Virus record (IMG/VR): IMGVR_UViG_3300021407_000012 | Span: 17,844 to 81,843 of that record | Length of the DNA: 64,000 nt | Source: a virus | Reading direction: 5' to 3' (one strand) | Shown here: in pieces, positions 1 through 64,000 of the stretch | Numbering within the stretch: the first letter of the stretch is position 1 | Layout: every line of letters starts with the position of its first letter | Made by a program: the position numbers and the translations under genes | Notes under the pieces: model-generated | What the model saw: the letters and a program-made list of their open reading frames with translations, nothing else | Told to the model about the DNA's origin: nothing | Database searches by the model: none

Positions 1-15
1 CATGGAGTATATATT

Positions 16-273
16 ATGACTATTACTGTTGCTGATTTGGTTCCGGGAGCGTTTTTGGTTAACGTCAATAATGATATTTTGGTTATTCTTGGACCGTCAT
101 CCAAAAAAGAAAATCATCTGAAGGCTCTTCTTGTTGATAATTTGGGTGTTGAAGTTTCTCGATTTGAGATTAGTCATCTCGTTGAGGCTCTTAATACGAG
201 TGAGATGCGTTTAGTTGATCTTGAGGAAGGGGAAAACGATATGCAGGAAGTATCAGAAACGGAAAAGGTTTAA
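16..273 (+). CDS. small hypothetical protein (85 aa)
   Basis: ATG start with GGAG 8 bases upstream. The product has a hydrophobic beta-rich centre and an acidic C-terminus (several Glu/Asp in the last 20 residues). No family recognised. The stop is 9 bases before tRNA-Ser(GGA), so it is probably co-transcribed with the first tRNA pair. Confidence 0.75.
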   Translation: MTITVADLVPGAFLVNVNNDILVILGPSSKKENHLKALLVDNLGVEVSRFEISHLVEALNTSEMRLVDLEEGENDMQEVSETEKV

Positions 274-282
274 TATAATAAA

Positions 283-370
283 GGAAGGATGTGTGAGTGG
301 TTTAAACAGCTACCCTGGAAAGGTAGTATACCGAGAGGTATCGTCGGTTCGAATCCGACTTCTTCCGCCA
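283..370 (+). tRNA. tRNA-Ser(GGA)
   Basis: Class II tRNA of 88 nt with encoded CCA. Acceptor GGAAGGA pairs with TTCTTCC (one G-U). Anticodon stem CTACC/GGTAG closes the loop CTGGAAA, giving anticodon GGA. Long variable arm and T-loop TTCGAAT are present. First of fifteen tRNAs in the left 7.7 kb. Confidence 0.95.
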
Positions 371-381
371 TTTAATAGAAT

Positions 382-469
382 GGATAGTTGGCAGAGTGGA
401 TGATCGCACTTGTCTTGAAAACAAGCGTACCGAGAGGTACCGTGGGTTCGAATCCTACACTATCCGCCA
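382..469 (+). tRNA. tRNA-Ser(TGA)
   Basis: Class II tRNA with encoded CCA. Acceptor GGATAGT/ACTATCC is perfectly paired. Anticodon stem CTTGT/ACAAG closes loop CTTGAAA, anticodon TGA (reads UCA serine codons; it is not a UGA suppressor). Long variable arm; T-loop TTCGAAT. Confidence 0.95.
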
Positions 470-486
470 TTTAAAAGAGACGTGAG

Positions 487-1089
487 ATGTTATTATATCA
501 TGGAACAAGTAAGAAATTGGTTGATGATATTTTGAAAGAAGGTTTGAAACCTCGGGGAGAAGATAAAGGTAACTGGTACGTAAATAACATACCAAGCCAT
601 CCCGATTTAATATACCTAACTGATCAGAAATGGCTAACGTATTTTTACGCTCTTAATTGTGCGGTTAATACAATGTCAAATGGAGGGTGTCTTCTTACAA
701 TTGATACTGAATTTCTTGACGAAGATAAGTTTCGGATTGACGAAAATTACTACACCGAAATTGAATTGGATCGAACAAATGCTACTAATAAGGCTGTTCC
801 TTTTGAAATACGATATGATCAATTAGATAGAATAGCATCAGATAAACGTTGGAAAGAATCGTTATCTGTATGTAATGCTTGTTCTTTTAAAGGGGTCATT
901 CCTCCGACAGCTATTATAAGTACTGATTATGTCGATAATGAATGGAATCCTCTTTTTAGAAAAGAGTTTGTGGCTTCTTCAGATGTAGAAGCTAATTTAG
1001 CAACAATTAAAGTTGTTTTGGACACTACAGGAGTTTTCATAAATACCAACACAGGTGAATGCTGTTGGGAAGATAGAATTTCAACTTGA
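487..1089 (+). CDS. putative ADP-ribosyltransferase-fold protein
   Basis: 200 aa. The N-terminus LLYHGTS (residues 2-8) followed by an ILKEGLKPR helix resembles the first catalytic motif of the ART/Tpt1-KptA superfamily (His of HGTS), and a downstream IYLTD at about residue 43 could be the second motif with a helix rich in aromatics. I cannot place a convincing third (Glu) motif, so the fold call is inference from the N-terminal third. Lies between tRNA-Ser(TGA) and tRNA(CAT). ART proteins are used by T4-like phages to modify host proteins or nucleic acid; the substrate here is unknown. Confidence 0.6.
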   Translation: MLLYHGTSKKLVDDILKEGLKPRGEDKGNWYVNNIPSHPDLIYLTDQKWLTYFYALNCAVNTMSNGGCLLTIDTEFLDEDKFRIDENYYTEIELDRTNATNKAVPFEIRYDQLDRIASDKRWKESLSVCNACSFKGVIPPTAIISTDYVDNEWNPLFRKEFVASSDVEANLATIKVVLDTTGVFINTNTGECCWEDRIST

Positions 1090-1145
1090 CCACGGATGTA
1101 CTGGCAAGTTAGTTGGGGAGTTGGAAGCCCTTACAAACCGTTTAT

Positions 1146-1222
1146 AGCGCGGACAAGCTTCGGTAGGCTGGCATGTCTCATAAGCATGTGTAAAGTGGGT
1201 TCGACCCCCACCTGCGCAACCA
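1146..1222 (+). tRNA. tRNA with anticodon CAT (Met or Ile2)
   Basis: 77 nt with encoded CCA. Acceptor AGCGCGG/CTGCGCA has an A-A mismatch at the first pair. Anticodon stem CATGT/GCATG, loop CTCATAA, anticodon CAT. T-loop TTCGACC. No GGG/CCC pairs in the anticodon stem, so an initiator tRNA is unlikely; elongator Met versus lysidine-modified Ile cannot be decided by eye. Confidence 0.85.
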
Positions 1223-1238
1223 AAATAAAGGATATATC

Positions 1239-1469
1239 ATGTATGATGTAGGTTTCAATTGGAAATCTGAGTTTAAGAATGAGATGATATATATTCCTCC
1301 AAAAATAAAGAGACACATAACAATAAAATATCGATTACCGTTTGAAACAGGTTGTGCTTCTTGGAGATGGTATCATAAGTTTCTTCATACACACGAAGAT
1401 AAAATGATATTTCCTGTTATGTGTGATACAAATGAAATCCTTATGGAAAAAGGATTGGTAATGTGTTAA
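1239..1469 (+). CDS. small hypothetical protein (76 aa)
   Basis: ATG with AAGGA 8 bases upstream. Basic, aromatic-rich protein without recognisable domain. One of the many 50-80 aa proteins interspersed in this genome. Confidence 0.65.
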   Translation: MYDVGFNWKSEFKNEMIYIPPKIKRHITIKYRLPFETGCASWRWYHKFLHTHEDKMIFPVMCDTNEILMEKGLVMC

Positions 1470-1478
1470 AAGGAGAGT

Positions 1479-1736
1479 ATGATGAAGTGGTTTATGCTTG
1501 AAGGAAAGTATTGCGTTTTGTTTTATATCATGATGGCAATCTGCTTCCAGATGGGTTATTTGTCTGGCATTGGTTTCCTCACAGTTTTATCATCGATCCT
1601 TTGGACTGTGGTTATCCTTTTTGGATGTGTATTGTTATCGTCCTATCTTATGGTTTTAGATTATAAGAAATATCGAGCAGCGCAAATTCTTGCGGCTCAA
1701 GAGGAACGGGATTTAAAAGAGCAGGCGGGAGAATAA
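1479..1736 (+). CDS. small membrane protein (85 aa)
   Basis: Start at 1479 (or the adjacent ATG at 1482) behind AGGAG. Two hydrophobic segments (about residues 12-32 and 36-58) followed by a charged, Ala/Glu-rich tail predicted helical. No family recognised. Stop is 2 bases before the release-factor start. Confidence 0.75.
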   Translation: MMKWFMLEGKYCVLFYIMMAICFQMGYLSGIGFLTVLSSILWTVVILFGCVLLSSYLMVLDYKKYRAAQILAAQEERDLKEQAGE

Positions 1737-1738
1737 TA

Positions 1739-2395
1739 ATGCGTAAGATTTTGGAGATATCGCAGGCAGAGGGCGGGGAAGACTCCCGTTTATTTGCGCA
1801 CGACCTTTTTAATGCCTATCGTAAGCTATGCGAGCGCATGGGTTGAAGAGGTACCCCCGTAGGGGAACTTATTTTACAGATTGACAACTGTGATGATCGC
1901 ATATACAATGAGATCGGTGGTCATCGAATTCAACGTGTCCCCCCGACAGAAAGACGGGGACGTGTTCATACGTCTACTGTTACAGTGTCGGTGACTGATG
2001 AATTGAAAAATGACTTTAAGATCAATGAGAAGGATTTGAAAGTTGACTGGTTTTCGGGGTCCGGTAAAGGCGGCCAACATCGTAATAAACATCAAAACTC
2101 CTGTAGACTTACTCACATACCTACAGGAATTACTCAAAAAGCCGAAGCTAGAGATCGACAAACGTCTTATCGCGAAGCATTTCAGGCATTATCTTCACTT
2201 CTACAATCTAGCCGGGCGTATCAGGCGACCGTTAGCCAAAGCAACATTCGACGGGACCAGATGGGCAGTGGAATGCGCGGTGACAAAAGAAGAACCTATC
2301 GCTTCCAAGATAACATTGTAACGGATCATGAATTAGGTACAAAGAGTACTTGTATTGATCTAATGAATGGAAAGTTTGAAAAGATATGGTCATAA
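1739..2395 (+). CDS. RF1-type peptide chain release factor with in-frame TGA
   Basis: Reading from ATG 1739 (GGGAG upstream) gives 35 codons of class-I release factor domain 2 (EGGEDSRLFAHDLFNAY), then TGA at 1844-1846, then continues in the same frame through IGGHRIQRVPPTERRG, the catalytic GGQ (SGSGKGGQH) and the conserved C-terminal region to TAA 2395. About 218 residues, lacking domain 1 like other short RF paralogues. The codon-recognition tripeptide position reads P-P-T, the PxT type of RF1 (UAA/UAG), not SPF of RF2. The TGA falls exactly after ERMG, where homologues carry a conserved Trp, so near-cognate readthrough as Trp would restore the consensus. No tRNA with anticodon TCA is in the window and TGA is used as a normal stop elsewhere. 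Alternatives: recent nonsense mutation, sequencing error, or regulated readthrough. Confidence 0.8.
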
Positions 2396-2565
2396 CACAT
2401 GAATATTATGAGACAGAGAATGTCAAAGAACGTGCACTTGATGTATTATTGAATGTATTAGGAGCGAATATCTATAGGTCTATAGGACGTATCTTTCCTA
2501 TTGTTCCTGACATGTATTCTTATAATCATTATGTTACTATAATAGAAGAAATAATGCGGGTATAG
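2386..2565 (+). CDS. small helical-family protein (59 aa)
   Basis: ATG 2386 overlaps the end of the release factor; TAG lies inside the first 10 bases of tRNA-Gly(GCC). C-terminus IIEEIMRV matches the C-terminal pattern (hydrophobic-x-x-hydrophobic-I-F/M-x-K/E) shared by proteins at 33988, 38991, 39182 and 49061. Function unknown. Confidence 0.65.
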   Translation: MVITHEYYETENVKERALDVLLNVLGANIYRSIGRIFPIVPDMYSYNHYVTIIEEIMRV

Positions 2566-2630
2566 CATAACGGTTTATGTGCCTGATTGCCAATCAAGCG
2601 TAGTGGGTCCGACTCCCTCTGCCCGCACCA
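2556..2630 (+). tRNA. tRNA-Gly(GCC)
   Basis: 75 nt with CCA. Acceptor GCGGGTA/TGCCCGC; anticodon loop TTGCCAA with stem CCTGA/TCAAG (one C-A mismatch); T-loop TCCGACT rather than TTCGANT. The preceding small CDS ends inside its 5' acceptor strand. Confidence 0.9.
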
Positions 2631-2640
2631 ATTTTACCCC

Positions 2641-2669
2641 TTGACAACATGAAAGTAATGAGGTAGATT
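2641..2669 (+). promoter_or_regulatory. sigma70-like promoter, possible leaderless transcript
   Basis: TTGACA (2641-2646), 17-base spacer, TAGATT (2664-2669). The predicted start point (about 2676) coincides with the ATG at 2676, which has no Shine-Dalgarno sequence. Confidence 0.5.
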
Positions 2670-2675
2670 GCAAAA

Positions 2676-2846
2676 ATGTCTGAAGAAGCGAGAGATATGA
2701 ATAACTACAAGCCTTACAGGACGAAGGCTCAGAAAGCTGAAGCCCGTCGTCTAGCCGTCAAGATTGACGGTCGTTGGGTGTCGTCTGCCCCTGTTTCGCG
2801 TCATGCGAGCAAGGAATTAACCATTGATGTACCGGAGGAAAAGTAA
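2676..2846 (+). CDS. small basic hypothetical protein (56 aa)
   Basis: MSEEARDMNNYKPYR start; Lys/Arg-rich. No ribosome binding site precedes the ATG, which sits at the predicted transcription start of the 2641 promoter. Stop overlaps the next start (taATG). No family recognised. Confidence 0.65.
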   Translation: MSEEARDMNNYKPYRTKAQKAEARRLAVKIDGRWVSSAPVSRHASKELTIDVPEEK

Positions 2847-3064
2847 TGTCGGAAATGGCATGCCCCGCTGAAAAACTCAAGTGGGGCGACGAGGTTCGGC
2901 TTAAGACCGATGAAAAGTCCAAGGGTTTGATCGTTGATGTGCAGAAAGATGCCACAACGGGTAAGCCGGATTATTTTGAGGTTGACTGGAAAACCGGTCA
3001 AAAGACGATGATTTATCACAAGGATCAACTGCTTCTTTTGAAGCCTTCGTTTGATAGGAGCTAA
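2846..3064 (+). CDS. hypothetical beta-rich protein (72 aa)
   Basis: Start overlaps the preceding stop by one base with GGAGG upstream. Sequence alternates charged and hydrophobic residues like a small SH3-type barrel (KWGDEVRLK ... GLIVDVQ). Function unknown. Confidence 0.7.
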   Translation: MSEMACPAEKLKWGDEVRLKTDEKSKGLIVDVQKDATTGKPDYFEVDWKTGQKTMIYHKDQLLLLKPSFDRS

Positions 3065-3065
3065 C

Positions 3066-3305
3066 ATGTTCCGCATGTTAATACGATACTTCAAAGAGTA
3101 CATTGGTTATTATCGTCCTAGTCGTGTCGATATGATCATCAATAGATCGATCCAGGCAAAGATTGATCCGAATTTGTTTAAAGACTTTGTTGAGGAAATG
3201 CAAAAGCTTCAAGTGCCGCCTGTGCATATGGCAGCTACACATAAACCGCGTTTCACATCGAGTGATGGTGTGATGACCGATTTGGTCACTGGTGAAGTTT
3301 TGTAA
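3066..3305 (+). CDS. hypothetical protein (79 aa)
   Basis: ATG 3066 chosen because TAGGAG lies 7 bases upstream; a TTG at 3051 in the same frame has no such site. Predicted N-terminal helix, then a basic segment. No family recognised. Followed directly by tRNA-Glu. Confidence 0.7.
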   Translation: MFRMLIRYFKEYIGYYRPSRVDMIINRSIQAKIDPNLFKDFVEEMQKLQVPPVHMAATHKPRFTSSDGVMTDLVTGEVL

Positions 3306-3309
3306 TTCT

Positions 3310-3384
3310 GGGGGTTTCTTCTATCGGCTAGGAACCTCGCTTCTCAAGCGAGTAAGACGGGTCCGACTCCCGTAACCCCTACCA
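3310..3384 (+). tRNA. tRNA-Glu(CTC)
   Basis: 75 nt with CCA. Acceptor GGGGGTT/AACCCCT; anticodon stem CTCGC/GCGAG closes loop TTCTCAA, anticodon CTC (GAG). T-loop TCCGACT. Confidence 0.9.
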
Positions 3385-3397
3385 AGGTTAAGGAAAG

Positions 3398-3664
3398 ATG
3401 AACGACGTGTTTGTGAAAACTTTCATTATGGGACGTATGTTGGACAAGATAGTGGAATTTGTTCCATTGTCTGAAAGACAACTGCTATTGATTACTAATC
3501 AACCGCCCCCTAATTTTATTCAATCTAGGGCTCCTAATAAGGTTATATTTCTTTCTCAAGGAGGAAAGATAAACATCATACCGACTGGCATGATCCAACA
3601 TTGGACCTGGGCTGGTTCGAGGGCTCTAAAAGCTTATACAACAAAATGGTTTGCGTATGAATGA
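3398..3664 (+). CDS. hypothetical protein (88 aa)
   Basis: ATG with AAGGAAAG upstream; its TGA overlaps the start region of the phosphatase gene. Mixed alpha/beta composition, no recognisable motif. Confidence 0.65.
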   Translation: MNDVFVKTFIMGRMLDKIVEFVPLSERQLLLITNQPPPNFIQSRAPNKVIFLSQGGKINIIPTGMIQHWTWAGSRALKAYTTKWFAYE

Positions 3665-4352
3665 TCTAACTGTAAAGAATTTTACGTATGTGGTCGGAGA
3701 TATCCATGGGATGTATGGCCAGATGCATCAATTGGTCGAGGCTTGTCTGGGACATGCCAAACATTATTCAATGCATCCGAAATTTGTATTTCTTGGAGAT
3801 TATATTGACCGCGGACCAAAGTCAAAAGAAGTTATCCAATACTTAATCGATTTCCCCCATGATAAAGTTTGTCTCATGGGAAACCATGAAGATATGTGTC
3901 TTGATTGGGGTAATCAGAGTATGTGGAGAAATAACGGTGGTATGAAGACCGAAGAATCATACCTACCGCAAGGTAGGGTATTGGATGAACATAGAGAATG
4001 GATGCGTCGCCTACCCCTTATTCATGAGGATGCACACCGCATTTATGTTCATGCTGGTTTAAATGATCAATGGTCATTAAAAGAACAGGTAAGAAAGGAT
4101 ATGCTTTGGATTAGAAATGCTTTCCTTTTGTCTGATCATGATTGGGGTAAACTTGTGGTTCATGGGCACATGCCCTACGATCCTAAAGATTTCCCTCAGT
4201 GGGGAATTGATAAGGTTCGTCTTAATCTTGATACTGCTTGTGTGTATGGTGGTTCTTTGACCGCTGCCTTCTTTAATGATGAACAGCGTAATCCCATCGG
4301 ATACATTCAAGTTGAAGCTGATAACGTCAACAAGTATACTCAAGGAGTATAG
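3657..4352 (+). CDS. PP2A/lambda-type protein phosphatase
   Basis: 231 aa calcineurin-like metallophosphoesterase of the bacteriophage-lambda PPase type. The signature motifs are all present: GDIHG (about residues 15-19), GDYIDRG (about 49-55), GNHED (about 77-81), a VHAGL block and a VHGHMP block supplying the remaining metal-binding histidines. Expected to dephosphorylate Ser/Thr or His phosphoproteins using two metals. ATG 3657 overlaps the previous stop; a TTG at 3651 is the only alternative. Small gene 4354 follows at once. Confidence 0.9.
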   Translation: MNDLTVKNFTYVVGDIHGMYGQMHQLVEACLGHAKHYSMHPKFVFLGDYIDRGPKSKEVIQYLIDFPHDKVCLMGNHEDMCLDWGNQSMWRNNGGMKTEESYLPQGRVLDEHREWMRRLPLIHEDAHRIYVHAGLNDQWSLKEQVRKDMLWIRNAFLLSDHDWGKLVVHGHMPYDPKDFPQWGIDKVRLNLDTACVYGGSLTAAFFNDEQRNPIGYIQVEADNVNKYTQGV

Positions 4353-4353
4353 A

Positions 4354-4494
4354 ATGGACACCGCAGTTCTTAATAAAGTTGATCAAGAATTTGAATATCG
4401 TAAGAAGCGTATCATTGATGATTTGCGTCGTCGGGGTCGTTCCGAAGAAGATATTCAAGCCCATTTGAAATGGATGGAAGAAAACCGAGATTAA
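4354..4494 (+). CDS. small charged helical protein (46 aa)
   Basis: ATG 4354 has GGAG 9 bases upstream and is preferred over upstream ATGs inside the phosphatase gene. Almost entirely charged and predicted helical. It is the last gene before the RNase P RNA. Confidence 0.7.
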   Translation: MDTAVLNKVDQEFEYRKKRIIDDLRRRGRSEEDIQAHLKWMEENRD

Positions 4495-4521
4495 TACGTA
4501 TACTACCTCTGCGTATTAAAG

Positions 4522-4880
4522 TTATAGACGGACTATCGCTGTACACCTATATGGGCTACCTTCGGGTACTGTACAGAGGAAAGTCGGGGCTGCACACGAA
4601 ACCGTACAAGGTAACACCTTGGTATTCATAACTGCCACGCTTTTATGAATGACGATTAGAGCAACAGAAAATATGTATGCTTTATATACATGCCTAGATA
4701 GAGTGGGATAAACTTGTATATAAAGGCGTAGTGAAATTGGCAATCTCTACGGGCAGCAATCCCTAATAGGTCACTAGCCTTCGTGGGCGTTACGGTGACG
4801 GGTCGGGAGCTAGAGGGTAATCGCGAGGTTACTCCCAGATAAATGATAGTACTTGACAGAACCCCGCTTATAGTCTATAA
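4522..4880 (+). ncRNA. rnpB: RNase P RNA (bacterial type A-like)
   Basis: About 360 nt, the normal size of bacterial RNase P RNA. P1 is a perfect 8-bp pairing of TTATAGAC (4522-4529) with GTCTATAA (4873-4880); ACTATC (4532-4537) pairs with GATAGT (4845-4850) as P2. The universal core is present: GAGGAAAGTCGGGGCT (from 4576; family consensus GAGGAAAGTCCGGGCT), AGAGCAACAGAAA (from 4659), GGGATAAACTTG, and the 3' block GACAGAACCCCGCTTAT (from 4855; consensus GACAGAACCCGGCTTAT). Together the GAGGAAAGTC and ACAGAACCC strands build P4. The 3' third aligns with E. coli M1 RNA nearly position by position (AGATAAATGATAGT versus AGATGAATGACTGT). It should be the catalytic RNA that matures 5' ends of tRNA precursors, plausibly those of the surrounding phage tRNA cluster, using host RnpA. 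No protein subunit gene is seen in the window. Confidence 0.95.
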
Positions 4881-4922
4881 TGCTACTACCTTAGAATGAC
4901 CATGATATTGAACGTAACAATT

Positions 4923-4944
4923 TGGGGCAGTTGGTCGAGCCCCC
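4923..4944 (+). terminator. possible terminator hairpin after rnpB
   Basis: GGGGC and GCCCC separated by about 10 bases form a short stem downstream of the RNase P RNA; the T-tract is weak, so termination is uncertain. Confidence 0.3.
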
Positions 4945-4963
4945 CTTGAATTAAAGGTGATAT

Positions 4964-5155
4964 ATGAAGATTAATCTATTTGCTGCTGCTTTTCTTGTTA
5001 CCATGGCTTTATTGATTTTTAAAGCATTAGGTTATATTACCATTGGATGGTTTTGGGTATTCTTGCCCCTTATCATTGGATTTGGATTTTGGATTTTGGT
5101 TTTGTTCTTTTGGATTGGAATATTTATTTTGGCTGCTATCTTTAGTAAAGATTAA
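4964..5155 (+). CDS. small membrane protein (63 aa)
   Basis: ATG behind AAAGGTG. Two strongly hydrophobic segments (about residues 4-24 and 28-58) with few charges. No family recognised; stop directly abuts tRNA-Arg(TCG). Confidence 0.75.
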   Translation: MKINLFAAAFLVTMALLIFKALGYITIGWFWVFLPLIIGFGFWILVLFFWIGIFILAAIFSKD

Positions 5156-5156
5156 T

Positions 5157-5237
5157 GCACGCATAACCCCCTCGTCTTCGAAACGAGAGAAAGGTAACTG
5201 GATGTAAATGGGGGTTCGAATCCCTCTGCGTGCTCCA
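5157..5237 (+). tRNA. D-arm-less tRNA-Arg(TCG)
   Basis: Acceptor GCACGCA/TGCGTGC with encoded CCA, perfect anticodon hairpin CTCGT-CTTCGAA-ACGAG (anticodon TCG) and a T-arm with loop TTCGAAT are clear. Between acceptor and anticodon stem there are only 7 bases (TAACCCC), so no D-arm can form; instead 22 bases containing GTAACTGGATGTAAAT separate anticodon and T-arms. The tRNA-Arg(TCT) at 6070 has the same layout and a similar linker, arguing against random decay. Confidence 0.8.
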
Positions 5238-5238
5238 T

Positions 5239-5316
5239 GGTTTCTTAGCTCAGTTGGAATAGAGCATCGCCCTGCGAAGGCGAAGGTCATCGGTTCGAGT
5301 CCGATAGAAACCTCCA
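5239..5316 (+). tRNA. tRNA-Arg(GCG)
   Basis: Canonical cloverleaf: GGTTTCT/AGAAACC, D-stem GCTC/GAGC, anticodon stem TCGCC/GGCGA closing CTGCGAA (anticodon GCG), T-loop TTCGAGT, CCA encoded. One base separates it from the preceding tRNA, so the two are surely processed from one transcript. Confidence 0.95.
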
Positions 5317-5335
5317 TTTTATAAAGGGAGATGAT

Positions 5336-5863
5336 ATGACAGGTGAATATAATTATAAAGGTGATTACGGTGCTATTGCGGATCGACCAATCGATTCAGC
5401 TACTTGGACTGGTGAAGACACTAGTAAGTATCCGGTAGCGAATGCTGTTTATATCAATACCAATCCTGTTGGTACTAGTAATGTAATGCTTGAAACTACT
5501 CAAGATACAAAGTATCAACAGTTTGAAGATGAAATACGGGCACTAATCAACAAACTATCACTTGAAGGTAATTCAAATACGCCTGATTTTATTCTCGCTG
5601 AGTTTCTGACAAACTGTCTTAAGGATTGGGATAGTGTTTCCTCTTATGAACAGTTTATGGATAGCGATGAAGTCCTTTGGGACTATCTGTGGCTTGCTCG
5701 CAGAACATTTCGAAACACAAAGACTGTTCGTGCCAAGTGGTATATGCCGGTTATCGCTGAAAAGATAGCTTCGTCTTGGTGGAAAAAGTTGTATGTTTTC
5801 TGGGGAAGGCTTTGGGTTGCTTACCTAAATAATGGTAACTATAGTGATGCCTGGAAAAAGTAA
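5336..5863 (+). CDS. hypothetical protein (175 aa)
   Basis: ATG with GGGAG 8 bases upstream. Polar N-terminal 60 residues, then a helical domain rich in Trp and Phe with a basic C-terminus. No signal peptide or recognised family. Flanked by tRNA genes on both sides. Confidence 0.75.
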   Translation: MTGEYNYKGDYGAIADRPIDSATWTGEDTSKYPVANAVYINTNPVGTSNVMLETTQDTKYQQFEDEIRALINKLSLEGNSNTPDFILAEFLTNCLKDWDSVSSYEQFMDSDEVLWDYLWLARRTFRNTKTVRAKWYMPVIAEKIASSWWKKLYVFWGRLWVAYLNNGNYSDAWKK

Positions 5864-5867
5864 TTAT

Positions 5868-5944
5868 TGGGGAGTAGGCTACGTTGGCTAAACCGCTTGG
5901 CTCTGAACCATGAGTAGAAGGTTCGACACCTTCCTCCCCATCCA
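5868..5944 (+). tRNA. tRNA-Gln(CTG)
   Basis: Acceptor TGGGGAG/CTCCCCA, anticodon stem CTTGG/CCATG (one mismatch) with loop CTCTGAA, anticodon CTG; T-stem GAAGG/CCTTC with TTCGACA; CCA encoded. Confidence 0.9.
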
Positions 5945-5952
5945 TTTTTCTC

Positions 5953-5981
5953 TTGACATTCGAGGGAGATAAGTATACAGT
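5953..5981 (+). promoter_or_regulatory. sigma70-like promoter upstream of tRNA-Cys
   Basis: TTGACA (5953-5958), 17 bases, TACAGT (5976-5981; an overlapping TATACA has a 15-base spacer). Predicted start point falls at about the first base of tRNA-Cys (5989). Confidence 0.5.
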
Positions 5982-5988
5982 AGATAAT

Positions 5989-6062
5989 GTCCTGTTGGCA
6001 GACCGACGATGCAACGGATTGCAACCCCGTTAAAGCTGGTTTAATTCCGGCACAGGACTCCA
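5989..6062 (+). tRNA. tRNA-Cys(GCA)
   Basis: Acceptor GTCCTGT/ACAGGAC; anticodon stem ACGGA/CCCGT (A-C at the loop end) with loop TTGCAAC, anticodon GCA; T-stem GCTGG/CCGGC. T-loop is TTTAATT, lacking the usual C56. CCA encoded. Confidence 0.85.
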
Positions 6063-6069
6063 CTTTAAT

Positions 6070-6152
6070 GGTCTAGTAACCGGTTCGGGTTTCTACCCCG
6101 CTATCCGTAATTGGAGTTGTAAATGCGGGTTCGAGCCCTGCCTAGATCGCCA
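6070..6152 (+). tRNA. D-arm-less tRNA-Arg(TCT)
   Basis: Acceptor GGTCTAG/CTAGATC, CCA encoded, anticodon arm CGGG-TTTCTAC-CCCG (anticodon TCT), T-arm with TTCGAGC. Only TAACCGGT separates the acceptor from the anticodon stem, leaving no D-arm, while 22 bases including GTAATTGGAGTTGTAAAT follow the anticodon arm. Same architecture and related linker as tRNA-Arg(TCG) at 5157. Confidence 0.8.
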
Positions 6153-6168
6153 TTTTAGGAGGTATATT

Positions 6169-6330
6169 ATGAAAGATGTTGATGCTGATCTTACCGAAGC
6201 ATTATCGATTATCGCTGGTTTAATGTATTATGTTTCTGGTCATGATCTACGAGAAAGAGAAGCAAAGATTTTGAAAGAGTATTGCAATCGTGCTAATTCT
6301 CTTAGACAAAAGTATCAAACGCTTTCTTAG
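6169..6330 (+). CDS. small helical protein (53 aa)
   Basis: ATG with AGGAGG 6 bases upstream, a near-perfect Shine-Dalgarno. Charged, predicted helical. Its last 10 bases, including the TAG, are the 5' end of tRNA-Arg(CCT). No family recognised. Confidence 0.75.
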   Translation: MKDVDADLTEALSIIAGLMYYVSGHDLREREAKILKEYCNRANSLRQKYQTLS

Positions 6331-6396
6331 TTCAACCGGAGAGAATAGTTGTTTCCTAAACTTCAGATTTGGGTTCGAGTCCCAAGGAAAGCACCA
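6321..6396 (+). tRNA. tRNA-Arg(CCT), weak anticodon stem
   Basis: Acceptor GCTTTCT/GGAAAGC, D-stem GTTC/GAAT, T-stem TTGGG/CCCAA with TTCGAGT, CCA encoded. The anticodon loop best reads TTCCTAA (anticodon CCT), but its stem GTTGT/ACTTC has two T-T mismatches. The final A of CCA is also the A of the next gene's ATG. Confidence 0.75.
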
Positions 6397-6725
6397 TGAC
6401 TAGATTAGAGAAGATTGATGCGTTTTATGCGGTTGCTTTTATTGGTATTATGATCTATGTTTTTTGGTTTTATGTTCCTATGCAGTCTCATAGTTATTAC
6501 ATTCAAGGAACATTTGACGGTAAAGTTGGTTTAATAATGAATAGTCCTTTCATAGTTAAAGAACTTTGTGAGGATGTTGCTAAAGAGGCTCAAGCCGAAG
6601 TTGATTTGAATAAACTGAGCATCTATATGATCCCTATAGAAGATCGTACTGATGTAATGAAAGAAGCTTTGAAAACTGATATCAAGATATCTTGTGTTTC
6701 AAAGAAACCGATTATGGAAAGTTAA
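6396..6725 (+). CDS. membrane-anchored hypothetical protein (109 aa)
   Basis: ATG 6396 uses the last base of tRNA-Arg(CCT); its Shine-Dalgarno AAGGA lies within that tRNA's T/acceptor stem, and its TAA lies inside tRNA-Ser(GCT). One N-terminal transmembrane helix (about residues 12-30), then a soluble domain. Processing of the flanking tRNAs should destroy this mRNA, so tRNA maturation and translation compete. Confidence 0.8.
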   Translation: MTRLEKIDAFYAVAFIGIMIYVFWFYVPMQSHSYYIQGTFDGKVGLIMNSPFIVKELCEDVAKEAQAEVDLNKLSIYMIPIEDRTDVMKEALKTDIKISCVSKKPIMES

Positions 6726-6802
6726 ATCGCCAGGGCGCGATACCCGATTGCTAATCGGAGGGAACCGAAAGGTTTGAGTTTCGAGTACTCAGCTTTCCGC
6801 CA
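6716..6802 (+). tRNA. tRNA-Ser(GCT)
   Basis: Class II: acceptor GGAAAGT/GCTTTCC, anticodon loop TTGCTAA with stem CCCGA/TCGGA, long variable arm containing AACCGAAAGGTT, T-loop TTCGAGT, CCA encoded. The upstream CDS stops within its first 10 bases. Confidence 0.92.
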
Positions 6803-6806
6803 ATAC

Positions 6807-6881
6807 GCGATGCTTGTATAGAAGGATATGCCCTAGGTTTCCACCCTAGAGAGACTGGATCGTTACCAGTGCATCGCTCCA
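6807..6881 (+). tRNA. tRNA-Gly(TCC)
   Basis: Acceptor GCGATGC/GCATCGC, anticodon stem CTAGG/CCTAG with loop TTTCCAC (anticodon TCC), T-stem ACTGG/CCAGT. The T-loop reads ATCGTTA, not the canonical TTCRANT. CCA encoded. Confidence 0.88.
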
Positions 6882-6908
6882 TATTAACCCTAACAGAGGA
6901 TTATTATT

Positions 6909-7217
6909 ATGAGTTTAACAGGTATGATTTTAGGTTGTGTGCTTGCCGCTGGTGGCAATGCTCCGGTGGATTGTGGTTCTGATACTGATTTGGTATTGGC
7001 TCGCTCTAAGCCAGATGTTTTTGCAACATTAAATGATTGTAATGAGGAATCTGGTCAGTATGTAGCTGAGATGGTAAGCCCCGTTGCTCGCCTTATGTAT
7101 GGGGTACCTCCTGAAGTAAACGTAATCTATTATCGTTGCCTGGACGGTGATAAGGTAGTTTATGACTCTCTTACTCAGGGGAAGAATATTCTCGACCAAG
7201 ATAATGATTCGAAATAA
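6909..7217 (+). CDS. secreted-type Cys protein, paralogue 1 (102 aa)
   Basis: Short hydrophobic N-terminus (TGMILGCVLAAG) resembling a signal peptide, and four cysteines in the mature part. Related to the next gene: both end with a Cys-D/K-G/D...KVVY-x-SL block. No family recognised; probably exported. Confidence 0.7.
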   Translation: MSLTGMILGCVLAAGGNAPVDCGSDTDLVLARSKPDVFATLNDCNEESGQYVAEMVSPVARLMYGVPPEVNVIYYRCLDGDKVVYDSLTQGKNILDQDNDSK

Positions 7218-7232
7218 GAAAGGAAACATATC

Positions 7233-7559
7233 ATGCTTACAGGTGTTATTCTTGCGTGTGCCGTTAGTTTAGCTAACCCTTCAATCAACGCTGTTGATCC
7301 TGAGAATTGTATGCCGATTTGGTCATATTCTTCTGATCCTTTGGCTTTTGAAGATGTGGATGAATGTCAATCAGAATCAAGGGATTTTCTTGAACAACTT
7401 GCACAGAGCGACGATATTCGAAAGCATTTGAATGCTCCTACTGTCCGTACATTGAATAATGGTAGCATTCCAGTTTATTTCTTTGTTTGTAAAGACAAGG
7501 ATGAGAAAGTAGTTTATAACTCCTTGAAGAATGCTCAAGATAATAACAAGGATCAATAA
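7233..7559 (+). CDS. secreted-type Cys protein, paralogue 2 (108 aa)
   Basis: Follows its paralogue (6909) after 15 bases with AAGGAA upstream. N-terminal hydrophobic stretch (TGVILACAVSLA) then conserved cysteines and a KVVYNSL motif. Tandem duplication of an exported small protein; role unknown. Confidence 0.7.
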   Translation: MLTGVILACAVSLANPSINAVDPENCMPIWSYSSDPLAFEDVDECQSESRDFLEQLAQSDDIRKHLNAPTVRTLNNGSIPVYFFVCKDKDEKVVYNSLKNAQDNNKDQ

Positions 7560-7573
7560 ATAGAGAGAGTTAT

Positions 7574-7644
7574 TGGGGTGACCAGAAGTTGGAACGGTGC
7601 CTTTGAAGCATCGGAGTAGGGGGCAGTACCTTACACCCCATCCA
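7574..7644 (+). tRNA. tRNA-Gln(TTG)
   Basis: Acceptor TGGGGTG/CACCCCA, anticodon stem GGTGC/GCATC, loop CTTTGAA (anticodon TTG), CCA encoded. T-stem GTAGGG/CCTTAC closes loop GGCAGTA, lacking the T54-T55-C56 motif; the same loop occurs in this phage's tmRNA. Confidence 0.88.
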
Positions 7645-7649
7645 GTTAT

Positions 7650-7725
7650 GGCGGTATAGCTTAATCGGCTAGAGCGGGCGTCTCATAAGCGTCAGATTCG
7701 GGTTCGATCCCCGGTTCCGCTACCA
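7650..7725 (+). tRNA. tRNA with anticodon CAT (Met or Ile2)
   Basis: Acceptor GGCGGTA/TTCCGCT (one T-T mismatch), D-stem GCTT/GAGC, anticodon stem GGCGT/GCGTC, loop CTCATAA (anticodon CAT), T-loop TTCGATC, CCA encoded. Second CAT tRNA in the cluster. Confidence 0.88.
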
Positions 7726-7744
7726 ATTTAAGAAAGGTAACCAG

Positions 7745-7930
7745 ATGACAAAGATGTTTGCGGTTTTTGCACTTATTATCATGACGATCCCGGCATTGGG
7801 TGCTACACCTTCTATTGTTGCACGCCACCCTTCCCAGCCTCGTGTACAACCACATTTTCAGAACCATGTGCCGAGTAAACCTATGCAACAGCAGCGTTTA
7901 AATCCGCGTGGGAGTGTTGTAGTTCAGTAA
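7745..7930 (+). CDS. small secreted Pro/Gln-rich protein (61 aa)
   Basis: Clear signal peptide (FAVFALIIMTIPALGA, residues 4-20) followed by a basic, proline- and glutamine-rich mature part of 40 residues. ATG behind AAAGGTAACC. Probably periplasmic; role unknown. Confidence 0.75.
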   Translation: MTKMFAVFALIIMTIPALGATPSIVARHPSQPRVQPHFQNHVPSKPMQQQRLNPRGSVVVQ

Positions 7931-7942
7931 AGGATATAATCC

Positions 7943-8032
7943 ATGCTTTTGTTCTTACAAATTATAACAGCTATTGGTATCATTGCCGGTGCTTATTTTA
8001 TGTATAGAACTTGGCCAAATAAAGATTTGTAA
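7943..8032 (+). CDS. 29-aa single-span membrane peptide
   Basis: ATG with AAAGGAT 6 bases upstream. The product is one transmembrane helix plus a short charged tail (YRTWPNKDL). Ends 32 bases before a strong terminator. Small size makes it tentative. Confidence 0.5.
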   Translation: MLLFLQIITAIGIIAGAYFMYRTWPNKDL

Positions 8033-8061
8033 TAGGGCAGCACACACACAATTGCTACCCC

Positions 8062-8107
8062 AAGCCCCCATAGATATACGAAAATTATGTCTATGGGGGC
8101 TTTTTTT
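8062..8107 (+). terminator. intrinsic terminator of the tRNA island
   Basis: AAGCCCCCATAGA and TCTATGGGGGCTT form a 13-bp stem followed by a T-tract. It closes the left operon. Confidence 0.9.
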
Positions 8108-8120
8108 ATGCTTTTTTAAC

Positions 8121-8149
8121 TTGATCTACCTTTCGATTTGTGGTATAAA
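8121..8149 (+). promoter_or_regulatory. sigma70-like promoter
   Basis: TTGATC (8121-8126), 17-base spacer, TATAAA (8144-8149), just after the island terminator and 54 bases before the secreted protein at 8203. Confidence 0.65.
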
Positions 8150-8202
8150 TATCTTGCTGCAATGCAGCATTTCATTTAAACTCTAGACGAAAGGAAATGA
8201 TT

Positions 8203-8397
8203 ATGAAGAAGATGTTTGTAATGGCGGCTCTTGCCGTTGCTTTAGTCAATCCGGTTTTTGCTGCGGAGACTGTTTCGAAGGTTCATTATAAGAGCCCGAA
8301 GACCCCGATGAAGGTATACTCGCCTAAGTATTACTTTCCGACAACGACTGCCCCGTATGATCATGATTTCCAGCTTGGTGCTCAGATTTACGGGTAA
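8203..8397 (+). CDS. small secreted protein (64 aa)
   Basis: ATG 8203 chosen over 8197 because AAGGAA lies 7 bases upstream. Canonical signal peptide (KKMFVMAALAVALVNPVFA) leaves a 43-residue basic, Tyr/Pro-rich mature protein. Own promoter and terminator make it a monocistronic unit. Confidence 0.8.
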   Translation: MKKMFVMAALAVALVNPVFAAETVSKVHYKSPKTPMKVYSPKYYFPTTTAPYDHDFQLGAQIYG

Positions 8398-8402
8398 GGT
8401 TT

Positions 8403-8425
8403 AAGGGGCATAAGTGCCCCTTTTC
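8403..8425 (+). terminator. intrinsic terminator
   Basis: AAGGGGCA-TAAG-TGCCCCTT hairpin followed by TT-rich sequence, 5 bases after the 8203 gene. Confidence 0.75.
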
Positions 8426-8439
8426 ATTTGGAGATACTA

Positions 8440-8631
8440 ATGAATCCTTTAGTTTATTGGTATAAGAAAAACCTTGATAATAAAATCGTAAGTTTCCGTG
8501 ATAGTTGGAGCGGGATTTTTGTTCTTTCAATTCCCGATAATAGTTGGTCCCGGTGGCATCATTTTCTTCCTGTTTCAACTACTAGAATGTATACGTTTGC
8601 CTATCGACCCAATTCATTGTTCGATGAATAA
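8440..8631 (+). CDS. hypothetical protein (63 aa)
   Basis: ATG 8440 with GGAG 8 bases upstream. Trp- and aromatic-rich, predicted beta. No family recognised. Confidence 0.7.
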   Translation: MNPLVYWYKKNLDNKIVSFRDSWSGIFVLSIPDNSWSRWHHFLPVSTTRMYTFAYRPNSLFDE

Positions 8632-8721
8632 ATAAGGATATGAATATGATTAACAAAGGAGATTACCTCATGACGATATAAGGAAGCAATTGGGCTTCCT
8701 ATATTCTCATAGGAGGTAAGT

Positions 8722-8937
8722 ATGACTGGTGCCACTCAACAGGCAAAGAAGTCTAAGAAGCAGCGTAAGGTTGGTCGTAATGCGACCTACTGTAACTTTT
8801 ATCGTTTGACTAATCGTCGCGAGAAGAACAAGGTGAAGAAGATTAATCGTCACCTTAAGAAGCACAGCGGAGATAAGGTTGCCAAAGACGCTGTTGTGCG
8901 TCTTAAGAACGTTATCGCTGGAATCAAGGGGGAGTGA
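8722..8937 (+). CDS. highly basic protein (71 aa)
   Basis: ATG behind AGGAGG. Over a third Lys/Arg, with a conserved-looking core YCNFYRLTNRREKNKVKK; probably binds nucleic acid. The end of the gene overlaps a terminator stem. Function unknown. Confidence 0.75.
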   Translation: MTGATQQAKKSKKQRKVGRNATYCNFYRLTNRREKNKVKKINRHLKKHSGDKVAKDAVVRLKNVIAGIKGE

Positions 8938-8949
8938 AATCCCCCTTTT
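8926..8949 (+). terminator. terminator overlapping stop codon
   Basis: AGGGGGA-GTGAAA-TCCCCCT hairpin followed by TTT; the TGA of the 8722 gene is in the loop. Confidence 0.75.
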
Positions 8950-8965
8950 ACATCATGAGGATCAT

Positions 8966-9178
8966 ATGAACATATTCTTCAATATACGTCCATATACATC
9001 TAGACCTTATATGTTGGATTCTGATACACATTCGCCTAATCTAGAAAGATATATAAGTAGGTCAGCCATTAATTTTGTGAGGGAAGTTTTTCCTCATGCC
9101 ATAAACACGTGTGGAACATTACAACATTTCTATACGATTATGAATGACTATTTCACGTGTATATTAGCTGAAGGATGA
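8966..9178 (+). CDS. small helical-family protein (70 aa)
   Basis: ATG 8966 after GAGGATC. Polar N-terminus then two predicted helices, ending FYTIMNDYFTCILAEG, which fits the dispersed small-protein family pattern. Its stop overlaps the next start region. Confidence 0.65.
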   Translation: MNIFFNIRPYTSRPYMLDSDTHSPNLERYISRSAINFVREVFPHAINTCGTLQHFYTIMNDYFTCILAEG

Positions 9179-9180
9179 TC

Positions 9181-9375
9181 ATGATACAATTAATGTATGT
9201 TGAATTGTATAAGTCTAAATTAATTCAATCAGGATCGATGTCTGGTCGTTTAGAACGTGAATTAGACATTGATACAACATCAATAAGACGTGTTTTTGAC
9301 AATCATTATCGGGCTGAGATGCATTTTGTTGCTGATGTACTAGGTTTGTTTACCGATATATTCGCCCCCGACTAA
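9181..9375 (+). CDS. small hypothetical protein (64 aa)
   Basis: ATG 9181 preferred over 9175 because AAGGA lies 6 bases upstream. Helical, with RRVFDN and a C-terminal LGLFTDIF. The last codons form part of the following terminator. Confidence 0.65.
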   Translation: MIQLMYVELYKSKLIQSGSMSGRLERELDIDTTSIRRVFDNHYRAEMHFVADVLGLFTDIFAPD

Positions 9376-9389
9376 GGGGGCTTTTTTTT
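9364..9389 (+). terminator. strong intrinsic terminator
   Basis: GCCCCC-GACTAA-GGGGGC followed by eight Ts; the stop codon of the 9181 gene lies in the loop. Confidence 0.92.
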
Positions 9390-9392
9390 GCC

Positions 9393-9421
9393 TTGACGAA
9401 CCCCTAACTATCTGATATACT
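9393..9421 (+). promoter_or_regulatory. sigma70-like promoter of map (leaderless)
   Basis: TTGACG (9393-9398), exactly 17 bases, TATACT (9416-9421). The expected +1 (about 9428) is at most two bases from the ATG at 9430, and no Shine-Dalgarno is present. Confidence 0.8.
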
Positions 9422-9429
9422 GGTGCAAA

Positions 9430-10182
9430 ATGGAATATGAAGAAAAATTCCGGGGTATGGCTCATGCAGGTCAACACGCATCCCGGTGCCTCTCGTTATT
9501 AAAAGATTTGATTGTACCGGGCTGGTCAACGGCTCGGATTGATGCGTTCGTCCATGATTATGCTAAGGCTAATGATTTAATATGTGCGACGAAGGGATAT
9601 AAGGGTTTCCCTGCCTATTGTTGTACTTCCGTCAACCACATTGTCTGTCATGGTATACCATCCTTAAGTAAAATACTCAAAGATGGTGACTTATTAAAGG
9701 TTGATATCACATTCATTAATAAGGATGGCTGGCATGGTGATACATGTCGGACATATTTCGTCGGTGACGCTTCAGTTAAAGCCACTCGGGTTGCTCAGGT
9801 CGCTAAGGAAGCCATGGATAGAGCGATTGCTATTATTCGCCCCGGTGTGACGTTTGGTCATCTGGGGAAGGTATGTGAAGACTATGTTAACAGTCAAAGG
9901 ATGGGTGTGGTCAAGGGATATTGTGGTCATGGAATAGGGCAAGAGTTTCATACTTTACCTCCTATTCTACATTATTATGATCCGAAGAGTTCCTATGCGC
10001 ATCAACCTATTCTAGAAGGAATGACCTTTACAGTTGAACCAATGGTAACATTTGGTAAGTCGGATGTAAAGGAACTGTCTGATGGGTGGTCGGTAGTTAC
10101 TAAAGACCGATCCCTGTCAGCACAATGGGAACACACAATAGGAGTAGTTGCAAATGGGCACCACATATTCACCGCCTACTAA
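9430..10182 (+). CDS. map: methionine aminopeptidase, type I
   Basis: 250 aa pita-bread fold enzyme removing N-terminal Met from nascent proteins. The metal ligands are visible in order: Asp in VDITFIN (about residue 97), Asp in GDTCRT (about 108), His in GHGIGQEFH (about 171-179), Glu in FTVEPMV (about 203), Glu in AQWEHTIG (about 235). The GYCGHGIG block is typical of type I. Length matches the family. Placed directly behind a terminator and a consensus promoter, apparently translated from a leaderless mRNA. With the tRNAs, release factor, tmRNA and RNase P RNA it forms part of a large translation-related gene set. Confidence 0.95.
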   Translation: MEYEEKFRGMAHAGQHASRCLSLLKDLIVPGWSTARIDAFVHDYAKANDLICATKGYKGFPAYCCTSVNHIVCHGIPSLSKILKDGDLLKVDITFINKDGWHGDTCRTYFVGDASVKATRVAQVAKEAMDRAIAIIRPGVTFGHLGKVCEDYVNSQRMGVVKGYCGHGIGQEFHTLPPILHYYDPKSSYAHQPILEGMTFTVEPMVTFGKSDVKELSDGWSVVTKDRSLSAQWEHTIGVVANGHHIFTAY

Positions 10183-10384
10183 AATACCCCAAAAATTGTA
10201 CAAATTGGTAAGAAAAATGTCTGGTATAGTCAATCATTGTTACGATCCAAGAGATCATCTGGCAGTCCATTACTTTCATGAAGAGAGTTATATAGCAAGA
10301 AATGCTCGGATCATGGACCCGGTGGAAGTAACTTTGAGATGGGATGGAATATTCGATAAAAAGAGGAAAGTATATGACGAATAA
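10154..10384 (+). CDS. hypothetical protein (76 aa)
   Basis: Starts inside the map C-terminus (29-base overlap) with AGGAG upstream; ATG 10218 is a possible shorter start. Rich in His and Arg (RDHLAVHYFHEESY). No family recognised. Confidence 0.55.
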   Translation: MGTTYSPPTKIPQKLYKLVRKMSGIVNHCYDPRDHLAVHYFHEESYIARNARIMDPVEVTLRWDGIFDKKRKVYDE

Positions 10385-10568
10385 AGAAGTAAAACAACTT
10401 GTCAACTTGATACTATCAATTGAGCGACGTTGCAAGACTGAAAATGTATTTCTTCAAGCTACTGTTGATCCCTACAAGGAATTTGATCCTGAGGCACAAC
10501 AGGGACCGCTGGTCACTAAGCTGTTTCAAATGGCGAAGGATATGAAAAAGCAACTCGCCCGTAAATAG
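10374..10568 (+). CDS. small helical protein (64 aa)
   Basis: ATG 10374 preceded by GAGGAAAG. Two predicted helices (LVNLILSIERR and LFQMAKDMKKQL) separated by a polar loop. Unknown function. Confidence 0.7.
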   Translation: MTNKEVKQLVNLILSIERRCKTENVFLQATVDPYKEFDPEAQQGPLVTKLFQMAKDMKKQLARK

Positions 10569-10571
10569 TTC

Positions 10572-10600
10572 TTGACAAAAGCCGAGAAATCCAGTAGTAT
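10572..10600 (+). promoter_or_regulatory. sigma70-like promoter
   Basis: TTGACA (10572-10577), 17 bases, TAGTAT (10595-10600), 21 bases before the glutaredoxin start, which has GGGAG. Confidence 0.75.
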
Positions 10601-10621
10601 CAATACTTTAAGGGAGATCAT

Positions 10622-10867
10622 ATGAAAGTCGAATTGATTACTCGCACGGGTTGTATTCACTGCAACTCGACCAAACAGATTCTAAACAATCATAATATCG
10701 AATATACTGAAAAGGTTATTGGGGAGGATATTTCAAGAGAGGAAGTTAAGGCTCTCTATCCTGATGTAACCAAGGTTCCGATCATTTTGGTGAATTCTAC
10801 TCGTGTCGAAGGACCATCAGAGTTGAAGTTGCTTTTGGAGAAGGGTCAATTGGAGCAATTGCAATGA
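10622..10867 (+). CDS. glutaredoxin
   Basis: 81 aa thioredoxin-fold protein with CIHC dithiol active site (residues 11-14), the KVPIILVN segment carrying the cis-proline and the following EGPSEL element. Typical of T4-like phage glutaredoxins that reduce ribonucleotide reductase; no NrdA/B genes are in this window. Own promoter; stop overlaps the next ATG (ATGA). Confidence 0.92.
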   Translation: MKVELITRTGCIHCNSTKQILNNHNIEYTEKVIGEDISREEVKALYPDVTKVPIILVNSTRVEGPSELKLLLEKGQLEQLQ

Positions 10868-11139
10868 GCTATCTATCAGTTAATAAGAATGAACTTCAAC
10901 GAGATTTGAAACTAGCTATTGCCGAGATTGCTTATCATAACGATGAAGGTGTGCCCCGTAAAGCTATTATTACGTTGCAGCGTGAATATATTCCAGAACA
11001 TGATAGATATCGTATTGATGAAATTGTTAATCAAGAAAGCAGGGGCGATGTTATTAAAGTTTGGGATGTTAATCATTCGGCTTGGCGTCTTATTCCTCTT
11101 GCGCATGTAGTATATGTACAAATGAAAGATGGCTGGTGA
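10864..11139 (+). CDS. hypothetical beta-rich protein (91 aa)
   Basis: ATGA overlap with glutaredoxin. N-terminal helix then a strand-rich region with VWDVNHSAWRLIPLAHV, reminiscent of small phage SH3-like regulators; no firm assignment. Confidence 0.7.
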   Translation: MSYLSVNKNELQRDLKLAIAEIAYHNDEGVPRKAIITLQREYIPEHDRYRIDEIVNQESRGDVIKVWDVNHSAWRLIPLAHVVYVQMKDGW

Positions 11140-11317
11140 AAAAATTTATATGCATACATTTCCTCATTCGATCCAGGGACCCACACAACGTGTTTATGCT
11201 AAGTTGCGTGATCGAATAATATGTTATAGTTGGATGTATACAGAACGATGGGATAACAACGTACTTAATTCTATTGTTGAAACTTTAGAACATCATGGGA
11301 TTTTCGATGAAGAATGA
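11129..11317 (+). CDS. small helical-family protein (62 aa)
   Basis: ATG overlaps the previous stop by 11 bases; ATG 11150 is an alternative. C-terminal NSIVETLEHHGIFDEE resembles the family of dispersed small proteins. Confidence 0.6.
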   Translation: MAGEKIYMHTFPHSIQGPTQRVYAKLRDRIICYSWMYTERWDNNVLNSIVETLEHHGIFDEE

Positions 11318-11516
11318 CCTTAGTTGTATACGAGATTATGGCAACAATTTACGTATGGATTGTGAGAATAAAACATATAATAGAATAGACTTGGTTTTAT
11401 CTCATTTACTTGATGATGTTGGTCTATTTGCTCTATTTAATATGTTTTGGGATTTTAATCTGAGGGGAAATCTTGATCAGTACTTACAAAACGAAAAGAT
11501 TTGGGCAAAAAGATGA
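11307..11516 (+). CDS. small hypothetical protein (69 aa)
   Basis: Overlaps the preceding gene by 11 bases (ATG 11295 is an in-frame alternative). Helical, Leu/Phe-rich centre, ending in KIWAKR. Part of a chain of overlapping small genes. Confidence 0.6.
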   Translation: MKNDLSCIRDYGNNLRMDCENKTYNRIDLVLSHLLDDVGLFALFNMFWDFNLRGNLDQYLQNEKIWAKR

Positions 11517-11743
11517 AATATTATCTTATTCAAACACTTTCACAACACTCTATAAGCTATTTGATATCGACGGAGGAAGTGGTATCGAATGCGGCGATAC
11601 AGGAAGCGATTGAGCAGGGTGTTATTCGAGAATATCAGCAAGAATTTTTGGGGGAAAGGATCGTCGGTCTTCAAGAGATTACCGAAGATGAGATGAAGAA
11701 ACGTATACCTATTAAAGATGAAGAAAAATTTGATCAAGGCTAG
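11513..11743 (+). CDS. small acidic protein (76 aa)
   Basis: ATG overlaps the stop of the previous gene (ATGA). Polar, Glu-rich C-terminus. No family recognised. Confidence 0.65.
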   Translation: MKYYLIQTLSQHSISYLISTEEVVSNAAIQEAIEQGVIREYQQEFLGERIVGLQEITEDEMKKRIPIKDEEKFDQG

Positions 11744-11936
11744 AGACATTCGAGATACAGTTTGGGATATCTATTATTCCTATGTTCATTTGATTGCCCA
11801 TAAAATTCAATTTGAACATATATTTGATTTTATTCCGAATATTGCTGATTATAATTTAGTTGAAATTCAGTGGGATATGCCTTTATGGAATCCCGTTTTG
11901 AGTGCATTGAGAGATAGTAAGTTTTATGACAAATAG
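11718..11936 (+). CDS. small helical-family protein (72 aa)
   Basis: 26-base overlap with the preceding gene. Aromatic-rich helices and the ending VLSALRDSKFYDK fit the dispersed small-protein family. Overlaps the next start by 11 bases. Confidence 0.6.
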   Translation: MKKNLIKARDIRDTVWDIYYSYVHLIAHKIQFEHIFDFIPNIADYNLVEIQWDMPLWNPVLSALRDSKFYDK

Positions 11937-12483
11937 ATTTGTGATATCAGATACACATTTTTTTCATACCAAGTGTTGGGACACATTCAAGAGGGACGAT
12001 GGTAGTCCCCTTCGACATTTTACCTCGACTGAGGAAATGAATGAAACAATGATCAACAACTGGAACGCAGTTGTGAACCACGATGATACTGTTTATCATT
12101 TGGGGGATGTTACTTGGGAGTATAAGAAACCATTTAATGAACTAATGCATCATTTAAAGGGACGGAAAATCCTTATCCTTGGAAATCACGACAAACTTTC
12201 TAAGAAGGTACCAGTTCTTCTAGATCATTTTGAGCGTATTGAACTTTGGAAGGGTTTTCATGAATTAGGATGTACTTTTATCCATATTCCAATTAATATT
12301 AATGACTTACGTGATGGTGATATATGTGTTCACGGACATATTCATTATCGGCATTATATGAATAAGGCTGGCTTGCTTGATCCTCGTTATATCAATGTTT
12401 CGGTTGAACAAACAAACTATGCTCCTGTCCCGTTTGATATTTTGAGAGATATGATTGAAACAAGAAGGAGAGTTATAAAATGA
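11926..12483 (+). CDS. calcineurin-like metallophosphoesterase
   Basis: 185 aa. Motifs: SDTHFFH (residues 8-14), LGDVTW (about 59-64), LGNHDKL (about 90-96) and VHGHIHYR (about 126-133), i.e. the full dimetal set of small phage metallophosphoesterases. Substrate unknown (2',3'-cyclic nucleotides, phosphoproteins or sugar phosphates are possible). ATGA overlap with the nucleotidyltransferase suggests coupling to the heptose cassette. Confidence 0.88.
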   Translation: MTNRFVISDTHFFHTKCWDTFKRDDGSPLRHFTSTEEMNETMINNWNAVVNHDDTVYHLGDVTWEYKKPFNELMHHLKGRKILILGNHDKLSKKVPVLLDHFERIELWKGFHELGCTFIHIPININDLRDGDICVHGHIHYRHYMNKAGLLDPRYINVSVEQTNYAPVPFDILRDMIETRRRVIK

Positions 12484-12923
12484 AAGACTTTGAAATAGGT
12501 ATTACATTTGGATCGTGGGATTTACTTCATCCCGGTCATATCACTTTTCTACAAACGTGTTCGTTGGATTGTGAAACCTTGATTGTTGGTTTGCATGTTG
12601 ATCCACGTCGGGAAAATAAGAACAAAGCCCCGATGGTTGAAACTGTATTTGAACGTTGGGTGCGTCTAAACGCACTTCGTCTTGAATCTGAACTTGAGAT
12701 CGTTCCTTATTCACTTGAGGAAGATATTGTCAATATGTTAGCTATGATGTCTCCTGATGTCTATTTTATTGGGGGAGATTATAAAGATAAGTTGGAAACT
12801 ATTACGGGTTATGATATGTGTGTAAAGAAAGATATCACAATTTCTGTGATTGAACGTTCTCATAACTTAAGTACTACTCGTTTGAAACAGGCAGTTGTTG
12901 ATTGGATGGATTGGGCAAAATGA
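12480..12923 (+). CDS. HldE-C-like nucleotidyltransferase
   Basis: 147 aa cytidylyltransferase-fold enzyme. The N-terminal TFGSWDLLHPGHITFL carries the HxGH nucleotide-binding motif and HNLSTTRLK near the C-terminus matches the ISSTxxR motif. Closest in organisation to the C-terminal domain of HldE/RfaE, which adenylylates heptose 1-phosphate; TagD-like CTP usage cannot be excluded. First gene of the heptose cassette, ATGA-coupled to both neighbours. Confidence 0.85.
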   Translation: MKDFEIGITFGSWDLLHPGHITFLQTCSLDCETLIVGLHVDPRRENKNKAPMVETVFERWVRLNALRLESELEIVPYSLEEDIVNMLAMMSPDVYFIGGDYKDKLETITGYDMCVKKDITISVIERSHNLSTTRLKQAVVDWMDWAK

Positions 12924-13495
12924 ATCATTTACAGCACTATTTTGAATTGGTTGGGCAGCTTGCTGAAGATATGCCGCTTTTTCACATCGATGAAATGATC
13001 GATGTATTGGCGGCTTGTGACGGGCGAGTGTTTGTGATCGGGCTTGGTGGCTCGGCTGGAAACGCTTCACATATGGTCAACGATCTTCGTAAGCTTTGTC
13101 ATATCGAGGCTTATTCCCCCCTGGATAATGTATCGGAATTTTCAGCCGTTGTTAATGACGATGGTATTGATGGTTTCTTTGTTGATTGGTTGATCAATTC
13201 AAACTTCAACGAGCATGATATTCTGTTTGTCCTTTCCGTTGGAGGGGGAAACCGAGAGAAAAATGTATCGGTCTGTATTTCCCAGGCTGTTCTTCATGCT
13301 TACTCTATTCATGCCAAGATACTTGGTATTGTAGGAAGAGATGATGGTACTACGGCTCAATATGGTGATCACGTGCTTGCTATACCACAAGCCGATGAAA
13401 AGTTAGTAACTCCGTTGTCCGAAGCTTTTCAAGCTGTGGTATGGCATTCTATGGTATCTGATCCTCGATTACAGGCTCGTCCAACAAAATGGTAA
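12920..13495 (+). CDS. gmhA: GmhA-like phosphoheptose isomerase (SIS domain)
   Basis: 191 aa. SIS-domain core with VIGLGGSAGNASHMVNDL (about residues 39-56; the family has GNGGSAADAQH) and FVLSVGGGNREKNV (about 104-117). GmhA converts sedoheptulose 7-phosphate to glycero-manno-heptose 7-phosphate. The ordinary Ser-rich second motif is altered to SVGGGN, so activity needs testing. Adjacent to nucleotidyltransferase, GmhB-like phosphatase and transaldolase. Confidence 0.85.
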   Translation: MNHLQHYFELVGQLAEDMPLFHIDEMIDVLAACDGRVFVIGLGGSAGNASHMVNDLRKLCHIEAYSPLDNVSEFSAVVNDDGIDGFFVDWLINSNFNEHDILFVLSVGGGNREKNVSVCISQAVLHAYSIHAKILGIVGRDDGTTAQYGDHVLAIPQADEKLVTPLSEAFQAVVWHSMVSDPRLQARPTKW

Positions 13496-13704
13496 GTGCG
13501 ATATTCAGGATTGATATTCTTCAAGAGACATTAAATAAACTTGGTGAACGCATTTGGCGTTTGGATCAAGATTTGCGTAAGTTTGAGTATTTTAGGGATC
13601 GATATACCAAGAACGTATATGGTCCTATAAAATTTTATGATGAGTGGATTCTTTTCAATACCATAAGAAGTTATGAATATAGGATTTTTGCCCGTGATGA
13701 ATAA
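13489..13704 (+). CDS. small helical-family protein, group B (71 aa)
   Basis: Squeezed between gmhA and gmhB with overlaps on both sides. Long amphipathic helix (LNKLGERIWRLDQDLRKF), resembling the C-termini of proteins at 14215 and 16348. Unknown function. Confidence 0.65.
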   Translation: MVSAIFRIDILQETLNKLGERIWRLDQDLRKFEYFRDRYTKNVYGPIKFYDEWILFNTIRSYEYRIFARDE

Positions 13705-14218
13705 AGCAGTGTATCTTGATAGAGATGGTGTTATTAATCCTTTAATTCATCGGGGACCCCGAGGTTGGACACCCCCTTGGAATGTTCATGAGTTTTCTAT
13801 ATACCCATGGGTAAAGGAAGCAATCAAATCTTTAAAGAATGATGGCTTTATGGTATTTGTGGTATCTAATCAACCGGACGTGTATTCACACGAAATGCCC
13901 TGGACGATGACCGGAACGATCAATCAGATTTTGCTTGACAATCTGGCGATTGATGATATAATGACCTGTCATCAGCGTGGGAATTATAACTACAAGCCTA
14001 ACCCAGGCATGTTAATTTCACTCCGGGACACCTATATTATCGACATGAGCGAATCATGGATGGTAGGTGATACTTGGAAAGACGCTGTTGCTGCACATAT
14101 AGCTCATGTTCGTTATATACATCTCGGGGACGAAGACCCTGTTTCGTCTAGTGTGTTTGCTAAGGTACCAACTCTTAAAGAAGCTGTTCCTATTATATTA
14201 GACCCTGAGGCATTATGA
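13697..14218 (+). CDS. gmhB: GmhB-like heptose-bisphosphate phosphatase (HAD)
   Basis: 173 aa HAD phosphatase: motif I YLDRDGVIN (DxD nucleophile, residues 6-14), motif II VVSNQPD (about 57-63), motif III Lys in YKPNPGM, motif IV MVGDTWKDA (about 126-134). This matches histidinol-phosphatase/GmhB-type enzymes that dephosphorylate glycero-manno-heptose 1,7-bisphosphate at C7. The zinc-loop cysteines of bacterial GmhB are not obvious. Start 13697 overlaps the preceding stop. Confidence 0.85.
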   Translation: MNKAVYLDRDGVINPLIHRGPRGWTPPWNVHEFSIYPWVKEAIKSLKNDGFMVFVVSNQPDVYSHEMPWTMTGTINQILLDNLAIDDIMTCHQRGNYNYKPNPGMLISLRDTYIIDMSESWMVGDTWKDAVAAHIAHVRYIHLGDEDPVSSSVFAKVPTLKEAVPIILDPEAL

Positions 14219-14439
14219 TGGCACCTAGACCATGGGAACCTGTTGGAAGATATTACCTACTTGAATGGTGGGAAGATAATGTTACAGATTTAATGGGTGC
14301 GTTAGCACAATTATATAGTGTGGATATCTATGGTACTAATGCTCGTTTAATACGTTTTGCTACTCAAAGATGGAATTTCATGCAATCAATAAAAGAACGA
14401 ATCTCACGTTTACAAGATCAAATATATCGAAGAGGATAA
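14215..14439 (+). CDS. small helical-family protein, group B (74 aa)
   Basis: ATGATG start overlaps the gmhB stop. Trp-rich N-terminus; C-terminal helix SIKERISRLQDQIYRRG resembles those at 16348 and 30886. Sits between gmhB and transaldolase. Confidence 0.65.
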   Translation: MMAPRPWEPVGRYYLLEWWEDNVTDLMGALAQLYSVDIYGTNARLIRFATQRWNFMQSIKERISRLQDQIYRRG

Positions 14440-14441
14440 AA

Positions 14442-15182
14442 ATGAAAAACATTCGTTTGTTCGCCGATACAGCGTCGATGACTGATATTAAGGAAATGGT
14501 AGCTAATGACTTGGTGGAAGGATATACTACTAATCCTACGCTCATGCGTCGAGCGGGAATTAAGGATTATAAGGGATTTGTCACCGAAGTCTTGGATTAC
14601 CTAGCGGAACATCATCCCGATGGATGTATCTCTTTTGAGGTATTTTCGTCGGATGAAATGGAGATGGTTTATGAGGCTCGGGAGTTGAAAAAACTCAACT
14701 ATCATAACTATAATATGTATGTCAAGGTGCCTTATCTCAATATCGATGGACGCCCTAATGAGCAAGTTATTCGTAATCTGCTCAAAGAGGATATTTCAGT
14801 CAACGTAACAGCAGTTTTTAATCAGATACAGGCTATCCATTCTATTCAGATGTTAGCCGACGATAATAATGATCATATTATATCGATCTTTGCTGGTAGA
14901 ATTAATGATACTGGATATCCGGCTGAAAAAATTGTAGCCTATATTATAGCTATTCCAACTCAGAATGTAGAAATCCTTTGGGCATCCCCTCGTCAGGTTT
15001 TTGATTATGTTTTGGCAGATAGTGTAGGGTGTCATATTATCACCATGACCCCCGATTTAATAAGGAAGATACCGGGAATTGGTACGCCTCTGAAACTGGC
15101 AGCATTGAATACATCGCGTCAGTTTTATGATGACGCAAAAGCTTGTGGTTATAAACTTTGGGAGAATGAAGATGGGGTTTGA
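14442..15182 (+). CDS. talC: transaldolase
   Basis: 246 aa TalC/TalB-type TIM barrel: LFADTAS start, GYTTNPTLMR (about residues 26-35), catalytic Schiff-base Lys in MYVKVPY (about 93), SVNVTAVFN (about 124-132). AGGATAAAA precedes ATG 14442. Interconverts sugar phosphates, providing sedoheptulose 7-phosphate, the entry substrate of GmhA. Cyanophages carry talC for pentose-phosphate flux; here its position inside a heptose cassette suggests precursor supply. Confidence 0.92.
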   Translation: MKNIRLFADTASMTDIKEMVANDLVEGYTTNPTLMRRAGIKDYKGFVTEVLDYLAEHHPDGCISFEVFSSDEMEMVYEARELKKLNYHNYNMYVKVPYLNIDGRPNEQVIRNLLKEDISVNVTAVFNQIQAIHSIQMLADDNNDHIISIFAGRINDTGYPAEKIVAYIIAIPTQNVEILWASPRQVFDYVLADSVGCHIITMTPDLIRKIPGIGTPLKLAALNTSRQFYDDAKACGYKLWENEDGV

Positions 15183-16182
15183 TGAAAATGAGATCAGTGC
15201 CAAGGCATATGGTGGAACTGAGATAGCGAAGAGACTGCTGGCAAATACTCTTGATAAAGAATTGCTATCTCATTTCCAAATTATTCCATCGCGCATTCGG
15301 GAATTGAAAGAGGATAAGATTCGTATCCTGTTTCTAAATGACCTTGCGGGCGATCCTGAAGTTGCTCAGTTGAAGGACCATAACTATCGAAACAAGTTTC
15401 ATAAATTTGTGTTTATTTCAAATTGGCAATATCAACAGTTTCAGACAATTCTGAATTTACCATATGATCACAAGTCTATTGTGATTGAAAGTGGTATTGC
15501 TCCTTCTAGTGCTAAGTTCGAAAATAAACCAACCGATAAGATTAATCTGGTTTATACTTCTACCCCTCAACGAGGGTTGAATATCCTGGCGGCTGTGTTC
15601 AATGAATTGTGTAAGAGGTATGATAACCTACATCTAGACGTGTTTTCGTCATTCAAGATTTATGGATGGGAAGAACAGGATAAGGCATTTGAGCCTTTAT
15701 ACCAGCAAATCCGTGATAATCCTAATGCGACTTATCATGGCTTTGTCCCCCATGATGAACTTTTGAAGCATGTTGCAGAACAGTCGCATATCTTTGCTTA
15801 TCCGAGTGTTTGGCAGGAAACTTCTTGTCGGGCTATGTTAGAAGCCATGGCTTCGCAGTGTGTTTGTGTACATCCAAATTTCGCTGGTTTGCCTGATACG
15901 TCGGGAAGTTTGAACCTTATGTATGCAGGTGATCAAGATATGCAAGTTCATGCTAACTTGTTTATGAGCAGCGTTGAACAGGCTATCAAGATGATCAATG
16001 ATCGAGAAAATGTTGACAAGCTTCAACAGCGTTTGCAATATGTTCAAAACTATATCAATGGACGTTTTAATATAGCCAACGTATCTCGGACCTGGGATAA
16101 TCTTTTGAGAGGATTGCTTCAGACTATGCCTGATCCAAATTCTCGACGCTTCCCCGGTGATATGTTTTCGTATAAATTCTGA
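15172..16182 (+). CDS. GT4-family glycosyltransferase
   Basis: 336 aa GT-B fold. YGGTEIAKRLL near the N-terminus is the usual donor-side glycine loop; the C-terminal half has VYTSTPQRGLNIL, YHGFVPHDEL and the family signature PSVWQETSCRAMLEAMASQ (ExF/E-7-E type). Predicted to use a nucleotide sugar, most simply the heptose nucleotide made by neighbouring genes. ATG 15172 (GGGAG upstream) overlaps the transaldolase stop; ATGs at 15127-15130 are alternatives. Confidence 0.88.
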   Translation: MGFDENEISAKAYGGTEIAKRLLANTLDKELLSHFQIIPSRIRELKEDKIRILFLNDLAGDPEVAQLKDHNYRNKFHKFVFISNWQYQQFQTILNLPYDHKSIVIESGIAPSSAKFENKPTDKINLVYTSTPQRGLNILAAVFNELCKRYDNLHLDVFSSFKIYGWEEQDKAFEPLYQQIRDNPNATYHGFVPHDELLKHVAEQSHIFAYPSVWQETSCRAMLEAMASQCVCVHPNFAGLPDTSGSLNLMYAGDQDMQVHANLFMSSVEQAIKMINDRENVDKLQQRLQYVQNYINGRFNIANVSRTWDNLLRGLLQTMPDPNSRRFPGDMFSYKF

Positions 16183-16373
16183 TGAAACATTTGGTTAAAG
16201 AAGATATTGAGTATATTGCATATAATACACGAAGGGCAACGTATGATTGTCTTCCGTGGTTGAAACCTGCGATTGGTACTTTGAGTAAATTGGGATTTTT
16301 AGAAAACATTCAGGCTGTTCGTCTGAAAGGAATGATGTGGATATTTAATGATGGCTCATGGATGGATAAGTAA
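16182..16373 (+). CDS. small hypothetical protein (63 aa)
   Basis: Starts on the last base of the glycosyltransferase stop (TGATGA). Helical, ending WIFNDGSWMDK. Member of the interleaved small-protein set. Confidence 0.6.
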   Translation: MKHLVKEDIEYIAYNTRRATYDCLPWLKPAIGTLSKLGFLENIQAVRLKGMMWIFNDGSWMDK

Positions 16374-16587
16374 TTTGATATTAAATGCTTGTGTGTACAC
16401 ACTTGAAGCAGAACTATGGAGCCGTCAACATAAGTATAGTTTTTATGAGATGTATGACATATTCAATAATAATCAACATATGGAAAATCACTTTGAGTTG
16501 GAAGATCAAATAGAGGCTTTATCAAATAAGATTTGGAGAAAAGATGGGAAACCGATACGGAAGAAATCAGAAAAGAAAGCATCGTGA
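16348..16587 (+). CDS. small helical-family protein, group B (79 aa)
   Basis: 26-base overlap with the preceding gene. Contains LEDQIEALSNKIWRKDG, the same amphipathic C-terminal helix pattern as 14215; ends in a Lys-rich tail. Confidence 0.6.
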   Translation: MMAHGWISNLILNACVYTLEAELWSRQHKYSFYEMYDIFNNNQHMENHFELEDQIEALSNKIWRKDGKPIRKKSEKKAS

Positions 16588-17125
16588 GATTATCCAAAGA
16601 TTGCTTGAGCAAACGATTAAGCTGAGTAATGAAAATGTTCAGCTTAAGAATGAGGTTGAATATTTTCTAAGGATGGATCGTGAAATTGCTCAGACATTAG
16701 GTACCGCAACGGCATTTCGTTTGGTGACTGATAAAATTCGAACGTCAAATACAGAACCGGAGCAAATGCATCTGAATATGTTTAATCGTCCGATGTATGC
16801 TTATACTGATGGTACTGGACAACTGTTACAAGAGATTCAAACGACTAAGCATCATTTGAAGAAACTGTTTACTCATATTCAAGCTGATCCACAAAAGTAT
16901 GGATCGTACATTAAGGTACTTGTAGGTAACGAAACCAAGGCAGCTATTTTTGTTGATAATGATTATCTGTTTCGTAGTGGTTTGACGCCTCGGGATATCG
17001 AGTATCTTTCAAAACATTTGGCTGAAGAGCTAGGTACTTTTATTAATCAACACTACCAGACAGAACGGGATATTAATCATGTTAATCGTCAAAACTCCCC
17101 TGAGGGTGCCCTTCTTCTCCGGTAG
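16544..17125 (+). CDS. hypothetical coiled-coil protein (193 aa)
   Basis: Basic N-terminus, then coiled coil (about residues 15-45: LLEQTIKLSNENVQLKNEV), then an alpha/beta domain. Overlaps 16348 by 44 bases and hddA by 47 bases. Position inside the heptose cassette, function unknown. Confidence 0.7.
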   Translation: MGNRYGRNQKRKHREIIQRLLEQTIKLSNENVQLKNEVEYFLRMDREIAQTLGTATAFRLVTDKIRTSNTEPEQMHLNMFNRPMYAYTDGTGQLLQEIQTTKHHLKKLFTHIQADPQKYGSYIKVLVGNETKAAIFVDNDYLFRSGLTPRDIEYLSKHLAEELGTFINQHYQTERDINHVNRQNSPEGALLLR

Positions 17126-18176
17126 TTCCGACCATCCTGCCTTTGTTCAAACAGAGGGGGGAATGGCATTTTCAGCGACTATTGATAAGTATGTCTATGT
17201 GATTATTCATAGTAATGTTGAAAATCAATTTAGATTTACTCATGATACTATACAAGTAGGTCATGATGTAACTCAGATTAAACATACAATTACCGAGAAA
17301 TCATTTGAAGCAATTAATTCTCGAATTCATGATTATAATCGTATAAACAGAACTGAGTTCCAGGCATTACCAAAGAATAGTCTTACGATTGCTTCGTTGA
17401 ATGATATCAATCAGGTTGGAACGGGTTTAGGGGCATCTTCGGCTTATACCGTTGGTTTGGTAAACGCTCTATATACCTTCTGTAGTTTCCCCCCTAATGA
17501 AACTACACTCGATAAGATGGCTGAGATGGCTTGTAAGATTGAGATTGATTATTGTAAATATCCTATTGGTGTACAGGATCAATGGGCAGCGTCGATAGGA
17601 GGAACAAACCTGTTCACATTTAATAAGGATGAAACTGTTGGTGTTGAACAGTTCCATAATATGGAACGTATGCGTCGGTTTGCTAACTCTCTTGTTTTGA
17701 TCAATAGTGGGGTTCAACGTCATTATAAGGATATTGTTGAAACAGGAAAAGAAACAAAAGGTTATCTGACGCATCCTAAGTATGATAAGCTTAAGGAAGC
17801 CCAGAAAGCAAATATGCGCGAAGGTAAGATTCTAGCGAAAACAGCCTGGGATATTTTGAATTCCCGAGAAGGAAACGGCAACCTAGATTACATAGGGGAA
17901 ATGCTAAATAATTCTTGGAGAAAGAAGAAGCTTACTGATAGAAAAGTTACTGACGAACAAATTGATGGTCTTTATGATCTTTGTATAGATAATGGCGCTA
18001 TTGGTGGTAAACTGCTTGGGTCAGGTGGGGGAGGATATATGTTGTTTTATGTCCCTCATGACAAGCGTGATGAATTCTTAACCAAACTTCCTTTTGAATA
18101 TAAGTCTCGGGTGGTCAACTTCTCTTTTACGCACGAAGGCTCAAAAATTATATATAATGATAGGAGCACTAAATAG
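17079..18176 (+). CDS. hddA: HddA-like heptose-7-phosphate kinase (GHMP)
   Basis: 365 aa GHMP kinase. TPLRVPFFSGSSD (residues 6-18) is the HddA/galactokinase-like substrate motif, GTGLGASSAYTVGL (about 110-123) the phosphate-binding loop, and LLGSGGGGYMLFY (about 310-322) the C-terminal GHMP motif. HddA phosphorylates D-glycero-D-manno-heptose 7-phosphate at C1. Completes, with gmhA, gmhB and a nucleotidyltransferase, a route to a nucleotide-activated heptose. Confidence 0.9.
   Translation: MLIVKTPLRVPFFSGSSDHPAFVQTEGGMAFSATIDKYVYVIIHSNVENQFRFTHDTIQVGHDVTQIKHTITEKSFEAINSRIHDYNRINRTEFQALPKNSLTIASLNDINQVGTGLGASSAYTVGLVNALYTFCSFPPNETTLDKMAEMACKIEIDYCKYPIGVQDQWAASIGGTNLFTFNKDETVGVEQFHNMERMRRFANSLVLINSGVQRHYKDIVETGKETKGYLTHPKYDKLKEAQKANMREGKILAKTAWDILNSREGNGNLDYIGEMLNNSWRKKKLTDRKVTDEQIDGLYDLCIDNGAIGGKLLGSGGGGYMLFYVPHDKRDEFLTKLPFEYKSRVVNFSFTHEGSKIIYNDRSTK
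18169..18175 (+). promoter_or_regulatory. CTAAATA late-promoter-like motif
   Basis: CTAAATA 11 bases before the GTG start at 18187, same layout as at virion genes in this window. T4-type late promoters are TATAAATA. Confidence 0.4.
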
Positions 18177-18186
18177 AGAGGGTAAA

Positions 18187-18534
18187 GTGGAAGCGAATAA
18201 TGTAATTCAATTTCCAAAAATCAACCATCGCTTGCAAGAAGTTAAAACCACTGAAGAAAACGTTAAATCTACAGTGGATGTACTGAGAAATCAGTTGATC
18301 CAAGAGGTAACAAGTTTGGTTTGCCATCCTTTGTTTGCTTCACTCGATACAGCCGGTTTTACTTTGGACACAAGTACAATGAAAGAAGGGGCTTTGATTA
18401 CAGAAGCAATTAAAGCTTTCATAATGAAGTATTATGGAGTTGAACACAGCTTTCATAAGATTGCAAAAAGTATGTTTGAAGTTGATAAACATAACAATGT
18501 AAATATAGTAGGTAACTTGAAACTAAAGGAATGA
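18187..18534 (+). CDS. hypothetical protein (115 aa)
   Basis: GTG 18187 chosen because AGAGGG lies 5 bases upstream; ATG 18157 inside hddA is the alternative. Predicted helical with a possible short amphipathic C-terminus. No family recognised. Confidence 0.65.
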   Translation: MEANNVIQFPKINHRLQEVKTTEENVKSTVDVLRNQLIQEVTSLVCHPLFASLDTAGFTLDTSTMKEGALITEAIKAFIMKYYGVEHSFHKIAKSMFEVDKHNNVNIVGNLKLKE

Positions 18535-18536
18535 CT

Positions 18537-18965
18537 ATGAAACTTGGTATATATGAAATTTTGAATGCGGTGAATACAAAAAAGACCAAAAAAGAAAGAC
18601 TAGAAGAGCTACAAAAGCACACAAACAACGAGGTTCTTCAGACGCTTTTGAAGATGGCGTTTGATCCTGAGTTGAAATGGCGTTTACCTTTTGGTTCGCC
18701 TCCTTATACTCCGTCCCCTAATTTCGATCAACAGGGGATGTTGTATGGCGAAATGCGTCGTTTTTATATCTGGGCACGTATTGACGACCGGGGAGATCGT
18801 ATTGCTCCTATTAAACGTGAACAGCTATGGATTGATCTTCTTGAACACCTTCACCCCGAAGATGCCAAGATTATCTGTGCTGTGAAGGATAAGAATTTAC
18901 CTGATGTTTATCCTCATGTGACAAAGAAATTGGTAGCTGAAGCATGGCCAAATCTTTTACAATAA
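18537..18965 (+). CDS. conserved T4-like phage protein (DUF6433-like, 142 aa)
   Basis: ATG 18537 (18531 also possible) behind AAAGGAA. The pattern KKERLEELQ ... LLKMAFDPELKWRLPFG and PPYTPS matches a conserved family of unknown function common in T4-like phages. C-terminal LVAEAWPNLL. Role unknown. Confidence 0.75.
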   Translation: MKLGIYEILNAVNTKKTKKERLEELQKHTNNEVLQTLLKMAFDPELKWRLPFGSPPYTPSPNFDQQGMLYGEMRRFYIWARIDDRGDRIAPIKREQLWIDLLEHLHPEDAKIICAVKDKNLPDVYPHVTKKLVAEAWPNLLQ

Positions 18966-19183
18966 AGAGTGTCAATTATCGAACTGATAATGATATACGA
19001 GATGGAATGGTCAATAGAATAGATAATGTCTATTCTGCTGATGAACATACATATTGGGTTAAGATTATTGAGAAGTCTTATGAGGAATTTGTACGAGTGT
19101 GGAATTTAAGCACTGTTCTTCGCCCCCCTCGAATGTTAAATGAATTCATTACTATATCTCATGCTATTTTTAAGGAGAAATAA
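18944..19183 (+). CDS. small helical-family protein, group A (79 aa)
   Basis: 22-base overlap with 18537 gene. C-terminus LNEFITISHAIFKEK closely parallels MKIISDAIFNE at 49061. Stop overlaps the next start by one base (taATG). Confidence 0.65.
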   Translation: MAKSFTIKSVNYRTDNDIRDGMVNRIDNVYSADEHTYWVKIIEKSYEEFVRVWNLSTVLRPPRMLNEFITISHAIFKEK

Positions 19184-19419
19184 TGCCAAACTATTGGGTT
19201 CGTAATAAGAAAACTGGTAAGTATGTTGCGGTGCTTTCAATGACCATCTCTGAGATGGAGACGTTCGAAAAGAAGGAATTGAAGGGTACTGATCTAGAGA
19301 TAGCTGCTGGGGCTCCGGGAATCGGTTATTCGTTTCATCGTATGAAGCCTTCGGATGGTTTCAAGGATCGACTAAGAGATATCAAGAGATCACACCCAGG
19401 AAGTACAATAGACATTTAA
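19183..19419 (+). CDS. conserved phage protein (78 aa)
   Basis: Starts PNYWVRNKKTGKYV, with a GAPGIGY turn and a FKDRLRDIKRSHPGS C-terminus, a pattern I associate with small conserved T4-like proteins; no function known. Confidence 0.7.
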   Translation: MPNYWVRNKKTGKYVAVLSMTISEMETFEKKELKGTDLEIAAGAPGIGYSFHRMKPSDGFKDRLRDIKRSHPGSTIDI

Positions 19420-19643
19420 TGTATAAATGGGTTTTTCTCTATTACATCGTATTTGGGTTTATTGTTTTACATAACATATATGGTAAAGAGGTTTATGTAA
19501 ATTCGGGAGAGATTATGATAATAGCCCCTCCCGATGCTATTTCCCCACGTGGTACCGGTTCTAAAGTGCTTGTACATGATACTTGGTTATACATAAGAGA
19601 AATTCCAAAAGATGTCATTAGAGCGATTAAAGATGAAACGTAA
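19419..19643 (+). CDS. membrane-anchored small protein (74 aa)
   Basis: N-terminal hydrophobic anchor (VFLYYIVFGFIVL), then a strand-rich domain. Start overlaps the previous stop (taATG). Confidence 0.65.
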   Translation: MYKWVFLYYIVFGFIVLHNIYGKEVYVNSGEIMIIAPPDAISPRGTGSKVLVHDTWLYIREIPKDVIRAIKDET

Positions 19644-19839
19644 AAAGAAGAAGCGTGATATATCACGTATCAGACGTAAGATTGATAATTATATCTATGG
19701 AAAGTATTTTGATACTCTTAGTAAATATCAAGATCAAGATGATATTAGATTTCCTATGCCCTCTTGGGCTATTATGAGTTATCAAACTGAAGAATATATG
19801 AGATATATGAATGGCGAAATTTATTCATCAAAACTATGA
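19633..19839 (+). CDS. small basic protein (68 aa)
   Basis: ATG 19633 overlaps the preceding stop; Lys/Arg cluster (KRKKKKRDISRIRRK) at the N-terminus, aromatic C-terminus. Member of the small-protein series. Confidence 0.6.
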   Translation: MKRKKKKRDISRIRRKIDNYIYGKYFDTLSKYQDQDDIRFPMPSWAIMSYQTEEYMRYMNGEIYSSKL

Positions 19840-20491
19840 ATCGGCTGACCTCAAGAAAGAAGATACTGATCAAGGTAGGTTCTATATTACCCCTGAGGGA
19901 GATCGCTACCCTTCTGTGACTACAGTCCTATCCAAGTCTCGGGATCAAACTGGTCTTAAAAAGTGGCGAGAGGCTATTGGTAAAGAACAAGCCAATCAGA
20001 TACTCAAACAGGCTCAGAATAGAGGAAACGCTGTACATTTATTAGCCGAAGAGTACATTAAGAACAATCCTAATTGGGCACGAGGGCACATGCCGTCCAA
20101 TCTGGATTCCTTCAAGCAGTTCAAACTTTTGCTTGACACCAATCTCAACCTAGTGTATGGTCAGGAACTTAGACTCTACTCCACCTTACTTCAGGCGGCT
20201 GGAACTGCTGACTTGGTGTGTAGGTGGAATGGTGAAAATGCCATTGTTGACTTTAAGACAGCACGTAAAGAGAAGACCGAAGAATTTGCATTAGGATATC
20301 TGTTACAAGCTACAGCTTATTCAATAATGGTAGAAGAACGTTTTGGACTAGTCTGCCCTCGTATAGTGGTATTGCTAGCCAGAGATCACGAAAATATACC
20401 GCAGGTTTTCATCAAGGAAACCGCTGATTATCGTCAGCGAGTGACCGATATCTTCAAGAATTACACCTTGAAGACAATAAATAAAGGATGA
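19811..20491 (+). CDS. PD-(D/E)XK exonuclease (RecB/MGME1-like)
   Basis: 226 aa. YPSVTTVLS (about residues 33-41), the helix with NRGNAVHLLAE (His motif, about 73-83), GTADLVCRWNG (Asp motif, about 136) and AIVDFKTARK (D-x-K, about 150-159), followed by QATAYS (QxxxY motif). This is the standard order of RecB-family nucleases. Probably a DNA 5'/3' exonuclease in replication or recombination. Confidence 0.88.
   Translation: MAKFIHQNYESADLKKEDTDQGRFYITPEGDRYPSVTTVLSKSRDQTGLKKWREAIGKEQANQILKQAQNRGNAVHLLAEEYIKNNPNWARGHMPSNLDSFKQFKLLLDTNLNLVYGQELRLYSTLLQAAGTADLVCRWNGENAIVDFKTARKEKTEEFALGYLLQATAYSIMVEERFGLVCPRIVVLLARDHENIPQVFIKETADYRQRVTDIFKNYTLKTINKG
20476..20483 (+). promoter_or_regulatory. AATAAATA late-promoter-like motif
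   Basis: AATAAATA ends 4 bases before ATG 20488, with AAAGG between; similar to the CTAAATA motifs upstream of virion genes. Confidence 0.4.
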
Positions 20492-21072
20492 AAACATTTA
20501 AGCAACATTCGAACGTACTTTTAGAAATGGGTCTTAGTCGAATGCGAACGCATTTCCAGAACGGTCCTGTTGGGATTGTATCTGCTTTTCAGGGCAAAGA
20601 TCGAAACGAAGATGAAGATAACCATAAGAAGCTTATTGGTATGGCTCGGGAACATGGTTATGGTCCTATTCAAACTACTGGTCGTTCCCAATGGGGACCT
20701 GAAAAGTCTGTAGTTATTCCGGGTGTTTCTAAAGAACATCTAGAAAAGTTTGGAAACCATTTCAACCAACAGGCAGCTATTCATGTTACTGATGGGGGAA
20801 CTAAAGCGAACCTTCATTGGTTAAAGTCATCGGATAAGCCGGGTGTTACTGAGCATCTTGGGGGTGTCCATTATAATAAGCCCAATGACCTGGGGGTTAC
20901 TATTCTAAAAGGTCACGGTTTTAATACAAAGGATAAAACTTCTATTGGTGCTGAAAAGACTGATGGGGAACGTCCCACAAGATCATTTACCTTTGGGGAA
21001 GGGTATATTTTGGAAAAGATTGAAATTCCACCTTCGGGAATGCTTAGACAGGAAGCAATCCCTCTAGTATAA
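20488..21072 (+). CDS. conserved hypothetical protein (194 aa)
   Basis: Contains GPVGIVSAFQGKDRNEDEDNH and GRSQWGPEKSVVIPG, which look like a conserved core of an uncharacterised phage family (DUF3293-like, uncertain). ATGA overlap with the exonuclease. Preceded by a late-promoter-like motif, so it could be a virion or late protein. Confidence 0.7.
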   Translation: MKTFKQHSNVLLEMGLSRMRTHFQNGPVGIVSAFQGKDRNEDEDNHKKLIGMAREHGYGPIQTTGRSQWGPEKSVVIPGVSKEHLEKFGNHFNQQAAIHVTDGGTKANLHWLKSSDKPGVTEHLGGVHYNKPNDLGVTILKGHGFNTKDKTSIGAEKTDGERPTRSFTFGEGYILEKIEIPPSGMLRQEAIPLV

Positions 21073-21083
21073 GGATTGTTTTT

Positions 21084-21368
21084 ATGAATAATACCACTCC
21101 AAATACAGTACACGCTAATACCACCTCGGTATCAACTCGACATTATTCGTTTGCTCTCCCGGTAACTCTATCGGCATTTTATACGTCGATGGCTCCCGGT
21201 TATCTTCAGCAAAAGGGTATTTGGGCTGATCTACCGGTTTCGTTTCAGTGGTTGATTTATAATGCTTCTCAAAAGGGAGAGAGTGTTACAATCACTAAGG
21301 CAGAATTAGATCAAATTTCGGATGCTCATTGGCAGCATATTCAGCCATTGCTTTCGGGTATGGTGTGA
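21084..21368 (+). CDS. hypothetical protein (94 aa)
   Basis: Thr/Ser-rich first 20 residues, then an alpha/beta segment with a helix ending WQHIQPLLSGMV. ATG behind AAGGATTG. Unknown. Confidence 0.65.
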   Translation: MNNTTPNTVHANTTSVSTRHYSFALPVTLSAFYTSMAPGYLQQKGIWADLPVSFQWLIYNASQKGESVTITKAELDQISDAHWQHIQPLLSGMV

Positions 21369-21529
21369 TGCACGATAGTAGAATTTTTAATGATTATGAT
21401 CATCGAACATTTAAGATGATTGATAAAGATGTTGATCTTGCTCCATTTTCTACAGAACTATCATTAGCAGGATCGCGTCTTCGTTGGATACTTTTAGAAG
21501 TTATTGAAAAAACATCATGGTTTAGATAA
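21368..21529 (+). CDS. small hypothetical protein (53 aa)
   Basis: Start overlaps the previous stop (tgATG). Ends LRWILLEVIEKTSWFR, an amphipathic helix as in other members of the interleaved small-protein set. Confidence 0.6.
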   Translation: MHDSRIFNDYDHRTFKMIDKDVDLAPFSTELSLAGSRLRWILLEVIEKTSWFR

Positions 21530-22081
21530 ATGATTATACGAGTGATATTCTTTGGGGGCTATCTAGCTTCCATCAATGATATGGCAGCATGGCAGAATTC
21601 AGCTAAACTTCAAAAGCCAGATGTTGAATTTGAAACCCACCATTGGGTATCAGGTGCATCCGCTGGTGATCCGGTCCCCCATTATCAACAGACACTTGCT
21701 GCCGCTGAATTACAAATCAAGAATACGCCTGAGAAGACATTCTATATTGTTGGTCATTCATCAGGATGCGCAGTTGCCAATGAATTGGCAAAGCGTGTTA
21801 TAAAGTTGAAACATTGGTGTGTCGTTGCTTTGGATGGTTTTCGTCCGACGAATGATCTAAATCCCGATTGTTGGTCGGCGATGTGTGAAGGACACAAATC
21901 ACTCAATTATGATGCTTTGAAGAGTGCTGTTCATTTCTCGGTTTATCAGGCGAAAGATGCTACCACTAAGTGGGCACTTCATTTCTCGCTTGTTAATACG
22001 AATTCAACTGATAAACTTGTCCATGATATTGTTCATGGTTATGCTAATTGTGAGGCAAATCTATGTTGGCTTCGGGAATGA
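21530..22081 (+). CDS. alpha/beta hydrolase, RBBP9/YdeN-like
   Basis: 183 aa. N-terminal strand VIFFGGYL, nucleophile elbow GHSSG (about residues 76-80), later Asp in VALDGF and a possible catalytic His in DIVHGYA near the C-terminus. Small serine hydrolase size. Substrate unknown; note a second GxSxG domain occurs in the giant tail protein at 42953. Confidence 0.75.
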   Translation: MIIRVIFFGGYLASINDMAAWQNSAKLQKPDVEFETHHWVSGASAGDPVPHYQQTLAAAELQIKNTPEKTFYIVGHSSGCAVANELAKRVIKLKHWCVVALDGFRPTNDLNPDCWSAMCEGHKSLNYDALKSAVHFSVYQAKDATTKWALHFSLVNTNSTDKLVHDIVHGYANCEANLCWLRE

Positions 22082-22251
22082 GTGCTTTTGATTATGGGTT
22101 TATTGCTGATAGAATATTCAATATGGTTATGTCCCCTATTTTTACCGAATGTCTTAAACACGCACCAATGACTAATCATCGATTGTTTACTGAACAACTT
22201 GCTATGTTTACTCGAATGGAACGAACGATACAAAATGGATTTGCCAAATAA
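22063..22251 (+). CDS. small helical protein (62 aa)
   Basis: Overlaps the hydrolase end (ATG 22078 alternative). Met-rich, helical, ending FTRMERTIQNGFAK. Unknown. Confidence 0.6.
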   Translation: MLASGMSAFDYGFIADRIFNMVMSPIFTECLKHAPMTNHRLFTEQLAMFTRMERTIQNGFAK

Positions 22252-22819
22252 AAAGTTTCCTGTGATTTACTCAGACCCGGCGTGGTCTTTTATGACCTTT
22301 TCTAACAAAGGAAAGGGTCGATCCCCGGAGCAGCATTATCCTTGTTTGAATTTACCAGATTTGAAAGCAATTCCAGTAGGGGATATTGCTGAGAAGAATA
22401 GCGTTCTTTTGATGTGGACAATCGATACTCATATTCCTCAGGCTCTTGATTTAATGAAATGTTGGGGATTTGAATATAAGACGGTTTGTTTTTATTGGGC
22501 TAAGTTGAATAAGTCCGCCCCGGAACATGAATGGAAAGAAAAGGATTTCTTTAAAGGACTTGGTTATTATACGCGAGCTAATCCCGAGCAATGTCTTATT
22601 GGAACGCGAGGAAAAGGATTGACACGTAAAGGTAAAGATGTCCCCCGCCTGATTATATCAAAGCGTCGAGAACATTCCCGTAAACCAGATGAAGCTTATA
22701 AGCGTATCATGCGTTTGTATGATGGTCCTTATATTGAACTATTCGCTCGCCAATCTTGGCCAGAATGGGAAGTTTGGGGAAACGAAATTAATAAGTTTGA
22801 GGTAGCTGATGGCAAATGA
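22235..22819 (+). CDS. MT-A70-type adenine N6-methyltransferase
   Basis: 194 aa. Catalytic motif YSDPAWSF (DPAW, residues 11-18, the DPPW-type motif), LLMWTID block, and IIS-KRREHSRKPDEAY typical of MT-A70 proteins. Likely methylates adenine in DNA (or RNA), which could protect phage DNA from restriction. Starts at ATG 22235 inside the preceding gene. Confidence 0.88.
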   Translation: MDLPNKKFPVIYSDPAWSFMTFSNKGKGRSPEQHYPCLNLPDLKAIPVGDIAEKNSVLLMWTIDTHIPQALDLMKCWGFEYKTVCFYWAKLNKSAPEHEWKEKDFFKGLGYYTRANPEQCLIGTRGKGLTRKGKDVPRLIISKRREHSRKPDEAYKRIMRLYDGPYIELFARQSWPEWEVWGNEINKFEVADGK

Positions 22820-23009
22820 TCTTGATGGAGTTAAGATGCATTTTGATGCTAGGACTAGAAACCTAGAAAATCGATGCAAGGAACTTGAACGTCGGGTTGC
22901 TCTTCTGGAAAGAGACAACAAGACGTTGAAAGCAGAGAACAAAAAGCTAGCAAGGAAAGGACTTAAGTCCTATGTTGATGCGGTGACAAAAACCTCAATG
23001 AAGGGTTGA
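22809..23009 (+). CDS. coiled-coil protein (66 aa)
   Basis: Heptads across residues 14-50 (LENRCKELERRVALLERD) form a clear coiled coil. Overlaps the methyltransferase stop. Function unknown. Confidence 0.7.
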   Translation: MANDLDGVKMHFDARTRNLENRCKELERRVALLERDNKTLKAENKKLARKGLKSYVDAVTKTSMKG

Positions 23010-23034
23010 CAGTGTTATTTTCTTCTGCTAGAGT
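23006..23034 (+). promoter_or_regulatory. extended -10 promoter (TGCTAGAGT type)
   Basis: TTGACA (23006-23011), 17 bases, TAGAGT (23029-23034) preceded by TGC. The -10 resembles that of the early-region repeats (TAGTGT/TAGAGT) but the TAACATTTCGTGA box is absent. Confidence 0.65.
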
Positions 23035-23066
23035 GTCCAAAGTGAGAAAATATCAGGGGAATGTAA

Positions 23067-23336
23067 ATGTTGAATTTAGGCAGTCCACCAAACAAGGGTT
23101 TTAATCCAAATAGTCAATGCAAGGGTTTGTTTGCGAGCGTTGTAGTCATGGAAGAACGTATCACGGCGCTTATGCGAAATGCCCTGAAGGGGGTAAAAGT
23201 TAATCCGGTATTTGAACCTCGACTGATAGCTGTTGCACGCAGAGCAATTAAGATATATGGTGCTGATGATAATGCTGTCATCAACGCTATCATCATGGCA
23301 AGGGAAGCACTTATCTCAACCGAATGTAAGGAGTGA
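23067..23336 (+). CDS. hypothetical helical protein (89 aa)
   Basis: AGGGG 7 bases before the ATG. After a polar 28-residue N-terminus the rest is helical with many Ala. ATG 23148 is a possible shorter start. Unknown. Confidence 0.6.
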   Translation: MLNLGSPPNKGFNPNSQCKGLFASVVVMEERITALMRNALKGVKVNPVFEPRLIAVARRAIKIYGADDNAVINAIIMAREALISTECKE

Positions 23337-23339
23337 GCT

Positions 23340-23546
23340 ATGTCTGTGAATTACAATCCTAATTGGAAAAATGGTCTGCCCCCGGCGCCGAGTAATAAGA
23401 CGCTTGTGTATCGTGATCTTTATCCTACGTCTGTGTCCCTTCCTGTAACATCCAACGATCCGCTTACGTGGTGGCTTTGTGGTGTTGGTGTCGCTTTGGC
23501 TGTGTTGGCTTTTGTTATGTGGGGCGCTCATGTGGTTGTTGGATAA
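23340..23546 (+). CDS. small membrane protein (68 aa)
   Basis: Polar N-terminus with Pro-rich stretch, one C-terminal transmembrane helix (WWLCGVGVALAVLAFVMW). AAGGAG upstream. Confidence 0.7.
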   Translation: MSVNYNPNWKNGLPPAPSNKTLVYRDLYPTSVSLPVTSNDPLTWWLCGVGVALAVLAFVMWGAHVVVG

Positions 23547-23760
23547 GAGACTGTTTCAGTTGATTGGAATTAGACTATACAAAGGCATCAAATGGATTTT
23601 GATAGCTTTTGTTATTGCCTTTGCCGTAGTTTTCTTTTCTTCTGTATTTTATGGTTTACTATCATTGATTTTACCTGTACCAATTGCTATGATCGGTACG
23701 TGTTTTATTCTTGGTTGTATATTATTGGGATTTGCTGATAGAAGTGATGAAAGGGAGTAA
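23530..23760 (+). CDS. small membrane protein (76 aa)
   Basis: ATG 23530 within the end of the preceding gene. Two transmembrane helices (about residues 18-40 and 45-65), acidic/charged tail. Confidence 0.65.
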   Translation: MWLLDKRLFQLIGIRLYKGIKWILIAFVIAFAVVFFSSVFYGLLSLILPVPIAMIGTCFILGCILLGFADRSDERE

Positions 23761-23763
23761 ATT

Positions 23764-24243
23764 ATGCCGTATATTGAGAACAAAGATAATATTCGGGAAC
23801 GTATTATGATTGGTAAACAAAAGCCTACTAATCCAGGGGAGTTGAATTATTATATGACGACCCAGATACTTAGATATCTGGCTGATCAACGAGCAATGTT
23901 CGGAAGACTTTCCTATCAGACATTGAATTATGTCTATGGAAAGCTTGATGAAATCTACGATAATGCCGACAAGATAAGTTTAGCTCTTGACAAAGAACGT
24001 TTTGTTCAAAACGTTCAATTGGTTATTCGTCGGTATATTTTAGATACTGATAATGTTTTCTCTGAAAATGGAGAACATATCATGACTGATGTACGGGGGG
24101 CAATCCGTGCTTGTCAAGCTGAATTCTATCGTCGCTTGATTGCCCCTTATGAGGATCAAAAAATAAAAGAGAACGGGGACGTTTATCCTGTTGACAACGG
24201 GGCTGTGTTGTGGTCTTCTTATGAGACAAAGACCGGGAGATAA
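23764..24243 (+). CDS. hypothetical protein (159 aa)
   Basis: Helical, Arg/Tyr-rich; RGAIRACQAEFYRRLIAPYEDQ segment. GGGAG before ATG. No family recognised. Confidence 0.7.
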   Translation: MPYIENKDNIRERIMIGKQKPTNPGELNYYMTTQILRYLADQRAMFGRLSYQTLNYVYGKLDEIYDNADKISLALDKERFVQNVQLVIRRYILDTDNVFSENGEHIMTDVRGAIRACQAEFYRRLIAPYEDQKIKENGDVYPVDNGAVLWSSYETKTGR

Positions 24244-24246
24244 ATT

Positions 24247-24651
24247 ATGACTGTTGGTGATATTCTACATCGTGACCAAGCATTGAAAGGCTATTCGCTT
24301 GCAGCCGTTGAGCAAATGGCAATTCATTGGTTGATGATGTCGCAGATTTTTGCGGGACGTAAGATCGATGCTATCAAGCTTCGTCGCGCTGCAACTGGTG
24401 ATGGGCTGAAGGAAGCCAAGGATTACGTTGAAGAGATTGAGGCTAAACTTAAGCCTTCCACTTACGCACCGGTTAATCCTCCGTTTGCTCTTACGGAGGT
24501 TCAATATAAGGAAGTGTTGCGTCGGCTTGATAAGCTTGAGCAAGATGCTTATGATCTTTTCCAGATTGTCGGTGATCATGATAAGAAAATCCGACGTGTT
24601 AATAAGAGAGCGTTTAGAGAGTTACCGGAGCATGCACGCAATGGGGATTAA
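24247..24651 (+). CDS. protein with L7/L12 C-terminal-domain-like helix pair
   Basis: 134 aa. Residues about 38-62, with RKIDAIKLRRAATGDGLK followed by EAKDYVEE, closely follow the bL12 C-terminal pattern (KIxVIKxVRxxTGLGLKEAKDLVE) that contacts translation factors. The rest is a helical extension, not L12. Suggests interaction with EF-Tu/EF-G or mimicry of the ribosomal stalk; a chance short match is possible. Confidence 0.7.
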   Translation: MTVGDILHRDQALKGYSLAAVEQMAIHWLMMSQIFAGRKIDAIKLRRAATGDGLKEAKDYVEEIEAKLKPSTYAPVNPPFALTEVQYKEVLRRLDKLEQDAYDLFQIVGDHDKKIRRVNKRAFRELPEHARNGD

Positions 24652-24949
24652 TACCGTAGCTGTTCTTTTTAATGATGTGGCACATCAGATGCCTGATCGT
24701 ATGTATCGGGCAGTTGTGGATTATCGTTATGAAAAGAATGAGCATTTTGGTTTGGGGACGGTGATTTCTGCTGCCCATGCCGATCACTATCAGGTTGTAG
24801 TTGTGCAAGGTAACACGGGATGGACGCTTGACAAAGCCCCTGATCTTCCGTTATACTGCCAGGATCAATTGGCGGAATGCCTTCGTCGGCACGGTTGGAG
24901 GGTTACGAAAAATGTTCGCTCGGCATCCAAAAGAATTTCTGGTCTATAA
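24641..24949 (+). CDS. hypothetical protein (102 aa)
   Basis: ATG 24641 (24632 alternative) overlapping the previous stop. Alternating strands with an AAHADHYQVVVVQG segment and a C-terminal RRHGWRVTK. Unknown. Confidence 0.65.
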   Translation: MGINTVAVLFNDVAHQMPDRMYRAVVDYRYEKNEHFGLGTVISAAHADHYQVVVVQGNTGWTLDKAPDLPLYCQDQLAECLRRHGWRVTKNVRSASKRISGL

Positions 24950-25196
24950 TAATAAGCCCGCTTGGGGCGTCATTATAGATAATACCGATCAAGCTGTGCT
25001 CCATCTTGTGCGCTATGAAAAGGCACGCAAGGCGGATTTTCATCATGTGTATTACATCGCTCCGCAGTACCTCGAAAAAATGAGTGTTGGCGAGGCGACT
25101 TTTCTTTGGGGTGATGAACGCGGCATTTCTTCGTTTGATGTTGTTCCCCTTGCCGTGGTAAATAAGGTAAAGGAACTGTATAATAAGGAAAACTAA
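24912..25196 (+). CDS. hypothetical protein (94 aa)
   Basis: ATG 24912 overlaps the preceding gene by 38 bases. Mixed alpha/beta with several His and aromatic residues. Unknown. Confidence 0.65.
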   Translation: MFARHPKEFLVYNNKPAWGVIIDNTDQAVLHLVRYEKARKADFHHVYYIAPQYLEKMSVGEATFLWGDERGISSFDVVPLAVVNKVKELYNKEN

Positions 25197-25197
25197 A

Positions 25198-26055
25198 ATG
25201 GCTAAAAAAAAGAATAAGGGAACAGAATATGAAATCAATTTTGTTGAAATTTTAACGAAAGCAGGTTTAGCCTCGCCGGGGCATACTACGGGAGGAAATG
25301 GTACCGACGCTTATATTTGTGATTTCTTGGTTGAACTTAAGAAGAGTAAGAAAGCTCATTATCTTCAAAAGACTTTACATTGGATTAATGGTAAAGGTTG
25401 GCAATTTGCTGAACCTGAAGAGAAAACCTCTCAAGTAGAGTTTATGAAATGCTTAGAAACGTTGCCGAGTATTCTTGAATATATCAATGAAAATTGGCCA
25501 AAGCCAACAGGGAATTATGAAATTGATGTTGAACGTATTGTGAATTTAGAGGATATTCAAAAGCACGCAAAGATTACTAATGATCAAATGATGGATATGA
25601 TTAGGACATTCTATTATGATAAGAGAAATACTTATCTTCATGTGGGGAGCGGTTTTGGTCTGTACCATTTTAACGATGATCATGGACATTTTCTTACACC
25701 TAGATTTGGTGGTGGCGCTGCTAAAATGAGAGCGCGTCTTAAGAAAACAAAGACACCGAAAGAGGAAGGAAAAAAAATACAGTACCACTTTCAGTTGCAG
25801 TTGGAGTTAACTTCGCTTCCAAAATCACCTATTGACTTGAACGATCCGGTTATGCTACAATCCTTCATCGATAGACACCGGGACGGCTTTATCTCGGGAA
25901 AATGGAAGATAGAACATTGGGATCGTCTTAAGCCTCTTCTTAGACTTGGCTTTATTACATCGTTACCTCCTAAACCGATAAGGAAAGACAATGAACAAGT
26001 TTCAGGCGGCTTTCGAAGCGAAGCGGGCTCGTTTAGTCACAGCCTTGCGCTCTAA
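25198..26055 (+). CDS. putative PD-(D/E)XK-type nuclease
   Basis: 285 aa. N-terminal helix GTEYEINFVEIL then GNGTDAYICDFLVELKKSKK, which fits the D-x(n)-E-x-K catalytic core of restriction-like nucleases. The C-terminal half is of unknown type, and its last 22 residues are encoded over the start of the next gene (65-base overlap). Substrate unknown. Confidence 0.6.
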   Translation: MAKKKNKGTEYEINFVEILTKAGLASPGHTTGGNGTDAYICDFLVELKKSKKAHYLQKTLHWINGKGWQFAEPEEKTSQVEFMKCLETLPSILEYINENWPKPTGNYEIDVERIVNLEDIQKHAKITNDQMMDMIRTFYYDKRNTYLHVGSGFGLYHFNDDHGHFLTPRFGGGAAKMRARLKKTKTPKEEGKKIQYHFQLQLELTSLPKSPIDLNDPVMLQSFIDRHRDGFISGKWKIEHWDRLKPLLRLGFITSLPPKPIRKDNEQVSGGFRSEAGSFSHSLAL

Positions 26056-26248
26056 GGAAACTGGCGTCATTTTGACGCTGCCGCGCCCAAAGCGTCATTA
26101 TGATGTGTTTGTGTCAAACAACATCCCCCTTGAGGAAAGAACCAAGTATGATTGTGGGTTTTTCGATCCGCAGGAAAATGATTTCCTCAAGCAGGGTCGG
26201 GGTGATGGGGAGTATCCTCTTGATTCCGTTAGGGTGTTTGTGGTATGA
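25991..26248 (+). CDS. hypothetical protein (85 aa)
   Basis: ATG with AAGGAAAG upstream, 65-base overlap with the nuclease gene. Basic N-terminal helix, then a strand-rich acidic part. Higher GC than the small genes following it. Confidence 0.65.
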   Translation: MNKFQAAFEAKRARLVTALRSKETGVILTLPRPKRHYDVFVSNNIPLEERTKYDCGFFDPQENDFLKQGRGDGEYPLDSVRVFVV

Positions 26249-26451
26249 TTGAACAAAATTTTTTCGTCAAAAGACTTGGACGTATTCATGAGAAAACGAC
26301 TAAAAAGCTTAAAATTTTTGTAGATTTTAAGCTTTATCCTTTTCATCCTTTTGATATGGCTAGAAATATTGATAATGTTAACCTTATGTATAATATTCAA
26401 CTTCACGATCATGAATGGCAAATATTGTACGAACAGTGGTTTCAGAGGTAA
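26245..26451 (+). CDS. small hypothetical protein (68 aa)
   Basis: ATGA overlap with the previous gene. Basic N-terminal half, His-rich C-terminus (LHDHEWQILYEQWFQR). Member of the interleaved small-protein set. Confidence 0.6.
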   Translation: MIEQNFFVKRLGRIHEKTTKKLKIFVDFKLYPFHPFDMARNIDNVNLMYNIQLHDHEWQILYEQWFQR

Positions 26452-26452
26452 A

Positions 26453-26632
26453 ATGTTTAATTATGATCGATTCGATGAAGTGAAAAGGGTGTTGTATATT
26501 GCAACAAATATGCATTTAGGTAATCCTTATGTATATTATAAAGGTATTGATCTATCGATACCTTTATATCGAGGATGGGGAACTATCCTTAGAACAGGAT
26601 TGACAAGTGTTTTGGGAGCGTTTGACGCATAA
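26453..26632 (+). CDS. small hypothetical protein (59 aa)
   Basis: Starts just after the previ­ous stop. The segment YRGWGTILRTGLTS resembles RRWGIVLKQDML in the protein at 29779, suggesting a subgroup of the small-protein family. Confidence 0.6.
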   Translation: MFNYDRFDEVKRVLYIATNMHLGNPYVYYKGIDLSIPLYRGWGTILRTGLTSVLGAFDA

Positions 26633-26957
26633 CGAACAAGATCGATACTGGTCCCTCTCGCAAAGGCTTAAGAGGTATGTGACGGCTTGTCTTCAATTTC
26701 CTGGTGTTGAAAAGGCTATGATAGAGTGGTTGAAGGCTGCTCATGAAGAGCGCGAAGCAATCTGCCGACGTGAAGAGCGTAAGAGTAACCATTTTACTCA
26801 TAATGTCGCCAATCACGTTCATTATGACCAAGAAACCATCCGAATGCACTTGGAGTTGGAATTGAATTTTTGCCGAGATCATATGGTTAATTCAGTGTGT
26901 ACCGATGCTGAGTTAATTGAGATTGAATTACTGGCATGCAAGGGATGGGGAATATGA
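26607..26957 (+). CDS. hypothetical protein (116 aa)
   Basis: GTG start with AGGATTG 8 bases upstream, overlapping the previous gene by 26 bases. Helical, His/Glu-rich, three Cys. No family recognised. Confidence 0.6.
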   Translation: MFWERLTHNEQDRYWSLSQRLKRYVTACLQFPGVEKAMIEWLKAAHEEREAICRREERKSNHFTHNVANHVHYDQETIRMHLELELNFCRDHMVNSVCTDAELIEIELLACKGWGI

Positions 26958-27169
26958 ACCATACTGAAGTTGGGGAGATCAAAGGTAAGATCAACACTAA
27001 GGTTTTTAACCGTTATCTTAATATAGCTAAAAATGATGTTGTTGATAATTGGTGGGTTATAGCAAACGAACTTTCAAGATTTAACGGTTGTTTTACTATT
27101 AGAAATCCTCTTCAAAGAGCTATAGCTGATATGCGATATCTAGATAAACTAAATAAACCCCAGAGGTAA
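26954..27169 (+). CDS. small hypothetical protein (71 aa)
   Basis: ATG 26954 (ATGA overlap). Helical with VVDNWWVIANELSRF; unknown. Confidence 0.6.
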   Translation: MNHTEVGEIKGKINTKVFNRYLNIAKNDVVDNWWVIANELSRFNGCFTIRNPLQRAIADMRYLDKLNKPQR

Positions 27170-27177
27170 AAAACAAA

Positions 27178-27465
27178 ATGATACTTCCTGAATCTTTAGT
27201 AGGTTATATTGCATCGGTCTATATTTGTCTAGCATCAGCGACCGTTTGTGATAATTCAAATGCTCTTTGGACAAATTGGGCTTATATGCGCCCTGATAAT
27301 GGTATGGTCGAACTTTCGTCCCCTGAGAAATTGAAGCAGATTTGTATCGATACAATGAAAAAAAATATTCCGAAGATCAATGCTCCTTATTTTACCATGG
27401 ACGGGTCGAAAGAGGGCGAGCGATTAAAAATTCGGATTGAATGCGAAAAAGGTGTTGACATCTGA
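27178..27465 (+). CDS. putative secreted protein (95 aa)
   Basis: N-terminal hydrophobic stretch (ESLVGYIASVYICLASA) may be a signal peptide; mature part has two further Cys. The 3' end overlaps the -35 box of the tmRNA promoter. Confidence 0.6.
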   Translation: MILPESLVGYIASVYICLASATVCDNSNALWTNWAYMRPDNGMVELSSPEKLKQICIDTMKKNIPKINAPYFTMDGSKEGERLKIRIECEKGVDI

Positions 27466-27483
27466 CCCAAGATGCAGTATAAA
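27455..27483 (+). promoter_or_regulatory. consensus sigma70 promoter of tmRNA
   Basis: TTGACA (27455-27460), 17 bases, TATAAA (27478-27483). Best promoter in the window; expected start about 27490. Confidence 0.9.
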
Positions 27484-27489
27484 TAAGAC

Positions 27490-27783
27490 ACTGGACGATT
27501 AGTTGATGGTTCAACTAAACACGAAACACTCGGGGGCAGTACCCGATACCTCCACCAAAAGCACATACCCTACCCAAAGGGTTGTTGACAGGGTTGGAAG
27601 GATCAACGCACAGGATGTGCTTTTGATGGGGGTAAAATAGGTTCGACTTCGTGTGGAATGGAATCGGATAGTCGGTCGGTATATAACTGTCGCATCAAAC
27701 GACAACTTTGCTCGGGAACTCGCCCTCGCGGCGTAATTCCCTACGGAGTTCGGTAGCTTCCTTGGCAACAGAAAAGCTACCAT
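27490..27783 (+). ncRNA. ssrA: circularly permuted two-piece tmRNA
   Basis: The acceptor half comes first: T-arm TCGGG-GGCAGTA-CCCGA (27540 region), then TACCTCC plus A-CCA ending at 27557. Its partner strand GGGGGTA lies downstream at 27628-27634, followed by the D-region analogue AGGTTCGACTTCG. The 70-base intervening loop carries an extension of the acceptor stem (AAAAGCACAT with ATGTGCTTTT), so both halves fold together before processing. The tag frame starts at GCA 27692 after ACTGTC and reads ASNDNFARELALAA, stop TAA 27734-27736; NDN near the start and LAA-type end are typical of alphaproteobacterial tags and of ClpXP/ClpAP degrons. A GGTAGCTT/AAGCTACC hairpin ends the gene. Role: rescue of stalled ribosomes, with tagging of the product. 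Exact ends are estimates. Confidence 0.93.
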
Positions 27784-27819
27784 TTCACCATGTGTTTAAC
27801 GAAAATAGGAGTGTATACA

Positions 27820-28326
27820 ATGAGTTTGAATTCGAATGTTCGTAAGTTTGACCCTGTAAAGGGTATGGCGTTTCAGGGCGACCTCGCCATCGTTCCGGTT
27901 CCGGCTTCCGTGAAGCTTAACACCGCCAACGAAATCCAGCCCAAGAACGGCTACCTTGTTCTTCTTGAGGGTGAGTTGACTGGTCATCACCATGCAATTC
28001 CGGTCCTTGAGCGTCCGACCACTCAGGTTGAGCCGAAGACCACCCCGAAGAAGACCAGCAAGACTGTTGAAAACCTTTTCGACCTTGCTACTCAGGCTCC
28101 GTCCACCGCCAAGATGTATCGTGATGCAAACGTCGCATCAGAGATGCAGCGCCTCGGCATCCTTACCCGTACCGACCTGATTGTCGGTGTGCTTGAGGTT
28201 TCCGAAGGTAACGGTGTTATCCTTCGCCATCACGAGCATGATGGTATCCACCTTCCGAAGGGCACTTACTACATCGGTCGTCAGGTCGAAAGTGCTTTCA
28301 ATGAAGAGCGCCGGGTCGCCGACTAA
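27820..28326 (+). CDS. conserved hypothetical protein paired with DUF6745 gene (168 aa)
   Basis: ATG 27820 behind TAGGAG. FQGDLAIVPVP at the N-terminus, a LEGELTGHHHAI segment and ILRHHEHDGIHLPKGTYYIGR at the C-terminus; the histidine-rich repeats look like a metal-binding beta structure. Immediately precedes the DUF6745-like gene and is codon-rich in GC compared with its left neighbours, suggesting high expression. Confidence 0.75.
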   Translation: MSLNSNVRKFDPVKGMAFQGDLAIVPVPASVKLNTANEIQPKNGYLVLLEGELTGHHHAIPVLERPTTQVEPKTTPKKTSKTVENLFDLATQAPSTAKMYRDANVASEMQRLGILTRTDLIVGVLEVSEGNGVILRHHEHDGIHLPKGTYYIGRQVESAFNEERRVAD

Positions 28327-28344
28327 TAATCGGTAACCAGTATC

Positions 28345-28368
28345 AGGGGGCTTGATTGCCCCCTTTTT
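28345..28368 (+). terminator. intrinsic terminator
   Basis: GGGGGC-TTGATT-GCCCCC followed by TTTTT. Confidence 0.9.
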
Positions 28369-28401
28369 ATCTCCATGTCCTTCTAACATGAGGTTTATAT
28401 T

Positions 28402-29526
28402 ATGAGCAATAAGAAATTGATTTCCCTCACCGACGAACACAAGGCACAAATCCACCCTTGGCATGAACGGTGGGTAAAGATCGCGATGCGAACCAAGCCT
28501 CAGACTGAGGATGAGCGGGAGATCATGCGTGGGGCAGTAAAGGGTTTGTATAAGGCTGCAAACTTGGAAATGCCTCGGTATATCATTTTTGGTGATTCTC
28601 CGGTTTCGTGCCAGATTACCGCTGGTGGTTCATACTATGCGATGAACACCAAAACCTCCCTCAATCTCAATATCCAAACTGATAATCCGATTATCAAGTC
28701 GGCGATCAAAACTCTGGAACAAATCATTGGACCGGAGAAGTTGGTCAAGAATGAAAAGAAGCCTGTCAAGGTTGATGATACCAAGTTGAATTGGGGTCGT
28801 CAGATGGTCATCGCTATGCTGCCGCATGGCAAGACCAAGGACGTTGATGGTCTGTGCGATGAAATCAAGGTCGCACTCAATGCTTACTCCGGTGGTAACA
28901 TGTGGAGCGCAGGCGTTGACTTCATTTCCTTCTTCAGACACGTCGTTGGATTGGATATTGACTATACGGAATGGGATCATTACGAAAAGGCATCAATGTA
29001 TGGCGGTTTCCGTTATATGTATGCTGACTTCTGTGTTATCTCAGACTTCCCGAAGCATATCTCCCTGGACAACGGTAACGTTGCTCATAACGATGAAGGT
29101 CCCTCGCATGCTTGGCGAGATGGCTTTGAAATCTTTAACTGGCACGGAATTTTGATTGCTCCCGAATACCAGTGGGTTATCAAGGAGCCTCAAAAGCTTA
29201 CTCCGGTTATTATTGCCAACGAGCGCAACGCCGAAATGCGTCGTATCATGCTCGAAAAGTTCGGCTTTGAGAAGTATCTTGAAGCTGGTAAGGCAGAAAC
29301 CATGGCGAAGGATATGGACGGCAATGGCTTTGAGCGATTGCTTTTGTCCCTCACTGTTGGGGCAGATCGTATCCGGGTGCTTCAGGTGCTCAACGGTTCC
29401 CTTGAAGCCGATGGTTCCCGTCGAAAGTTCCATATCGGAGCAATGCCGGGCACTAACCCCCACGAGTGTGTGGCGGCATCTTACGGTATTAGCCCTTCGA
29501 AGTACAAGGAAGAGGTTCGTACTTAA
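28402..29526 (+). CDS. DUF6745-like protein (374 aa)
   Basis: Pattern WHERWVKIAMRTKPQTEDER at the N-terminus and the C-terminal MPGTNPHECVAASYGIS match the DUF6745 family of unknown function; the central part has repeated short motifs (LDIDYTEWDHYE, DEGPSHAWRDGFEIFNWHG). Flanked by terminators on both sides and adjacent to tmRNA. No enzymatic motif recognised. Confidence 0.8.
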   Translation: MSNKKLISLTDEHKAQIHPWHERWVKIAMRTKPQTEDEREIMRGAVKGLYKAANLEMPRYIIFGDSPVSCQITAGGSYYAMNTKTSLNLNIQTDNPIIKSAIKTLEQIIGPEKLVKNEKKPVKVDDTKLNWGRQMVIAMLPHGKTKDVDGLCDEIKVALNAYSGGNMWSAGVDFISFFRHVVGLDIDYTEWDHYEKASMYGGFRYMYADFCVISDFPKHISLDNGNVAHNDEGPSHAWRDGFEIFNWHGILIAPEYQWVIKEPQKLTPVIIANERNAEMRRIMLEKFGFEKYLEAGKAETMAKDMDGNGFERLLLSLTVGADRIRVLQVLNGSLEADGSRRKFHIGAMPGTNPHECVAASYGISPSKYKEEVRT

Positions 29527-29550
29527 TAAAAGCCTCGGGCTTACGAATTA

Positions 29551-29577
29551 AAAAGGGGGGCTTAATTGCCCCCCTTT
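29551..29577 (+). terminator. intrinsic terminator
   Basis: GGGGGGC-TTAATT-GCCCCCC stem followed by TTT; near copy of the terminator at 28345. Confidence 0.8.
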
Positions 29578-29593
29578 GGTTAGGAGCAGGGAT

Positions 29594-29782
29594 ATGAACG
29601 CTATTATAACCAAAATGAACAATCTTTATCATCGTGCCTACCATATGGTATTTCTTAGAACTAACATTGAAGAAAGAAAATATGTAACAGGCGAATTTAT
29701 GCCCTTACGTGCTCCTTATGTAACTTTGTGTAATATGTGTCAAATTGAGGCTGACCGTTGTATAGCAAAGGCATTCAAATGA
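29594..29782 (+). CDS. small hypothetical protein (62 aa)
   Basis: ATG 29594 with AGGAGCAGG upstream. Helical with a CNMCQIEADRC segment; member of the interleaved small-protein set. Confidence 0.65.
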   Translation: MNAIITKMNNLYHRAYHMVFLRTNIEERKYVTGEFMPLRAPYVTLCNMCQIEADRCIAKAFK

Positions 29783-29964
29783 AGCTAATGAATAGATATT
29801 ATGATTTAGATGAAACGCTACGTCATAAAACTCTTACGGCACAATGTGAATTAAAGGATGTATCGGTTCAATCAGGTATAGTTCCATTACGGAGATGGGG
29901 AATTGTCTTAAAACAGGATATGCTTTTGGCAATTATAAAGGAAAGTGACCGGGCATTCATATGA
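29779..29964 (+). CDS. small hypothetical protein (61 aa)
   Basis: ATGA overlap. RRWGIVLKQDMLLAIIKE resembles the 26453 protein. Unknown. Confidence 0.6.
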   Translation: MKLMNRYYDLDETLRHKTLTAQCELKDVSVQSGIVPLRRWGIVLKQDMLLAIIKESDRAFI

Positions 29965-30188
29965 TTGATATCAAAATAAAGTCTGAAACTTTTACCACCG
30001 ACGTTGAAAAAATTGTCGCAGGCGGTAGTAAATATTTGGATGCTATTTTACGTTGGGCTGATGAAAAGGGGGTGGAAATGGAGTATATCTCATCCCTTAT
30101 TGATGAGAATCCAGCTATTAGGCTTAAGCTTCAGAGGGAAGCTGAAGACCTACACTTCCTAAAGAAGGCTCGAAGGGTCCGAATCTAA
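29961..30188 (+). CDS. 33: late transcription coactivator gp33
   Basis: 75 aa, ATGA overlap. The arrangement KYLDAILRWADEKGVEMEYI followed by SLIDENPAIRLKLQREAEDL and HFLKK follows the phage late-transcription coactivator family (T4 gp33), which binds the beta-flap of host RNA polymerase and the sliding clamp to activate TATAAATA late promoters. Linked here to gp59 and gp32, as in T4. Supports the late-promoter reading of the CTAAATA motifs. Confidence 0.85.
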   Translation: MIDIKIKSETFTTDVEKIVAGGSKYLDAILRWADEKGVEMEYISSLIDENPAIRLKLQREAEDLHFLKKARRVRI

Positions 30189-30222
30189 ATATCCTCAGGT
30201 AAATCCAAACTTGAGGTAACCA

Positions 30223-30681
30223 GTGAGGATTGTATTTGAGGGAAAGCCAAAGAAAATCAGTTTAAAGAAATGTCGGCAAGCCCTGCACTTCTTTGCTTCG
30301 ATATTATTTCCTCGTCGGATCAATACTCGGCTACCTCTGGTTGTAAAGTTTATACCCGGCTACCTTAAGAAAGAAGATTGTAAAGGAGCTACCGATTGGG
30401 TGGAAGCAGATGCCCCCTTGTTTTCTTTCGAATTAGATGATAATCTATCGTCTCGGGAAACCCTGAAGGTTATCGCTCACGAGTTAGTTCATGTTAAACA
30501 GATGCGCCTAGGGGAATTGGTCGAGACTAATCATGCATCGAAGTTCCTTTATAAGAACAAATCGTTTGATATCGCCAAGATTGATTATTGGGACTTGCCT
30601 CATGAGATAGAGGCATATGGTAGAGAAGTAGGTTTATATACTCGTTATCATGATATCGTTGTGAAAAAGAGAAAGAAATGA
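30223..30681 (+). CDS. SprT-like zinc metallopeptidase
   Basis: 152 aa. HELVH zinc motif within VIAHELVHVKQ (about residues 85-95) and a second conserved block DLPHEIEAYGRE (about 126-137) that could supply the third ligand. GTG start with GAGGT 6 bases upstream. Sits between gp33 and gp59; possible DNA-protein crosslink or virion processing role, unproven. Confidence 0.8.
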   Translation: MRIVFEGKPKKISLKKCRQALHFFASILFPRRINTRLPLVVKFIPGYLKKEDCKGATDWVEADAPLFSFELDDNLSSRETLKVIAHELVHVKQMRLGELVETNHASKFLYKNKSFDIAKIDYWDLPHEIEAYGREVGLYTRYHDIVVKKRKK

Positions 30682-30902
30682 ACCCTCTTAGATTTTATAG
30701 ACGTGATACTGGTAGATGGTACCAGATACAATTATACTTTCAAACTCATTTCATGACAGATGGGTGGCTATCCGATGTGGTTTATAATTATGCTGCCAGG
30801 GTGTTGACTAAAAGACTTGTTGGACTTGACCCCCCTCGTCATTATACTATAGGTATGTTAAAACTAATGAGTGAGAGTATCTACAATGAAACATCCTCTT
30901 AA
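30678..30902 (+). CDS. small helical-family protein, group A (74 aa)
   Basis: ATGA overlap with the peptidase. C-terminus MLKLMSESIYNETSS matches the 49061 protein ending SDAIFNETTSSN. Arg/Tyr-rich N-terminus. Confidence 0.65.
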   Translation: MNPLRFYRRDTGRWYQIQLYFQTHFMTDGWLSDVVYNYAARVLTKRLVGLDPPRHYTIGMLKLMSESIYNETSS

Positions 30903-31083
30903 CCTTAGAATTTTTACTGAACGTCCTAGTATCGGTCTTGTATATAGAAGTGCTTATCTTTATCATGAATGGATGACGCAAAGTGTTTATTATGAAGTAA
31001 ATAATATTCTCCGTAGAAGAGAATGGTTATTCGATATATATGACCAACTTAGAACGATAAACAGGCATCTTTATGCACGCTGA
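30886..31083 (+). CDS. small helical-family protein, group B (65 aa)
   Basis: Overlaps the preceding gene by 17 bases. Helices YEVNNILRRREW and IYDQLRTINRHLYAR; the latter is the group B ending. Confidence 0.65.
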   Translation: MKHPLNLRIFTERPSIGLVYRSAYLYHEWMTQSVYYEVNNILRRREWLFDIYDQLRTINRHLYAR

Positions 31084-31642
31084 TGAAGCGTTGAATCTTT
31101 ACATTGCCCTGAAACTTCATTTCTCATCAATGTCATATGACTATGATAGATTTGGGGGTGAGATTAAAAATCCAGTGTCGGTTGAATGTCGTCCCGACAA
31201 GCTGAATTTTATGAAGCTGGCGAAAAAGAAAGACGTGTTCGGGCGGCTGGTATCCAACCTGATCGTAAATCCGCGTGCACATATTTCCTCGATAATCGGC
31301 AAAGAAGGAGAGGATATCTATTTCGCTTGGAAGCGCCGGCATGAAAGTTTGAAGTATCATATCAAAGAAGAAATGGAGAAACTGAAGGAAATCTTCCCCG
31401 AAGGTTTTAAGGTTGTGCAGCATCAACACCCCGAAGCCTTTAAGATGTATATTCGAAAGGATGTGTCTATTGAAGCTTTAGCGATCCTGAACAATTTTAC
31501 TAATATGTTTCGAGCATGGGATAGAGATTTGAGAGATGATCCAGTGTGGGTAAACATGCGTATTCCACTTCTGAAATATGGGAAATGGTTACATTATGAT
31601 CGACAGGAAATGAGTAAGATTGTGAAGGAAGCTTTGTTATGA
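31073..31642 (+). CDS. 59: gp59-like DNA helicase loader
   Basis: 189 aa. N-terminus LNLYIALKLHFSSMSYDYDR and the following DKLNFMKLAKKKD block match the N-terminal domain of T4 gp59; C-terminal half with LNNFTNMFRAWD fits its second helical domain. gp59 loads the replicative helicase gp41 on gp32-coated forks. Located 288 bases before gp32, as in T4. Confidence 0.9.
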   Translation: MHADEALNLYIALKLHFSSMSYDYDRFGGEIKNPVSVECRPDKLNFMKLAKKKDVFGRLVSNLIVNPRAHISSIIGKEGEDIYFAWKRRHESLKYHIKEEMEKLKEIFPEGFKVVQHQHPEAFKMYIRKDVSIEALAILNNFTNMFRAWDRDLRDDPVWVNMRIPLLKYGKWLHYDRQEMSKIVKEALL

Positions 31643-31833
31643 GGGGGATAGACAAGAGAGAGTATGAATTTATGCAGGGATGGATGGCTCGTACTCAACG
31701 ATACTATCCATATATGACCAGTTATGCTTTGTGGGAGGGACCACGGAACGGTGATCCTCTGATCGTTTTCCACCCCCACCCGCCGTTGCGCATCCAAACC
31801 TACATGGACCAGATTTTCGAAAAAAACCCTTGA
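31639..31833 (+). CDS. small helical-family protein (64 aa)
   Basis: ATGA overlap with gene 59. Ends LRIQTYMDQIFEKNP. Its stop overlaps the gp32 promoter -35. Confidence 0.6.
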   Translation: MRGIDKREYEFMQGWMARTQRYYPYMTSYALWEGPRNGDPLIVFHPHPPLRIQTYMDQIFEKNP

Positions 31834-31858
31834 CAGGACAAGGGGTTAGCTGTATACT
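31830..31858 (+). promoter_or_regulatory. consensus promoter of gene 32
   Basis: TTGACA (31830-31835), 17 bases, TATACT (31853-31858). A CTAAATA (31861-31867) at the start-point region could add late transcription. Confidence 0.85.
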
Positions 31859-31929
31859 CCCTAAATAGTGAGGGTTCGGACAAACCGATCCCACTGTATA
31901 CAACGTAAAAAACGAAAAGGGAGAATACA

Positions 31930-32853
31930 ATGACTTTTGCTAATCTAAAGAAGAATGCTAAAACATCTATTGAGACGATCAATAAAAAAGTTCAAGAGAT
32001 GAACAAGTTCCAGAGCGATGATCGCTTTTGGCAACTGACAACCGACAAGGCTGGTACAGGCGAAGCCACAATTCGCTTCCTTCCCACAAAAGACGCTGCG
32101 GCAAATGATGATGACATTCCATTCGTTCGTGTTTGGGACCATGGTTTTAAGGGTCCAGGCGGATGGTATATTGAAAAGTCGCTAACTACACTAGGTCCCG
32201 ACACTCCTGATCCGGTGGCAGAATATAACAGCGCACTTTGGGCAACGGACGAAAAGGCTAAGAAAGATATCGTTTCTGGTACACCGAATAATCCCGGTAC
32301 AAAGCGACGACTTCATTACGTTTCCAACATTCTTGTTGTGAACGATCCTGAAAATCCTTCGAACAACGGTAAGGTTATGTTGTTCAAGTATGGAAAGAAG
32401 ATTTTTGAGAAGTTGAATTCGGCAATGAACCCGAAGTTTGCTACTCAGAAGGCAATCAATCCATTTGATATGTGGAGCGGTGTTAATCTAATCCTTCGTG
32501 CTCATAAGGAAGATGGTCAGCGCGTTTATTCACAGTCAGAATTTGAAGCTGCATCACCGATTGCATCTACTGATAAGGAAATTGAAAAGATTTGGGGTAA
32601 CACTTATTCCCTTAAGGAATTTGTTGACGCCAAGAATTTCAAGTCTTATGATGAACTTAAGGCACGTCTTGAACGTGTTTTGAAAAAGCCGGTAGCAGGT
32701 GCTACCTCTTCAGTTGAAGAACAGTCTCCGGTGAGACAGTCAACTGAGGGTCGCTCAAAGCCGGAACCGACCCAACAGGCAGAAACGCCACCTTGGGATG
32801 GTGAAGGTGACGAAGATGATGAACTAGCTGAATTTCGTAAGCTAGCTCAGTAA
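31930..32853 (+). CDS. 32: single-stranded DNA-binding protein gp32
   Basis: 307 aa. N-terminal LAST-like basic segment (LKKNAKTSIETINKKVQ), core OB-fold residues with FWQLTTDKAGTGEATIRFLP and DPENPSNNGKVMLFKYGKKI, and an acidic C-terminal tail (GEGDEDDELAEF) for recruiting replication partners: the exact domain order of T4 gp32. The Cys/His zinc ligands of T4 gp32 are not evident. Preceded by a consensus promoter and followed by a terminator. Confidence 0.95.
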   Translation: MTFANLKKNAKTSIETINKKVQEMNKFQSDDRFWQLTTDKAGTGEATIRFLPTKDAAANDDDIPFVRVWDHGFKGPGGWYIEKSLTTLGPDTPDPVAEYNSALWATDEKAKKDIVSGTPNNPGTKRRLHYVSNILVVNDPENPSNNGKVMLFKYGKKIFEKLNSAMNPKFATQKAINPFDMWSGVNLILRAHKEDGQRVYSQSEFEAASPIASTDKEIEKIWGNTYSLKEFVDAKNFKSYDELKARLERVLKKPVAGATSSVEEQSPVRQSTEGRSKPEPTQQAETPPWDGEGDEDDELAEFRKLAQ

Positions 32854-32873
32854 CTTAGTGCCCTCGTGGTACG

Positions 32874-32909
32874 ACCCTCCGACAAGCAGCGTCTTTCGGA
32901 GGGTTTTTT
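32874..32909 (+). terminator. intrinsic terminator of gene 32
   Basis: ACCCTCCGA and TCGGAGGGT form a 9-bp stem followed by TTTTTT. Confidence 0.9.
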
Positions 32910-32913
32910 CTTG

Positions 32914-32942
32914 TTGACAATCCCTCCGAGATCGCTTATATT
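32914..32942 (+). promoter_or_regulatory. sigma70-like promoter
   Basis: TTGACA (32914-32919), 17 bases, TATATT (32937-32942), directly behind the gene 32 terminator. Confidence 0.8.
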
Positions 32943-32971
32943 GGCTCTACGTGGTAGATACAAAGGACAAG

Positions 32972-33991
32972 ATGATGAAAAAGGTGATTGTTATCATGGC
33001 TTTGCTGGCGTCTACGTCAGCCTATGCTCATGGTCCCGGTGGTTTCGGCGGCTTCCATGGTGGAGGCGGCGGAGGTTTTGGAGGTTTTCATGGTGGAGGC
33101 TTTGGTGGTTTTCATCTCGGTGGTGGTTTTGGAGGTTTCCATCCTGGCGGCGGTTTTCACCCTGGCGCGTGGAGTGGATGGAATCGCCCAGGTTGGGGAG
33201 GATGGCGCGGACCTGTAATCGGTGGTAGTTGGGGGCGTCCGTGGGGCGTTCCGTGGTCGGCTATTCCTTCCGCACCGGTTTATTCGTCCCCGCCTCCGGT
33301 TTATTATGATCCCCCGCCTCCCCCGCCTCCGGTTTATTATAATCCGCCGCCGCAGTACTATGCGCCGCCCCCGCCCCCTCCTTACTATAACGAGGGTCCG
33401 GGATTGTCTGATATTGGACCGGTGGTCGTTGATATTGTGAACGGGATTCTTGGTCCGATCCTGCAACAGTTTTTTGCACAGCCTCAATATGCGCCGCCTC
33501 CACCCCCTCCGGTGTATGAGCCGCCCCCGCCCCCTGTTTATGCGCCCCCGCGTATAAATCCGTCTTATACGCGACCGCGTGTAGAAGCACCACCCCCGGC
33601 ACGTCCCTCGGCGCCGCGCCCCCCTCGTGCACCTGCCCCGATTGAACCGTTGGTACAGAACGGTGTGATGAACGGGACAGTGACTTGTAAAACAAGTGAT
33701 GGAGCAACCGTTGCAATTGAACTTGCAATGACTGCTAAGACGCATCAACTTACCAAGTTTCACGTGACGTTTACACTTGCAAACGGGGACTTTAAAGATC
33801 GGACTGATCAGTACAATAATATCAAGCTGCATAATGATAAGAACACGTTGTATTGGGAAGGTGATCGTGCTCATATGCATATGATCGGCACGTTTGCCCA
33901 GGATGGCACTTACAACGAAGTTCTTATTGATGATGGTAAGCGTAAGATCATCACGAATAATGCCCGTTGTTCGGAACCAACAATGCAATGA
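32972..33991 (+). CDS. secreted Gly-rich/Pro-rich repeat protein (339 aa)
   Basis: Signal peptide (KKVIVIMALLASTSAYA), then about 60 residues of GGFGGFHGGG-type repeats, a Trp/Pro segment, about 100 residues of Pro/Tyr repeats (PPPPPPVYY) and a globular C-terminal domain of about 115 residues with two Cys. Resembles bacterial surface/cell-wall-associated proteins; its own strong promoter suggests early expression. ATG 32972 or 32975; the upstream GTG 32951 lacks a site. High GC relative to neighbours. Confidence 0.8.
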   Translation: MMKKVIVIMALLASTSAYAHGPGGFGGFHGGGGGGFGGFHGGGFGGFHLGGGFGGFHPGGGFHPGAWSGWNRPGWGGWRGPVIGGSWGRPWGVPWSAIPSAPVYSSPPPVYYDPPPPPPPVYYNPPPQYYAPPPPPPYYNEGPGLSDIGPVVVDIVNGILGPILQQFFAQPQYAPPPPPPVYEPPPPPVYAPPRINPSYTRPRVEAPPPARPSAPRPPRAPAPIEPLVQNGVMNGTVTCKTSDGATVAIELAMTAKTHQLTKFHVTFTLANGDFKDRTDQYNNIKLHNDKNTLYWEGDRAHMHMIGTFAQDGTYNEVLIDDGKRKIITNNARCSEPTMQ

Positions 33992-34191
33992 CACATGGAG
34001 ATGTACATAAAGCGATAATGAATGCCACTATTGACAAAATATGGCGTTTCCAAAATCAATTACCGGCTAATACAAAACTTAGTGAACTTCTTCGACGAGA
34101 AGTACAACGTACACCAACGTTTATGAATATTATTTTGCGAGATGCTAATATGGTTTCTAATATCGCAAGGGATATATTTAATGAAGACTGA
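33988..34191 (+). CDS. small helical-family protein, group A (67 aa)
   Basis: ATGA overlap. Helices ATIDKIWRFQNQL and MVSNIARDIFNED, the latter being the family C-terminal pattern. Confidence 0.65.
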   Translation: MTHGDVHKAIMNATIDKIWRFQNQLPANTKLSELLRREVQRTPTFMNIILRDANMVSNIARDIFNED

Positions 34192-34600
34192 CCATGAAAA
34201 ACCACATCAAGCAATTCAAAATCATTTTAATACAAGTGAACGAGAATTGAAACGTTTAATACATTATTATTGTATGCCTAGTAAGTCAGATTTTTCTGAG
34301 TATGATGATACTCGACTTACTGACCAGAGAAATTGGGTTCACAACGGTTTGTTTATTTCTAATTATTCTGCGTTTAAAGAAACTCGCTGGTGGATACTTT
34401 TTCCTTGGCAGGACACGTTTGTGAATTTAGCTTTGGCTGTTCTCACCGGAGCTATTCTTTGTATTGTAATAGTGATTATGAGTGTAGGGGTGGTAGGGTT
34501 TGTGGGTTGGGTACTCAGTCTTCATGGATGGGTATTTGCTTTAGTAGTTATTCCTATTATTTTACTTTTTACCTTTATAGGTGGAATAGTATCACAATGA
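34181..34600 (+). CDS. membrane protein (139 aa)
   Basis: ATG 34181 overlaps the previous stop. Soluble helical N-terminal 70 residues, then two long transmembrane segments (about 79-104 and 108-137). No family recognised; may be an inner membrane protein in lysis or exclusion. Confidence 0.7.
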   Translation: MKTDHEKPHQAIQNHFNTSERELKRLIHYYCMPSKSDFSEYDDTRLTDQRNWVHNGLFISNYSAFKETRWWILFPWQDTFVNLALAVLTGAILCIVIVIMSVGVVGFVGWVLSLHGWVFALVVIPIILLFTFIGGIVSQ

Positions 34601-34827
34601 AGGATATAATTATTGGTGTATTTGTTCTGGTTGTGGTGGCGGGGATTCTGACGCATCGGAAGAAAGTTGCATGTACAACCTCTTTTCCATGGTGCGTCCA
34701 TATGCATAAATCCCCAGAATTGCCCCGAATGCAAGGTGAAATAATCCCCCTCCCTGAAGGGTTAAAGGTACCCATTGAACAAGGGGAGTTATATGTTCGT
34801 AAGCATGGAATAGAGCATTTAAGATAG
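34597..34827 (+). CDS. possible small membrane protein (76 aa), antisense to holin
   Basis: ATGA-coupled to the previous gene, N-terminal transmembrane helix (IIIGVFVLVVVAGIL) and a polar tail. It lies almost entirely antisense to the holin at 34610-34957, so either it or the holin call could be an artefact; coupling and start context favour it being translated. Confidence 0.4.
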   Translation: MKDIIIGVFVLVVVAGILTHRKKVACTTSFPWCVHMHKSPELPRMQGEIIPLPEGLKVPIEQGELYVRKHGIEHLR

Positions 34828-34957
34828 GGAATACAACAAAGTCAAAGGTACAGATAATAGCATAGAGCCAAGCCATTGTTGGTCGCCATGCATACATGTA
34901 CCAATGTTCGTAATCTTCATCGCTTTGTATTTTGGGACCAATTCGGAAGAGGCTCAT
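34610..34957 (-). CDS. 3-TM holin (GTA-holin-like)
   Basis: 115 aa on the minus strand. Order: polar N-terminus, YMYAWRPTMAWLYAIICTFD (first membrane span with the conserved RP), a second hydrophobic stretch ending in PLVQWVPLTLQGG, then LFHLAFGAILGIYAYGRTMEK as third span and a charged tail. This is the pattern of three-span holins of gene transfer agents and many alphaproteobacterial phages. CATAAATA lies 5 bases upstream of its ATG, consistent with late expression. Confidence 0.72.
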   Translation of the reverse strand: MSLFRIGPKIQSDEDYEHWYMYAWRPTMAWLYAIICTFDFVVFPILNALFHAYEHITPLVQWVPLTLQGGGLFHLAFGAILGIYAYGRTMEKRLYMQLSSDASESPPPQPEQIHQ

Positions 34958-34970
34958 AAATATATTTATG
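34955..34970. promoter_or_regulatory. palindromic CATAAATATATTTATG late-promoter-like element
   Basis: Reads CATAAATA on both strands, 5 bases before the holin start on minus and 17 bases before the HNH gene on plus; a candidate bidirectional late promoter. Confidence 0.45.
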
Positions 34971-34979
34971 GCTAGATAA

Positions 34980-35438
34980 ATGAGTTTAATTGATCTTACA
35001 GGAAGGACTTTTGGGAATTGGATTGTTTTACGTAAAGGTAAAACGAAAAATCATGCTCATTGGATATGTAAATGTTCGTGTGGTGATGAGTATGAAGTAA
35101 GGAGTGATCATTTAAGAACGGGGAAATCAACTCAATGCACAAATTGTGCAATTCCCAAACATGGTATGTATGGAACTAGAACATATAAATCATGGTCTTC
35201 TATGATTGGTCGGTGTTTTAATGAAAATCATATTCGATATGAAGATTGGGGTGGGAGGGGAATTACTGTTTGTGATGAATGGTTAGACTTCAAGAATTTT
35301 TTTAAAGATATGGGGGTTCGTCCTGAAGGAATGTCATTGGATCGTAAAGATAATGATTTAGGTTATTATAAAGACAATTGTAAATGGTCAACCCCCAAAG
35401 AACAAGCAAAAAATAGAAGAAACAGATATGGCTCTTAA
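34980..35438 (+). CDS. HNH-type homing endonuclease-like protein
   Basis: 152 aa. N-terminal zinc ribbon (CKCSC ... CTNC), then YKSWSSMIGRCFNE, YEDWGGRGITVCDEW and DRKDNDLGYYKDNCKWST, the hallmark of phage HNH-like selfish proteins (the last block resembles the Asn-containing end of an HNH). Inserted between lysis and tail genes and AT-rich. Probably a free-standing homing element. Confidence 0.85.
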   Translation: MSLIDLTGRTFGNWIVLRKGKTKNHAHWICKCSCGDEYEVRSDHLRTGKSTQCTNCAIPKHGMYGTRTYKSWSSMIGRCFNENHIRYEDWGGRGITVCDEWLDFKNFFKDMGVRPEGMSLDRKDNDLGYYKDNCKWSTPKEQAKNRRNRYGS

Positions 35439-36111
35439 ATTTACTGATTTACTAGATACCATCAAGGCAGTTGCCTCATCGAGATTAGGAGCCATTTCAA
35501 ACCAAGGCATGAATTGGATGCTCGAAAAGGTCGGGGAGTTAAGGCGAGCAGCCCTAGAAGCAACCTCTGACACTCGTTACACGCCATCACCTGAGAAGAT
35601 CATAGACGAATTATCGACGGCAGTAAAAGACGATGATCTACTTAAAGGGGTCAAACAGGATCATCCCCTTAAGAAGGCATCGATGTTTAAGATCGGGGAC
35701 CTGATTTTATTTCAATACGATGCCAAGTTGAAAGACAAGCTGCCCTATTGGGATCGTTTCCCGGTTGTGTTTCCGATCAACTTCTATAAGGATGGGTTCC
35801 TAGGGATTAACCTTCACTACCTGCCCCCTTTGTATCGGGCGCAATTGATGGATGCTCTCTATAACATACGTAACAATCAGAATATGGATGAAACAACGGT
35901 ATTGAATGTCTCATATGAAATCCTTAAAGGTGCTTCTCAATTCAAATCCTTTAAGCCATGTGTCAAAAGATATCTGTATCATCATATTACTTCGCATTGG
36001 CTTATTATTGCTCCTGAAGCTTGGGAGCCTGTTTTGTTTTTACCGATAGCTAGATTTCAAAAAGCAAATCAGCAACGTGTTTGGGATGATTCTTTGAAGA
36101 GGATACAGTGA
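35428..36111 (+). CDS. conserved T4-like structural-cluster protein (227 aa)
   Basis: MFKIGDLILFQYDAK, PYWDRFPVVFPI and LHYLPPLYRAQLMDALY form a conserved pattern seen in T4-like phages near tail genes; also SFKPCVKRYLYHH. I do not recall an established function. Overlaps the HNH gene by 11 bases, implying the HNH gene landed directly upstream. Confidence 0.7.
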   Translation: MALKFTDLLDTIKAVASSRLGAISNQGMNWMLEKVGELRRAALEATSDTRYTPSPEKIIDELSTAVKDDDLLKGVKQDHPLKKASMFKIGDLILFQYDAKLKDKLPYWDRFPVVFPINFYKDGFLGINLHYLPPLYRAQLMDALYNIRNNQNMDETTVLNVSYEILKGASQFKSFKPCVKRYLYHHITSHWLIIAPEAWEPVLFLPIARFQKANQQRVWDDSLKRIQ

Positions 36112-36458
36112 TGATTGGTGGATATATGATTGGTCCTAGACGTGTTCGTTATAATCCTGACGAAGAAGAGAGATTTGATGAGTGTATACTTGAGTATTAC
36201 AAAGTACGAACTGATCATACGTATGTAAGTACTGATTCTTATATAACCGGGACGCTTTTAGAATTGTATGAAGATCAAGTTCCAAAAGTCCAAATACAAA
36301 ACCTTAAATTATGGAATCGTTGGCCAATATGGAACTCATTCCGAATTCTAAGTTATTGGATGCTTAAAAATAATATCGATCCGTTATTTGTAACGAATAA
36401 GAATACGTATTTTGAAAGACTTAAATCGTGGATTTTGACCCTAAATAAGGAACAATGA
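36108..36458 (+). CDS. hypothetical protein (116 aa)
   Basis: ATGA overlap. Tyr/Trp-rich helical protein with RLKSWILTLNKEQ end; larger than but similar in style to the small-protein family. Confidence 0.65.
   Translation: MMIGGYMIGPRRVRYNPDEEERFDECILEYYKVRTDHTYVSTDSYITGTLLELYEDQVPKVQIQNLKLWNRWPIWNSFRILSYWMLKNNIDPLFVTNKNTYFERLKSWILTLNKEQ
36441..36447 (+). promoter_or_regulatory. CTAAATA late-promoter-like motif
   Basis: CTAAATA followed by AGGAAC and ATG at 36455. Confidence 0.6.
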
Positions 36459-37120
36459 GTGGCATTACTGGTTCCGATAGTCTTGTAGGGTTTAACATTG
36501 AGACGTTTAGAGGGTATCTCAATAACGTTCAAGGTGTTCTAAAGCCTTCGAAGTTTATGATATATCTTACTCCCCCAGCGGCAATTGATCAAGGACCATT
36601 AACATCCTTTGGTCGGCAAGGGGCACAAGGTGTTCAATTTGCTTGTTCGGCTGCAATGCTTCCAGGCATGGAAGCTATTACATTCGACGCTCGACGTTAT
36701 GGTTATGGAGCTATCCAAAAGCTTCCGTGGGCACCGGGATTTGGTCCCTGTCCTATGCAGATTATTACGGATGCTGCCGGTTTGGAGTGGTCATTCTTTA
36801 GACTATGGCTTTCGAAACTTGTTTCGTTTGATATGTCGCGAGGGATCAATAATCCTAATCCAGCCGGATATTACCCTTACGAGGTAGGATACCTACCTGA
36901 TTTTGCCGTGAATGTTTCAGTCATTCAGTTTAACGACACCGGTCAAGAAGTTTTGGAAGTGACTTTACGTAATGCCTACCCTATTGGTTTGGGAGAAGTG
37001 AAGCTTGATTGGGGTGAAAACAATGCCGGTCGGTTTAACGTATTCTTTCATTTCCAAGATTGGAAGCAAGAGGACTTGACTATACAACAGCAATTTGGAT
37101 TGGACCCTGAACAGGACTGA
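36455..37120 (+). CDS. gp54-like baseplate tail tube initiator
   Basis: 221 aa tail-tube-fold protein: KPSKFMIYLTPP (first strand), SAAMLPGMEAITFDARRYGYG, ITDAAGLEWSFFRLWLSKLV and VTLRNAYPIGLGEVKLDWGE correspond to the common beta-barrel of T4 gp19/gp54/gp48. Best guess is the gp54-like initiator because a larger gp48-like paralogue is encoded at 41508; tube protein gp19 itself cannot be excluded. Confidence 0.75.
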   Translation: MSGITGSDSLVGFNIETFRGYLNNVQGVLKPSKFMIYLTPPAAIDQGPLTSFGRQGAQGVQFACSAAMLPGMEAITFDARRYGYGAIQKLPWAPGFGPCPMQIITDAAGLEWSFFRLWLSKLVSFDMSRGINNPNPAGYYPYEVGYLPDFAVNVSVIQFNDTGQEVLEVTLRNAYPIGLGEVKLDWGENNAGRFNVFFHFQDWKQEDLTIQQQFGLDPEQD

Positions 37121-37132
37121 CGCACTATATTT

Positions 37133-37140
37133 GATAAATA
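37133..37140 (+). promoter_or_regulatory. GATAAATA late-promoter-like motif
   Basis: GATAAATA 4 bases before ATG 37145 of the GIY-YIG gene. Confidence 0.45.
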
Positions 37141-37144
37141 CTTT

Positions 37145-37774
37145 ATGGAAAAATATGGATTTGTGTACCTTTGGTACGATAGGAAACATAAGAGATACTA
37201 CGTTGGATCACATTGGGGGTCTGAAGATGATGGATACATTTGTTCATCAAATTGGATGCGTGATGCATATCGAAGACGCCGGGAGGATTTTAAACGACGA
37301 ATTCTTTCTCGTGTTAATACAACACGACAAGAACTTTTAGATGAAGAACATAAATGGTTAAACCTTATAAAAATTGAGGAATTAGGAAAACGATATTATA
37401 ATCTTCGTACATGGCATCAAGGACATTGGACAACAATTGAAAATACATTATCAATAAGGGAAAAAATTTCAAAAGCTAACAAAGGACGAAAGTTACTTCC
37501 GCGTTCAGATGAGTATAAGAAGAAAATTTCAAAAGCTAACAAAGGACGAAAACAAACTCCTGAAGCAATTGAAATTAATCGTCAAGCACAACTTAAATCG
37601 TATGAGAATGGACGCGTTGCTTTTATGAAAGGAAAAACATACGAAGAATTAGGTTATATTCATCCAATGCTTGGAAGAAAACATACCGAAGAAAGTAAAC
37701 AGAAAATTAAAGAAGCCCGTGCTAAACAACCCCCTCCCCGATTAGGAAAAAAGAAAAATTATGCGTTATTTTGA
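37145..37774 (+). CDS. GIY-YIG homing endonuclease with NUMOD3 repeats
   Basis: 209 aa. FVYLWYDRKHKRYYVGSHWG is the GIY-YIG core (Tyr pairs), with the catalytic Arg/Glu region in the following helix; C-terminal ISKANKGRK repeats and LGRKHTEESKQKIKEA are NUMOD3 DNA-binding motifs. Two copies of a 29-bp identical DNA segment encode the first repeats. Free-standing homing element between gene 54-like and gene 26. Confidence 0.9.
   Translation: MEKYGFVYLWYDRKHKRYYVGSHWGSEDDGYICSSNWMRDAYRRRREDFKRRILSRVNTTRQELLDEEHKWLNLIKIEELGKRYYNLRTWHQGHWTTIENTLSIREKISKANKGRKLLPRSDEYKKKISKANKGRKQTPEAIEINRQAQLKSYENGRVAFMKGKTYEELGYIHPMLGRKHTEESKQKIKEARAKQPPPRLGKKKNYALF
37463..37551 (+). repeat. direct repeat inside GIY-YIG gene
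   Basis: The 29-base segment beginning AAAATTTCAAAAGCTAAC occurs identically at 37463-37491 and 37523-37551, encoding the NUMOD3 unit. Confidence 0.85.
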
Positions 37775-38000
37775 GATATATAATCAAAAAATAGAGAACA
37801 TCAAGAAATCTTTGTATAGGGAGACTTGGCGGTTAACCGCTACCAATCCCTTTTTTGTTTTCCACAACCCCCAAAATCTTCCAAATTTAGATTCATATTT
37901 AAGGAGATATCATGACACTACCTACAATCGCAGTTTCGACATTCGAAGTGACGTTGCCTTCAAACCAAAAGAAACTCAAGCTTCGTTCCATGCTTACTAA
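37761..38000 (+). CDS. doubtful small ORF (79 aa)
   Basis: Overlaps the GIY-YIG end by 14 bases and gene 26 by 89 bases. N-terminal half (FEIYNQKIENIKKSLYRETW) resembles small-family helices, but the C-terminal third is encoded over gene 26 and may be spurious. Confidence 0.3.
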   Translation: MRYFEIYNQKIENIKKSLYRETWRLTATNPFFVFHNPQNLPNLDSYLRRYHDTTYNRSFDIRSDVAFKPKETQASFHAY

Positions 38001-38634
38001 GGAGGAAAAGGTTCTCCTTATTGCAAAGGAATCCCGTGACCTCAATGACGTTATGGTCGCTGTGACTGATGTTATTCAAGCTTGTATTCAAGAGCCAAAG
38101 GATACTAAGGTAACAGACTGGCCAATCTTTGACGTGGAATATGCATTTGTTCGTTTGCGATCAATGTCCGTTTCACCGACGATTGATTGGGGATTGGTCG
38201 ATCAAACCAATCAAAAGGAACATAAGTTCAAGATCGATTTGAACGATGTCAAGGTCGTTGGACTTGAAGGACGAGAAGCCCCGTTTGTTATTAATGTCGG
38301 TAACGGTATTAAGTTTACCCTGGATTATCCTAAGGTAGCATTGCATGGTGATAAGAAGTTTCTTGATTTACGAGGGGAACGATCTTTCAACGCGATGCTC
38401 GCCAAGTCGCTGGTATCGATTTCACAAAACGAGATAACGACCAAGGCAAAGGATATTAAGCCCGACGAGCTAGAGGCTTGGGTTGACACCCTTCCTATTC
38501 AAGCATATAATGATGCCCGTGAATTCTTTCGTGACCTTCCCCATATCGAGTGGACAACTGAGTATACCGATGGGAATGGTGAAAAGGTTCCGGTGAGGTT
38601 GAGTACGCTCAATGATTTTTTTATGTTTGTCTGA
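37912..38634 (+). CDS. 26: gp26-like baseplate/tail assembly protein
   Basis: 240 aa in frame 0, ATG behind AAGGAG. LPSNQKKLKLRSMLTKEEKVLL and the VRLRSMSVSPTIDW block match the T4_baseplate (gp26) family; the C-terminus LSTLNDFFMFV is the usual end. Seven Ts at 38616-38622 in the last codons form a slippery site (T-TTT-TTT). Confidence 0.88.
   Translation: MTLPTIAVSTFEVTLPSNQKKLKLRSMLTKEEKVLLIAKESRDLNDVMVAVTDVIQACIQEPKDTKVTDWPIFDVEYAFVRLRSMSVSPTIDWGLVDQTNQKEHKFKIDLNDVKVVGLEGREAPFVINVGNGIKFTLDYPKVALHGDKKFLDLRGERSFNAMLAKSLVSISQNEITTKAKDIKPDELEAWVDTLPIQAYNDAREFFRDLPHIEWTTEYTDGNGEKVPVRLSTLNDFFMFV
38616..38634 (+). promoter_or_regulatory. programmed -1 frameshift site
   Basis: T-TTT-TTT in the frame-0 register, followed three codons later by the gene 26 stop TGA 38632-38634. 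A -1 slip enters the open gp51-like frame ending at 38822. Confidence 0.65.
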
Positions 38635-38822
38635 GCCACAATAACCTTATAAACTACCTGCGTCTCAATCTTAATTTGATGCATCATCATAAATGGAGTT
38701 TGTCTGATATAGAAAACATGACGCCATGGGAGCGTGATTTCTATGTTGACTTGATCCATGAACAGATGAAAGAATCTGAAGAAAAGAGCATTCAAGATGA
38801 GTTCAACAGTTTCTTATCGTAA
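38622..38822 (+). CDS. -1 frame gp51-like extension of gp26
   Basis: 66 codons without an ATG until the middle (ATG 38676); the conserved segment NYLRLNLNLMHHHKWSLSD and IENMTPWERDFYVDLI spans that ATG, so most of the conserved part lies upstream of any start codon and should be made by frameshifting from gene 26 (fusion about 303 aa). The layout is that of tail assembly chaperone pairs (lambda G/GT). Confidence 0.7.
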   Translation, partial: YVCLSHNNLINYLRLNLNLMHHHKWSLSDIENMTPWERDFYVDLIHEQMKESEEKSIQDEFNSFLS

Positions 38823-38991
38823 GGCAAAGTCTTTCATTTACAATTGGTTATATTTGCAGTTCTTCGCACCGTTGAAAGATTTGAAAGATGATTATAATGA
38901 AGTTTTGACTATGCCGACTGGATTGCCCAATCATCATCTTGGTTTACATCGTTATATGCAATTTACTATGATTAGTGTAATGGGGAAATAA
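38797..38991 (+). CDS. small helical-family protein, group A (64 aa)
   Basis: Overlaps the frameshift extension. FIYNWLYLQFFAPL helix and the ending YMQFTMISVMGK. First of three tandem family members; stop overlaps next start (taATG). Confidence 0.7.
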   Translation: MSSTVSYRKAKSFIYNWLYLQFFAPLKDLKDDYNEVLTMPTGLPNHHLGLHRYMQFTMISVMGK

Positions 38992-39179
38992 TGACATATA
39001 AGTATACCAAATATCCTAATCCGAATAAAAATACCAAAATTTGGGATTATACCTATTTAAAGATGTTGGGTGAAATGAGCCATCAATATATGCATGCATA
39101 TCCTGATTGGGACCCCCTTGTTAATCCTTTAAGTATTATCACTTTACAGGGTGCTGTTAGTAGTGTGATGAGGAAATAA
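38991..39179 (+). CDS. small helical-family protein, group A (62 aa)
   Basis: NTKIWDYTYLKMLGE aligns with NIQIWGVTYRAFYLK in the next gene; ends ITLQGAVSSVMRK. Clear tandem paralogue. Confidence 0.72.
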   Translation: MTYKYTKYPNPNKNTKIWDYTYLKMLGEMSHQYMHAYPDWDPLVNPLSIITLQGAVSSVMRK

Positions 39180-39181
39180 CA

Positions 39182-39364
39182 ATGGAATGTTATGGTCTTA
39201 ATAAAAATATCCAAATTTGGGGTGTTACCTATCGAGCATTCTACCTAAAAGTCAGTGGAGCTATATATAATAGGTATGAGAAACTCTTTCCTTGGGTTTA
39301 TCCTTCTGTTTCATTAGATTATGATACTTTATCAGAAGCTATTAATAGTGTATTCAAACATTAA
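39182..39364 (+). CDS. small helical-family protein, group A (60 aa)
   Basis: Paralogue of 38991: IWGVTYR, a YxxxFPWVYP centre and the ending DTLSEAINSVFKH. Last plus-strand gene before the convergent minus-strand baseplate block. Confidence 0.72.
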   Translation: MECYGLNKNIQIWGVTYRAFYLKVSGAIYNRYEKLFPWVYPSVSLDYDTLSEAINSVFKH

Positions 39365-39377
39365 CAAATGTTAAGAA

Positions 39378-40625
39378 TCAGTTCCACCCGCCCCTCATAC
39401 ATCGGCACGTTGTTGATGATAAGTTGTTATCATTGTGGATTTCATGAGTTAAGTCCGCGACTAGATAAGGACCGGTCAATTCAGAATCCTCATAGTTTCC
39501 GCCGCTTTCGTCTAAACCAGCCGGGCTAAGGATATTTAAATTGATACCAGCCCCCACAGTTACACTTAACCCCCCTTGAATTGGAAACTTAGCATAGACT
39601 GACGGAGTACACGAAACGATTGCTCTAAACAACGCCTCGATATCAGTACGTCTAACAAATTGAGCAGGTATCTTATCAGTATCAACGACTAGGAATTGTT
39701 GTTGCCCACCATTTCCTCCATAAGCAATCTGTTGTGCTTGTTGATTATATTGACCATCTGTGGTCGGAATAGGAACAGGGGATGGAGGGATATCATAAAT
39801 CAATTTGTTACTCTTCTTATCAAGCACTCGATATTCCTGTTTTAGTGCCATAAGAGTTTCAGATATAGATAGACGGTTACCTTGTTGTTCTTCGCCTGGA
39901 ATGGATGTGGTATAATCAATAATTTGGTTGGTATTGAGTATCATATTTTCCCAAGCAAAACCGGGAGTTACACTTTGATAGAAGGATGGTCCCCCACCCG
40001 ACGCCTGTTGAAACATATATTCAGCGGGGGCTAATACACATCCTGAATTATTTCTGTAATAACATGTAACTCCACTCTGATATTGAGCAAATGTTAGTAT
40101 TTTTCGAAATTCGTCAATAGCTTTGAAAGGCTTTAGTTTATCAACCACATAAGGATTGACCGGAAACAGTAAGCCATTGGATGCTACAGGAATGGATAAT
40201 CCCCCTCCTACACCTTCGGAATGAATTTGTGATATAGCATCGGTGGCAGTGATTTGTTGAAACGATTTGGATATAATATTGGAGCGTTCGGTATAATATT
40301 CAGGACCGATCACTTGTAGTTCATACGCGAGTGTACGTGCGTTTTCAGAAAGATTTTCTTTCGTAAGGGAGTGTAACGCGCCAGAGCCCGAATAACCTCC
40401 ACCCCCGGAAGCAGAAATAGAAAAAGAGACAGGTTCGCCGCCTCGCAAACCAAGTCGATCAACCAATTTACTGTTGTCAAGAATAAGTGCTCTTGCTGTA
40501 ATATACGGTTTACAGACCGATTCGAAGATTTCCAGTTTGTTGACATAGGCTGCTATATCCACTCCGTTGATTACAAACGAGTTAACACCAGCGTATCCTA
40601 CTTGGGTTGCATTTGTCTGAATCAT
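39378..40625 (-). CDS. 27: gp27-like baseplate hub protein
   Basis: 415 aa. N-terminal VNKLEIFESVCKPYITARALILDNS and LGLRGGEPVSFS, then the SFQQITATDAISQIHSEGVG block and FKAIDEFRKILTFAQYQSG match the tube domains of T4 gp27. C-terminal barrel with PYLVADLTHEIHNDN. Forms the hub between tail tube and gp5. Follows gp53 after one base on the minus strand. Confidence 0.82.
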   Translation of the reverse strand: MIQTNATQVGYAGVNSFVINGVDIAAYVNKLEIFESVCKPYITARALILDNSKLVDRLGLRGGEPVSFSISASGGGGYSGSGALHSLTKENLSENARTLAYELQVIGPEYYTERSNIISKSFQQITATDAISQIHSEGVGGGLSIPVASNGLLFPVNPYVVDKLKPFKAIDEFRKILTFAQYQSGVTCYYRNNSGCVLAPAEYMFQQASGGGPSFYQSVTPGFAWENMILNTNQIIDYTTSIPGEEQQGNRLSISETLMALKQEYRVLDKKSNKLIYDIPPSPVPIPTTDGQYNQQAQQIAYGGNGGQQQFLVVDTDKIPAQFVRRTDIEALFRAIVSCTPSVYAKFPIQGGLSVTVGAGINLNILSPAGLDESGGNYEDSELTGPYLVADLTHEIHNDNNLSSTTCRCMRGGWN

Positions 40626-40626
40626 A

Positions 40627-41508
40627 TTAGTTATCGTTCAGTAGTTTCTCCAAAGCATTGGCTGTCGGGGTTTTATATGGATCGTTAAGAACTAGAAGGC
40701 TCTTACGACTTTCATTAATACCACGTTCCATTTCATAGTACGTAATGTTTTGCCAGTAAACCAATTCATCGATTGGAATGGATTGTTGAAGTAACAATAA
40801 ATCAGTAATAAGAACTCCATTGGGATCGATAAAACCAGCATTGGCAGTCCAGAGTTGAACAGTATCACCAACGTCAAACTCATTAAGAATTTGAGCAACA
40901 GTCATTGTAGTTGAATTAATGATTGATGTAACTATACCAGTTCCCACAACAGATAAATCACTATTAGCTGCTTGCACAAGAGTATTTGAAACAAACTGAG
41001 CGGTATTGGTTACTTGCACTTCGTATAGTACATTCAAGTTCGTGAACCAATCGGTAGGGTTTCTCTTATAACCAATGATAGAAGTAGGACCCCAGATAGG
41101 AATGAAGTATTTCTTTTGGTTTATAGGCAATCGATTATAATAGTTGGGGGCGTAAGTTAAGTCGTCGTCTGACCAATTGGTTTGCCAGTAGGCTGTCATC
41201 GATTGAGCTAATTCAAATGATCCATACTTATCGACAATGAACTCGTTAAACTCTTCTTGTCTCAAAAACCACCCATAGTATGGGTCAACAATCCCATTGG
41301 CGAGATACAATAACCAATCCCAATGAGAATCCCCATAATAGTTATATGATAACACATCTGACCGTTGATAATCAGGTACGTCATAACCATAGAAAGCATT
41401 AGGGCTTTGACGAATATGATCAGCAATAACCACTCGCCTAGAGATATCTCGGATGTTTGTATTCCCATATAGAATAACAGGGAAGTTTTCAAAGTAATTT
41501 GTTGCCAT
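40627..41508 (-). CDS. 53: baseplate wedge gp53
   Basis: 293 aa. TNYFENFPVILYGNTNIRDI, RVVIADHIRQSPNAFYGYDV and WDWLLYLANGIVDPYYGWFL are the diagnostic gp53 pattern. T4 gp53 joins adjacent wedges. Its start overlaps the stop of the gp48-like gene (taATG). Confidence 0.93.
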   Translation of the reverse strand: MATNYFENFPVILYGNTNIRDISRRVVIADHIRQSPNAFYGYDVPDYQRSDVLSYNYYGDSHWDWLLYLANGIVDPYYGWFLRQEEFNEFIVDKYGSFELAQSMTAYWQTNWSDDDLTYAPNYYNRLPINQKKYFIPIWGPTSIIGYKRNPTDWFTNLNVLYEVQVTNTAQFVSNTLVQAANSDLSVVGTGIVTSIINSTTMTVAQILNEFDVGDTVQLWTANAGFIDPNGVLITDLLLLQQSIPIDELVYWQNITYYEMERGINESRKSLLVLNDPYKTPTANALEKLLNDN

Positions 41509-42479
41509 TAGGCACCTTTCGCAATAGCTACTGCATTATCCAAATCAGTATTAGTAACAAAGTCACCTTTACGCCAGTATTCGATTTCAACAAACTGAGC
41601 ATGAATAATAACTGAAACAGGGGCATTTTGAGGGGTCGAGGCTCCCGCAGTTGTATCAGGATCGGCACGATGAAACGATGGAGCATGACCACCTGCATAA
41701 TCAACAAGGAAATTGGTTAAAACAGCAGGCTTGAACTTGAAGATATAGTCATCATTAGGATTGAATTTGATCAACCAAACTGAAGGGAATTCCCAATATA
41801 AACCACCCGGAATATTAATACCAGTGTTAAGAACATTTTGTACACCAGCACCAGCAGCCGGTGCCATATTATTGTTAATATACTGAATAATTTTTCGGAT
41901 TTGTTCAGCCTCTTTAGGAGTATTACAAGCAAGAGTCCAAGTTAGTTGGTGTTGTTTATATTCGGGTGATTCAAATAGAATAGTAATGAATTGGTTTGGA
42001 GCCACACCTCCAAATGCACGTAATGCTGTTAAACCAGCTTGTGCTAATCCTCCCGCAGCAACACCGGTACCAACAGCACCAAAAGTATGAGAGATGGCAT
42101 TAACAGATTGAGCAAGGCTGCGACCTAACGCAGAACCAGCTAGACCGGCAAGAATTTTACCACCGGAATCAAAAAATTCAGCAAGTAAGTTAGCTTGGTT
42201 CCAACGAACACCATGGGCATCGATTAATTGATCAGGTAATGGTAAAAATATCTGTCCGTCAGTATTTTGAAGAACAACAGAATTAGCTTGCTGACCCCAA
42301 TCAATAGCTGCAAGGGAAGTATAATACTTTGGTAAATCCTCAGGAAACTGCATTTGTTGAATTGTCGTAGTAGCAGCCTGGGATGCTTGGACTACCGGAG
42401 CAACGGGCACCGTGCCTGCAAAAACAGAAGGAATAAAAACTTGGGGATTAGTGGTAACACTAGAAGCGAGATCAGCCAT
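41508..42479 (-). CDS. 48: gp48-like baseplate tube cap
   Basis: 323 aa. Central Ala/Gly helix region, then NQFITILFESPEYKQHQLTW and NTPKEAEQIRKIIQYINNN, characteristic of gp48/tube-like proteins; C-terminal strands NFLVDYAG and IIHAQFVEIEYW. Caps the baseplate as template for tube polymerisation. CTAAATA lies 4 bases upstream on the minus strand. Confidence 0.8.
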   Translation of the reverse strand: MADLASSVTTNPQVFIPSVFAGTVPVAPVVQASQAATTTIQQMQFPEDLPKYYTSLAAIDWGQQANSVVLQNTDGQIFLPLPDQLIDAHGVRWNQANLLAEFFDSGGKILAGLAGSALGRSLAQSVNAISHTFGAVGTGVAAGGLAQAGLTALRAFGGVAPNQFITILFESPEYKQHQLTWTLACNTPKEAEQIRKIIQYINNNMAPAAGAGVQNVLNTGINIPGGLYWEFPSVWLIKFNPNDDYIFKFKPAVLTNFLVDYAGGHAPSFHRADPDTTAGASTPQNAPVSVIIHAQFVEIEYWRKGDFVTNTDLDNAVAIAKGA

Positions 42480-42482
42480 CGA

Positions 42483-42926
42483 TTATTTAGTCCTATATCC
42501 TAGAGCAGTTTCCCCCCATATTTCGAATTTAATACCCCGTTTTTTACACCAATCCTTGGCAGCTTCCCATTTTTTCATGTTTTTGGCATATTCAAAGGTT
42601 TCTTTCAGACTTCTTTTGGTCATCTGACCTTTCTTGGTTAACTGTGTGGTAGGAGGAACTTGCTGGTATTCAGGCTTAATCTCTATGAGATACTGTGAAC
42701 CATCCTTCTTTTTGTACCAGAGGTCTGGAAAGTAACGGTGGACTTTGTTATCTAGGGGGGAGACATAGGGTATAATGATTTCCTCTGATGACCATTGCAC
42801 CACGTCGGGATCATGATCGAGTTTCATCATAACGTTAAACTCCCAACCTGATCGATATACGATATTCGTAGGGTTACCTTTATATTTGCTCTTATTTTTG
42901 GGCTTAAAGATACCTTTTCTGGTCAT
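42483..42926 (-). CDS. 4: head completion nuclease gp4
   Basis: 147 aa. NIVYRSGWEFNVMMKLD, WSSEEIIIPYVSPLD and HRYFPDLWYKKKDGSQYLIE match T4 gp4 (gp50/65 group); FPDLW...IEIKP is the PD-(D/E)XK active site. Trims or completes filled heads before tail joining. Confidence 0.93.
   Translation of the reverse strand: MTRKGIFKPKNKSKYKGNPTNIVYRSGWEFNVMMKLDHDPDVVQWSSEEIIIPYVSPLDNKVHRYFPDLWYKKKDGSQYLIEIKPEYQQVPPTTQLTKKGQMTKRSLKETFEYAKNMKKWEAAKDWCKKRGIKFEIWGETALGYRTK
42484..42490 (-). promoter_or_regulatory. CTAAATA late-promoter-like motif (minus)
   Basis: CTAAATA on the minus strand, 4 bases upstream of the gp48-like ATG. Confidence 0.6.
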
Positions 42927-42932
42927 ATATAT

Positions 42933-42948
42933 TATTTAGAACTAAATA
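42933..42948. promoter_or_regulatory. divergent CTAAATA late-promoter-like motifs
   Basis: Minus-strand CTAAATA (42933-42939) 6 bases from the gp4 start and plus-strand CTAAATA (42942-42948) 4 bases from the giant tail gene start, arranged back to back. Confidence 0.65.
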
Positions 42949-42952
42949 TTTG

Positions 42953-45900
42953 ATGGCTAATACAACTTCTTCAGCAACAACCACTGGCGCAGCCAAAGGA
43001 TCGACGTTTAAAGCTTATGCTGGCAATTTGATTGGCGGTATTGTTGAAGGTGCAGCACGTGGTTTAGGTGTGTCTGATGGGGGAATAGGACAAGCTATTA
43101 AGACAGCAACGACGCCTCGTGTTTCCTATGTGTCTAGTCCAAGTGGCACCCAAACTCCAATGCCATCTTCAATGAGGATGATGGTGCAAGAACAACTTAA
43201 ATTACCACCGCCCGAAGAAATTGAACAAGCCACACGTGATTTAGAAAATGATCCAAAACTTCCTGAAGACGGTTCGATTAACACTGCATACAATCGCTTG
43301 CATGACCATGTGCAGGAAGGCTTTGTTGCAATCACCGATGTTATTCAACATAACTTTCATCTTGTTGAACAACGCCTAACTGAGCAGTCACGTGCAATCA
43401 ACATCATCAATACTGAGCAACAGAAAACGAAACGTTCTCTTGAAGACCTCGAACAACGTTTTGGTCGATTTGAGCGTGGGGGGTTACAAAGCAGAGGTAA
43501 TGACCCTTTTAAGTTTGGGAATGGTATAAGTGAGAAATCGTGGAAATCATCTCCTAATAACGGGGGTGGTATTATTGAGGCACTTGAAAATCTTGGAGAA
43601 GGTGCTTTAGCTGGATGGATAGCTAGAAAGCTTTGGCCAACAATGCTTCGCTCTGTTCCATGGTTAGCAGCGGGAGCGGCATTAGGAGCAGCAGCTTGGT
43701 TTGGAGAAAAGGGACGTTCTGAATTAAATGCCCTACCCAAAGCAACATGGGGAGATAAACTTGATTCATTGGGATGGGGAACGTCACCGTCTGTTCAAGA
43801 ATATAATCGTCGTCGTTCCTCTCTTCAGTCTCATAATAGACGAAGAGATGCCCTTGGATTAAGTAGCGGACCACTCTCAGGTAATATCGATGATCGGCGC
43901 GGACAAGCACCTTATACTGGCTCGGGAGAAGGATCAGGTAAACCATTATTTTTTCAAGGGGGAGCCCCTAATGAAAAGGGTCCTATTCAATTGAATGCGG
44001 ACCAAGCTATTATTTCAGGTAAGACAACTGAAATCAAATCAGATAGAACCGAAATCAAAGGTTCTACTCTTACCATTAGTGCTGATAAAGTTAAACTATC
44101 TGATAGTGCCAAGAGAAGTCTACTTGAACAATTAGGATTAGGCAATCTTCATATGCCTTCTCTTGCGTCAGTACTGAGTGGAATGTCAGGTGGGGCAACG
44201 TCGGCTGTTAGTGGTTTATCAACGATGGGTAATCAAGCATCGGGTGGGGCAACTGGTGACGTACTATCAAACCAAGTAAATCCTCAATCCGATAGTTTTT
44301 TTGGTAAATTCGGACAAGCTTTTGCTGATATAGGTAAAACAATTGGGGGTGGTATTACTAATGGTTTTACTGATCATCCTAATCATGCTATAGGTGGTTT
44401 TAATTCTGGTATGGCTCGTCGCCCTGATGGTATGGGTGGTTATGCTAATGCTCCGGGATCGACATATGTATGGCGACCGGGCGGTGGTGGAGGCGGTGGG
44501 GGACGCACTACTTGGTCCGGTGGTTCACGTCCTAGTGGGGGTGGATATGGCGGTGGTGGAATAGGTATTAATCCTAACACTCCTATTAATGTTCCGGCTG
44601 GAACGCCGGGTACGACTGCTACTCTAATGTCACAACGTGCTCAGTTTAGAGATATGTTGAATAATCCTCAAACCCGTGAACTTGCCATGGGTTTGATGGT
44701 AGCAGAAAACAACGGTAGCGCCCAAGGTAGAATGTCAGTTTTGGAAACTGCATTAAATCGTGGTGTTTCGCATGGATTTAATAATTCTAATCAAATCTTT
44801 TCGTCAGCTTATTATGCTCCCTTTCATGATGGGGGATTACAACGGGCGTTGGGTCAACTTCGAAGCAATCCTCAATTACGTGCCCAAGTAAACGCTGAAG
44901 TTGATCAAGTTTTAGGGGGATCAAACTGGTCTAATTTTGGTACTCAAAATGGATCGGCTGGTGTTGCAGCATCAGCAGCACGTGACCAAACAGTAACCGC
45001 GCGCTGGACTGGTGAAACTTATTCACGAAAAGATAATCCTATCGGTACAGCACATCATGGTGCTGGTACGATCCGAATGGAAGGTGGATGGTATCAAAAC
45101 ACTCAGAGACAAATTCAAGATTGGGATCGTCAACATCCCCAGAATAATACAACTCCACAAGGACAACCATCAGTTCCCCAGAATAATACAACTCCACAAG
45201 GACAACCATCAGTTCCTCAGAATACAACACCAGCATCGCCAACTTCTCAAAACAATGGACCAACTGTTGCAATTCCTTCAGGACGTTTAACATCGAAACA
45301 GCTTGAAAACTTTGTAGCACACCATGAAGCTTTTGAACCTAAGCCGTTTTCTGATTTTGGACAAACTAATATTGGTTATGGTACTAGTGCTCGACCGGGT
45401 GAAACATCTATTTCAGAACCCGAAGCACGTCAGCGAATGGTTTCTGAATTAGATAAACACATGGCAAAAGTCCATGAAATGAATCCAAAACTGGATCAAG
45501 GTACTAAAAATGCTTTGGCATCCTTATCATATAATATTGGTGATAACTGGATGACTTTGAAAAATCAGGATGGTTCGAAGACTTTAGGTGATTATGTTCG
45601 TGATGGAAATATACAAGGAATTAAAGAAAAAATTGTTCAATACAATAAGGCTGGTGGAAAAGTACTTTCGGGATTAACAAAACGACGTAATGATGAATCC
45701 CAAATGATTGGCAATCCTCGATGGGGAGATGTTACAGGTTCGGATGTTGGTAAGGATTGGGGACGTGCTGAAAACCAAGGTGTACCGGGACAACCGACCC
45801 ATACACAACAAGACCCTTCTAAGCCTTATCCCGCTGGTCAGACAAGCCAAGTACCTATTGGACAACCACCTAGAGCAGGGACGCCCCCAACACCAGGGCG

Positions 45901-47827
45901 TTCCTCTCCCGATGGTGGAGGTAATCAATCACATATTGGCAATCTAGCAAAGGCTGATGAATTTCTTTATCAAGCATATAATCGAAGTTCTCACACTGAT
46001 TCTGGTGGTCCTTATGGATGGAAAGATGTTCAAGCTTCTCAGCGTTATGGGATGTCACTTAAAGAATATGCTATTCAAGGTATGGACCCTAGAATGCGAA
46101 TGGCATTGTATGAACAAGGTCAAACATACGAGAAAGCAACAGGACAACCATTTACCCTTAATACTGGTTTCCGTGATGACTATCGTCAATCTATTGCTAC
46201 TGGTAAAGTTGTGGCTGCTCCGGGGGGTTCTACACATGGTGGTTCTAGAGTGGTGGGTGATCCTAATAGTCCTTATGCTCAAAAATTTGGACAACAAATG
46301 TCGGGATATGGTCATGGTCAAGCAGCAGACTTTGATGAAGGATTTCCACAATGGGTAGCAAGACAAGGACCTGATACAGGAATAGGTTATACAGGACGAC
46401 ATTTTGGAGATGCCCCTCACGTTTCGTTTAGTGGTTCATATGAAGCACGAAAGGTAGGAGAAGGATTTTCACCACAAGGTGGTGCAAGATTTGGTCAACG
46501 CTTTAATCAATTCATGGGAGATCAAGGAGGCGCACAATCTGCACAAGCCGCTGGTGGAAAGAAAACTATGATTTTCTTTTCGGGTATTGATGGGCGTATT
46601 GATAAAGAAGCTGCTCAAGCATTTGCAAAACAGCAGGGTGCAGAAGCAAAAATATTTGCTTTCAATGATACGGCTAGTGCAGCACAATATCTAAAACAAA
46701 ATCCTGGACCTTATTCTGTTATGGGATTTTCGCAGGGTGCTAGTGCAACTACACTTGAGAGATTCGAAAAGGATGCTATACGTGCTGGTGTTCCTATGCC
46801 AGAAAGAGTTGATACTACTGGATTGAGTGATAAATCCCCTCAATATAAAAGACCGGCTGGTGTTGTGGGTGTTGATTTTATTGATCATTCGGGTGGTGCT
46901 CATGCAGGTCAAACGAATGTAGTTGATATGCGCCCTCGTCTTCCGGCTACTGGTTTTCATGATACACCGGGTACTGGTATTCTAGCTCAGTTAACAAGAG
47001 AAGGTGCCTCTTCTAATCCTTCCAGTCCTTCAGGGGGTGCTCCTTCTAGTGGGAATGTTCCTTCTAGTGGTGATACACAAACTCATTATAATGAAGGATG
47101 GGAAAAGAATTCGATTGGTAAGAAAGGATGGGAACCATCACCATCTCCGATGCCTGATTGGTATAAAAACCAAGGGGGAGATACGGCTAAAGATTATAAC
47201 AATCGTAGGGATGCGTGGCGTAATGCTAGAACTCCACCCCCCGGTGATGTTGGTCCTCCCGCTATGCCTGGAAAATATTCAGGACCAAACGCTGAAGGAC
47301 AACAAGGCGCACCTATTTTAAATCAAGACAGTAAGTATGGTGGTGCTAATAAATTTGGAGGTAAACCACCAGCGCGTGATATACCTGCACCTTCAAAGGA
47401 AACATTATCAGGACCGGTTACTAATCCAGAAGGATCGGCACCAGAAGGATGGCATAAGACTGACACTACACAACAACCAAATGTAAAACAAAAATGGGCT
47501 GATGTTGATAAAGGTGCGGCTGAAGGTAAGTCAGGTGCTAATAGAGTTAAACCTCATGGGGGGGCATCGGTGCGTGATCGTGCGACCCATAAGTCTGGTA
47601 AACCAAAGGAAACACCACAAGGTGGGGGACGTAAAGAAACGTCAGGTGGGGGTAAGCAACATGGCTCCGGTCATCCAAGCACGGGGGGACGTGGTAGCGC
47701 GCCTGGAAATATTGGTGGGGCACCGGTTAACCATCCTGAGTCAGGTGGTGGTTTCCCTGGTTCGGATGGCATTGGAATGGAAAAAATCAACGGGGATTAT
47801 GATAAAGGCGGATTGTGCATGGTGTGA
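42953..47827 (+). CDS. giant multi-enzyme tail/cell-wall hydrolase (1,624 aa)
   Basis: Domains in order: N-terminal coiled coil (about 95-170); a hydrophobic Ala/Gly helix (about 215-245); a gp5/VgrG-like beta repeat (KTTEIKSDRTEIKGSTLTIS, about 360-380); a domain at about 563-720 (MVAENNGSAQGRMSVLETAL) that may be a transglycosylase or SleB-like hydrolase; a GH24 lysozyme (about 778-912) with the T4-lysozyme E...D...T triad in HHEAFEPKPFSDFGQTNIGY plus GT; an M15-type zinc peptidase (about 1003-1166) with GFRDDYRQS, GHGQAADFDEG and DAPHVSF; and a serine-hydrolase-like domain (about 1203-1345) with nucleophile elbow GFSQG. The last 280 residues are Gly/Pro-rich. Linkers include a 13-residue tandem repeat. 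Likely a tail-associated peptidoglycan- and envelope-degrading machine, located beside gp4 under a late-promoter motif. Confidence 0.85.
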   Translation: MANTTSSATTTGAAKGSTFKAYAGNLIGGIVEGAARGLGVSDGGIGQAIKTATTPRVSYVSSPSGTQTPMPSSMRMMVQEQLKLPPPEEIEQATRDLENDPKLPEDGSINTAYNRLHDHVQEGFVAITDVIQHNFHLVEQRLTEQSRAINIINTEQQKTKRSLEDLEQRFGRFERGGLQSRGNDPFKFGNGISEKSWKSSPNNGGGIIEALENLGEGALAGWIARKLWPTMLRSVPWLAAGAALGAAAWFGEKGRSELNALPKATWGDKLDSLGWGTSPSVQEYNRRRSSLQSHNRRRDALGLSSGPLSGNIDDRRGQAPYTGSGEGSGKPLFFQGGAPNEKGPIQLNADQAIISGKTTEIKSDRTEIKGSTLTISADKVKLSDSAKRSLLEQLGLGNLHMPSLASVLSGMSGGATSAVSGLSTMGNQASGGATGDVLSNQVNPQSDSFFGKFGQAFADIGKTIGGGITNGFTDHPNHAIGGFNSGMARRPDGMGGYANAPGSTYVWRPGGGGGGGGRTTWSGGSRPSGGGYGGGGIGINPNTPINVPAGTPGTTATLMSQRAQFRDMLNNPQTRELAMGLMVAENNGSAQGRMSVLETALNRGVSHGFNNSNQIFSSAYYAPFHDGGLQRALGQLRSNPQLRAQVNAEVDQVLGGSNWSNFGTQNGSAGVAASAARDQTVTARWTGETYSRKDNPIGTAHHGAGTIRMEGGWYQNTQRQIQDWDRQHPQNNTTPQGQPSVPQNNTTPQGQPSVPQNTTPASPTSQNNGPTVAIPSGRLTSKQLENFVAHHEAFEPKPFSDFGQTNIGYGTSARPGETSISEPEARQRMVSELDKHMAKVHEMNPKLDQGTKNALASLSYNIGDNWMTLKNQDGSKTLGDYVRDGNIQGIKEKIVQYNKAGGKVLSGLTKRRNDESQMIGNPRWGDVTGSDVGKDWGRAENQGVPGQPTHTQQDPSKPYPAGQTSQVPIGQPPRAGTPPTPGRSSPDGGGNQSHIGNLAKADEFLYQAYNRSSHTDSGGPYGWKDVQASQRYGMSLKEYAIQGMDPRMRMALYEQGQTYEKATGQPFTLNTGFRDDYRQSIATGKVVAAPGGSTHGGSRVVGDPNSPYAQKFGQQMSGYGHGQAADFDEGFPQWVARQGPDTGIGYTGRHFGDAPHVSFSGSYEARKVGEGFSPQGGARFGQRFNQFMGDQGGAQSAQAAGGKKTMIFFSGIDGRIDKEAAQAFAKQQGAEAKIFAFNDTASAAQYLKQNPGPYSVMGFSQGASATTLERFEKDAIRAGVPMPERVDTTGLSDKSPQYKRPAGVVGVDFIDHSGGAHAGQTNVVDMRPRLPATGFHDTPGTGILAQLTREGASSNPSSPSGGAPSSGNVPSSGDTQTHYNEGWEKNSIGKKGWEPSPSPMPDWYKNQGGDTAKDYNNRRDAWRNARTPPPGDVGPPAMPGKYSGPNAEGQQGAPILNQDSKYGGANKFGGKPPARDIPAPSKETLSGPVTNPEGSAPEGWHKTDTTQQPNVKQKWADVDKGAAEGKSGANRVKPHGGASVRDRATHKSGKPKETPQGGGRKETSGGGKQHGSGHPSTGGRGSAPGNIGGAPVNHPESGGGFPGSDGIGMEKINGDYDKGGLCMV
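45137..45214 (+). repeat. 39-bp tandem repeat in linker
   Basis: Two identical 39-base units (45137-45175, 45176-45214) encode PQNNTTPQGQPSV linkers between the first hydrolase domain and the lysozyme domain. Confidence 0.85.
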
Positions 47828-47897
47828 CAACTTGTCGCATAGCTTGTGCTGTCCTATTGTGTTATGTTGGCGACCGTGATCCTAAGGGAGATTTGTT

Positions 47898-48332
47898 ATG
47901 AAGAAATTCCTACTTGTTGCTGCCGCGTGTGTAGCATTCGTGTCACCTCTTCACGCTGAAGCTGGTGTGGTCAATTTTGTGTGTTCCAACATTTTGATCA
48001 ACCCCCAGGATCGTGATCCTGATCCCACCTATAAGATTACGGTTGATCTTCGATTGAGTGATGATGGTGTCTACATTGTTGGCACTCGGGTTATTCATCA
48101 TTCAATTCATGGTGCTCAATATGTTCGGCATCGTCAGTATCCCAATTTTCATGGTACAGATAAGTCCAATGGAAATATTGATGTGTTGTGGGATGGTGAC
48201 AATCAATATGGTCATATGACTGGTCATGTGTTTTGGTATAATCAGAATTGGCATTATACCGAAAGATTAGTCAAGAATGGTCGAGTGATGTTTGACTTGG
48301 ATAGCATTTGTTCAATTGTGAATGGAGAATAA
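47898..48332 (+). CDS. secreted protein 1 of signal-peptide triplet (144 aa)
   Basis: Signal peptide MKKFLLVAAACVAFVSPLHA, cleaved before EAG. Mature part strand-rich with Trp/His (HVFWYNQNWHY) and two Cys. No family recognised. First of three consecutive exported proteins. Confidence 0.78.
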   Translation: MKKFLLVAAACVAFVSPLHAEAGVVNFVCSNILINPQDRDPDPTYKITVDLRLSDDGVYIVGTRVIHHSIHGAQYVRHRQYPNFHGTDKSNGNIDVLWDGDNQYGHMTGHVFWYNQNWHYTERLVKNGRVMFDLDSICSIVNGE

Positions 48333-48333
48333 A

Positions 48334-48645
48334 GTGAAGAAATTCCTACTTATTGCTGCCGCGTGTGCAGCCCTCGTGTCGCCTGTTCATGCAGGTATCT
48401 TTCATAGAGAGTACACATGCATTGTTATCGATAAGGACCCCCCTCTTAATGTACGAGCGACCCCTGGTGGTCGTATCATTGGAGGTTTTGATCGTGGTGA
48501 TAAGGTGATTGTCGTTAGCGCCGACCGCCATCCAAACGCGAGTTGGGTATACGTCGAGTCCCCCACTGAGGGTGCTGTTGCAGGGTGGGTTTATCGTTCC
48601 CTTCTTGGAAGTTGCATCTGGGAAAATATTGAGGGAGAACCATAA
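48334..48645 (+). CDS. secreted SH3b-domain protein (103 aa)
   Basis: GTG 48334 with GGAG 6 bases upstream reproduces the neighbour's signal peptide (KKFLLIAAACAALVSPVHA). Mature part is a bacterial SH3 domain: LNVRATPGGRIIGGFDRGD, WVYVES and GWVYRSLL, with two flanking Cys. Probably binds peptidoglycan in the periplasm. Confidence 0.82.
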   Translation: MKKFLLIAAACAALVSPVHAGIFHREYTCIVIDKDPPLNVRATPGGRIIGGFDRGDKVIVVSADRHPNASWVYVESPTEGAVAGWVYRSLLGSCIWENIEGEP

Positions 48646-49061
48646 TGAAGAAATTCCTAATGGCTTTGGTAGCAGTACAAGTCTTTGTTGTTGCATCATC
48701 ACAAGTCTCACATGCCCAAGCGTTCTCTTCCTATTGGAACCACAACGGTTCCATTATGGGATTAGCTGCACAAGGCAATCAACGTGCATTTGTTTATGTT
48801 CAGCCACGTCCTGGCATGGCTGAGTTGGGTGTGCAGGGGGAAAGCTTTTTCGAGGGAGTGAGTGATGGTCATGCCTATTACGGAACAGCATTTGCTTTTT
48901 CCCCTCGTTGTGGAAAGCTTCCGTTTCCGGTATCGGGACCGATTTCACCTGATCAATTGCATGTGGTTCTGTTTGGTAACATGCCACGGACTGATCCGGT
49001 GACGTGTCAGATTGTGCGTTATGATAATGTAGAATTACATTTTGATTATGTGGGTAGGTAA
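48645..49061 (+). CDS. secreted protein 3 of triplet (138 aa)
   Basis: Signal peptide KKFLMALVAVQVFVVASSQVSHA; start overlaps previous stop (taATG). Strand-rich mature protein with two Cys near the C-terminus. Unknown; export and tandem arrangement suggest a shared periplasmic role. Confidence 0.75.
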   Translation: MKKFLMALVAVQVFVVASSQVSHAQAFSSYWNHNGSIMGLAAQGNQRAFVYVQPRPGMAELGVQGESFFEGVSDGHAYYGTAFAFSPRCGKLPFPVSGPISPDQLHVVLFGNMPRTDPVTCQIVRYDNVELHFDYVGR

Positions 49062-49270
49062 TGTTCCCTGAAGCTATTCGCAAACATCTAACACAGACAA
49101 ACAAAGAACGGGTTTTAGAGAAATATAAAGAGAAGTATGAACCCTCTCTCTATGTCCTTTTGACAATGCTTAGACCTTTGAACCCTCAGTGGTCACTTGT
49201 TACTATTCGGTCGCGTGAGATGAAGATTATATCAGATGCTATCTTTAACGAAACCACTTCCTCTAACTGA
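49061..49270 (+). CDS. small helical-family protein, group A (69 aa)
   Basis: taATG overlap. Ends MKIISDAIFNETTSSN, best match to the 30678 and 18944 family members. Confidence 0.68.
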   Translation: MFPEAIRKHLTQTNKERVLEKYKEKYEPSLYVLLTMLRPLNPQWSLVTIRSREMKIISDAIFNETTSSN

Positions 49271-49451
49271 AGCCGAATTGGCTGGTGTTACCATTACGAA
49301 ACTCCCTCCCGGTATAGCTAGGGGAGCCGATTTTATGACTAAATGGGGAGGGTGGAGGAATAAAAATAATGGTTTGGGAAAGATGCCCCTTGCAAAAACA
49401 CGAGGGAGGAAATTCAAATTCAAAAACAAAAATAAGAAAGGTTGGTACTAA
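49236..49451 (+). CDS. small basic protein (71 aa)
   Basis: Overlaps the previous gene by 35 bases. Ends in a Lys/Arg-rich tail (KFKFKNKNKKGWY). Precedes the gp5-like hub gene; could be a DNA- or wall-binding accessory. Unknown. Confidence 0.6.
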   Translation: MLSLTKPLPLTEAELAGVTITKLPPGIARGADFMTKWGGWRNKNNGLGKMPLAKTRGRKFKFKNKNKKGWY

Positions 49452-49454
49452 ATA
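49448..49454 (+). promoter_or_regulatory. CTAAATA late-promoter-like motif
   Basis: CTAAATA followed by AAGGATC and ATG 49462. Confidence 0.6.
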
Positions 49455-49461
49455 AAGGATC

Positions 49462-51084
49462 ATGACAGGTAATACACAAGAAAGATTTGGCTCTAATAGA
49501 GCGTATGGTTATGGTGGTCAGAAAACTGGCACCATTGTTTCAATTAAAGACCCAGAGAATCGTGGAAGGGTTCAAGTACGTTTCCATGGTTATAATGATG
49601 CTCAAGGTGTTGATAAAGACGGTTTGGAGTGGGTTCATGCGGGAGGGCAAAACTCTCAGATAGCAGGACATACTGCAACACAGCCTTATTATGCTGGCAC
49701 TCAGGTTGAATTACACGGTACCGATGGTGAGCATCAAATCACGGGAGCACGAGCCGGTTTCGATTCTGAAAAACGATTGTCAGGGGAAGACCCACCGCAA
49801 CTCGATACATCGGAAAATACTAAGCCCGACTTACCGAATATTGTTAGAGGGGATAAACAAACATCGGTGCGAGGCTCACCGGGTTTACAACCATCATCGG
49901 ATTATGGTGCTACCAAGTATTTTTCCTATGGTTCATGGTCGAGTATGTTTCAGCATATGTACCCGTATTCTCTAGGTACAGCAGGCAACGTTTCACCATA
50001 TGGGCAGGGTCAAAAAGCCAAGATGCACCAATTAAAATCAATTGGTACTCAGGCAATGCAGAATGGTTCGGACGTACTCGACACAGTTGATGGCATGGAC
50101 GATAATTTCTCGGGAGCATTTAAACCAGCGACCAAAATTATTCGTAACCTACGTAATAATGGTTATGGGAATGGTATTGAGCAACAGGGTGGTCAACAGA
50201 TTGGACAGTCCGAAGGTGTGTTCAATGGAGCGTTCGGAACGAATGCAAACAATGCCAATTTCATGATCCAATCGTTCATTGCTCTAATTCAATCACTTAT
50301 TAAAGCAGTTCAATTTGAAGATAGTTTGACTACGACTAATCTCTATTCCGAAGCGAATAACTTTGGTATTATGATTACACCTTGTCAGAATACTCTATTA
50401 AACATATCATCTGATTTAGTAACAAACCTACAGAATGATTTAAATCAATTGTTAGCAGGTGGAGGGGGGTTACCAACAGCATTCTATCAGTCAATTCTTA
50501 CTGATATCAATACTAATTTTTCTCAGGCAATGTCACAAGGTTCGTTAAATCTATTAACGTTATTGAATAATGCTACAAGCGATTCGAATGGAACACCTTT
50601 TCCATTAAATCAGATTGTCTATATTTTAGGAGGGGCAACGCTATGTACCACCCTCGCACAAAATCTCTTGACATTCGACAATTTAGTTGGTATACCTCAG
50701 TCGGTGACCTATGCGACATGCGGTGGTGTCATCGGACTGGCAATCCAAGGTAAGCTTAATACGTTGCCGCTCTATACGCCAGCTAATACAGCGCCTCCGC
50801 AAGCGACTGATAGTGCTCAAAGCCCGGCATCAATGTCTAAATGGACTGGTAATATGATCGCAATGGGTGAGTTGATGTCAGGACAATTGAATAACAACTT
50901 TTTGACTGGTATACAAAAGAAGTATCAAGATGCGGATCGTAATCATGGTCCGAGTGCACTTAAGAAACATACTGATCGTATACCTAATTATTCGGATGGA
51001 CCATCAAGTCCAGTAAACTATGCTGATCCTTCCCTTGGATCACAAATGCAGCCATGGATATCAGGACAAGGATATGACGCCTAA
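49462..51084 (+). CDS. 5: gp5/VgrG-like baseplate hub protein
   Basis: 540 aa. N-terminal OB-fold: GTIVSIKDPENRGRVQVRFHGY, then EWVHAGGQNS and TQVELHGTDGEHQITGAR, as in T4 gp5 and VgrG/gpV spikes. Unlike T4 gp5 there is no lysozyme domain; enzymatic domains are instead in the 42953 protein. The C-terminal 350 residues are of unknown fold, rich in Asn/Gln. Confidence 0.82.
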   Translation: MTGNTQERFGSNRAYGYGGQKTGTIVSIKDPENRGRVQVRFHGYNDAQGVDKDGLEWVHAGGQNSQIAGHTATQPYYAGTQVELHGTDGEHQITGARAGFDSEKRLSGEDPPQLDTSENTKPDLPNIVRGDKQTSVRGSPGLQPSSDYGATKYFSYGSWSSMFQHMYPYSLGTAGNVSPYGQGQKAKMHQLKSIGTQAMQNGSDVLDTVDGMDDNFSGAFKPATKIIRNLRNNGYGNGIEQQGGQQIGQSEGVFNGAFGTNANNANFMIQSFIALIQSLIKAVQFEDSLTTTNLYSEANNFGIMITPCQNTLLNISSDLVTNLQNDLNQLLAGGGGLPTAFYQSILTDINTNFSQAMSQGSLNLLTLLNNATSDSNGTPFPLNQIVYILGGATLCTTLAQNLLTFDNLVGIPQSVTYATCGGVIGLAIQGKLNTLPLYTPANTAPPQATDSAQSPASMSKWTGNMIAMGELMSGQLNNNFLTGIQKKYQDADRNHGPSALKKHTDRIPNYSDGPSSPVNYADPSLGSQMQPWISGQGYDA

Positions 51085-51274
51085 TTTAATGAATAAATCA
51101 TGTGATAATATTGTTGATGCTACTCAAGAAGTACTTGTAAATACTCAATATGAATTTCGTAAATTTGGTCTTTACATCCATGAAAGTGGTTTCAATCCTT
51201 ATTGGGATGAACGTTTGTGGATGTTATTGTCGCGAGCAATGAGACAGACATATTATGCAGCCTTTAGTATGTAA
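51074..51274 (+). CDS. small helical protein (66 aa)
   Basis: Overlaps the hub gene end by 11 bases. Helix DERLWMLLSRAMRQTYYAAF at the C-terminus is of the small-family type. Confidence 0.62.
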   Translation: MTPNLMNKSCDNIVDATQEVLVNTQYEFRKFGLYIHESGFNPYWDERLWMLLSRAMRQTYYAAFSM

Positions 51275-51398
51275 ATGTGGAAAGACAACCCAGACGATGT
51301 GGAGCATGCCCGATGGGTTTTTATGTTCCAATTGCTATAAGAAGCTAAGAAGAGCAAAGAAGCGTAAGCGATTGAAAGCAAAGAAGAAACGACTGTAA
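51255..51398 (+). CDS. zinc-ribbon basic protein (47 aa)
   Basis: ATG 51255 overlaps the previous gene. CKCGK...CSNC zinc ribbon followed by a Lys/Arg tail (KKLRRAKKRKRLKAKKK). Its TAA is the first triplet of the conserved promoter element. Confidence 0.65.
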   Translation: MQPLVCKCGKTTQTMWSMPDGFLCSNCYKKLRRAKKRKRLKAKKKRL

Positions 51399-51438
51399 CA
51401 TTTCGTGATTAGACATTCACAATGACTTAGGCTAGTGT
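51396..51438 (+). promoter_or_regulatory. conserved phage promoter, copy 1
   Basis: TAACATTTCGTGATTAGACA with TAGACA as -35 (51410-51415), 17 bases, TAGTGT (51433-51438). Expected to drive the structured RNA and the 51872 gene. Confidence 0.8.
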
Positions 51439-51443
51439 CTTTT

Positions 51444-51526
51444 CACACCGGGACGAACTGGACCGGTTAAGCCTAGTGAAAATAGAGAGCCCCGTGAAAG
51501 TTCGTGTGACAATTAGCGGGGCTCTT
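51444..51526 (+). ncRNA. structured leader with terminator-like hairpin
   Basis: TCACACCGGGACGAACT can pair in two blocks with AGTTCGTGTGA further down, and AGAGCCCCG (51486-51494) with CGGGGCTCT (51517-51525). The two pairings interleave, as in attenuators. No ORF. Confidence 0.4.
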
Positions 51527-51700
51527 CGTAACTTACGTCTATCTCTAGTTTCACACCCGGAGTACGGCATGACCGGAAGGTGTTAAAACTCTTTGTTATG
51601 GTTTGTGGAAACTACCCGGATTTAAACCGGTGGAAATCTTAGCGGATTTTAACGGGGTTCAACTCCCCCTAGGAGGTAACGGAGGTAGACGTAAGTTACG
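51527..51700 (+). ncRNA. unidentified structured RNA closed by a 15-bp stem
   Basis: CGTAACTTACGTCTA (51527-51541) and TAGACGTAAGTTACG (51686-51700) are perfectly complementary and enclose 144 nt with further hairpins (CCGGATTTAAACCGG; GGGG-TTCAACT-CCCC resembling a tRNA T-arm). TTCACACCCGGAGTACGG inside is a diverged echo of TTCACACCGGGACGAACT in the leader. No ORF above 60 aa. Family unknown to me. Confidence 0.55.
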
Positions 51701-51871
51701 AATATACCGGTCATTGGAGGGGGGTAGTTCTCCCTAAAACTTGTGGGCTTCTGGTGTGTCTAACTAACACATTCTTTCCCGCGTGTAGAAAACAATGGCT
51801 TTATTAGCCTTAGGAAGCCACGATTGCGCAGTTGTGGAAAGTAGGGCATTTATGATTTGAAAGGGATAGAA

Positions 51872-52258
51872 ATGAAACCTTTTATTCATGCGAAATCTTC
51901 GGCAGCAAAATATGGTGGTAAGCCCGAAGATTACCTTCCGGTGCACGATCTAATAGATTCATCTAAGGCAGCGTTGCCTGATGTTCGTCACCGTGCCTTG
52001 TTTCATTCGTCCTTTGGTATTTTCATGGTTGAAAAGATACTAGGGACCACATTAACGAATTCGGACGGAAAACAAATTTCTGTTCGAGATATTGCGGAAC
52101 AACACGTTATGGAAGACCTGGGATTTATTCCCACGGTTGAAACGTGGTTTCGTAATATGAAGATTGAACCGTGGATGAATGGTAAAAGAAAAGTTGGTAC
52201 CGTTCACCATATCCCTATGCATCTTGATATGGAGTTAAAAGATGTCCTTGTTGATTAA
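51872..52258 (+). CDS. DUF6915-like protein (128 aa)
   Basis: HAKSSAAKYGGKPEDYLPVHDLIDSSK, DVRHRALFHSSFGIF and IAEQHVMEDLGFIPT follow the DUF6915 pattern, found in phages and bacteria with unknown function (several conserved His suggest metal binding). ATG 51872 behind AGGGAT. Confidence 0.82.
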   Translation: MKPFIHAKSSAAKYGGKPEDYLPVHDLIDSSKAALPDVRHRALFHSSFGIFMVEKILGTTLTNSDGKQISVRDIAEQHVMEDLGFIPTVETWFRNMKIEPWMNGKRKVGTVHHIPMHLDMELKDVLVD

Positions 52259-52691
52259 AACGTTGGTTGCTGAATATAATAAGACCAAGAAAGAATTTAT
52301 GGAGAAAGCGCGGAACGCATTGCGTGGTGCTTTCAATGAATTCTTCGATGCCAATCCAGAGATTGGTCAGGTCGTATGGACGCAGTATACACCATATTTT
52401 AATGATGGTGACGAATGTGTGTTTAGTGTACATGATATGTTTTTCAACTTTGTTACCTTTGATGGTGAACCTGAGGATTATGAAGACGACGACGCGGATT
52501 GTTATGGCGCTAGTTTTTATAGCTATAAGGGTGAGACTGATCCTATCTCGGAACAACGTGCTGCGTTCAAAAATTTCACACATGCAATTCGTGGCCTCCC
52601 CGATGAAATCTTCAAAGATTCTTTTGGGGATCACGTGAAAGTGATTGCCAATCGGGATGGTTTTAATATACAAGAGTATGAGCACGAGTAA
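52242..52691 (+). CDS. acidic hypothetical protein (149 aa)
   Basis: 17-base overlap with the DUF6915 gene, GGAG upstream. Helical N-terminus then a very acidic middle (EPEDYEDDDADCYG). Possible nucleic-acid mimic or inhibitor; unproven. Confidence 0.72.
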   Translation: MSLLIKTLVAEYNKTKKEFMEKARNALRGAFNEFFDANPEIGQVVWTQYTPYFNDGDECVFSVHDMFFNFVTFDGEPEDYEDDDADCYGASFYSYKGETDPISEQRAAFKNFTHAIRGLPDEIFKDSFGDHVKVIANRDGFNIQEYEHE

Positions 52692-52744
52692 TTCTAGCGA
52701 GAGCTAGAGTCCGGAGGTTACTCCCTTTTCCTCCGGTATTACTT

Positions 52745-52786
52745 GAGGGGGTGATGCGCATCGGGCGCTCCCCCCTCCCTTTTTTC
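52745..52786 (+). terminator. intrinsic terminator
   Basis: GAGGGGG and CCCCCTC stem with a GC-rich loop (containing GCGC), followed by TTTTTT. Confidence 0.8.
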
Positions 52787-52805
52787 ACAAGGATTTCCTA
52801 TGCCT

Positions 52806-52989
52806 AAGAGGTAAATTTCTTATATCCGAAAATAAAAAAAAGGTCAGACGTAAACAGCAACTTGCTTATGCTGTAGTTAAATCGCTTGGAATACCATTAA
52901 ATGTAGAGCAAAGTGATAGCCGAAAAAAATACAAAGAAAGAACTGTTCTTTCTTATAAGGCAGTTCAATCGATGGAAATTCAACTTTGA
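52806..52989 (+). pseudogene. truncated duplicate of the 53006 gene
   Basis: An open frame without a usable start encodes KKVRRKQQLAYAVVKSLGI and ends SMEIQL, paralleling KKVRKKRQLAYAVLKSLGI ... VVKSLGIQL of the downstream intact gene. It is the decayed C-terminal half of a tandem duplication; an eight-A run lies in it. Confidence 0.7.
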
Positions 52990-53005
52990 TTAGGATATAC
53001 CTGGG

Positions 53006-53446
53006 ATGAAAGTTTGTATTATATGTGCTACAATGTTTGAGCAAACAAACAATGCACAAAAATGTTGTTCTGAGAACTGTACAAAAATATTAATCAAAAA
53101 ACGTCGAAGACGTTATAATCAATCAGAAAAAGGTAAAGTAACAAATAGACGTAGTAATAAACGTTATCTGAAATCAAAAAAAGGTAAGGAAACTAAAAAA
53201 TCTTATTCTAGAGAATATAGAAAGTTTTATTATCGAACAGAAAGCGGTAAATTACGGATGCAGGCAGCGTCGAAAAAAGTTAGAAAAAAAAGGCAACTTG
53301 CTTATGCTGTACTTAAATCCTTGGGAATAAAGAAAAAGTATAAGAGAGAAAACGAAAAACAAGATGTTAACGTCCTTAAGAAAGAATATGAAAAACGAGT
53401 TGCTGTTGCTTATGAGGTAGTTAAATCGTTGGGAATTCAACTTTGA
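53006..53446 (+). CDS. zinc-finger protein with KGK repeats (146 aa)
   Basis: N-terminal CIICATMFEQ ... CCSENC zinc knuckle, then three to four degenerate repeats of the type YxxSxKGKxTxxR (QSEKGKVTNRR, KSKKGKETKKS, RTESGKLRMQ) and two copies of (R/V)AYAVxKSLGI. Very basic and AT-rich compared with flanks. Resembles phage DNA-binding modules of homing elements without the nuclease; likely mobile. Confidence 0.68.
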   Translation: MKVCIICATMFEQTNNAQKCCSENCTKILIKKRRRRYNQSEKGKVTNRRSNKRYLKSKKGKETKKSYSREYRKFYYRTESGKLRMQAASKKVRKKRQLAYAVLKSLGIKKKYKRENEKQDVNVLKKEYEKRVAVAYEVVKSLGIQL

Positions 53447-53458
53447 TAGGAGAAACAT

Positions 53459-53950
53459 ATGTTACAGATATCTTCACGTACCGGTGCTTCAGCGACACGT
53501 CGTGTTGGTAAGGTTGGTTTACTTCAACTGTTGATCGATCTTATGGAAAATGATCCGACAGCCTCTAAAGAGGTTATGTTTAGAAAGTGGCGTACAGCCA
53601 TTATTAATGATCCTGAAGATGTAGATGTAGCACTATTGTATACATTTACTAATCTTTGGGAAACGGCTGAGCGTGATCGTAAGCAGATGACAAAACCACA
53701 AACAACACGTGATCCCGCACAAATTGAAGCAAAAAAGGCTCAAGTTGCCGAGGTTCGGGAGCAGATTGTTCGCAAAGTGTTTAGTCTTGACTTTGTGATG
53801 CCAAATGGTCAGCAACTTGGAGATTGTACATTTGGCTATCTCGAAAAGGTTGGGGGTGTTTTTGTTAAGATTTCGAAAATGGGTAAGCCAAATCAAGTTA
53901 TTCGTAAAGTCCTTACTGCGAAAAAACTTGAAGAAGCTGCTAGGGAATAA
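53459..53950 (+). CDS. hypothetical protein (163 aa)
   Basis: AGGAG 7 bases upstream. Helical first two-thirds with RKWRTAIIND, then FGYLEKVGGVFVKISKMGKPNQVIRK near the C-terminus. No family recognised. Confidence 0.7.
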   Translation: MLQISSRTGASATRRVGKVGLLQLLIDLMENDPTASKEVMFRKWRTAIINDPEDVDVALLYTFTNLWETAERDRKQMTKPQTTRDPAQIEAKKAQVAEVREQIVRKVFSLDFVMPNGQQLGDCTFGYLEKVGGVFVKISKMGKPNQVIRKVLTAKKLEEAARE

Positions 53951-53955
53951 TTCCC

Positions 53956-54120
53956 ATGATTCTAGGTAGGACTGGAATCCCAACTTGGCAGGATAAGCAA
54001 CAAAATGAGCGTAAACTAGCTAAAGAAGCAACAATATTAGCAAATGAGTTCTTGACACCACATGGCTTTGAAGCTAGGATTGTGCTGTATCCAAAACGGA
54101 AACAAGACAATGAACGATGA
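53956..54120 (+). CDS. small hypothetical protein (54 aa)
   Basis: ATG 53956 five bases after the previous stop; charged helix followed by FEARIVLYPKRKQD. ATGA-type overlap with the next gene. Confidence 0.6.
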   Translation: MILGRTGIPTWQDKQQNERKLAKEATILANEFLTPHGFEARIVLYPKRKQDNER

Positions 54121-54361
54121 TGGTTTAGACATTCCCGAATGTCTCAAGGTTGACCCCGCTTTTCGTGGCAAGGGTGAGGTCACAACCGGTCATGCGGCAC
54201 GTGTTGGTAACGGGGAGAAATCATACCAGACATATAACGGTCGCATGCTGCCCAAGACAATGAGCCCGACAGCATGGGAAATTATCTATGCCGAGGAAAA
54301 ACTGCGTAAGCAGAAAACTGATGAACGTATCACAGAATTGAAGGAAAGGTTTAAGAAATGA
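54110..54361 (+). CDS. hypothetical protein (83 aa)
   Basis: ATG 54110 with ACAAGA upstream. Polar Gly-rich N-terminus, charged C-terminal helix (EEKLRKQKTDERITELKERF). Unknown. Confidence 0.68.
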   Translation: MNDDGLDIPECLKVDPAFRGKGEVTTGHAARVGNGEKSYQTYNGRMLPKTMSPTAWEIIYAEEKLRKQKTDERITELKERFKK

Positions 54362-54816
54362 AAACGGTAACCCTGAGTGAAGGCAAGTGGAACGATATTA
54401 TTTTGATCCTTGCTAAGGGTGCGCAAAGTGCGCCTGATCAAAAACAAGCAACGTATATTCACAATCTTATGATTGCCATTCTTGAAGGGAATGGGGAAGA
54501 AAAAGAAGCTTCTGAAGTTATTGTTCAAGGATATCCAAATGACAAAGATCATGTTGGTTGCATACCCCCGGATGGAACACTCGAAAAGGGATTTAATACA
54601 GTTTTGAGTTATTTGGCGATATATCGTCCTGATTATCTCAGGATGATTGATTTTAAAAACCCCACCACTACGGCGCGGGATGGTTATTGGCTGAAGCATA
54701 ATTATACGGGGGTAACTTTTGATGTTCCCGCCCCGGAATTTTTCCATCGTTTCCATATCGAAACGATCAAGTCCTATCCGAATTATATTCTGGACCAGCG
54801 TTTTCACGACAAGTAA
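54358..54816 (+). CDS. hypothetical protein (152 aa)
   Basis: ATGA overlap. Helical N-terminal half (WNDIILILAKG), then strand/loop region rich in Pro/Tyr. No motif recognised. Confidence 0.7.
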   Translation: MKTVTLSEGKWNDIILILAKGAQSAPDQKQATYIHNLMIAILEGNGEEKEASEVIVQGYPNDKDHVGCIPPDGTLEKGFNTVLSYLAIYRPDYLRMIDFKNPTTTARDGYWLKHNYTGVTFDVPAPEFFHRFHIETIKSYPNYILDQRFHDK

Positions 54817-54834
54817 ATCAACGGAGTATGGAAC

Positions 54835-55014
54835 ATGTCACGTGGTTTTGTTGTTGGTTATGGTTGCCCTGATGGGGGAATGACAACTGATGGAGAAACC
54901 GAATTCGATGCCGAAAGATATTTTGACCGTCATAAAACGAAGCGTGCCAATCGCCGCTTTAATCGTGGCAATCGTCGTGATCGTCGTGATTATGACGACT
55001 ACGATAACGATTAA
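54835..55014 (+). CDS. small Arg/Asp-rich protein (59 aa)
   Basis: GGAG 10 bases before ATG. C-terminal half alternates Arg/Asn with Asp (RGNRRDRRDYDDYDND), likely disordered and nucleic-acid binding. Confidence 0.65.
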   Translation: MSRGFVVGYGCPDGGMTTDGETEFDAERYFDRHKTKRANRRFNRGNRRDRRDYDDYDND

Positions 55015-55086
55015 TAGGTTATGCAACGTCATAGCTTATGATCCAGCTTGCTGTGGCATTTCCTGTCCTGTTGATATGGCTGATAG

Positions 55087-55305
55087 ATGATCCTCAAATT
55101 TGATAAAGCCCTCGATGGGGGTAGTGAAGTATTACATCTTCATATGAGTGAAAAGGGGTATTTTATTCAGCGCCCCCGCATTCGTTTTTTAAACGCTCGA
55201 ATATCCCGTCGCTTTGAGTTTGCATTTGGTTTTGCTGAACCAATGGAACATAGTATGCTGGTATATGTCAATGGTTCTTTCAATAAAGACATAGCTGATA
55301 TGTAA
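55087..55305 (+). CDS. hypothetical protein (72 aa)
   Basis: No strong ribosome-binding site. Strand-rich, ending MLVYVNGSFNKDIADM. Unknown. Confidence 0.5.
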   Translation: MILKFDKALDGGSEVLHLHMSEKGYFIQRPRIRFLNARISRRFEFAFGFAEPMEHSMLVYVNGSFNKDIADM

Positions 55306-55400
55306 ATTTGTATAGCTAATCTGTTTGACTTCGGGTTCGATCTTTTGTACATTCGCGTGGTCAGACGGAATTCACCGCTCTAAACATAGGAGATTATATA

Positions 55401-55850
55401 ATGCCCATTCACACTGGTAAGCGCGAGCCCGCAGTCATTGCTGGTCTTGCATATCTCAACGGTCATATTCGTTACGTTTCCTCTTCGCGTTCGGACCATC
55501 TTCAGTCGGTCCAGGCTCTTCATCCTCAGGACGAGGATGGCAAGCGCGTGACGATTTCTTCGTTCACTCTCTATCGTCTCCCGGAGCCGATGCAGCGCGC
55601 CGAGGCTCTTGCCTATCTGGTGACCAAGTATCAGCCCGACGAAGCGGAACACAAGTTTCTTTCGAGCGAGCACACCAAGCAAGTCAAGCGCGACACCCCG
55701 AAGGGCGAGCGTCGGACTGGCGTCAAGGGCAAGCCGCGGACTGAGTGGTTCACGCCCCCGGTTGATGTGAACGTGACGGTCGAGCGCACGGCACCGAAGC
55801 GTGCCAATGTCCGCAAGCCGAAGAACGACGAGGCGACTGCGGTAGCGTAA
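55401..55850 (+). CDS. hypothetical protein (149 aa), GC-rich
   Basis: TAGGAG 10 bases before ATG. Basic C-terminal half (GERRTGVKGKPRTEW, APKRANVRKPK). Codon use is far richer in GC third positions than in genes left of it, suggesting high expression or separate origin. Followed by a strong terminator. Confidence 0.78.
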   Translation: MPIHTGKREPAVIAGLAYLNGHIRYVSSSRSDHLQSVQALHPQDEDGKRVTISSFTLYRLPEPMQRAEALAYLVTKYQPDEAEHKFLSSEHTKQVKRDTPKGERRTGVKGKPRTEWFTPPVDVNVTVERTAPKRANVRKPKNDEATAVA

Positions 55851-55879
55851 TATCCCCCCTCAAGTACAGCGTAGCGGGG

Positions 55880-55915
55880 AAAGGGGACAGGTACTAGGTG
55901 ACCTGTCCCCTTTAA
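55880..55915 (+). terminator. strong intrinsic terminator
   Basis: AAAGGGGACAGGT and ACCTGTCCCCTTT, a 13-bp perfect stem with an 8-base loop, followed by AATT. Confidence 0.85.
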
Positions 55916-55933
55916 TTCTAGGAACCTATATCA

Positions 55934-56107
55934 ATGTATAACTGGCGTATTGAACTGAGAGATGGTAATTTCGAGATTGATATCGCAAAGCGTGTTGACA
56001 TTCTTAATGGTCATCTCGTGCTGCGCGATGAGCAGGGTATGATTATCAAAGGTTATAATCAAACCCATTGGATTGGTTTTGAACAGCTTTCGAAAGCGGA
56101 GCATTAA
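55934..56107 (+). CDS. small hypothetical protein (57 aa)
   Basis: MYNWRIELRDGNFEIDIA start, beta-rich, like small phage proteins displaying LVLRDEQG. Stop overlaps next start (taATG). Confidence 0.65.
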   Translation: MYNWRIELRDGNFEIDIAKRVDILNGHLVLRDEQGMIIKGYNQTHWIGFEQLSKAEH

Positions 56108-56271
56108 TGTATAAGGTCCAGTTTATCAACACCGTAACAGGTAAGGGTTACATCGATGGTTTTAAAACCGCGAAGGAAGCCAAACGAGTTGCGGAGAAGT
56201 TCAACCTCTATTACCTACAGGATAGTGTCAAGTATCCTGTGCGTACCAAATACTTGGGCAAAAACGCCTAG
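56107..56271 (+). CDS. small hypothetical protein (54 aa)
   Basis: MYKVQFINTVTGKGYIDGF with a helix TAKEAKRVAEKF, resembling a compact beta-alpha fold. taATG overlap. Confidence 0.65.
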   Translation: MYKVQFINTVTGKGYIDGFKTAKEAKRVAEKFNLYYLQDSVKYPVRTKYLGKNA

Positions 56272-56312
56272 ATGTCCTAATTGTGGTCAACCTGAAACGG
56301 AGTGTATGTGCT

Positions 56313-56531
56313 ATGAAGCTTTCGGTTCTTGTTGCTAATCTGGCGCTCGGCTATCTTATTGCTGCGGGCGTCTATCAGACAGTGCAGTGGTTGGCAGTGT
56401 TGCCGTTCCTGGCATTCCTGTCAGTCGCCGCCCCCGCTATTGGTGTTTTGTTAGCGGGGCTGGTGTTCGTTCTTTTCATCGTCCTTTGGATTGGGTCGAT
56501 GATTTCGGGGTCGGCGATTTTTGAGGATTGA
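56313..56531 (+). CDS. membrane protein (72 aa)
   Basis: Two to three hydrophobic segments over nearly the whole length; ATG 56313. A Cys-rich frame (CPNCGQPETECMC) overlaps its start and may be a small zinc protein from GTG 56224. Confidence 0.65.
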   Translation: MKLSVLVANLALGYLIAAGVYQTVQWLAVLPFLAFLSVAAPAIGVLLAGLVFVLFIVLWIGSMISGSAIFED

Positions 56532-56534
56532 CAG

Positions 56535-56663
56535 GTGCAAATTTTTCTGCTAGTCTGTGGGATTCTGTGTTTTTCAGGTGTGTGGGCACTTGGTCATCTT
56601 TTGACCATGTACCCCGACCAAAAATATACCTCTAGCAGACACACAGAATATTACACTTCGTAA
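56535..56663 (+). CDS. possible 42-aa membrane/secreted peptide
   Basis: GTG start with GAGGATTG upstream; hydrophobic N-terminus (IFLLVCGILCFSGVWALG) then polar tail; its TAA begins the promoter copy at 56661. Alternatively the region is only a promoter (TTGACA 56528, TAGTCT 56551). Confidence 0.42.
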   Translation: MQIFLLVCGILCFSGVWALGHLLTMYPDQKYTSSRHTEYYTS

Positions 56664-56703
56664 CATTTCGTGATTGGACACTAAGCGATCAAGCTGGCAT
56701 TCT
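56661..56703 (+). promoter_or_regulatory. conserved phage promoter, copy 2
   Basis: TAACATTTCGTGATTGGACA, -35 TGGACA (56675-56680), 17 bases, CATTCT (56698-56703), upstream of the 56730 gene. Confidence 0.75.
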
Positions 56704-56729
56704 CCGATTGTCAAATAGGAGACAGTCCC

Positions 56730-57125
56730 ATGATGAAGCTTGGTTCCCAAACGAATAGCCTAGTCAACCATATTCAATCTCGTGCGACCATTGGTCAGCC
56801 CGTACCTGAGGTTGGTATGGGTGCCACAATCCTGGCGTGGACTGATCGATACCCGGCAACGATTGTCGAGGTACAGGTGATTAAAGGTCGCACCTACGTC
56901 ACGGTGCAAGAGGATCGCGCCAAGATGATATCGGGGGATTATTACAATCCTGGCGAGTATGAATACACTCGCAATCCCGAGGCGTCTTTCCAGACTTGGC
57001 GCACCAACGATAAGGGTTTTTGGGAGGGAACCTATTTCAATCCCAAGACCAAGCGTTGGGTTAAAAACCCTGGCAATGGTCTGCGCATTGGTGATCGTGA
57101 CAAGTATCACGACCCATCGTTTTAA
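56730..57125 (+). CDS. hypothetical protein (131 aa)
   Basis: ATG 56730 or 56733, TAGGAG upstream. Strand-rich: MGATILAWTDRYPATIVEV looks like an SH3-type start; EYEYTRNPEASFQTW in the middle. Conserved style of phage early proteins; function unknown. Confidence 0.75.
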   Translation: MMKLGSQTNSLVNHIQSRATIGQPVPEVGMGATILAWTDRYPATIVEVQVIKGRTYVTVQEDRAKMISGDYYNPGEYEYTRNPEASFQTWRTNDKGFWEGTYFNPKTKRWVKNPGNGLRIGDRDKYHDPSF

Positions 57126-57276
57126 TTGGCGAGTGGGGCAGCACGGCATCGTGCGTTCCACGGACTAGTAGGGGGGAGGGTGGATAGGTAAGTATCCATT
57201 CCCTTACCGGATGAAATCCCTTGACCGGGAATATAGAGCCTCCCCTTTTAATTCCCTGCATAAAGGATTAATAACA

Positions 57277-57543
57277 ATGACCGGTGATAAACATTTCGAT
57301 GAGATGCAGACAATCGCAAAGACAGCAATGTCTTTAGCTGAAAATGCCATGGCGCAACTAAAAAGAATTGCTGATGCGCTCGGCACCGAAGAGCGGGGTG
57401 AGGCTCTTGTCGAGATTGCACGCAACGCCCACCGGGCAGAACAAAAGTTGGCGGCATTCGAGCGTGATTTGAATTCTCCTTCATTTTATGCGGTTGATTT
57501 GTTTCCTCTTGTGAATAAGCATTTTCCAATTCCTAAGGATTAA
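57277..57543 (+). CDS. helical protein (88 aa)
   Basis: ATG 57277 behind AAAGGATT. Residues 5-65 are one amphipathic helix/coiled coil (AKTAMSLAENAMAQLKRIAD). Preceded by 150 bases with a GCACG-GCAT-CGTGC hairpin and no ORF. Confidence 0.68.
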   Translation: MTGDKHFDEMQTIAKTAMSLAENAMAQLKRIADALGTEERGEALVEIARNAHRAEQKLAAFERDLNSPSFYAVDLFPLVNKHFPIPKD

Positions 57544-57546
57544 TAT

Positions 57547-58059
57547 ATGAAGTGGTTATTTGTTCTATTATCTCTTTTATCTACACCTGTATTGGCGTTA
57601 GATAATCCCGCATGGGAACAGAAGAGACAAGAGGCATTGCGTAATGGTGATCAACAGACGCTTGATAAGTTATATTATATTTCCAATGCCGGGCGATTAA
57701 GAAACATGAACGGGTCCGAATCACCCGTATCATGTTGTGGCGCTGCCGAAGCATATGAGGCTGATGATATTTGGACAGATGAATATGGAAATGCATGGGC
57801 AGTCCTTACATGTAACGATCCAACTAATTGTGAAGAGGTACCGGGAAAAGTAGTACGTAAACCTGGGGAAAAATTTATTATTCCTAATGATCGTCATCTC
57901 GCTAATCACACTCCGGTAAATCATACCGGGCATGGATGGATATGGATTTCTCCTAATGGTACGAGCTATTATGGAGAAGTAAATGGTAATGGTTTTCTGA
58001 AAGGTCCCATGATCATGCAGCCTACCATTATCTGTTACACTGAGCCTTTCCTCGAATAG
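57547..58059 (+). CDS. secreted Cys protein (170 aa)
   Basis: Signal peptide KWLFVLLSLLSTPVLA. Mature protein has CCGAAEAYEADDIW, a second Cys pair (LTCNDPTNC) and TGHGWIWISPNG near the end; disulfides likely. Periplasmic, no family recognised. Confidence 0.75.
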   Translation: MKWLFVLLSLLSTPVLALDNPAWEQKRQEALRNGDQQTLDKLYYISNAGRLRNMNGSESPVSCCGAAEAYEADDIWTDEYGNAWAVLTCNDPTNCEEVPGKVVRKPGEKFIIPNDRHLANHTPVNHTGHGWIWISPNGTSYYGEVNGNGFLKGPMIMQPTIICYTEPFLE

Positions 58060-58068
58060 GAGAATAAT

Positions 58069-58245
58069 ATGAAAGAGTTAAAAGATAATACTCTGCGGCT
58101 AATCCGTAATGCTGTGCGTGATACCACTCTTTTGAAGGGGTCGGTTGTTCTTATTCCCCGTGAGATGAATTTTGATAACATTCGTCGGGAAAAGGCAGAA
58201 AAGGATCGTTTGAAGAAAATTGCCGACGACGCATTTGGAGAATAA
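58069..58245 (+). CDS. small hypothetical protein (58 aa)
   Basis: ATG behind AGGAG. Helical C-terminus (REKAEKDRLKKIADDAF); unknown. Confidence 0.68.
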   Translation: MKELKDNTLRLIRNAVRDTTLLKGSVVLIPREMNFDNIRREKAEKDRLKKIADDAFGE

Positions 58246-58246
58246 T

Positions 58247-58357
58247 ATGTTTTCAGTTTGTGTTGCATTGCTCATAATCAAAGGATGTATCGACTTGTAC
58301 CTTATATCGAAGGGAGGGTTTCCTGTTATTGCTCATTTAATCACGAGGTTAACATGA
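58247..58357 (+). CDS. 36-aa membrane peptide
   Basis: One base after the previous stop, GGAG upstream. Hydrophobic (VCVALLIIKGCIDLYLIS). Tentative. Confidence 0.5.
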   Translation: MFSVCVALLIIKGCIDLYLISKGGFPVIAHLITRLT

Positions 58358-58360
58358 CTG

Positions 58361-58422
58361 TAACATTTTGTGATGGTCTTCGACCAAGTGTAGCTTGACA
58401 TTCCTTTTGAATTTGCTAGAGT
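58361..58422 (+). promoter_or_regulatory. conserved phage promoter, copy 3 (long-spaced type)
   Basis: TAACATTTTGTGAT at 58361, then TTGACA (58395-58400), 16 bases, TAGAGT (58417-58422). Same box but 20 bases further from the -35 than in copies 1 and 2. Confidence 0.7.
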
Positions 58423-58426
58423 GTGT

Positions 58427-58572
58427 AGGCGTTGAGAGCAAGACGGTATCAGGCGCCTTAACCGGTTACGACCGTAAAGGGAGATAGTTGGAACTGAGAA
58501 AGTTAGCTGGTACTAGTGAAACGGCTAATGAGTAATGGAACCTTCCGGGTTCGAGCCCCGACCAACGCAGCT
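58427..58572 (+). ncRNA. tRNA-like structured leader
   Basis: GCGTTG near the 5' end can pair with CAACGC at the 3' end, directly preceded by a T-arm-like CGGG-TTCGAGC-CCCG. Between lie hairpins ACGGT/ACCGT and GTTAGC/GGCTAAT. No CCA end and no anticodon arm, so not a tRNA; it forms the 5' region of the 58593 gene transcript. Function unknown. Confidence 0.45.
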
Positions 58573-58592
58573 AATTCAAGGGAGTAAAGATC

Positions 58593-58787
58593 ATGGATAC
58601 GTTCACCGCATGCTCGATTGTCGAAGGATTTTCAGGCGAAGAGCATACCGAAGAGGAATTTATTGCGGCATGGCAACACCTGATTGATACCGGCGCATGC
58701 TGGTCGCTTCAGGGATGGTATGGGCGTGGTGCAATGGCGATGATCAAGGCAGGGCATTGCACTGCCCCGCAAAATGAAGATAGGTAA
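58593..58787 (+). CDS. conserved small phage protein (64 aa)
   Basis: AGGGAG before ATG. EEEFIAAWQHLIDTGACWSLQ with GWYGRGAMAMIKAGHC is a widespread small phage protein pattern of unknown function. Confidence 0.75.
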   Translation: MDTFTACSIVEGFSGEEHTEEEFIAAWQHLIDTGACWSLQGWYGRGAMAMIKAGHCTAPQNEDR

Positions 58788-58791
58788 ACAA

Positions 58792-59004
58792 ATGAATTGG
58801 AAAGAGACTGATATTATACCGGGCATGCTGGTTCAAAATAGCGAACCCGGTGCGTGGCTGATTTATTACAATACCTTTACGGGAACAGATGCCCCGTATG
58901 GTATGACAAACCTCAAGACAGCCGAGGTAAACAAATACTCGCTTCAAAGTTTACTTGATGTGCTTAATAATGGATCATATACAGCAATGGAGGTCCCCCA
59001 ATGA
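58792..59004 (+). CDS. hypothetical protein (70 aa)
   Basis: ATG 58792 preferred over 58774 because of the ATAGG upstream. ATGA-type overlap with the next gene. Unknown. Confidence 0.65.
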   Translation: MNWKETDIIPGMLVQNSEPGAWLIYYNTFTGTDAPYGMTNLKTAEVNKYSLQSLLDVLNNGSYTAMEVPQ

Positions 59005-59237
59005 AAGCCAAAGGCACTATTTCTATTTGCGCCAAGTGTTCTGACATGTTCGGTGCAGTAGTATACGATGAAAATCATAAAGAGATACTAGATTATGATG
59101 GTTATGTACCATCCTTTTTTCCCGGACAACATTTCAGGGATTATGTGATGCTCGATATTGATCTAGAAACGGGGAAGATTCTCAATTGGGAAGCGCCAAC
59201 TGTGGCTCAATTGCAAGAGATGAAGGATCGCGAATGA
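59001..59237 (+). CDS. hypothetical protein (78 aa)
   Basis: CAKCSDMFGAVVYDENHKEI, then YVPSFFPGQHFRDYVMLDID; a known-looking phage early protein with a single CxxC. Unknown. Confidence 0.7.
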   Translation: MKAKGTISICAKCSDMFGAVVYDENHKEILDYDGYVPSFFPGQHFRDYVMLDIDLETGKILNWEAPTVAQLQEMKDRE

Positions 59238-59392
59238 TCCCGCTGTTCACGCCAATGTCGCGACGCCTTAGATGGTGGTGTTTGATTTTCGGACACCGTT
59301 GGTGGGCATATCATCGGGACGAATGGGATGTAGTCAAGCCCGGCGAGGCAACGCATTTCTGTACAACATGCGGAGAGAATAAAATCCTGTAA
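59234..59392 (+). CDS. small zinc-ribbon-like protein (52 aa)
   Basis: ATGA overlap. FGHRWWAYHRDEWDV then CTTCGENK, with Cys at IFG-proximal position: likely zinc-binding. Its TAA is the start of promoter copy 4. Confidence 0.65.
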   Translation: MIPLFTPMSRRLRWWCLIFGHRWWAYHRDEWDVVKPGEATHFCTTCGENKIL

Positions 59393-59432
59393 TATTTCGT
59401 GATTTGACGTTTGTAATGTGATCGCTTATTCT
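59390..59432 (+). promoter_or_regulatory. conserved phage promoter, copy 4
   Basis: TAATATTTCGTGATTTGACG, -35 TTGACG (59404-59409), 17 bases, TATTCT (59427-59432). Confidence 0.8.
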
Positions 59433-59459
59433 CCTATTTGTCAGATAGGAGATACGAAC

Positions 59460-59789
59460 ATGTACGCCGCTGGTGTTGCTTCTGATCTTCGCTCGTTCAT
59501 CGTGAACACCGAAGACGGTCCCGTGCAGGATGTGGTTCCGTATTATTACGTGCTGGTCGAGGATGACGCTGGTCATCGTTGGGTTACCGGCGACGTGTTC
59601 GATACAGAAACCGAGGCTCAAGCCGTGGTTGACTTCAACGATTATCACGGTATTAATCCCGGCAATTCGGATACGTTTTATAAGAGCACGCCTTGCTATG
59701 GTTCCGATGCGTGGGGACCTGAGGATGATTATGAGTTGGCTTGTTTCGAGGCTGATTGTTATAACGAACCCCGCCCCCAATGGTTTTAA
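59460..59789 (+). CDS. acidic hypothetical protein (109 aa)
   Basis: TAGGAG before ATG 59460. Strongly acidic with YYYVLVEDDAGHRWVTGDVF, a beta-hairpin-like motif; C-terminal half rich in Asp/Tyr. Possible host-factor inhibitor; unproven. Confidence 0.72.
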   Translation: MYAAGVASDLRSFIVNTEDGPVQDVVPYYYVLVEDDAGHRWVTGDVFDTETEAQAVVDFNDYHGINPGNSDTFYKSTPCYGSDAWGPEDDYELACFEADCYNEPRPQWF

Positions 59790-59799
59790 TGGGGCGACA

Positions 59800-59973
59800 A
59801 TGAAAAAATCCCGCACAGATATCAAACATATGGCGCAGGCTGAATTGCTTGGTGCAATGATGAATGCGTTTTATGATCCAAATTTACCGAATGAACTAAG
59901 GGCAGAAATGCACGAACAAGCTAAGCGTGTAGAAAAGCTTTTTGGTTATATTCCAGGCACTTGGGTTTCGTAG
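59800..59973 (+). CDS. small helical protein (57 aa)
   Basis: ATG 59800; helical (MAQAELLGAMMNAFYD ... EMHEQAKRVEKLFGY). Unknown. Confidence 0.65.
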   Translation: MKKSRTDIKHMAQAELLGAMMNAFYDPNLPNELRAEMHEQAKRVEKLFGYIPGTWVS

Positions 59974-59976
59974 ATG

Positions 59977-60019
59977 TAACATTTCGTGATTAGACAATAG
60001 AAAGAAATCTGGTAAGCTA
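59977..60019 (+). promoter_or_regulatory. conserved phage promoter, copy 5
   Basis: TAACATTTCGTGATTAGACA, -35 TAGACA (59991-59996), 17 bases, weak -10 AAGCTA. Followed by a 110-base leader with TTGACAA/TTGTCGA pairing potential. Confidence 0.7.
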
Positions 60020-60131
60020 CACACATTGACAACGAAGCACAACGCTTCGCCTACCAAGTCACGGCGCTAACCCCGTGGGTGGGATATGGGCTGAAACCCC
60101 GAATTGTCGATCCAAAAACGGAGTAACACAA

Positions 60132-60320
60132 ATGACCACGGTTTTTGTTAAGAAGCCCTACAATCTGGTGCGTCGCGTGCCGGTCACCAAGATTCTGAAA
60201 GAGTTCCCGTTCAACGGAACGCAGCTTGAACTGGCGCACCGGCTTATGAAGCCGAAGTTTGGAGCAAACCTGACGTGGGTCGAGGCGAAGAGCGTCATCG
60301 ACTGGTACGCCCAGGTGTAA
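60132..60320 (+). CDS. small hypothetical protein (62 aa)
   Basis: ATG 60132 behind GGAGTAAC. Basic, VKKPYNLVRRVPVTKILKEF then KFGANLTWVEAKSVIDWY. Unknown. Confidence 0.7.
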   Translation: MTTVFVKKPYNLVRRVPVTKILKEFPFNGTQLELAHRLMKPKFGANLTWVEAKSVIDWYAQV

Positions 60321-60522
60321 GAAATTACAGGGATGCGGCATTAATTGCCTATAAGCAACCTGTAATAATGAGCCTAGCCGTGCCCGAATCCTCAATTAGT
60401 CAAGACACGTAGGCAATAGTCCGGTGGTACCTTGCCCGTAAGGGTTTCTAGACAACTGAGCGGTGTTGGCAAACCCGGCAAATGGGGTGGAAAGCCCCTA
60501 ACCACAAATAGGAGATATGACC
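60321..60522 (+). other. 202-base intergenic leader, no ORF
   Basis: Contains TTACAGG/CCTGTAAT and GGGGTGGAAAGCCCC pairing segments, suggesting a structured 5' leader for the 60523 gene. No promoter copy and no gene seen. Confidence 0.4.
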
Positions 60523-60873
60523 ATGAGTGACAATTCGAAATTTGAAATCGTTTGGTTCGATGCGTTGCGTAATGCGAACAATGCGGCAGTGGCACAAAAT
60601 GCCAAGCTTGGCGACGAAAAGTTCCGCGGGCTTGATTGTGGTTTTGCTTGGTTGCAGTTTCCCGGCAATACCCCGTTTGCGCGTTGGGCAAAGAAACAGC
60701 CTAACCTTACGTCGAAGGGATATCCGACCGGTTTGACCATCTGGTATTCCAAGCTGCATCGTGTTTCCACTCAATCGGTGAGTGTGCATGAGGCTGCGGC
60801 AAAGGCAGCGTGCGATACTTTCAAGGCGCTGTTGCCTGAGGCAAAGGTTACGTGGTCAAGCCGCCTCGATTAG
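60523..60873 (+). CDS. hypothetical protein (116 aa)
   Basis: ATG 60523 (60517 also in frame) behind AGGAG. Trp/Ala-rich: FAWLQFPGNTPFARWAKKQ and GYPTGLTIWYSKLHRV. A common phage early-region protein type; function unknown. Confidence 0.75.
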   Translation: MSDNSKFEIVWFDALRNANNAAVAQNAKLGDEKFRGLDCGFAWLQFPGNTPFARWAKKQPNLTSKGYPTGLTIWYSKLHRVSTQSVSVHEAAAKAACDTFKALLPEAKVTWSSRLD

Positions 60874-60917
60874 TAACATTTCGTGATTAGACACTAGCAT
60901 TTCTTTCGTGCTAGTGT
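60874..60917 (+). promoter_or_regulatory. conserved phage promoter, copy 6
   Basis: TAACATTTCGTGATTAGACA, -35 TAGACA (60888-60893), 18 bases, TAGTGT (60912-60917). CTAGCA...TGCTAG in the spacer is an inverted repeat. Confidence 0.82.
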
Positions 60918-60943
60918 CTTTTCAACGAAAGGGAGTTAATCAC

Positions 60944-61357
60944 ATGCGCGATCATCGGGTTGAGGTTGTTTCTCGTCTCACTGGTTTGGGCATCGATCAT
61001 TACGACGCTCTGGAACTGCGTCGTATCGCAATGACGCTGCATCGCTGGTGTGAACTGGAATGCGGCGACAGCGACAATTATAAGTCCTGGGCTATCGAGC
61101 GCGACGAGGTTACCGACAAGCCATATATGTGCATCTATCCGCATAGTGATAACAAAGTGCGTCGTTATCCGGTGGCTGATCGAGAAAAGGGTGCCGGGCG
61201 TCGTTTGCTCAAGATTATGGCAAAGTATCCTGATTTTGTGCCGTACTATCAGACTGATTGTCGCGGTGCCCCCTTGTATATCGTGAAAAAGTCTGATATA
61301 CCTGAGGGTGCATCAATCGATGCCTATTACAACAGAGGCGTAGCGGTGTACAAATGA
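60944..61357 (+). CDS. hypothetical protein (137 aa)
   Basis: GGGAG before ATG 60944. LTGLGIDHYDALELRRIAMTLH and WCELECGD are a recurring pattern in phage early proteins; C-terminal YYQTDCRGAPLYIV. Unknown function. Confidence 0.75.
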   Translation: MRDHRVEVVSRLTGLGIDHYDALELRRIAMTLHRWCELECGDSDNYKSWAIERDEVTDKPYMCIYPHSDNKVRRYPVADREKGAGRRLLKIMAKYPDFVPYYQTDCRGAPLYIVKKSDIPEGASIDAYYNRGVAVYK

Positions 61358-61530
61358 ACACGTCAACGAGATACGTAATCGCCACGAAAGGCGGTGGTTA
61401 CATGGGCGCAGCGCAAGAGTGGCGCAACGTGCCTTTCGAGCAGGCTGCACTGTTTATTGAGAAGTCTCGTGCAATGTCTGTTGTTAAAGAGGGCGATAAC
61501 GTTTTGCCTGTCAAGATCACCATTGATTGA
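61354..61530 (+). CDS. small hypothetical protein (58 aa)
   Basis: ATGA overlap. TRYVIATKGGGYMGAAQEW then an alpha/beta tail. Unknown. Confidence 0.68.
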   Translation: MNTSTRYVIATKGGGYMGAAQEWRNVPFEQAALFIEKSRAMSVVKEGDNVLPVKITID

Positions 61531-61538
61531 GGAAACCC

Positions 61539-61778
61539 ATGTCAGTGAAAGGCGAGATTGTTTTGCATGATACGCGCTATTATCTACACAAGAAACATGT
61601 GCGTATCATGCTTTCACAGCGTGCTCCTAATACGTCCGACATGCATTATGTGATTTGCCATTATGTTAATAATGCGGTGGCAGCGACGTATTACGCTGGA
61701 ACTGATGGGGAGCATGCATCGAAAATGTTTAATGCTCAGAATTATACTTATAAGGTCATGAGAGATGTTGGAATATGA
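61539..61778 (+). CDS. hypothetical protein (79 aa)
   Basis: ATG 61539 behind GAGGAAA. Strand-rich, His/Tyr-rich. ATGA overlap downstream. Confidence 0.68.
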   Translation: MSVKGEIVLHDTRYYLHKKHVRIMLSQRAPNTSDMHYVICHYVNNAVAATYYAGTDGEHASKMFNAQNYTYKVMRDVGI

Positions 61779-61966
61779 CTAAAGAGAAACGTTTACAGGT
61801 GATTTCTGCCTATTGTGAGGCGTTAAAAACAGCATGGGGCGCATGTCCTCATTTGCGTTTAGGGCAATTGATCGTCAATGCAACAGGCGTCAATAATCCT
61901 TTCTATATCGAGGATCAACATTTGATCGAAAAACTTAATTCATTTGCTGATAAATGGGGAGATTGA
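61775..61966 (+). CDS. conserved small phage protein (63 aa)
   Basis: LRLGQLIVNATGVNNPFYIED is a frequent pattern in small phage proteins (interaction with DNA or polymerase suspected, unproven). ATGA overlap. Confidence 0.75.
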   Translation: MTKEKRLQVISAYCEALKTAWGACPHLRLGQLIVNATGVNNPFYIEDQHLIEKLNSFADKWGD

Positions 61967-61969
61967 AAT

Positions 61970-62269
61970 ATGAAAATTGCAAATGATATTAGAGCAATCC
62001 TTAATCAAGACAATTGGATTAAGGGTACATATGCCCAGGATAGGCACGGGAATGAGGTTTCATCATTCTCCCTTTATGCATGTAAATTTTGTCTAGGCGG
62101 GGCGTGTCTTTCACTTCACGAGAAATATTCATCTCTTGAAAGAGAGACATTTTATGCTGCTATTCGTGATCATATAGGAAAAGGAATTGCTGAGTTTAAT
62201 GATGATCCGAATACAACCTGGGATGATATTGATCAACTCTTGAAACATATTGAAACACTTCGTGATTAG
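61970..62269 (+). CDS. DUF6197-like protein (99 aa)
   Basis: WIKGTYAQDRHGNEV and KFCLGGACLSLHEK match the DUF6197 style (W...G...CLxGA). Its TAG lies within the -35 of promoter copy 7. Confidence 0.72.
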   Translation: MKIANDIRAILNQDNWIKGTYAQDRHGNEVSSFSLYACKFCLGGACLSLHEKYSSLERETFYAAIRDHIGKGIAEFNDDPNTTWDDIDQLLKHIETLRD

Positions 62270-62296
62270 ACATTAACATTTCTCTCGTGCTAGTGT
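62254..62296 (+). promoter_or_regulatory. conserved phage promoter, copy 7
   Basis: AACACTTCGTGATTAGACA, -35 TAGACA (62267-62272) containing the upstream gene's stop, 18 bases, TAGTGT (62291-62296). Confidence 0.8.
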
Positions 62297-62321
62297 ATAT
62301 CAACGAAAGGGAGTTTTGGTC

Positions 62322-62651
62322 ATGCCTGACACGGTTCGAGGGTTGTGGAAAGCTTACAAGGCAACTCAGACACTTACACATTATGCCGATGCGACATTCG
62401 ATGGTCGTTTGGTTGGCACGCCGCTCGGAGATACATTTTGGTGGGGGCGTAATGTCATCACCGAGTTGTATGCTCGGGGACATATAATCTGCGGTGTGGA
62501 TTATCTGGTCCCGCAATTGATCAATGATGCCGATACCAACACCCTGATTTATCGCACGCTTATGCGTTGCACGGATCGCACCCTGTTTGCGTTCCTTAAG
62601 CGTTTGAACAAGCGGGCAGGCGAACTGCGACCGAAGGTGACCGCGCTATGA
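62322..62651 (+). CDS. hypothetical protein (109 aa)
   Basis: GGGAG before ATG 62322. Helical, basic C-terminus (RLNKRAGELRPKV). WGRNVITELYARGH block. Unknown. Confidence 0.72.
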   Translation: MPDTVRGLWKAYKATQTLTHYADATFDGRLVGTPLGDTFWWGRNVITELYARGHIICGVDYLVPQLINDADTNTLIYRTLMRCTDRTLFAFLKRLNKRAGELRPKVTAL

Positions 62652-62803
62652 ATGATACCCGAAAATTAGACCCTCGCGACCCCGATTATTCCCGCACGGG
62701 AATATTTGTTCACCACAACTGCTGGAAATGCAAGAATGGCGAAAAGCCGTGCGTGAACAAGAAACCAAACTTGTGTGATTATCCTCATGCCCGAAATGAT
62801 TAA
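62648..62803 (+). CDS. small Cys protein (51 aa)
   Basis: ATGA overlap. CWKCKNGEKPC and a fourth Cys suggest a zinc site. Unknown. Confidence 0.65.
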   Translation: MNDTRKLDPRDPDYSRTGIFVHHNCWKCKNGEKPCVNKKPNLCDYPHARND

Positions 62804-63002
62804 CGAATATAAGAGGTTAACGCACTGTTTTACGTTGTTATTCATTTACAAAAATAAGAAATGGATTCGGATTGTTCCTAGGATATTTTTCTCAGAACGT
62901 TCTGATATAGAGAACATGCAAGGGGATTATTATAGGGGCAAGGTGCCAGTTTGGCGGCAAACTCGAATCCCTGATTATGTGAAAGATTGTTTCAAGCCGT
63001 AA
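62787..63002 (+). CDS. small hypothetical protein (71 aa)
   Basis: Overlaps the previous gene by 17 bases. Basic, aromatic; TAA starts promoter copy 8. Confidence 0.6.
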   Translation: MPEMINEYKRLTHCFTLLFIYKNKKWIRIVPRIFFSERSDIENMQGDYYRGKVPVWRQTRIPDYVKDCFKP

Positions 63003-63062
63003 TATTTCGTGATAGCCCACGGCTAGGCGTAGCTTGACAAATCCGTTTTGGTGTTCTATTCT
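63000..63062 (+). promoter_or_regulatory. conserved phage promoter, copy 8 (long-spaced type)
   Basis: TAATATTTCGTGAT at 63000, TTGACA (63034-63039), 17 bases, TATTCT (63057-63062). Same long-spaced layout as copy 3, with GTAGC before the -35 in both. Confidence 0.78.
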
Positions 63063-63089
63063 CTGATCATCGAAAAGGGAGTTAGGTCT

Positions 63090-63521
63090 ATGAAAACCCC
63101 GGAACAGTTTCTCGCGAATGTCTCTTACGTCACTTATCACAGCGCAAACGCTGCCACACATGAGGCTTGGTTAGCCTACCCGGTGTTTAATGGTGAGCAA
63201 TGGCTCGTGCGCTCGACGGGTAAAACTGAGGCTGATGCTTTGGTGAAAGCCAAAGAGATCATGACTAAAGAGGCGCACAAGCAGGCAGGCTTGATTGCCA
63301 GTGTGAAGCCCGACGTGGTGGATGCGTCTTTCAAGTTTCCCTCTAAGCCAGATGCCTCGCCAAGCGCGGGCGGTGGTCGTGGAAAGGTTTTTATCGGCAA
63401 GACGTGGATGGTGCTCCGGGATAAGAAAGGCGTCGTGGTGGAGCGCGCCCGTGTCGCTGATGACCAGTTGACGGAATACGAGACCAAGGGCTGGACTCGG
63501 GGAGGTCCCCGGACCAAGTAA
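63090..63521 (+). CDS. hypothetical protein (143 aa)
   Basis: GGGAG before ATG 63090. Alpha/beta N-terminal domain, Gly/Ser linker (SPSAGGGRGK), C-terminal basic segment. GC-rich codons. Unknown. Confidence 0.72.
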   Translation: MKTPEQFLANVSYVTYHSANAATHEAWLAYPVFNGEQWLVRSTGKTEADALVKAKEIMTKEAHKQAGLIASVKPDVVDASFKFPSKPDASPSAGGGRGKVFIGKTWMVLRDKKGVVVERARVADDQLTEYETKGWTRGGPRTK

Positions 63522-63528
63522 ATCAACC

Positions 63529-63563
63529 GGGGGGCACCGATGGTATGATGCGGTGCCCCCCTT
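63529..63563 (+). terminator. hairpin terminator
   Basis: GGGGGGCACCG and CGGTGCCCCCC, an 11-bp perfect stem; the T-tract is minimal. Confidence 0.65.
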
Positions 63564-63576
63564 AGGAGGAATGACC

Positions 63577-63735
63577 ATGAAACTTGTGTCAATTGAGGAT
63601 GTGGTATCGAGGGAATATGCCGACAAGTACGCCAATAGATTGTCGGATATTCGTCGCGTGCTCACTCATATCGATTTTGATGATATGACCCCGGCAGAGC
63701 GTCATATCTGGGATATCGTCAACCGGGAGGATTAA
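63577..63735 (+). CDS. small helical protein (52 aa)
   Basis: AGGAGG 8 bases before ATG 63577. DMTPAERHIWDIVN helix; unknown. Confidence 0.7.
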   Translation: MKLVSIEDVVSREYADKYANRLSDIRRVLTHIDFDDMTPAERHIWDIVNRED

Positions 63736-63736
63736 A

Positions 63737-63907
63737 ATGCCCCGTAGGACACGTAAAGGTTATCCGAAGGACGTTCGCTATTTCAACAACGATGGCGAAA
63801 GCATTCAAGCGGTTGCATATGAGCGAAATGGCAACCTGATCTATGTGGAGGATAACAAGGGCAATTGCACTTGGATATTCCCCATTGAATTAGACAACGA
63901 GGATTGA
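63737..63907 (+). CDS. small hypothetical protein (56 aa)
   Basis: One base after the previous stop with GGGAGG upstream. Basic N-terminus, acidic strand-rich C-terminus. Unknown. Confidence 0.65.
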   Translation: MPRRTRKGYPKDVRYFNNDGESIQAVAYERNGNLIYVEDNKGNCTWIFPIELDNED

Positions 63908-63910
63908 GCC

Positions 63911-64000
63911 ATGAAATGGTTTATTGAACATTGGGGTATGGATAAGGATTGTTTACGGGGTTATACAATCCTGATAGGTATCGTGCTGCTTGTTGCTTTG
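63911..64000 (+). CDS. partial membrane protein at window edge
   Basis: Open from ATG 63911 to the window end; MKWFIEHWGMDKDCLRGYTI followed by a hydrophobic segment. Incomplete. Confidence 0.55.
   Translation, partial: MKWFIEHWGMDKDCLRGYTILIGIVLLVAL

Follow-up and report, generated by a model that had tools for sequence, protein, structure and literature searches.

The RNA of RNase P, an ancient ribozyme, is an RNA enzyme that trims transfer RNAs, and P13 and P14 are usual in its bacterial type A form, being a variant feature that is not required of all members. The gene has been classed as a vertically inherited cellular one (PMC3486863). Archaeal type A RNAs lack P13 and P14, in the type P RNAs of Pyrobaculum the greater part of the specificity domain is gone, and the RNA and the protein subunit can be swapped between bacterial species with variable reactivity (PMC4919922). 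The huge phages (PMC7162821) and Stenotrophomonas phage DLP6 (PMC5349666) have tRNA clusters, a tmRNA and T4-like core genes in common with the phage described here, and in the megaphages of a further study tRNAs and one tmRNA were the only Rfam RNAs (PMC8172020). RNase P is mentioned in the text of neither the huge-phage paper nor the DLP6 paper, and our search of the open-access literature, including the PhiMa05 paper and RNase P reviews, turned up no description of an RNase P RNA encoded by a phage; as subscription papers and most preprints lie outside that literature, priority is not proven. Compared with the described phage tRNA islands with tmRNA, an RNase P RNA is an added processing ribozyme.

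The window analysed here comprises 64,000 nucleotides (G000:C1:17844-81843) of an 81,843-base IMG/VR virus record. A first-pass annotation had proposed a phage-encoded RNase P RNA inside a tRNA cluster at 4522-4880 and had suggested a search with the Rfam covariance models. With cmscan, RF00010 matched in full length at 4520-4886 (+), all 367 model positions being aligned, with 167.8 bits against a gathering score of 100 (E=2.3e-52 for the whole window). Together with the tRNAs and the T4-like carrier, this match bears out the proposal; the locus was right and only its ends were drawn 2-6 bases too short. It is the sole RNase P match in the 81,843-base record. The RNA occupies the space from the end of a short ORF (4494) to the start of another ORF (4964), on the strand of all cluster tRNAs.

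The core elements named in the first pass (GAGGAAAGTC, P1, AGAGCAACAGAAAA and GACAGAACCCC..GCTTAT) were all recovered. Conserved regions I and V are both kept, ACAGAACCCCGCTTA is present, and P4 (AG[U]CGGGG/CCCCGCT) forms 7/7 pairs with the U bulged. Agreement with the consensus amounts to 101 of the 120 highly conserved (upper-case) positions and 48 of the 200 variable (lower-case) ones. The MFE fold of the RNA reached a z-score of only -1.5, and MFE folding was set aside as weak support. A 12/12 match to the sigma-70 consensus (TTGACA-17-TATAAT) at 4853-4881 (+) lies entirely within the 3' end of the RNA, where it covers conserved region V and the P1 3' strand; this stretch may be a chance occurrence or the promoter of the downstream tRNAs.

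Table 1. Coordinates of the RNase P RNA, its elements, the tRNA genes and the tmRNA in the window.
Feature	Position	Strand	Basis or remark
tRNA-Ser (GGA)	283..370	+	ARAGORN, Rfam
tRNA-Ser (TGA)	382..469	+	ARAGORN, Rfam
tRNA-Met (CAT)	1146..1222	+	ARAGORN
tRNA-Gly (GCC)	2556..2630	+	ARAGORN, Rfam
tRNA-Glu (CTC)	3310..3384	+	ARAGORN
RNase P RNA, bacterial class A, P13/P14 absent	4520..4886	+	RF00010, model 1-367
P1 5' strand GTTATAGAC	4521..4529	+	9 bp with 4873-4881
GAGGAAAGTC	4576-4585	+	element named in the first pass
Conserved region I, GAGGAAAGTCGGGGCT	4576..4591	+	
P4 5' strand AG[U]CGGGG	4582-4589	+	within conserved region I
L15-like loop TTGGCAATCTC	4737..4747	+	immediately after GTGAAA
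P4 3' strand CCCCGCT	4862..4868	+	
P1 3' strand GTCTATAAT	4873..4881	+	closing helix, 9 bp with 4521-4529
tRNA not called by ARAGORN	5157..5237	+	Rfam 34.7 bits; encoded CCA
tRNA-Arg (GCG)	5239..5316	+	ARAGORN, Rfam
tRNA-Gln (CTG)	5868..5944	+	ARAGORN, Rfam
tRNA-Cys (GCA)	5989..6062	+	ARAGORN, Rfam
Divergent tRNA, sub-threshold	6070..6152	+	Rfam 25.3 bits; sequence
tRNA-Arg (CCT)	6321..6396	+	ARAGORN, Rfam
Probable tRNA-Ser (GCU)	about 6717..6802	+	by eye: acceptor/anticodon pairing, encoded CCA; missed by ARAGORN
tRNA-Gly (TCC)	6807..6881	+	ARAGORN
Probable tRNA-Gln (UUG), odd T-arm	about 7576..7645	+	by eye: acceptor/anticodon pairing, encoded CCA; missed by ARAGORN
tRNA-Met (CAT)	7650..7725	+	ARAGORN, Rfam
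Permuted tmRNA, alphaproteobacterial-type	27451..27784	+	RF01849 92.2 bits; ARAGORN, tag VASNDNFARELALAA

The tRNA cluster extends from 283 to 7725 around the RNA, and the fifteen genes counted in the first pass hold up (11 by ARAGORN, one by Rfam, one sub-threshold and two by eye). The abnormal architecture ascribed to several of them was only partly right: four escape ARAGORN and the T-arm of the tRNA at 7576 is atypical. The 5' end of the probable tRNA-Ser (GCU) overlaps the 3' end of ORF 6369-6725, and U73 occurs in several tRNAs of the cluster. The phage tRNAs carry an encoded CCA, and the tandem pair at 5237/5239 is one base apart, where an RNase P cut would release both tRNA ends. The permuted tmRNA is likely a further RNase P substrate.

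With regard to architecture, the window RNA shares regions I-V, P1-P4, the bulged U of P4 and the P15-P18 region with bacterial type A RNase P RNA (rnpB), but it is phage-borne, lies in a tRNA island with no rnpA on the contigs, lacks P13 and P14 and has an enlarged P12. The absence of P13 and P14, where the covariance alignment passes over 43 model positions, resembles archaeal type A in that one respect only; the window RNA matches the bacterial model and keeps P18, and the carriers are tailed phages of bacteria. P13/P14 are likewise skipped in the covariance alignments of the viral RNAs G068, G003, G033, G007 and G041, the gap at this place is larger in G067, and in G009 and G014 both helices are missing as judged by sequence. 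A Chloroflexi sequence (L177) also lacks them. Counting P13/P14 by regex distance is noisy, and the P13-loop regex overlooks a few viral RNAs that have P13, e.g., G023; the statements on phages rest on the covariance alignments. The GGU motif of L15 pairs with the 3' CCA of the tRNA. In the window RNA the motif reads TTGGCAA, with GG retained and the U changed to C (GGC, not GGU), and GGC is also found at L15 in some alphaproteobacterial references.

Comparison with candidate host rnpB, as the first pass had advised, set the two apart. Among 41 alphaproteobacterial genomes, 37 had one RF00010 match each above the cut-off, with 252-338 bits, and the P13 loop was retained in 33/33 alphaproteobacterial rnpB compared, while the phage RNA reached 167.8 bits and has no P13. 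On these scores and on the P13 loop, the window RNA is not a stray host rnpB. In a quick tree it groups with the viral RNAs G009 and G014 (SH-aLRT 96; 57% identity), apart from the alphaproteobacteria, a placement to be read with caution as the branch is long. A blastn search of the window RNA against INPHARED gave zero matches; three other viral RNAs also matched human fecal 'Bacteriophage sp.' contigs by blastn. The P4 variant CGGGG was dropped as a phage signature, being common in Acidimicrobiia and Coriobacteriia.

The carrier could be identified from its proteins. Those of the window match T4-type gp32 (phrog_224, PF08804), head closure, baseplate wedge and tube cap, and an IMG/VR sister contig, 3300050821_001858 (G001, 113 kb), with a single difference in its 33.8-kb overlap with the window record, adds the Gp20 portal, scaffold, Gp23 capsid, UvsW, clamp, clamp loader and PolB. 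Judged by the gp32 and baseplate genes of the window and by Gp20, Gp23 and PolB of G001, the carrier is a T4-like phage of bacteria. The match of the permuted tmRNA to the alphaproteobacterial family weakly suggests that the phage may infect an alphaproteobacterium. It also carries metabolic genes, namely an M24 peptidase (methionine aminopeptidase-like; 9430-10182), a transaldolase (14370-15182), a glycosyltransferase (15127-16182), a GHMP kinase (17079-18176) and an MT-A70 methyltransferase (22199-22819).

The RNA recurs in other viral contigs. A seed pattern, GAGGAAAGTCNGGGCT, matched 59 stretches of viral contigs, and 38 of the 50 IMG/VR records screened passed the RF00010 cut-off, including records of 497, 463, 372, 369, 363, 268 and 252 kb. 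Some of the 38 are host flanks, as is probably the case for several short records derived from isolates, whose 334-bit hits lie close to the ends of the contigs. TerL (phrog_2) was positive in 13/32 records, yet also in 11/14 cellular controls; Gp23 was positive in G001, G035 and G039 and negative in all controls. Among 43 records, for the most part short fragments, a search for Gp23 relatives yielded two more T4-like carriers, G067 and G068, so the finding is independent of the seed pattern. Gp23 capsid and RNase P RNA thus stand together on at least five contigs (G001, G067, G068, G035 and G039), the match in G039 (385 kb) being under the cut-off with 86 bits. At least three tRNAs lay within 1.5 kb of the RNA in 19/25 phage loci, compared to 0/30 alphaproteobacterial rnpB. 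The RNA sits in a phage genome and has a class A core, and its relatives are found in the tRNA islands of many large phages. Three apparent carriers among the blastn hits of the other viral RNAs were rejected: CAKLQF020000022 represents an Acinetobacter prophage adjoined by host sequence, AGRM01000002 belongs to Salmonella, and in MW495066.1 ('Microcystis phage MaAM05') the RNA lies among bacterial genes. The stretch of the latter record at about 103-128 kb (L220) resembles a bacterial chromosome fragment, with secD/F, glyS, fabI, fliM and pomA beside a 252-bit rnpB of the cellular type.

Furthermore, 19 named records of phage collections were searched with RF00010, the first fifteen with stricter filters that are able to lose weak matches. 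The cultured, complete Stenotrophomonas phage DLP6 (KU682439.2) contains a match of 249 nt (105774-106022; 54.7 bits; E=3e-17 for the genome), which fills an unannotated gap between CDS AAY80_165 and a tRNA-Arg inside the tRNA cluster. With cmscan, a piece of DLP6 of 268 bases yielded no hit and longer stretches reached E=1e-15, a difference tentatively ascribed to the very short input. In the 484-kb huge phage LR756508.1, an unannotated 226-nt match of 49 bits lies immediately 5' of a tRNA-Ser. The third match, MW495066, is in apparently bacterial DNA, and the other 16 records (T4-like, alphaproteobacterial or huge phages) gave no RF00010 match. Both complete genomes parallel the window phage in having the RNA beside tRNAs, but their RNAs are strongly reduced: they score below the RF00010 cut-off, which misses reduced forms of 49-55 bits, and are without most of the specificity domain, a reduction resembling that of type P. 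They retain P1 and 7/7 P4 pairs with mostly different letters. In DLP6, ARAGORN also called 37 tRNAs in an 18-kb stretch, more than annotated, and a permuted tmRNA (KU682439.2 102807-103150; L360:4808-5151; tag ANDDSFAPMAIAA) that is absent from the deposit annotation. Most T4-like relatives and isolates tested are without RNase P RNA, which makes it dispensable in general. The description of such an RNA in a virus as rare therefore holds for most isolates tested and for the literature covered, but not for huge-phage contigs, in many of which it recurs.

The pairing of the helices was then compared across phage types. P1 has 9-11 bp in the window RNA, G068, G067, DLP6, G009, G007 and G033, with mostly unrelated sequences. 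In nine distinct phage types, 98.4% of the P4 cells were paired and 5/7 pairs had changed on both sides; 16 cells were double-changed versus 4.9 in shuffles, and the covariation score was reached by 0/500 shuffles, a test that is liable to be inflated by related sequences and by the preference for pairing of the covariance model used to find the RNAs. The signal was lost when the partners were slid out of register. The seed pattern had constrained the P4 5' strand only. In the window RNA, a C-G to G-C swap relative to the bacterial majority is compensated. With P1 fully paired in unrelated sequences and compensated changes in P4, the helices are, on this comparative evidence, under selection.

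No RnpA (PF00825) was found in 37 viral records including DLP6, the window genome being incomplete, while 10 bacterial controls were positive. As 0/37 viral records carry RnpA, the host RnpA is the likely partner of the phage RNA, which, if active, must share it; competition for RnpA, the other suggestion of the first pass, may occur. From position, conservation and recurrence, the best-supported function is that of a maturation ribozyme supplied by the phage itself. We consider it probable that 4520-4886 is a phage-resident ribozyme that works with host RnpA and matures phage pre-tRNAs, and probably the pre-tmRNA. The transcript would be expressed along with the tRNA island, bind RnpA supplied by the host and cut the 5' leaders of the phage pre-tRNAs, probably also that of the pre-tmRNA; the phage tRNA supply would thereby become independent of how much RNase P the host has and of which substrates it prefers.

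The sharing of host RnpA and the divergent specificity domain would also suit a decoy, for which good catalysis is unneeded: by capturing RnpA or pre-tRNA of the host, it would starve the host enzyme and shut down host tRNA maturation. Such a decoy is improbable, since the catalytic P4, the bulged U and conserved regions I and V, which it would not need, are kept with compensatory changes, and a block of tRNA maturation would also hurt the adjoining tRNAs of the phage itself. Slightly less probable again is that the RNA is dedicated to processing substrates other than pre-tRNAs (mRNA of phage or host, pre-tmRNA or antisense RNA), with tRNA maturation secondary. Bacterial RNase P does handle pre-tmRNA and some phage-induced RNAs (PMC4919922), and the phage genome does encode a permuted tmRNA, but the tRNA neighbourhood in 19/25 phage loci speaks for tRNAs. 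That the RNA is a host rnpB that was picked up together with tRNA genes and survives as a non-functional relic is very improbable: its score is low beside those of cellular rnpB, but its changes are concentrated at non-conserved positions, P1 and P4 pairing survives two-sided changes, with covariation disfavouring a relic, and the RNA recurs in unrelated phages. Host contamination or a chimeric assembly, for which MW495066, the Acinetobacter prophage record and the isolate-derived records set precedents, is scarcely credible given a sister contig that has the identical sequence along with T4 structural genes (though the samples may be related), one continuous strand with phage genes, a sequence unlike any rnpB compared, and the parallels in DLP6 and LR756508.

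Beyond maturation of phage tRNAs by a phage-resident ribozyme, there is a somewhat less than even chance that large phages keep a distinct, long-evolving class of RNase P ribozymes, with a pared-down specificity domain and a re-encoded P4, acting as hybrids with host RnpA tuned to phage tRNAs. During infection, tRNA maturation would then come partly under viral control. In such a class, P13/P14 would have been lost first, then nearly the whole specificity domain in the 226-249-nt forms, and P4 would have departed from the common bacterial sequences. If there is a viral branch under selection, it would mean that phages take over tRNA maturation, and mechanistic studies would gain naturally minimal RNase P RNAs of the bacterial type. 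DLP6 is a cultured system that makes it testable why phages carry tRNAs and whether the host processes them.

Other structured RNAs lie close to some of these loci. GOLLD RNA (RF02032) is likewise a large structured RNA of phage tRNA islands, though of an unrelated family, and in G039 a GOLLD RNA (212 bits, L050:5070-5488) shares the tRNA island with the diverged RNase P RNA. A group I intron (L035:3325-3528) was found near the RNase P RNA in G027, a large phage contig of 202 kb.

Follow-up and report, generated by a model that had tools for sequence, protein, structure and literature searches.

The 64,000-base stretch of viral DNA analysed here (the window, bases 17,844-81,843 of an 81,843-base virus record) carries eight copies of a conserved 15-base box, all on the + strand and within its final 12.6 kb, and downstream of each of the eight stands a sigma70-type -35/-10 pair with a spacing of 16-18 bp. 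We think it probable that the box is an oriented, asymmetric site for a putative activator of sigma70-type promoters that is likely supplied by the host. It would be bound by a transcription activator that cooperates with the sigma70-type RNA polymerase of the host; a box adjoining the -35 would permit class II activation, and a box one, two or three turns upstream would keep the same DNA face and permit class I activation. By setting the box before early operons, phages may obtain strong transcription from them. The box and its promoters, their orientation, internal spacing and phasing, as well as the spread of the box over unrelated phages and its scarcity in hosts, were all read from the DNA itself. 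The original prediction, made from the window, left open whether the box is an activator or a repressor site; its placement by whole helical turns across unrelated phages favours the former and speaks against the latter.

The window encodes T4-type gp32, baseplate proteins, a ribonucleotide reductase and ThyX, together with a tmRNA and an RNase P RNA of alphaproteobacterial type. Judging from these genes, it is probably a fragment of a T4-like phage whose host is probably an alphaproteobacterium.

Box copies and attached promoters in the window

A scan of the window for GTAAYAYTTYGTGAT with at most one mismatch returned eight matches between 51395 and 63013 on the + strand, one of them with a mismatch, where 0.08 were expected, so that all eight copies first proposed are present. 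At the same threshold, TAACATTTCGTGA gave seven matches, all on the + strand (51396-63012; 0.19 expected), against a maximum of two in 100 shuffles. These scans replace an over-lax one, in which the box count in the window at three mismatches was at chance level. When the motif search was extended to the full record, no match to the 16-mer with up to two mismatches was found in the other 17.8 kb. Most carriers have between one and five copies per record, and the phage of the window has eight.

The consensus of the box is YTGTAACATTTCGTGAT, with the core GTAAC-N5-GTGAT, and it has the specific, conserved recognition sequence expected of an activator site. Tolerated variants include a C to T change at the fifth core base, AATTC or ATTTA for ATTTC, and GAAAC for GTAAC, while some copies read GTAACATTTCGTTAC or GTAACAATTCGTTAC. 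Its half-sites, TGTAAC and CGTGAT, match YGTRAY in a 10-bp repeat. Both the orientation and the internal spacer of the box are fixed, with N5 in 20 of 22 matches and N6 in none of the 22.

Six copies adjoin the -35 directly (each copy is named here by the position first given for it). The 51396 copy (GTAACATTTCGTGAT, 51395-51409) is followed by TAGACA at 51410-51415 and TAGTGT at 51433-51438, and this promoter leads to a structured RNA and then to a 128-aa ORF (51872-52258). The same box recurs three times: at 56660-56674 before TGGACA (56675-56680), CATTCT (56698-56703) and an ORF at 56730-57125; at 59976-59990 before TAGACA (59991-59996), TAAGCT (60013-60018, after a 16-bp spacer) and an ORF at 60132-60320; and at 60873-60887 before TAGACA (60888-60893), TAGTGT (60912-60917, after an 18-bp spacer) and an ORF at 60944-61357. 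The box at 59389-59403 is GTAATATTTCGTGAT, with TTGACG at 59404-59409, TATTCT at 59427-59432 and an ORF at 59460-59789. The sixth, GAAACACTTCGTGAT, is the weakest of the eight and had been placed at 62254; it does exist, at the corrected position 62252-62266, with TAGACA at 62267-62272, TAGTGT at 62291-62296 and an ORF at 62322-62651.

The remaining two copies lie two turns further upstream, namely 58361 (GTAACATTTTGTGAT, 58360-58374; TTGACA 58395-58400, TAGAGT 58417-58422) and 63000 (GTAATATTTCGTGAT, 62999-63013; TTGACA 63034-63039, TATTCT 63057-63062, ORF 63090-63521). They had been described as standing about 20 bases above a TTGACA, and the distance from TGAT to TTGACA is exactly 20 bp in both. 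The -10 elements, first described as resembling TAGTGT or TATTCT, are TAGTGT in the 51396, 60874 and 62252 copies, TATTCT in the 59390 and 63000 copies, CATTCT in 56661, TAAGCT in 59977 and TAGAGT in 58361. A 13-bp palindrome lies between the box and the -35 in both displaced copies, and other, variable palindromes overlap the -35 and -10.

A plain sigma70 scan of the box region found 25 promoter-like sites compared to 26.6 in shuffles, and because this is no excess, it is the box and not the hexamers that singles out these promoters. Among the carriers, the -35/-10 spacing of the box promoters is 16-17 bp, leaders are short (median 35.5 nt), and about one quarter of the promoters have a CATCR at a fixed 5-6 nt past the -10. 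Both the -10 and this start signature shift with the -35 and not with the box.

Helical phasing and distribution among phages

A collection-wide scan for the box followed by 0-30 bp and TTGAC (GTAACATTTCGTGATN{0,30}TTGAC) gave gaps almost exclusively of 0, 10, 11, 20-22 and 30 bp, with one exception each at 7, 18 and 28; in the case of 28, the scan had met a promoter's second TTGAC. Some of the loci used for promoter anatomy and for our larger phasing set came from searches that require a -35, while a set collected with the 17-mer only required none. Among the matches listed for this 17-mer-only scan, 54 distinct copies remained after redundancy was removed, and all 26 of the strong promoters were in phase, with gaps of 0 (10 promoters), 10 (6), 11 (3), 20 (2), 21 (2) and 31 bp (3). 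The resultant length of this set at a period of 10.4 bp was 0.63, compared to a mean of 0.13 and a maximum of 0.34 in 300 shuffles. In the larger set, which includes the -35-selected loci, 47 of 63 were in phase (shuffle mean 10.4). A block of matches sharing GGTATTGTAACATTTCGTGATNCTGTNAG was scored as out of phase in these statistics; a phased promoter is absent from it, and it resembles a single homologous stretch that is probably coding. The reversed box, used as a control, occurred in 14 stretches, and such phasing was absent from them. In the window, the six abutting copies represent phase 0, and the 58361 and 63000 copies phase 20.

The box therefore occupies whole-turn distances upstream of the -35 (0, 10-11, 20-21 and 30-31 bp), as is expected of an activator site. 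As the distance to the promoter changes by whole turns, a bound protein would face RNA polymerase on the same face of the DNA. Class I/II activators such as E. coli CRP are active either abutting the -35 or whole turns away from it, and their sites resemble the box in this respect, but unlike CRP sites the box is asymmetric and oriented, and it is found in phages and hardly in hosts. The view that the box exceeds the ordinary needs of sigma70 is borne out, as it behaves like a protein site that is phased to the -35 across unrelated phages. This phasing signature also excludes a T7-type promoter or a mere operator as the whole explanation.

Contigs with the same box number well over 100 and come from unrelated phages, with the 20-mer form present in 27 IMG/VR stretches and the 17-mer TTGTAACATTTCGTGAT alone giving at least 120 matches. 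Carrier genomes are varied, including T4-like, podovirus-like and apparently temperate ones; their terminases represent at least three families, and a T4-like baseplate and gp32 also occur among them. In a set of 50,697 phage records, boxes that precede promoters were found in three phages of Rhizobium phaseoli and in one prophage of Bradyrhizobium, and all named carriers of this kind infect Alphaproteobacteria. Two other sets of matches were taken as chance, namely one in a Salicola phage that lies antisense within a gene and those in the luxR/luxI region of Rhizobium plasmids, which belong to a different palindrome. A search of the open literature by motif strings and topic found no earlier description of the box in a phage or promoter context.

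In bacterial and archaeal genomes (257 Gb), the 20-mer matched only once, on a Methylocystis MAG contig with phage-type genes. The exact box with at most one mismatch occurred in 6 of 385 host genomes, which is about chance, and apart from the phage-gene-bearing Methylocystis contig none of these matches was clearly a phased promoter. A degenerate N5/N6 search of the host genomes returned 23 places (13 for the reversed-pattern control), with the N5 matches unphased; this was a weak test, as even CenR sites hardly appeared in it.

Candidate factors and rival explanations

The tandem GTNAY half-sites, 10 bp apart, would suit a winged-helix regulator of the OmpR/PhoB type, and a regulator of this type with a 10-bp repeat is our preferred candidate class. 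Among published sites, the closest belong to CenR, an essential regulator of the OmpR family that binds TGA-N8-TGA in R. sphaeroides, where 28 of 31 sites lie directly upstream of the -35 and are co-directional with it (PMC9275681). In S. meliloti, the CenR site at srlA is AGTCAC-N6-GTGACT, adjacent to the -35 (PMC9561847). Like the box, these sites have the half-sites TNAC and GTGAY and are co-directional with transcription; mostly they lie directly upstream of the -35, and they are activating. The CenR rpoH1 site, TTACATTCGCGTGAT, aligns with the box (TAACATTT-CGTGAT) at 12 of 14 positions. However, CenR sites have N6, an 11-bp repeat, whereas the box has N5, a 10-bp repeat. On a scoring matrix (PWM) that we built from the 31 CenR sites given in the source, the box scored -1.9, below every listed site, while the box with one inserted base scored 10.5, near the CenR median. 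Displacement by several turns, as seen for the box, is not reported for CenR in the consulted passages of PMC9275681 and PMC9561847. We therefore rejected a CenR site as such on the basis of the N5 spacer. CtrA, with the consensus TTAA-N7-TTAA, provides a precedent in that its sites in alphaproteobacterial phages are host response-regulator sites used by several phages (PMC9437464). The box contains no TTAA and is not a CtrA site.

As the carriers are varied and no protein is common to unrelated ones, the activator is most likely host-encoded, and it is probably a protein that is common in Alphaproteobacteria. Of 65 independent groups, 12 at most had any one protein family of the box loci in common, the most frequent being terminase, although most carriers are fragments and a shared phage gene may lie outside these loci. 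No OmpR-type DNA-binding domain scored above the cut-off in 19 carrier contigs. The expectation that the box is dedicated to this phage or its own regulator is not supported, as the box is common to unrelated phages and is not accompanied by a common phage gene. A factor of host origin must have few sites of its own in the host, or sites that differ from the box. We see about an even chance that many unrelated phages have each independently adopted a conserved bacterial activator, the ideal site of which is rare in its own hosts, as a portable promoter booster that is inserted 0, 1, 2 or 3 helical turns from the -35.

These results also bear on an activator encoded by the phages themselves, a small regulator that is injected or made first and binds the box at its own promoters. 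We consider this unlikely, even though the box is phage-specific and near-invariant, as if selected by a single protein, and small ORFs without an assigned function are plentiful near it. The 12 of 65 groups reached by the best protein family and the lack of an OmpR-type domain above the cut-off in the 19 contigs argue against it, as do the several unrelated families to which the carriers' terminases belong. In addition, the promoters precede first genes, and these have to be switched on when no phage proteins are present yet.

If the box were an UP-type element, touched by the alpha subunit of RNA polymerase, a site directly above the -35 would be possible, and so would a displacement by whole turns. 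This reading is nevertheless very improbable, as A+T-rich UP elements are much less specific than 15 near-invariant bases of mixed composition around a fixed spacer, and the box is not used by host promoters.

We give similarly little credence, and slightly less, to the box being an operator or stoperator through which a phage repressor closes early promoters. The stoperators of L5 and other cluster A mycobacteriophages are asymmetric, oriented 13-bp sites with several copies near gene ends, and the box, asymmetric and oriented with several copies at gene boundaries in the window's phage, is reminiscent of them. Stoperators stop elongation through the phage repressor and are numerous over the genome without being promoter-bound. 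In contrast, the box is tied to promoters, in orientation and at fixed helical distances, and a repressor operator has no need for a spacing of 0, 1, 2 or 3 turns. Most phages have one to a few copies, and the separate, variable palindromes over the -35/-10 look like the real operators. An L5-like stoperator was rejected on phasing and copy number (1-8 per record, before promoters). Least credible of all is that the length and conservation of the box, and, in Rhizobium phage RHph_I3_11, its proximity to a ribosome-binding site, reflect a 23-bp promoter for a single-subunit RNA polymerase of the phage, with its start at GGACA: the -35/-10 pair has a 16-17-bp spacing and its own start signature and shifts by whole turns independently of the box, the conserved block has no fixed start within it, and a search of the contig for the T7-type polymerase family gave no match, although control genomes gave none either.

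Early timing and stop-codon overlap

The immediate-early timing first suggested for the box-driven genes is plausible. We infer it from the short leaders, from first ORFs that are small and have no function by annotation, and from the first genes at a divergent junction in a Rhizobium phage, RHph_N3_19, where the structural module and the first rightward genes diverge and the gap between them holds the boxes. The box is a sequence handle by which probable early promoters may be recognised in many phages that lack annotation and probably infect Alphaproteobacteria, and it points to one factor on which unrelated phages may depend. Naming this factor would reveal the way in which phages make use of a common regulator of their hosts. 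The natural series of boxes at 0, 1, 2 and 3 turns offers a direct test bed for class I and class II activation, and the box could serve as a portable strong promoter element in alphaproteobacterial genetics.

The box had also been described as usually starting on, or containing, the stop codon of the previous gene. In five of the eight copies the stop falls inside the element (TAA at 51396, 56661, 59390 and 63000; TAG at 62267), and in the other three it lies 1-6 bp upstream. The box plus TTAGACA, TAACATTTCGTGATTAGACA, contains TAA, TGA and TAG, one in each reading frame, so any frame that enters it ends there and the overlap is automatic. The start on a stop codon is a by-product of these three-frame stops, and the overlap is compact packing and not a regulatory device.

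Palindromes and putative operators at the box promoters

At the two promoters in which the box, the candidate activator site, lies 20 bp upstream of the -35 element (58361 and 63000, named by box start), a perfect 13-bp palindrome is found immediately 3' of the box and before the -35, namely TGGTC-TTC-GACCA at window 58371-58386 and TAGCC-CAC-GGCTA at 63010-63025, respectively. The layout of these palindromes is identical, and their sequences are different. At the 60874 promoter, a 10-bp inverted repeat (AGACACTAGC...GCTAGTGTCT, 60887-60919) covers the -35 to -10 region; none of 200 shuffles gave a repeat as long. This inverted repeat, of which a partial version is present at the 62252 promoter, is possibly a repressor operator. 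In nine virus loci outside the window (L042, L049, L054, L075, L083, L088, L129, L143, and L149), the box lies one turn (~10-11 bp) upstream of the -35, and the -35/-10 of these promoters is overlapped by palindromes that are repeated (GCGTATACGC or TGACCTATAGGACA), as expected for temperate-phage repressor operators.

Head-to-head boxes

Boxes are paired head-to-head in three unrelated phages (L019, L053, and the Rhizobium phaseoli phage RHph_N3_19, positions 487-522). In all three, the 17-base forms of the box are separated by 2 bp, and in at least one of these phages the pair apparently serves divergent promoters.

Structured and non-coding RNAs

The transcript of the first box promoter (51396) starts with ~420 nt of strongly structured RNA (51437-51860; folding z -4.3) that matches no known family, in which a long closing stem encloses a tRNA-like part called by ARAGORN as tRNA-Stop. 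The first protein gene 3' of this RNA encodes DUF6915 (PF21866; 51872-52258). The region 3' of the 58361 promoter (58427-58571) contains a tRNA-like end, GGGTTCGAGCCCCGACCAACGC, which pairs with GCGTTG ~130 nt upstream of it; as a whole, this region folds no better than shuffles (z 0.58). Folding of the leader 3' of the 59977 promoter (60020-60125) beats most shuffles (z -2.4).

Elsewhere, this phage contig encodes an RNase P RNA of bacterial class A, which is complete and neighboured by tRNA genes (4520-4886; Rfam 167.8 bits, E 2e-52), and a two-piece (permuted) tmRNA of the alphaproteobacterial type (27451-27827), the tag of which is VASNDNFARELALAA.
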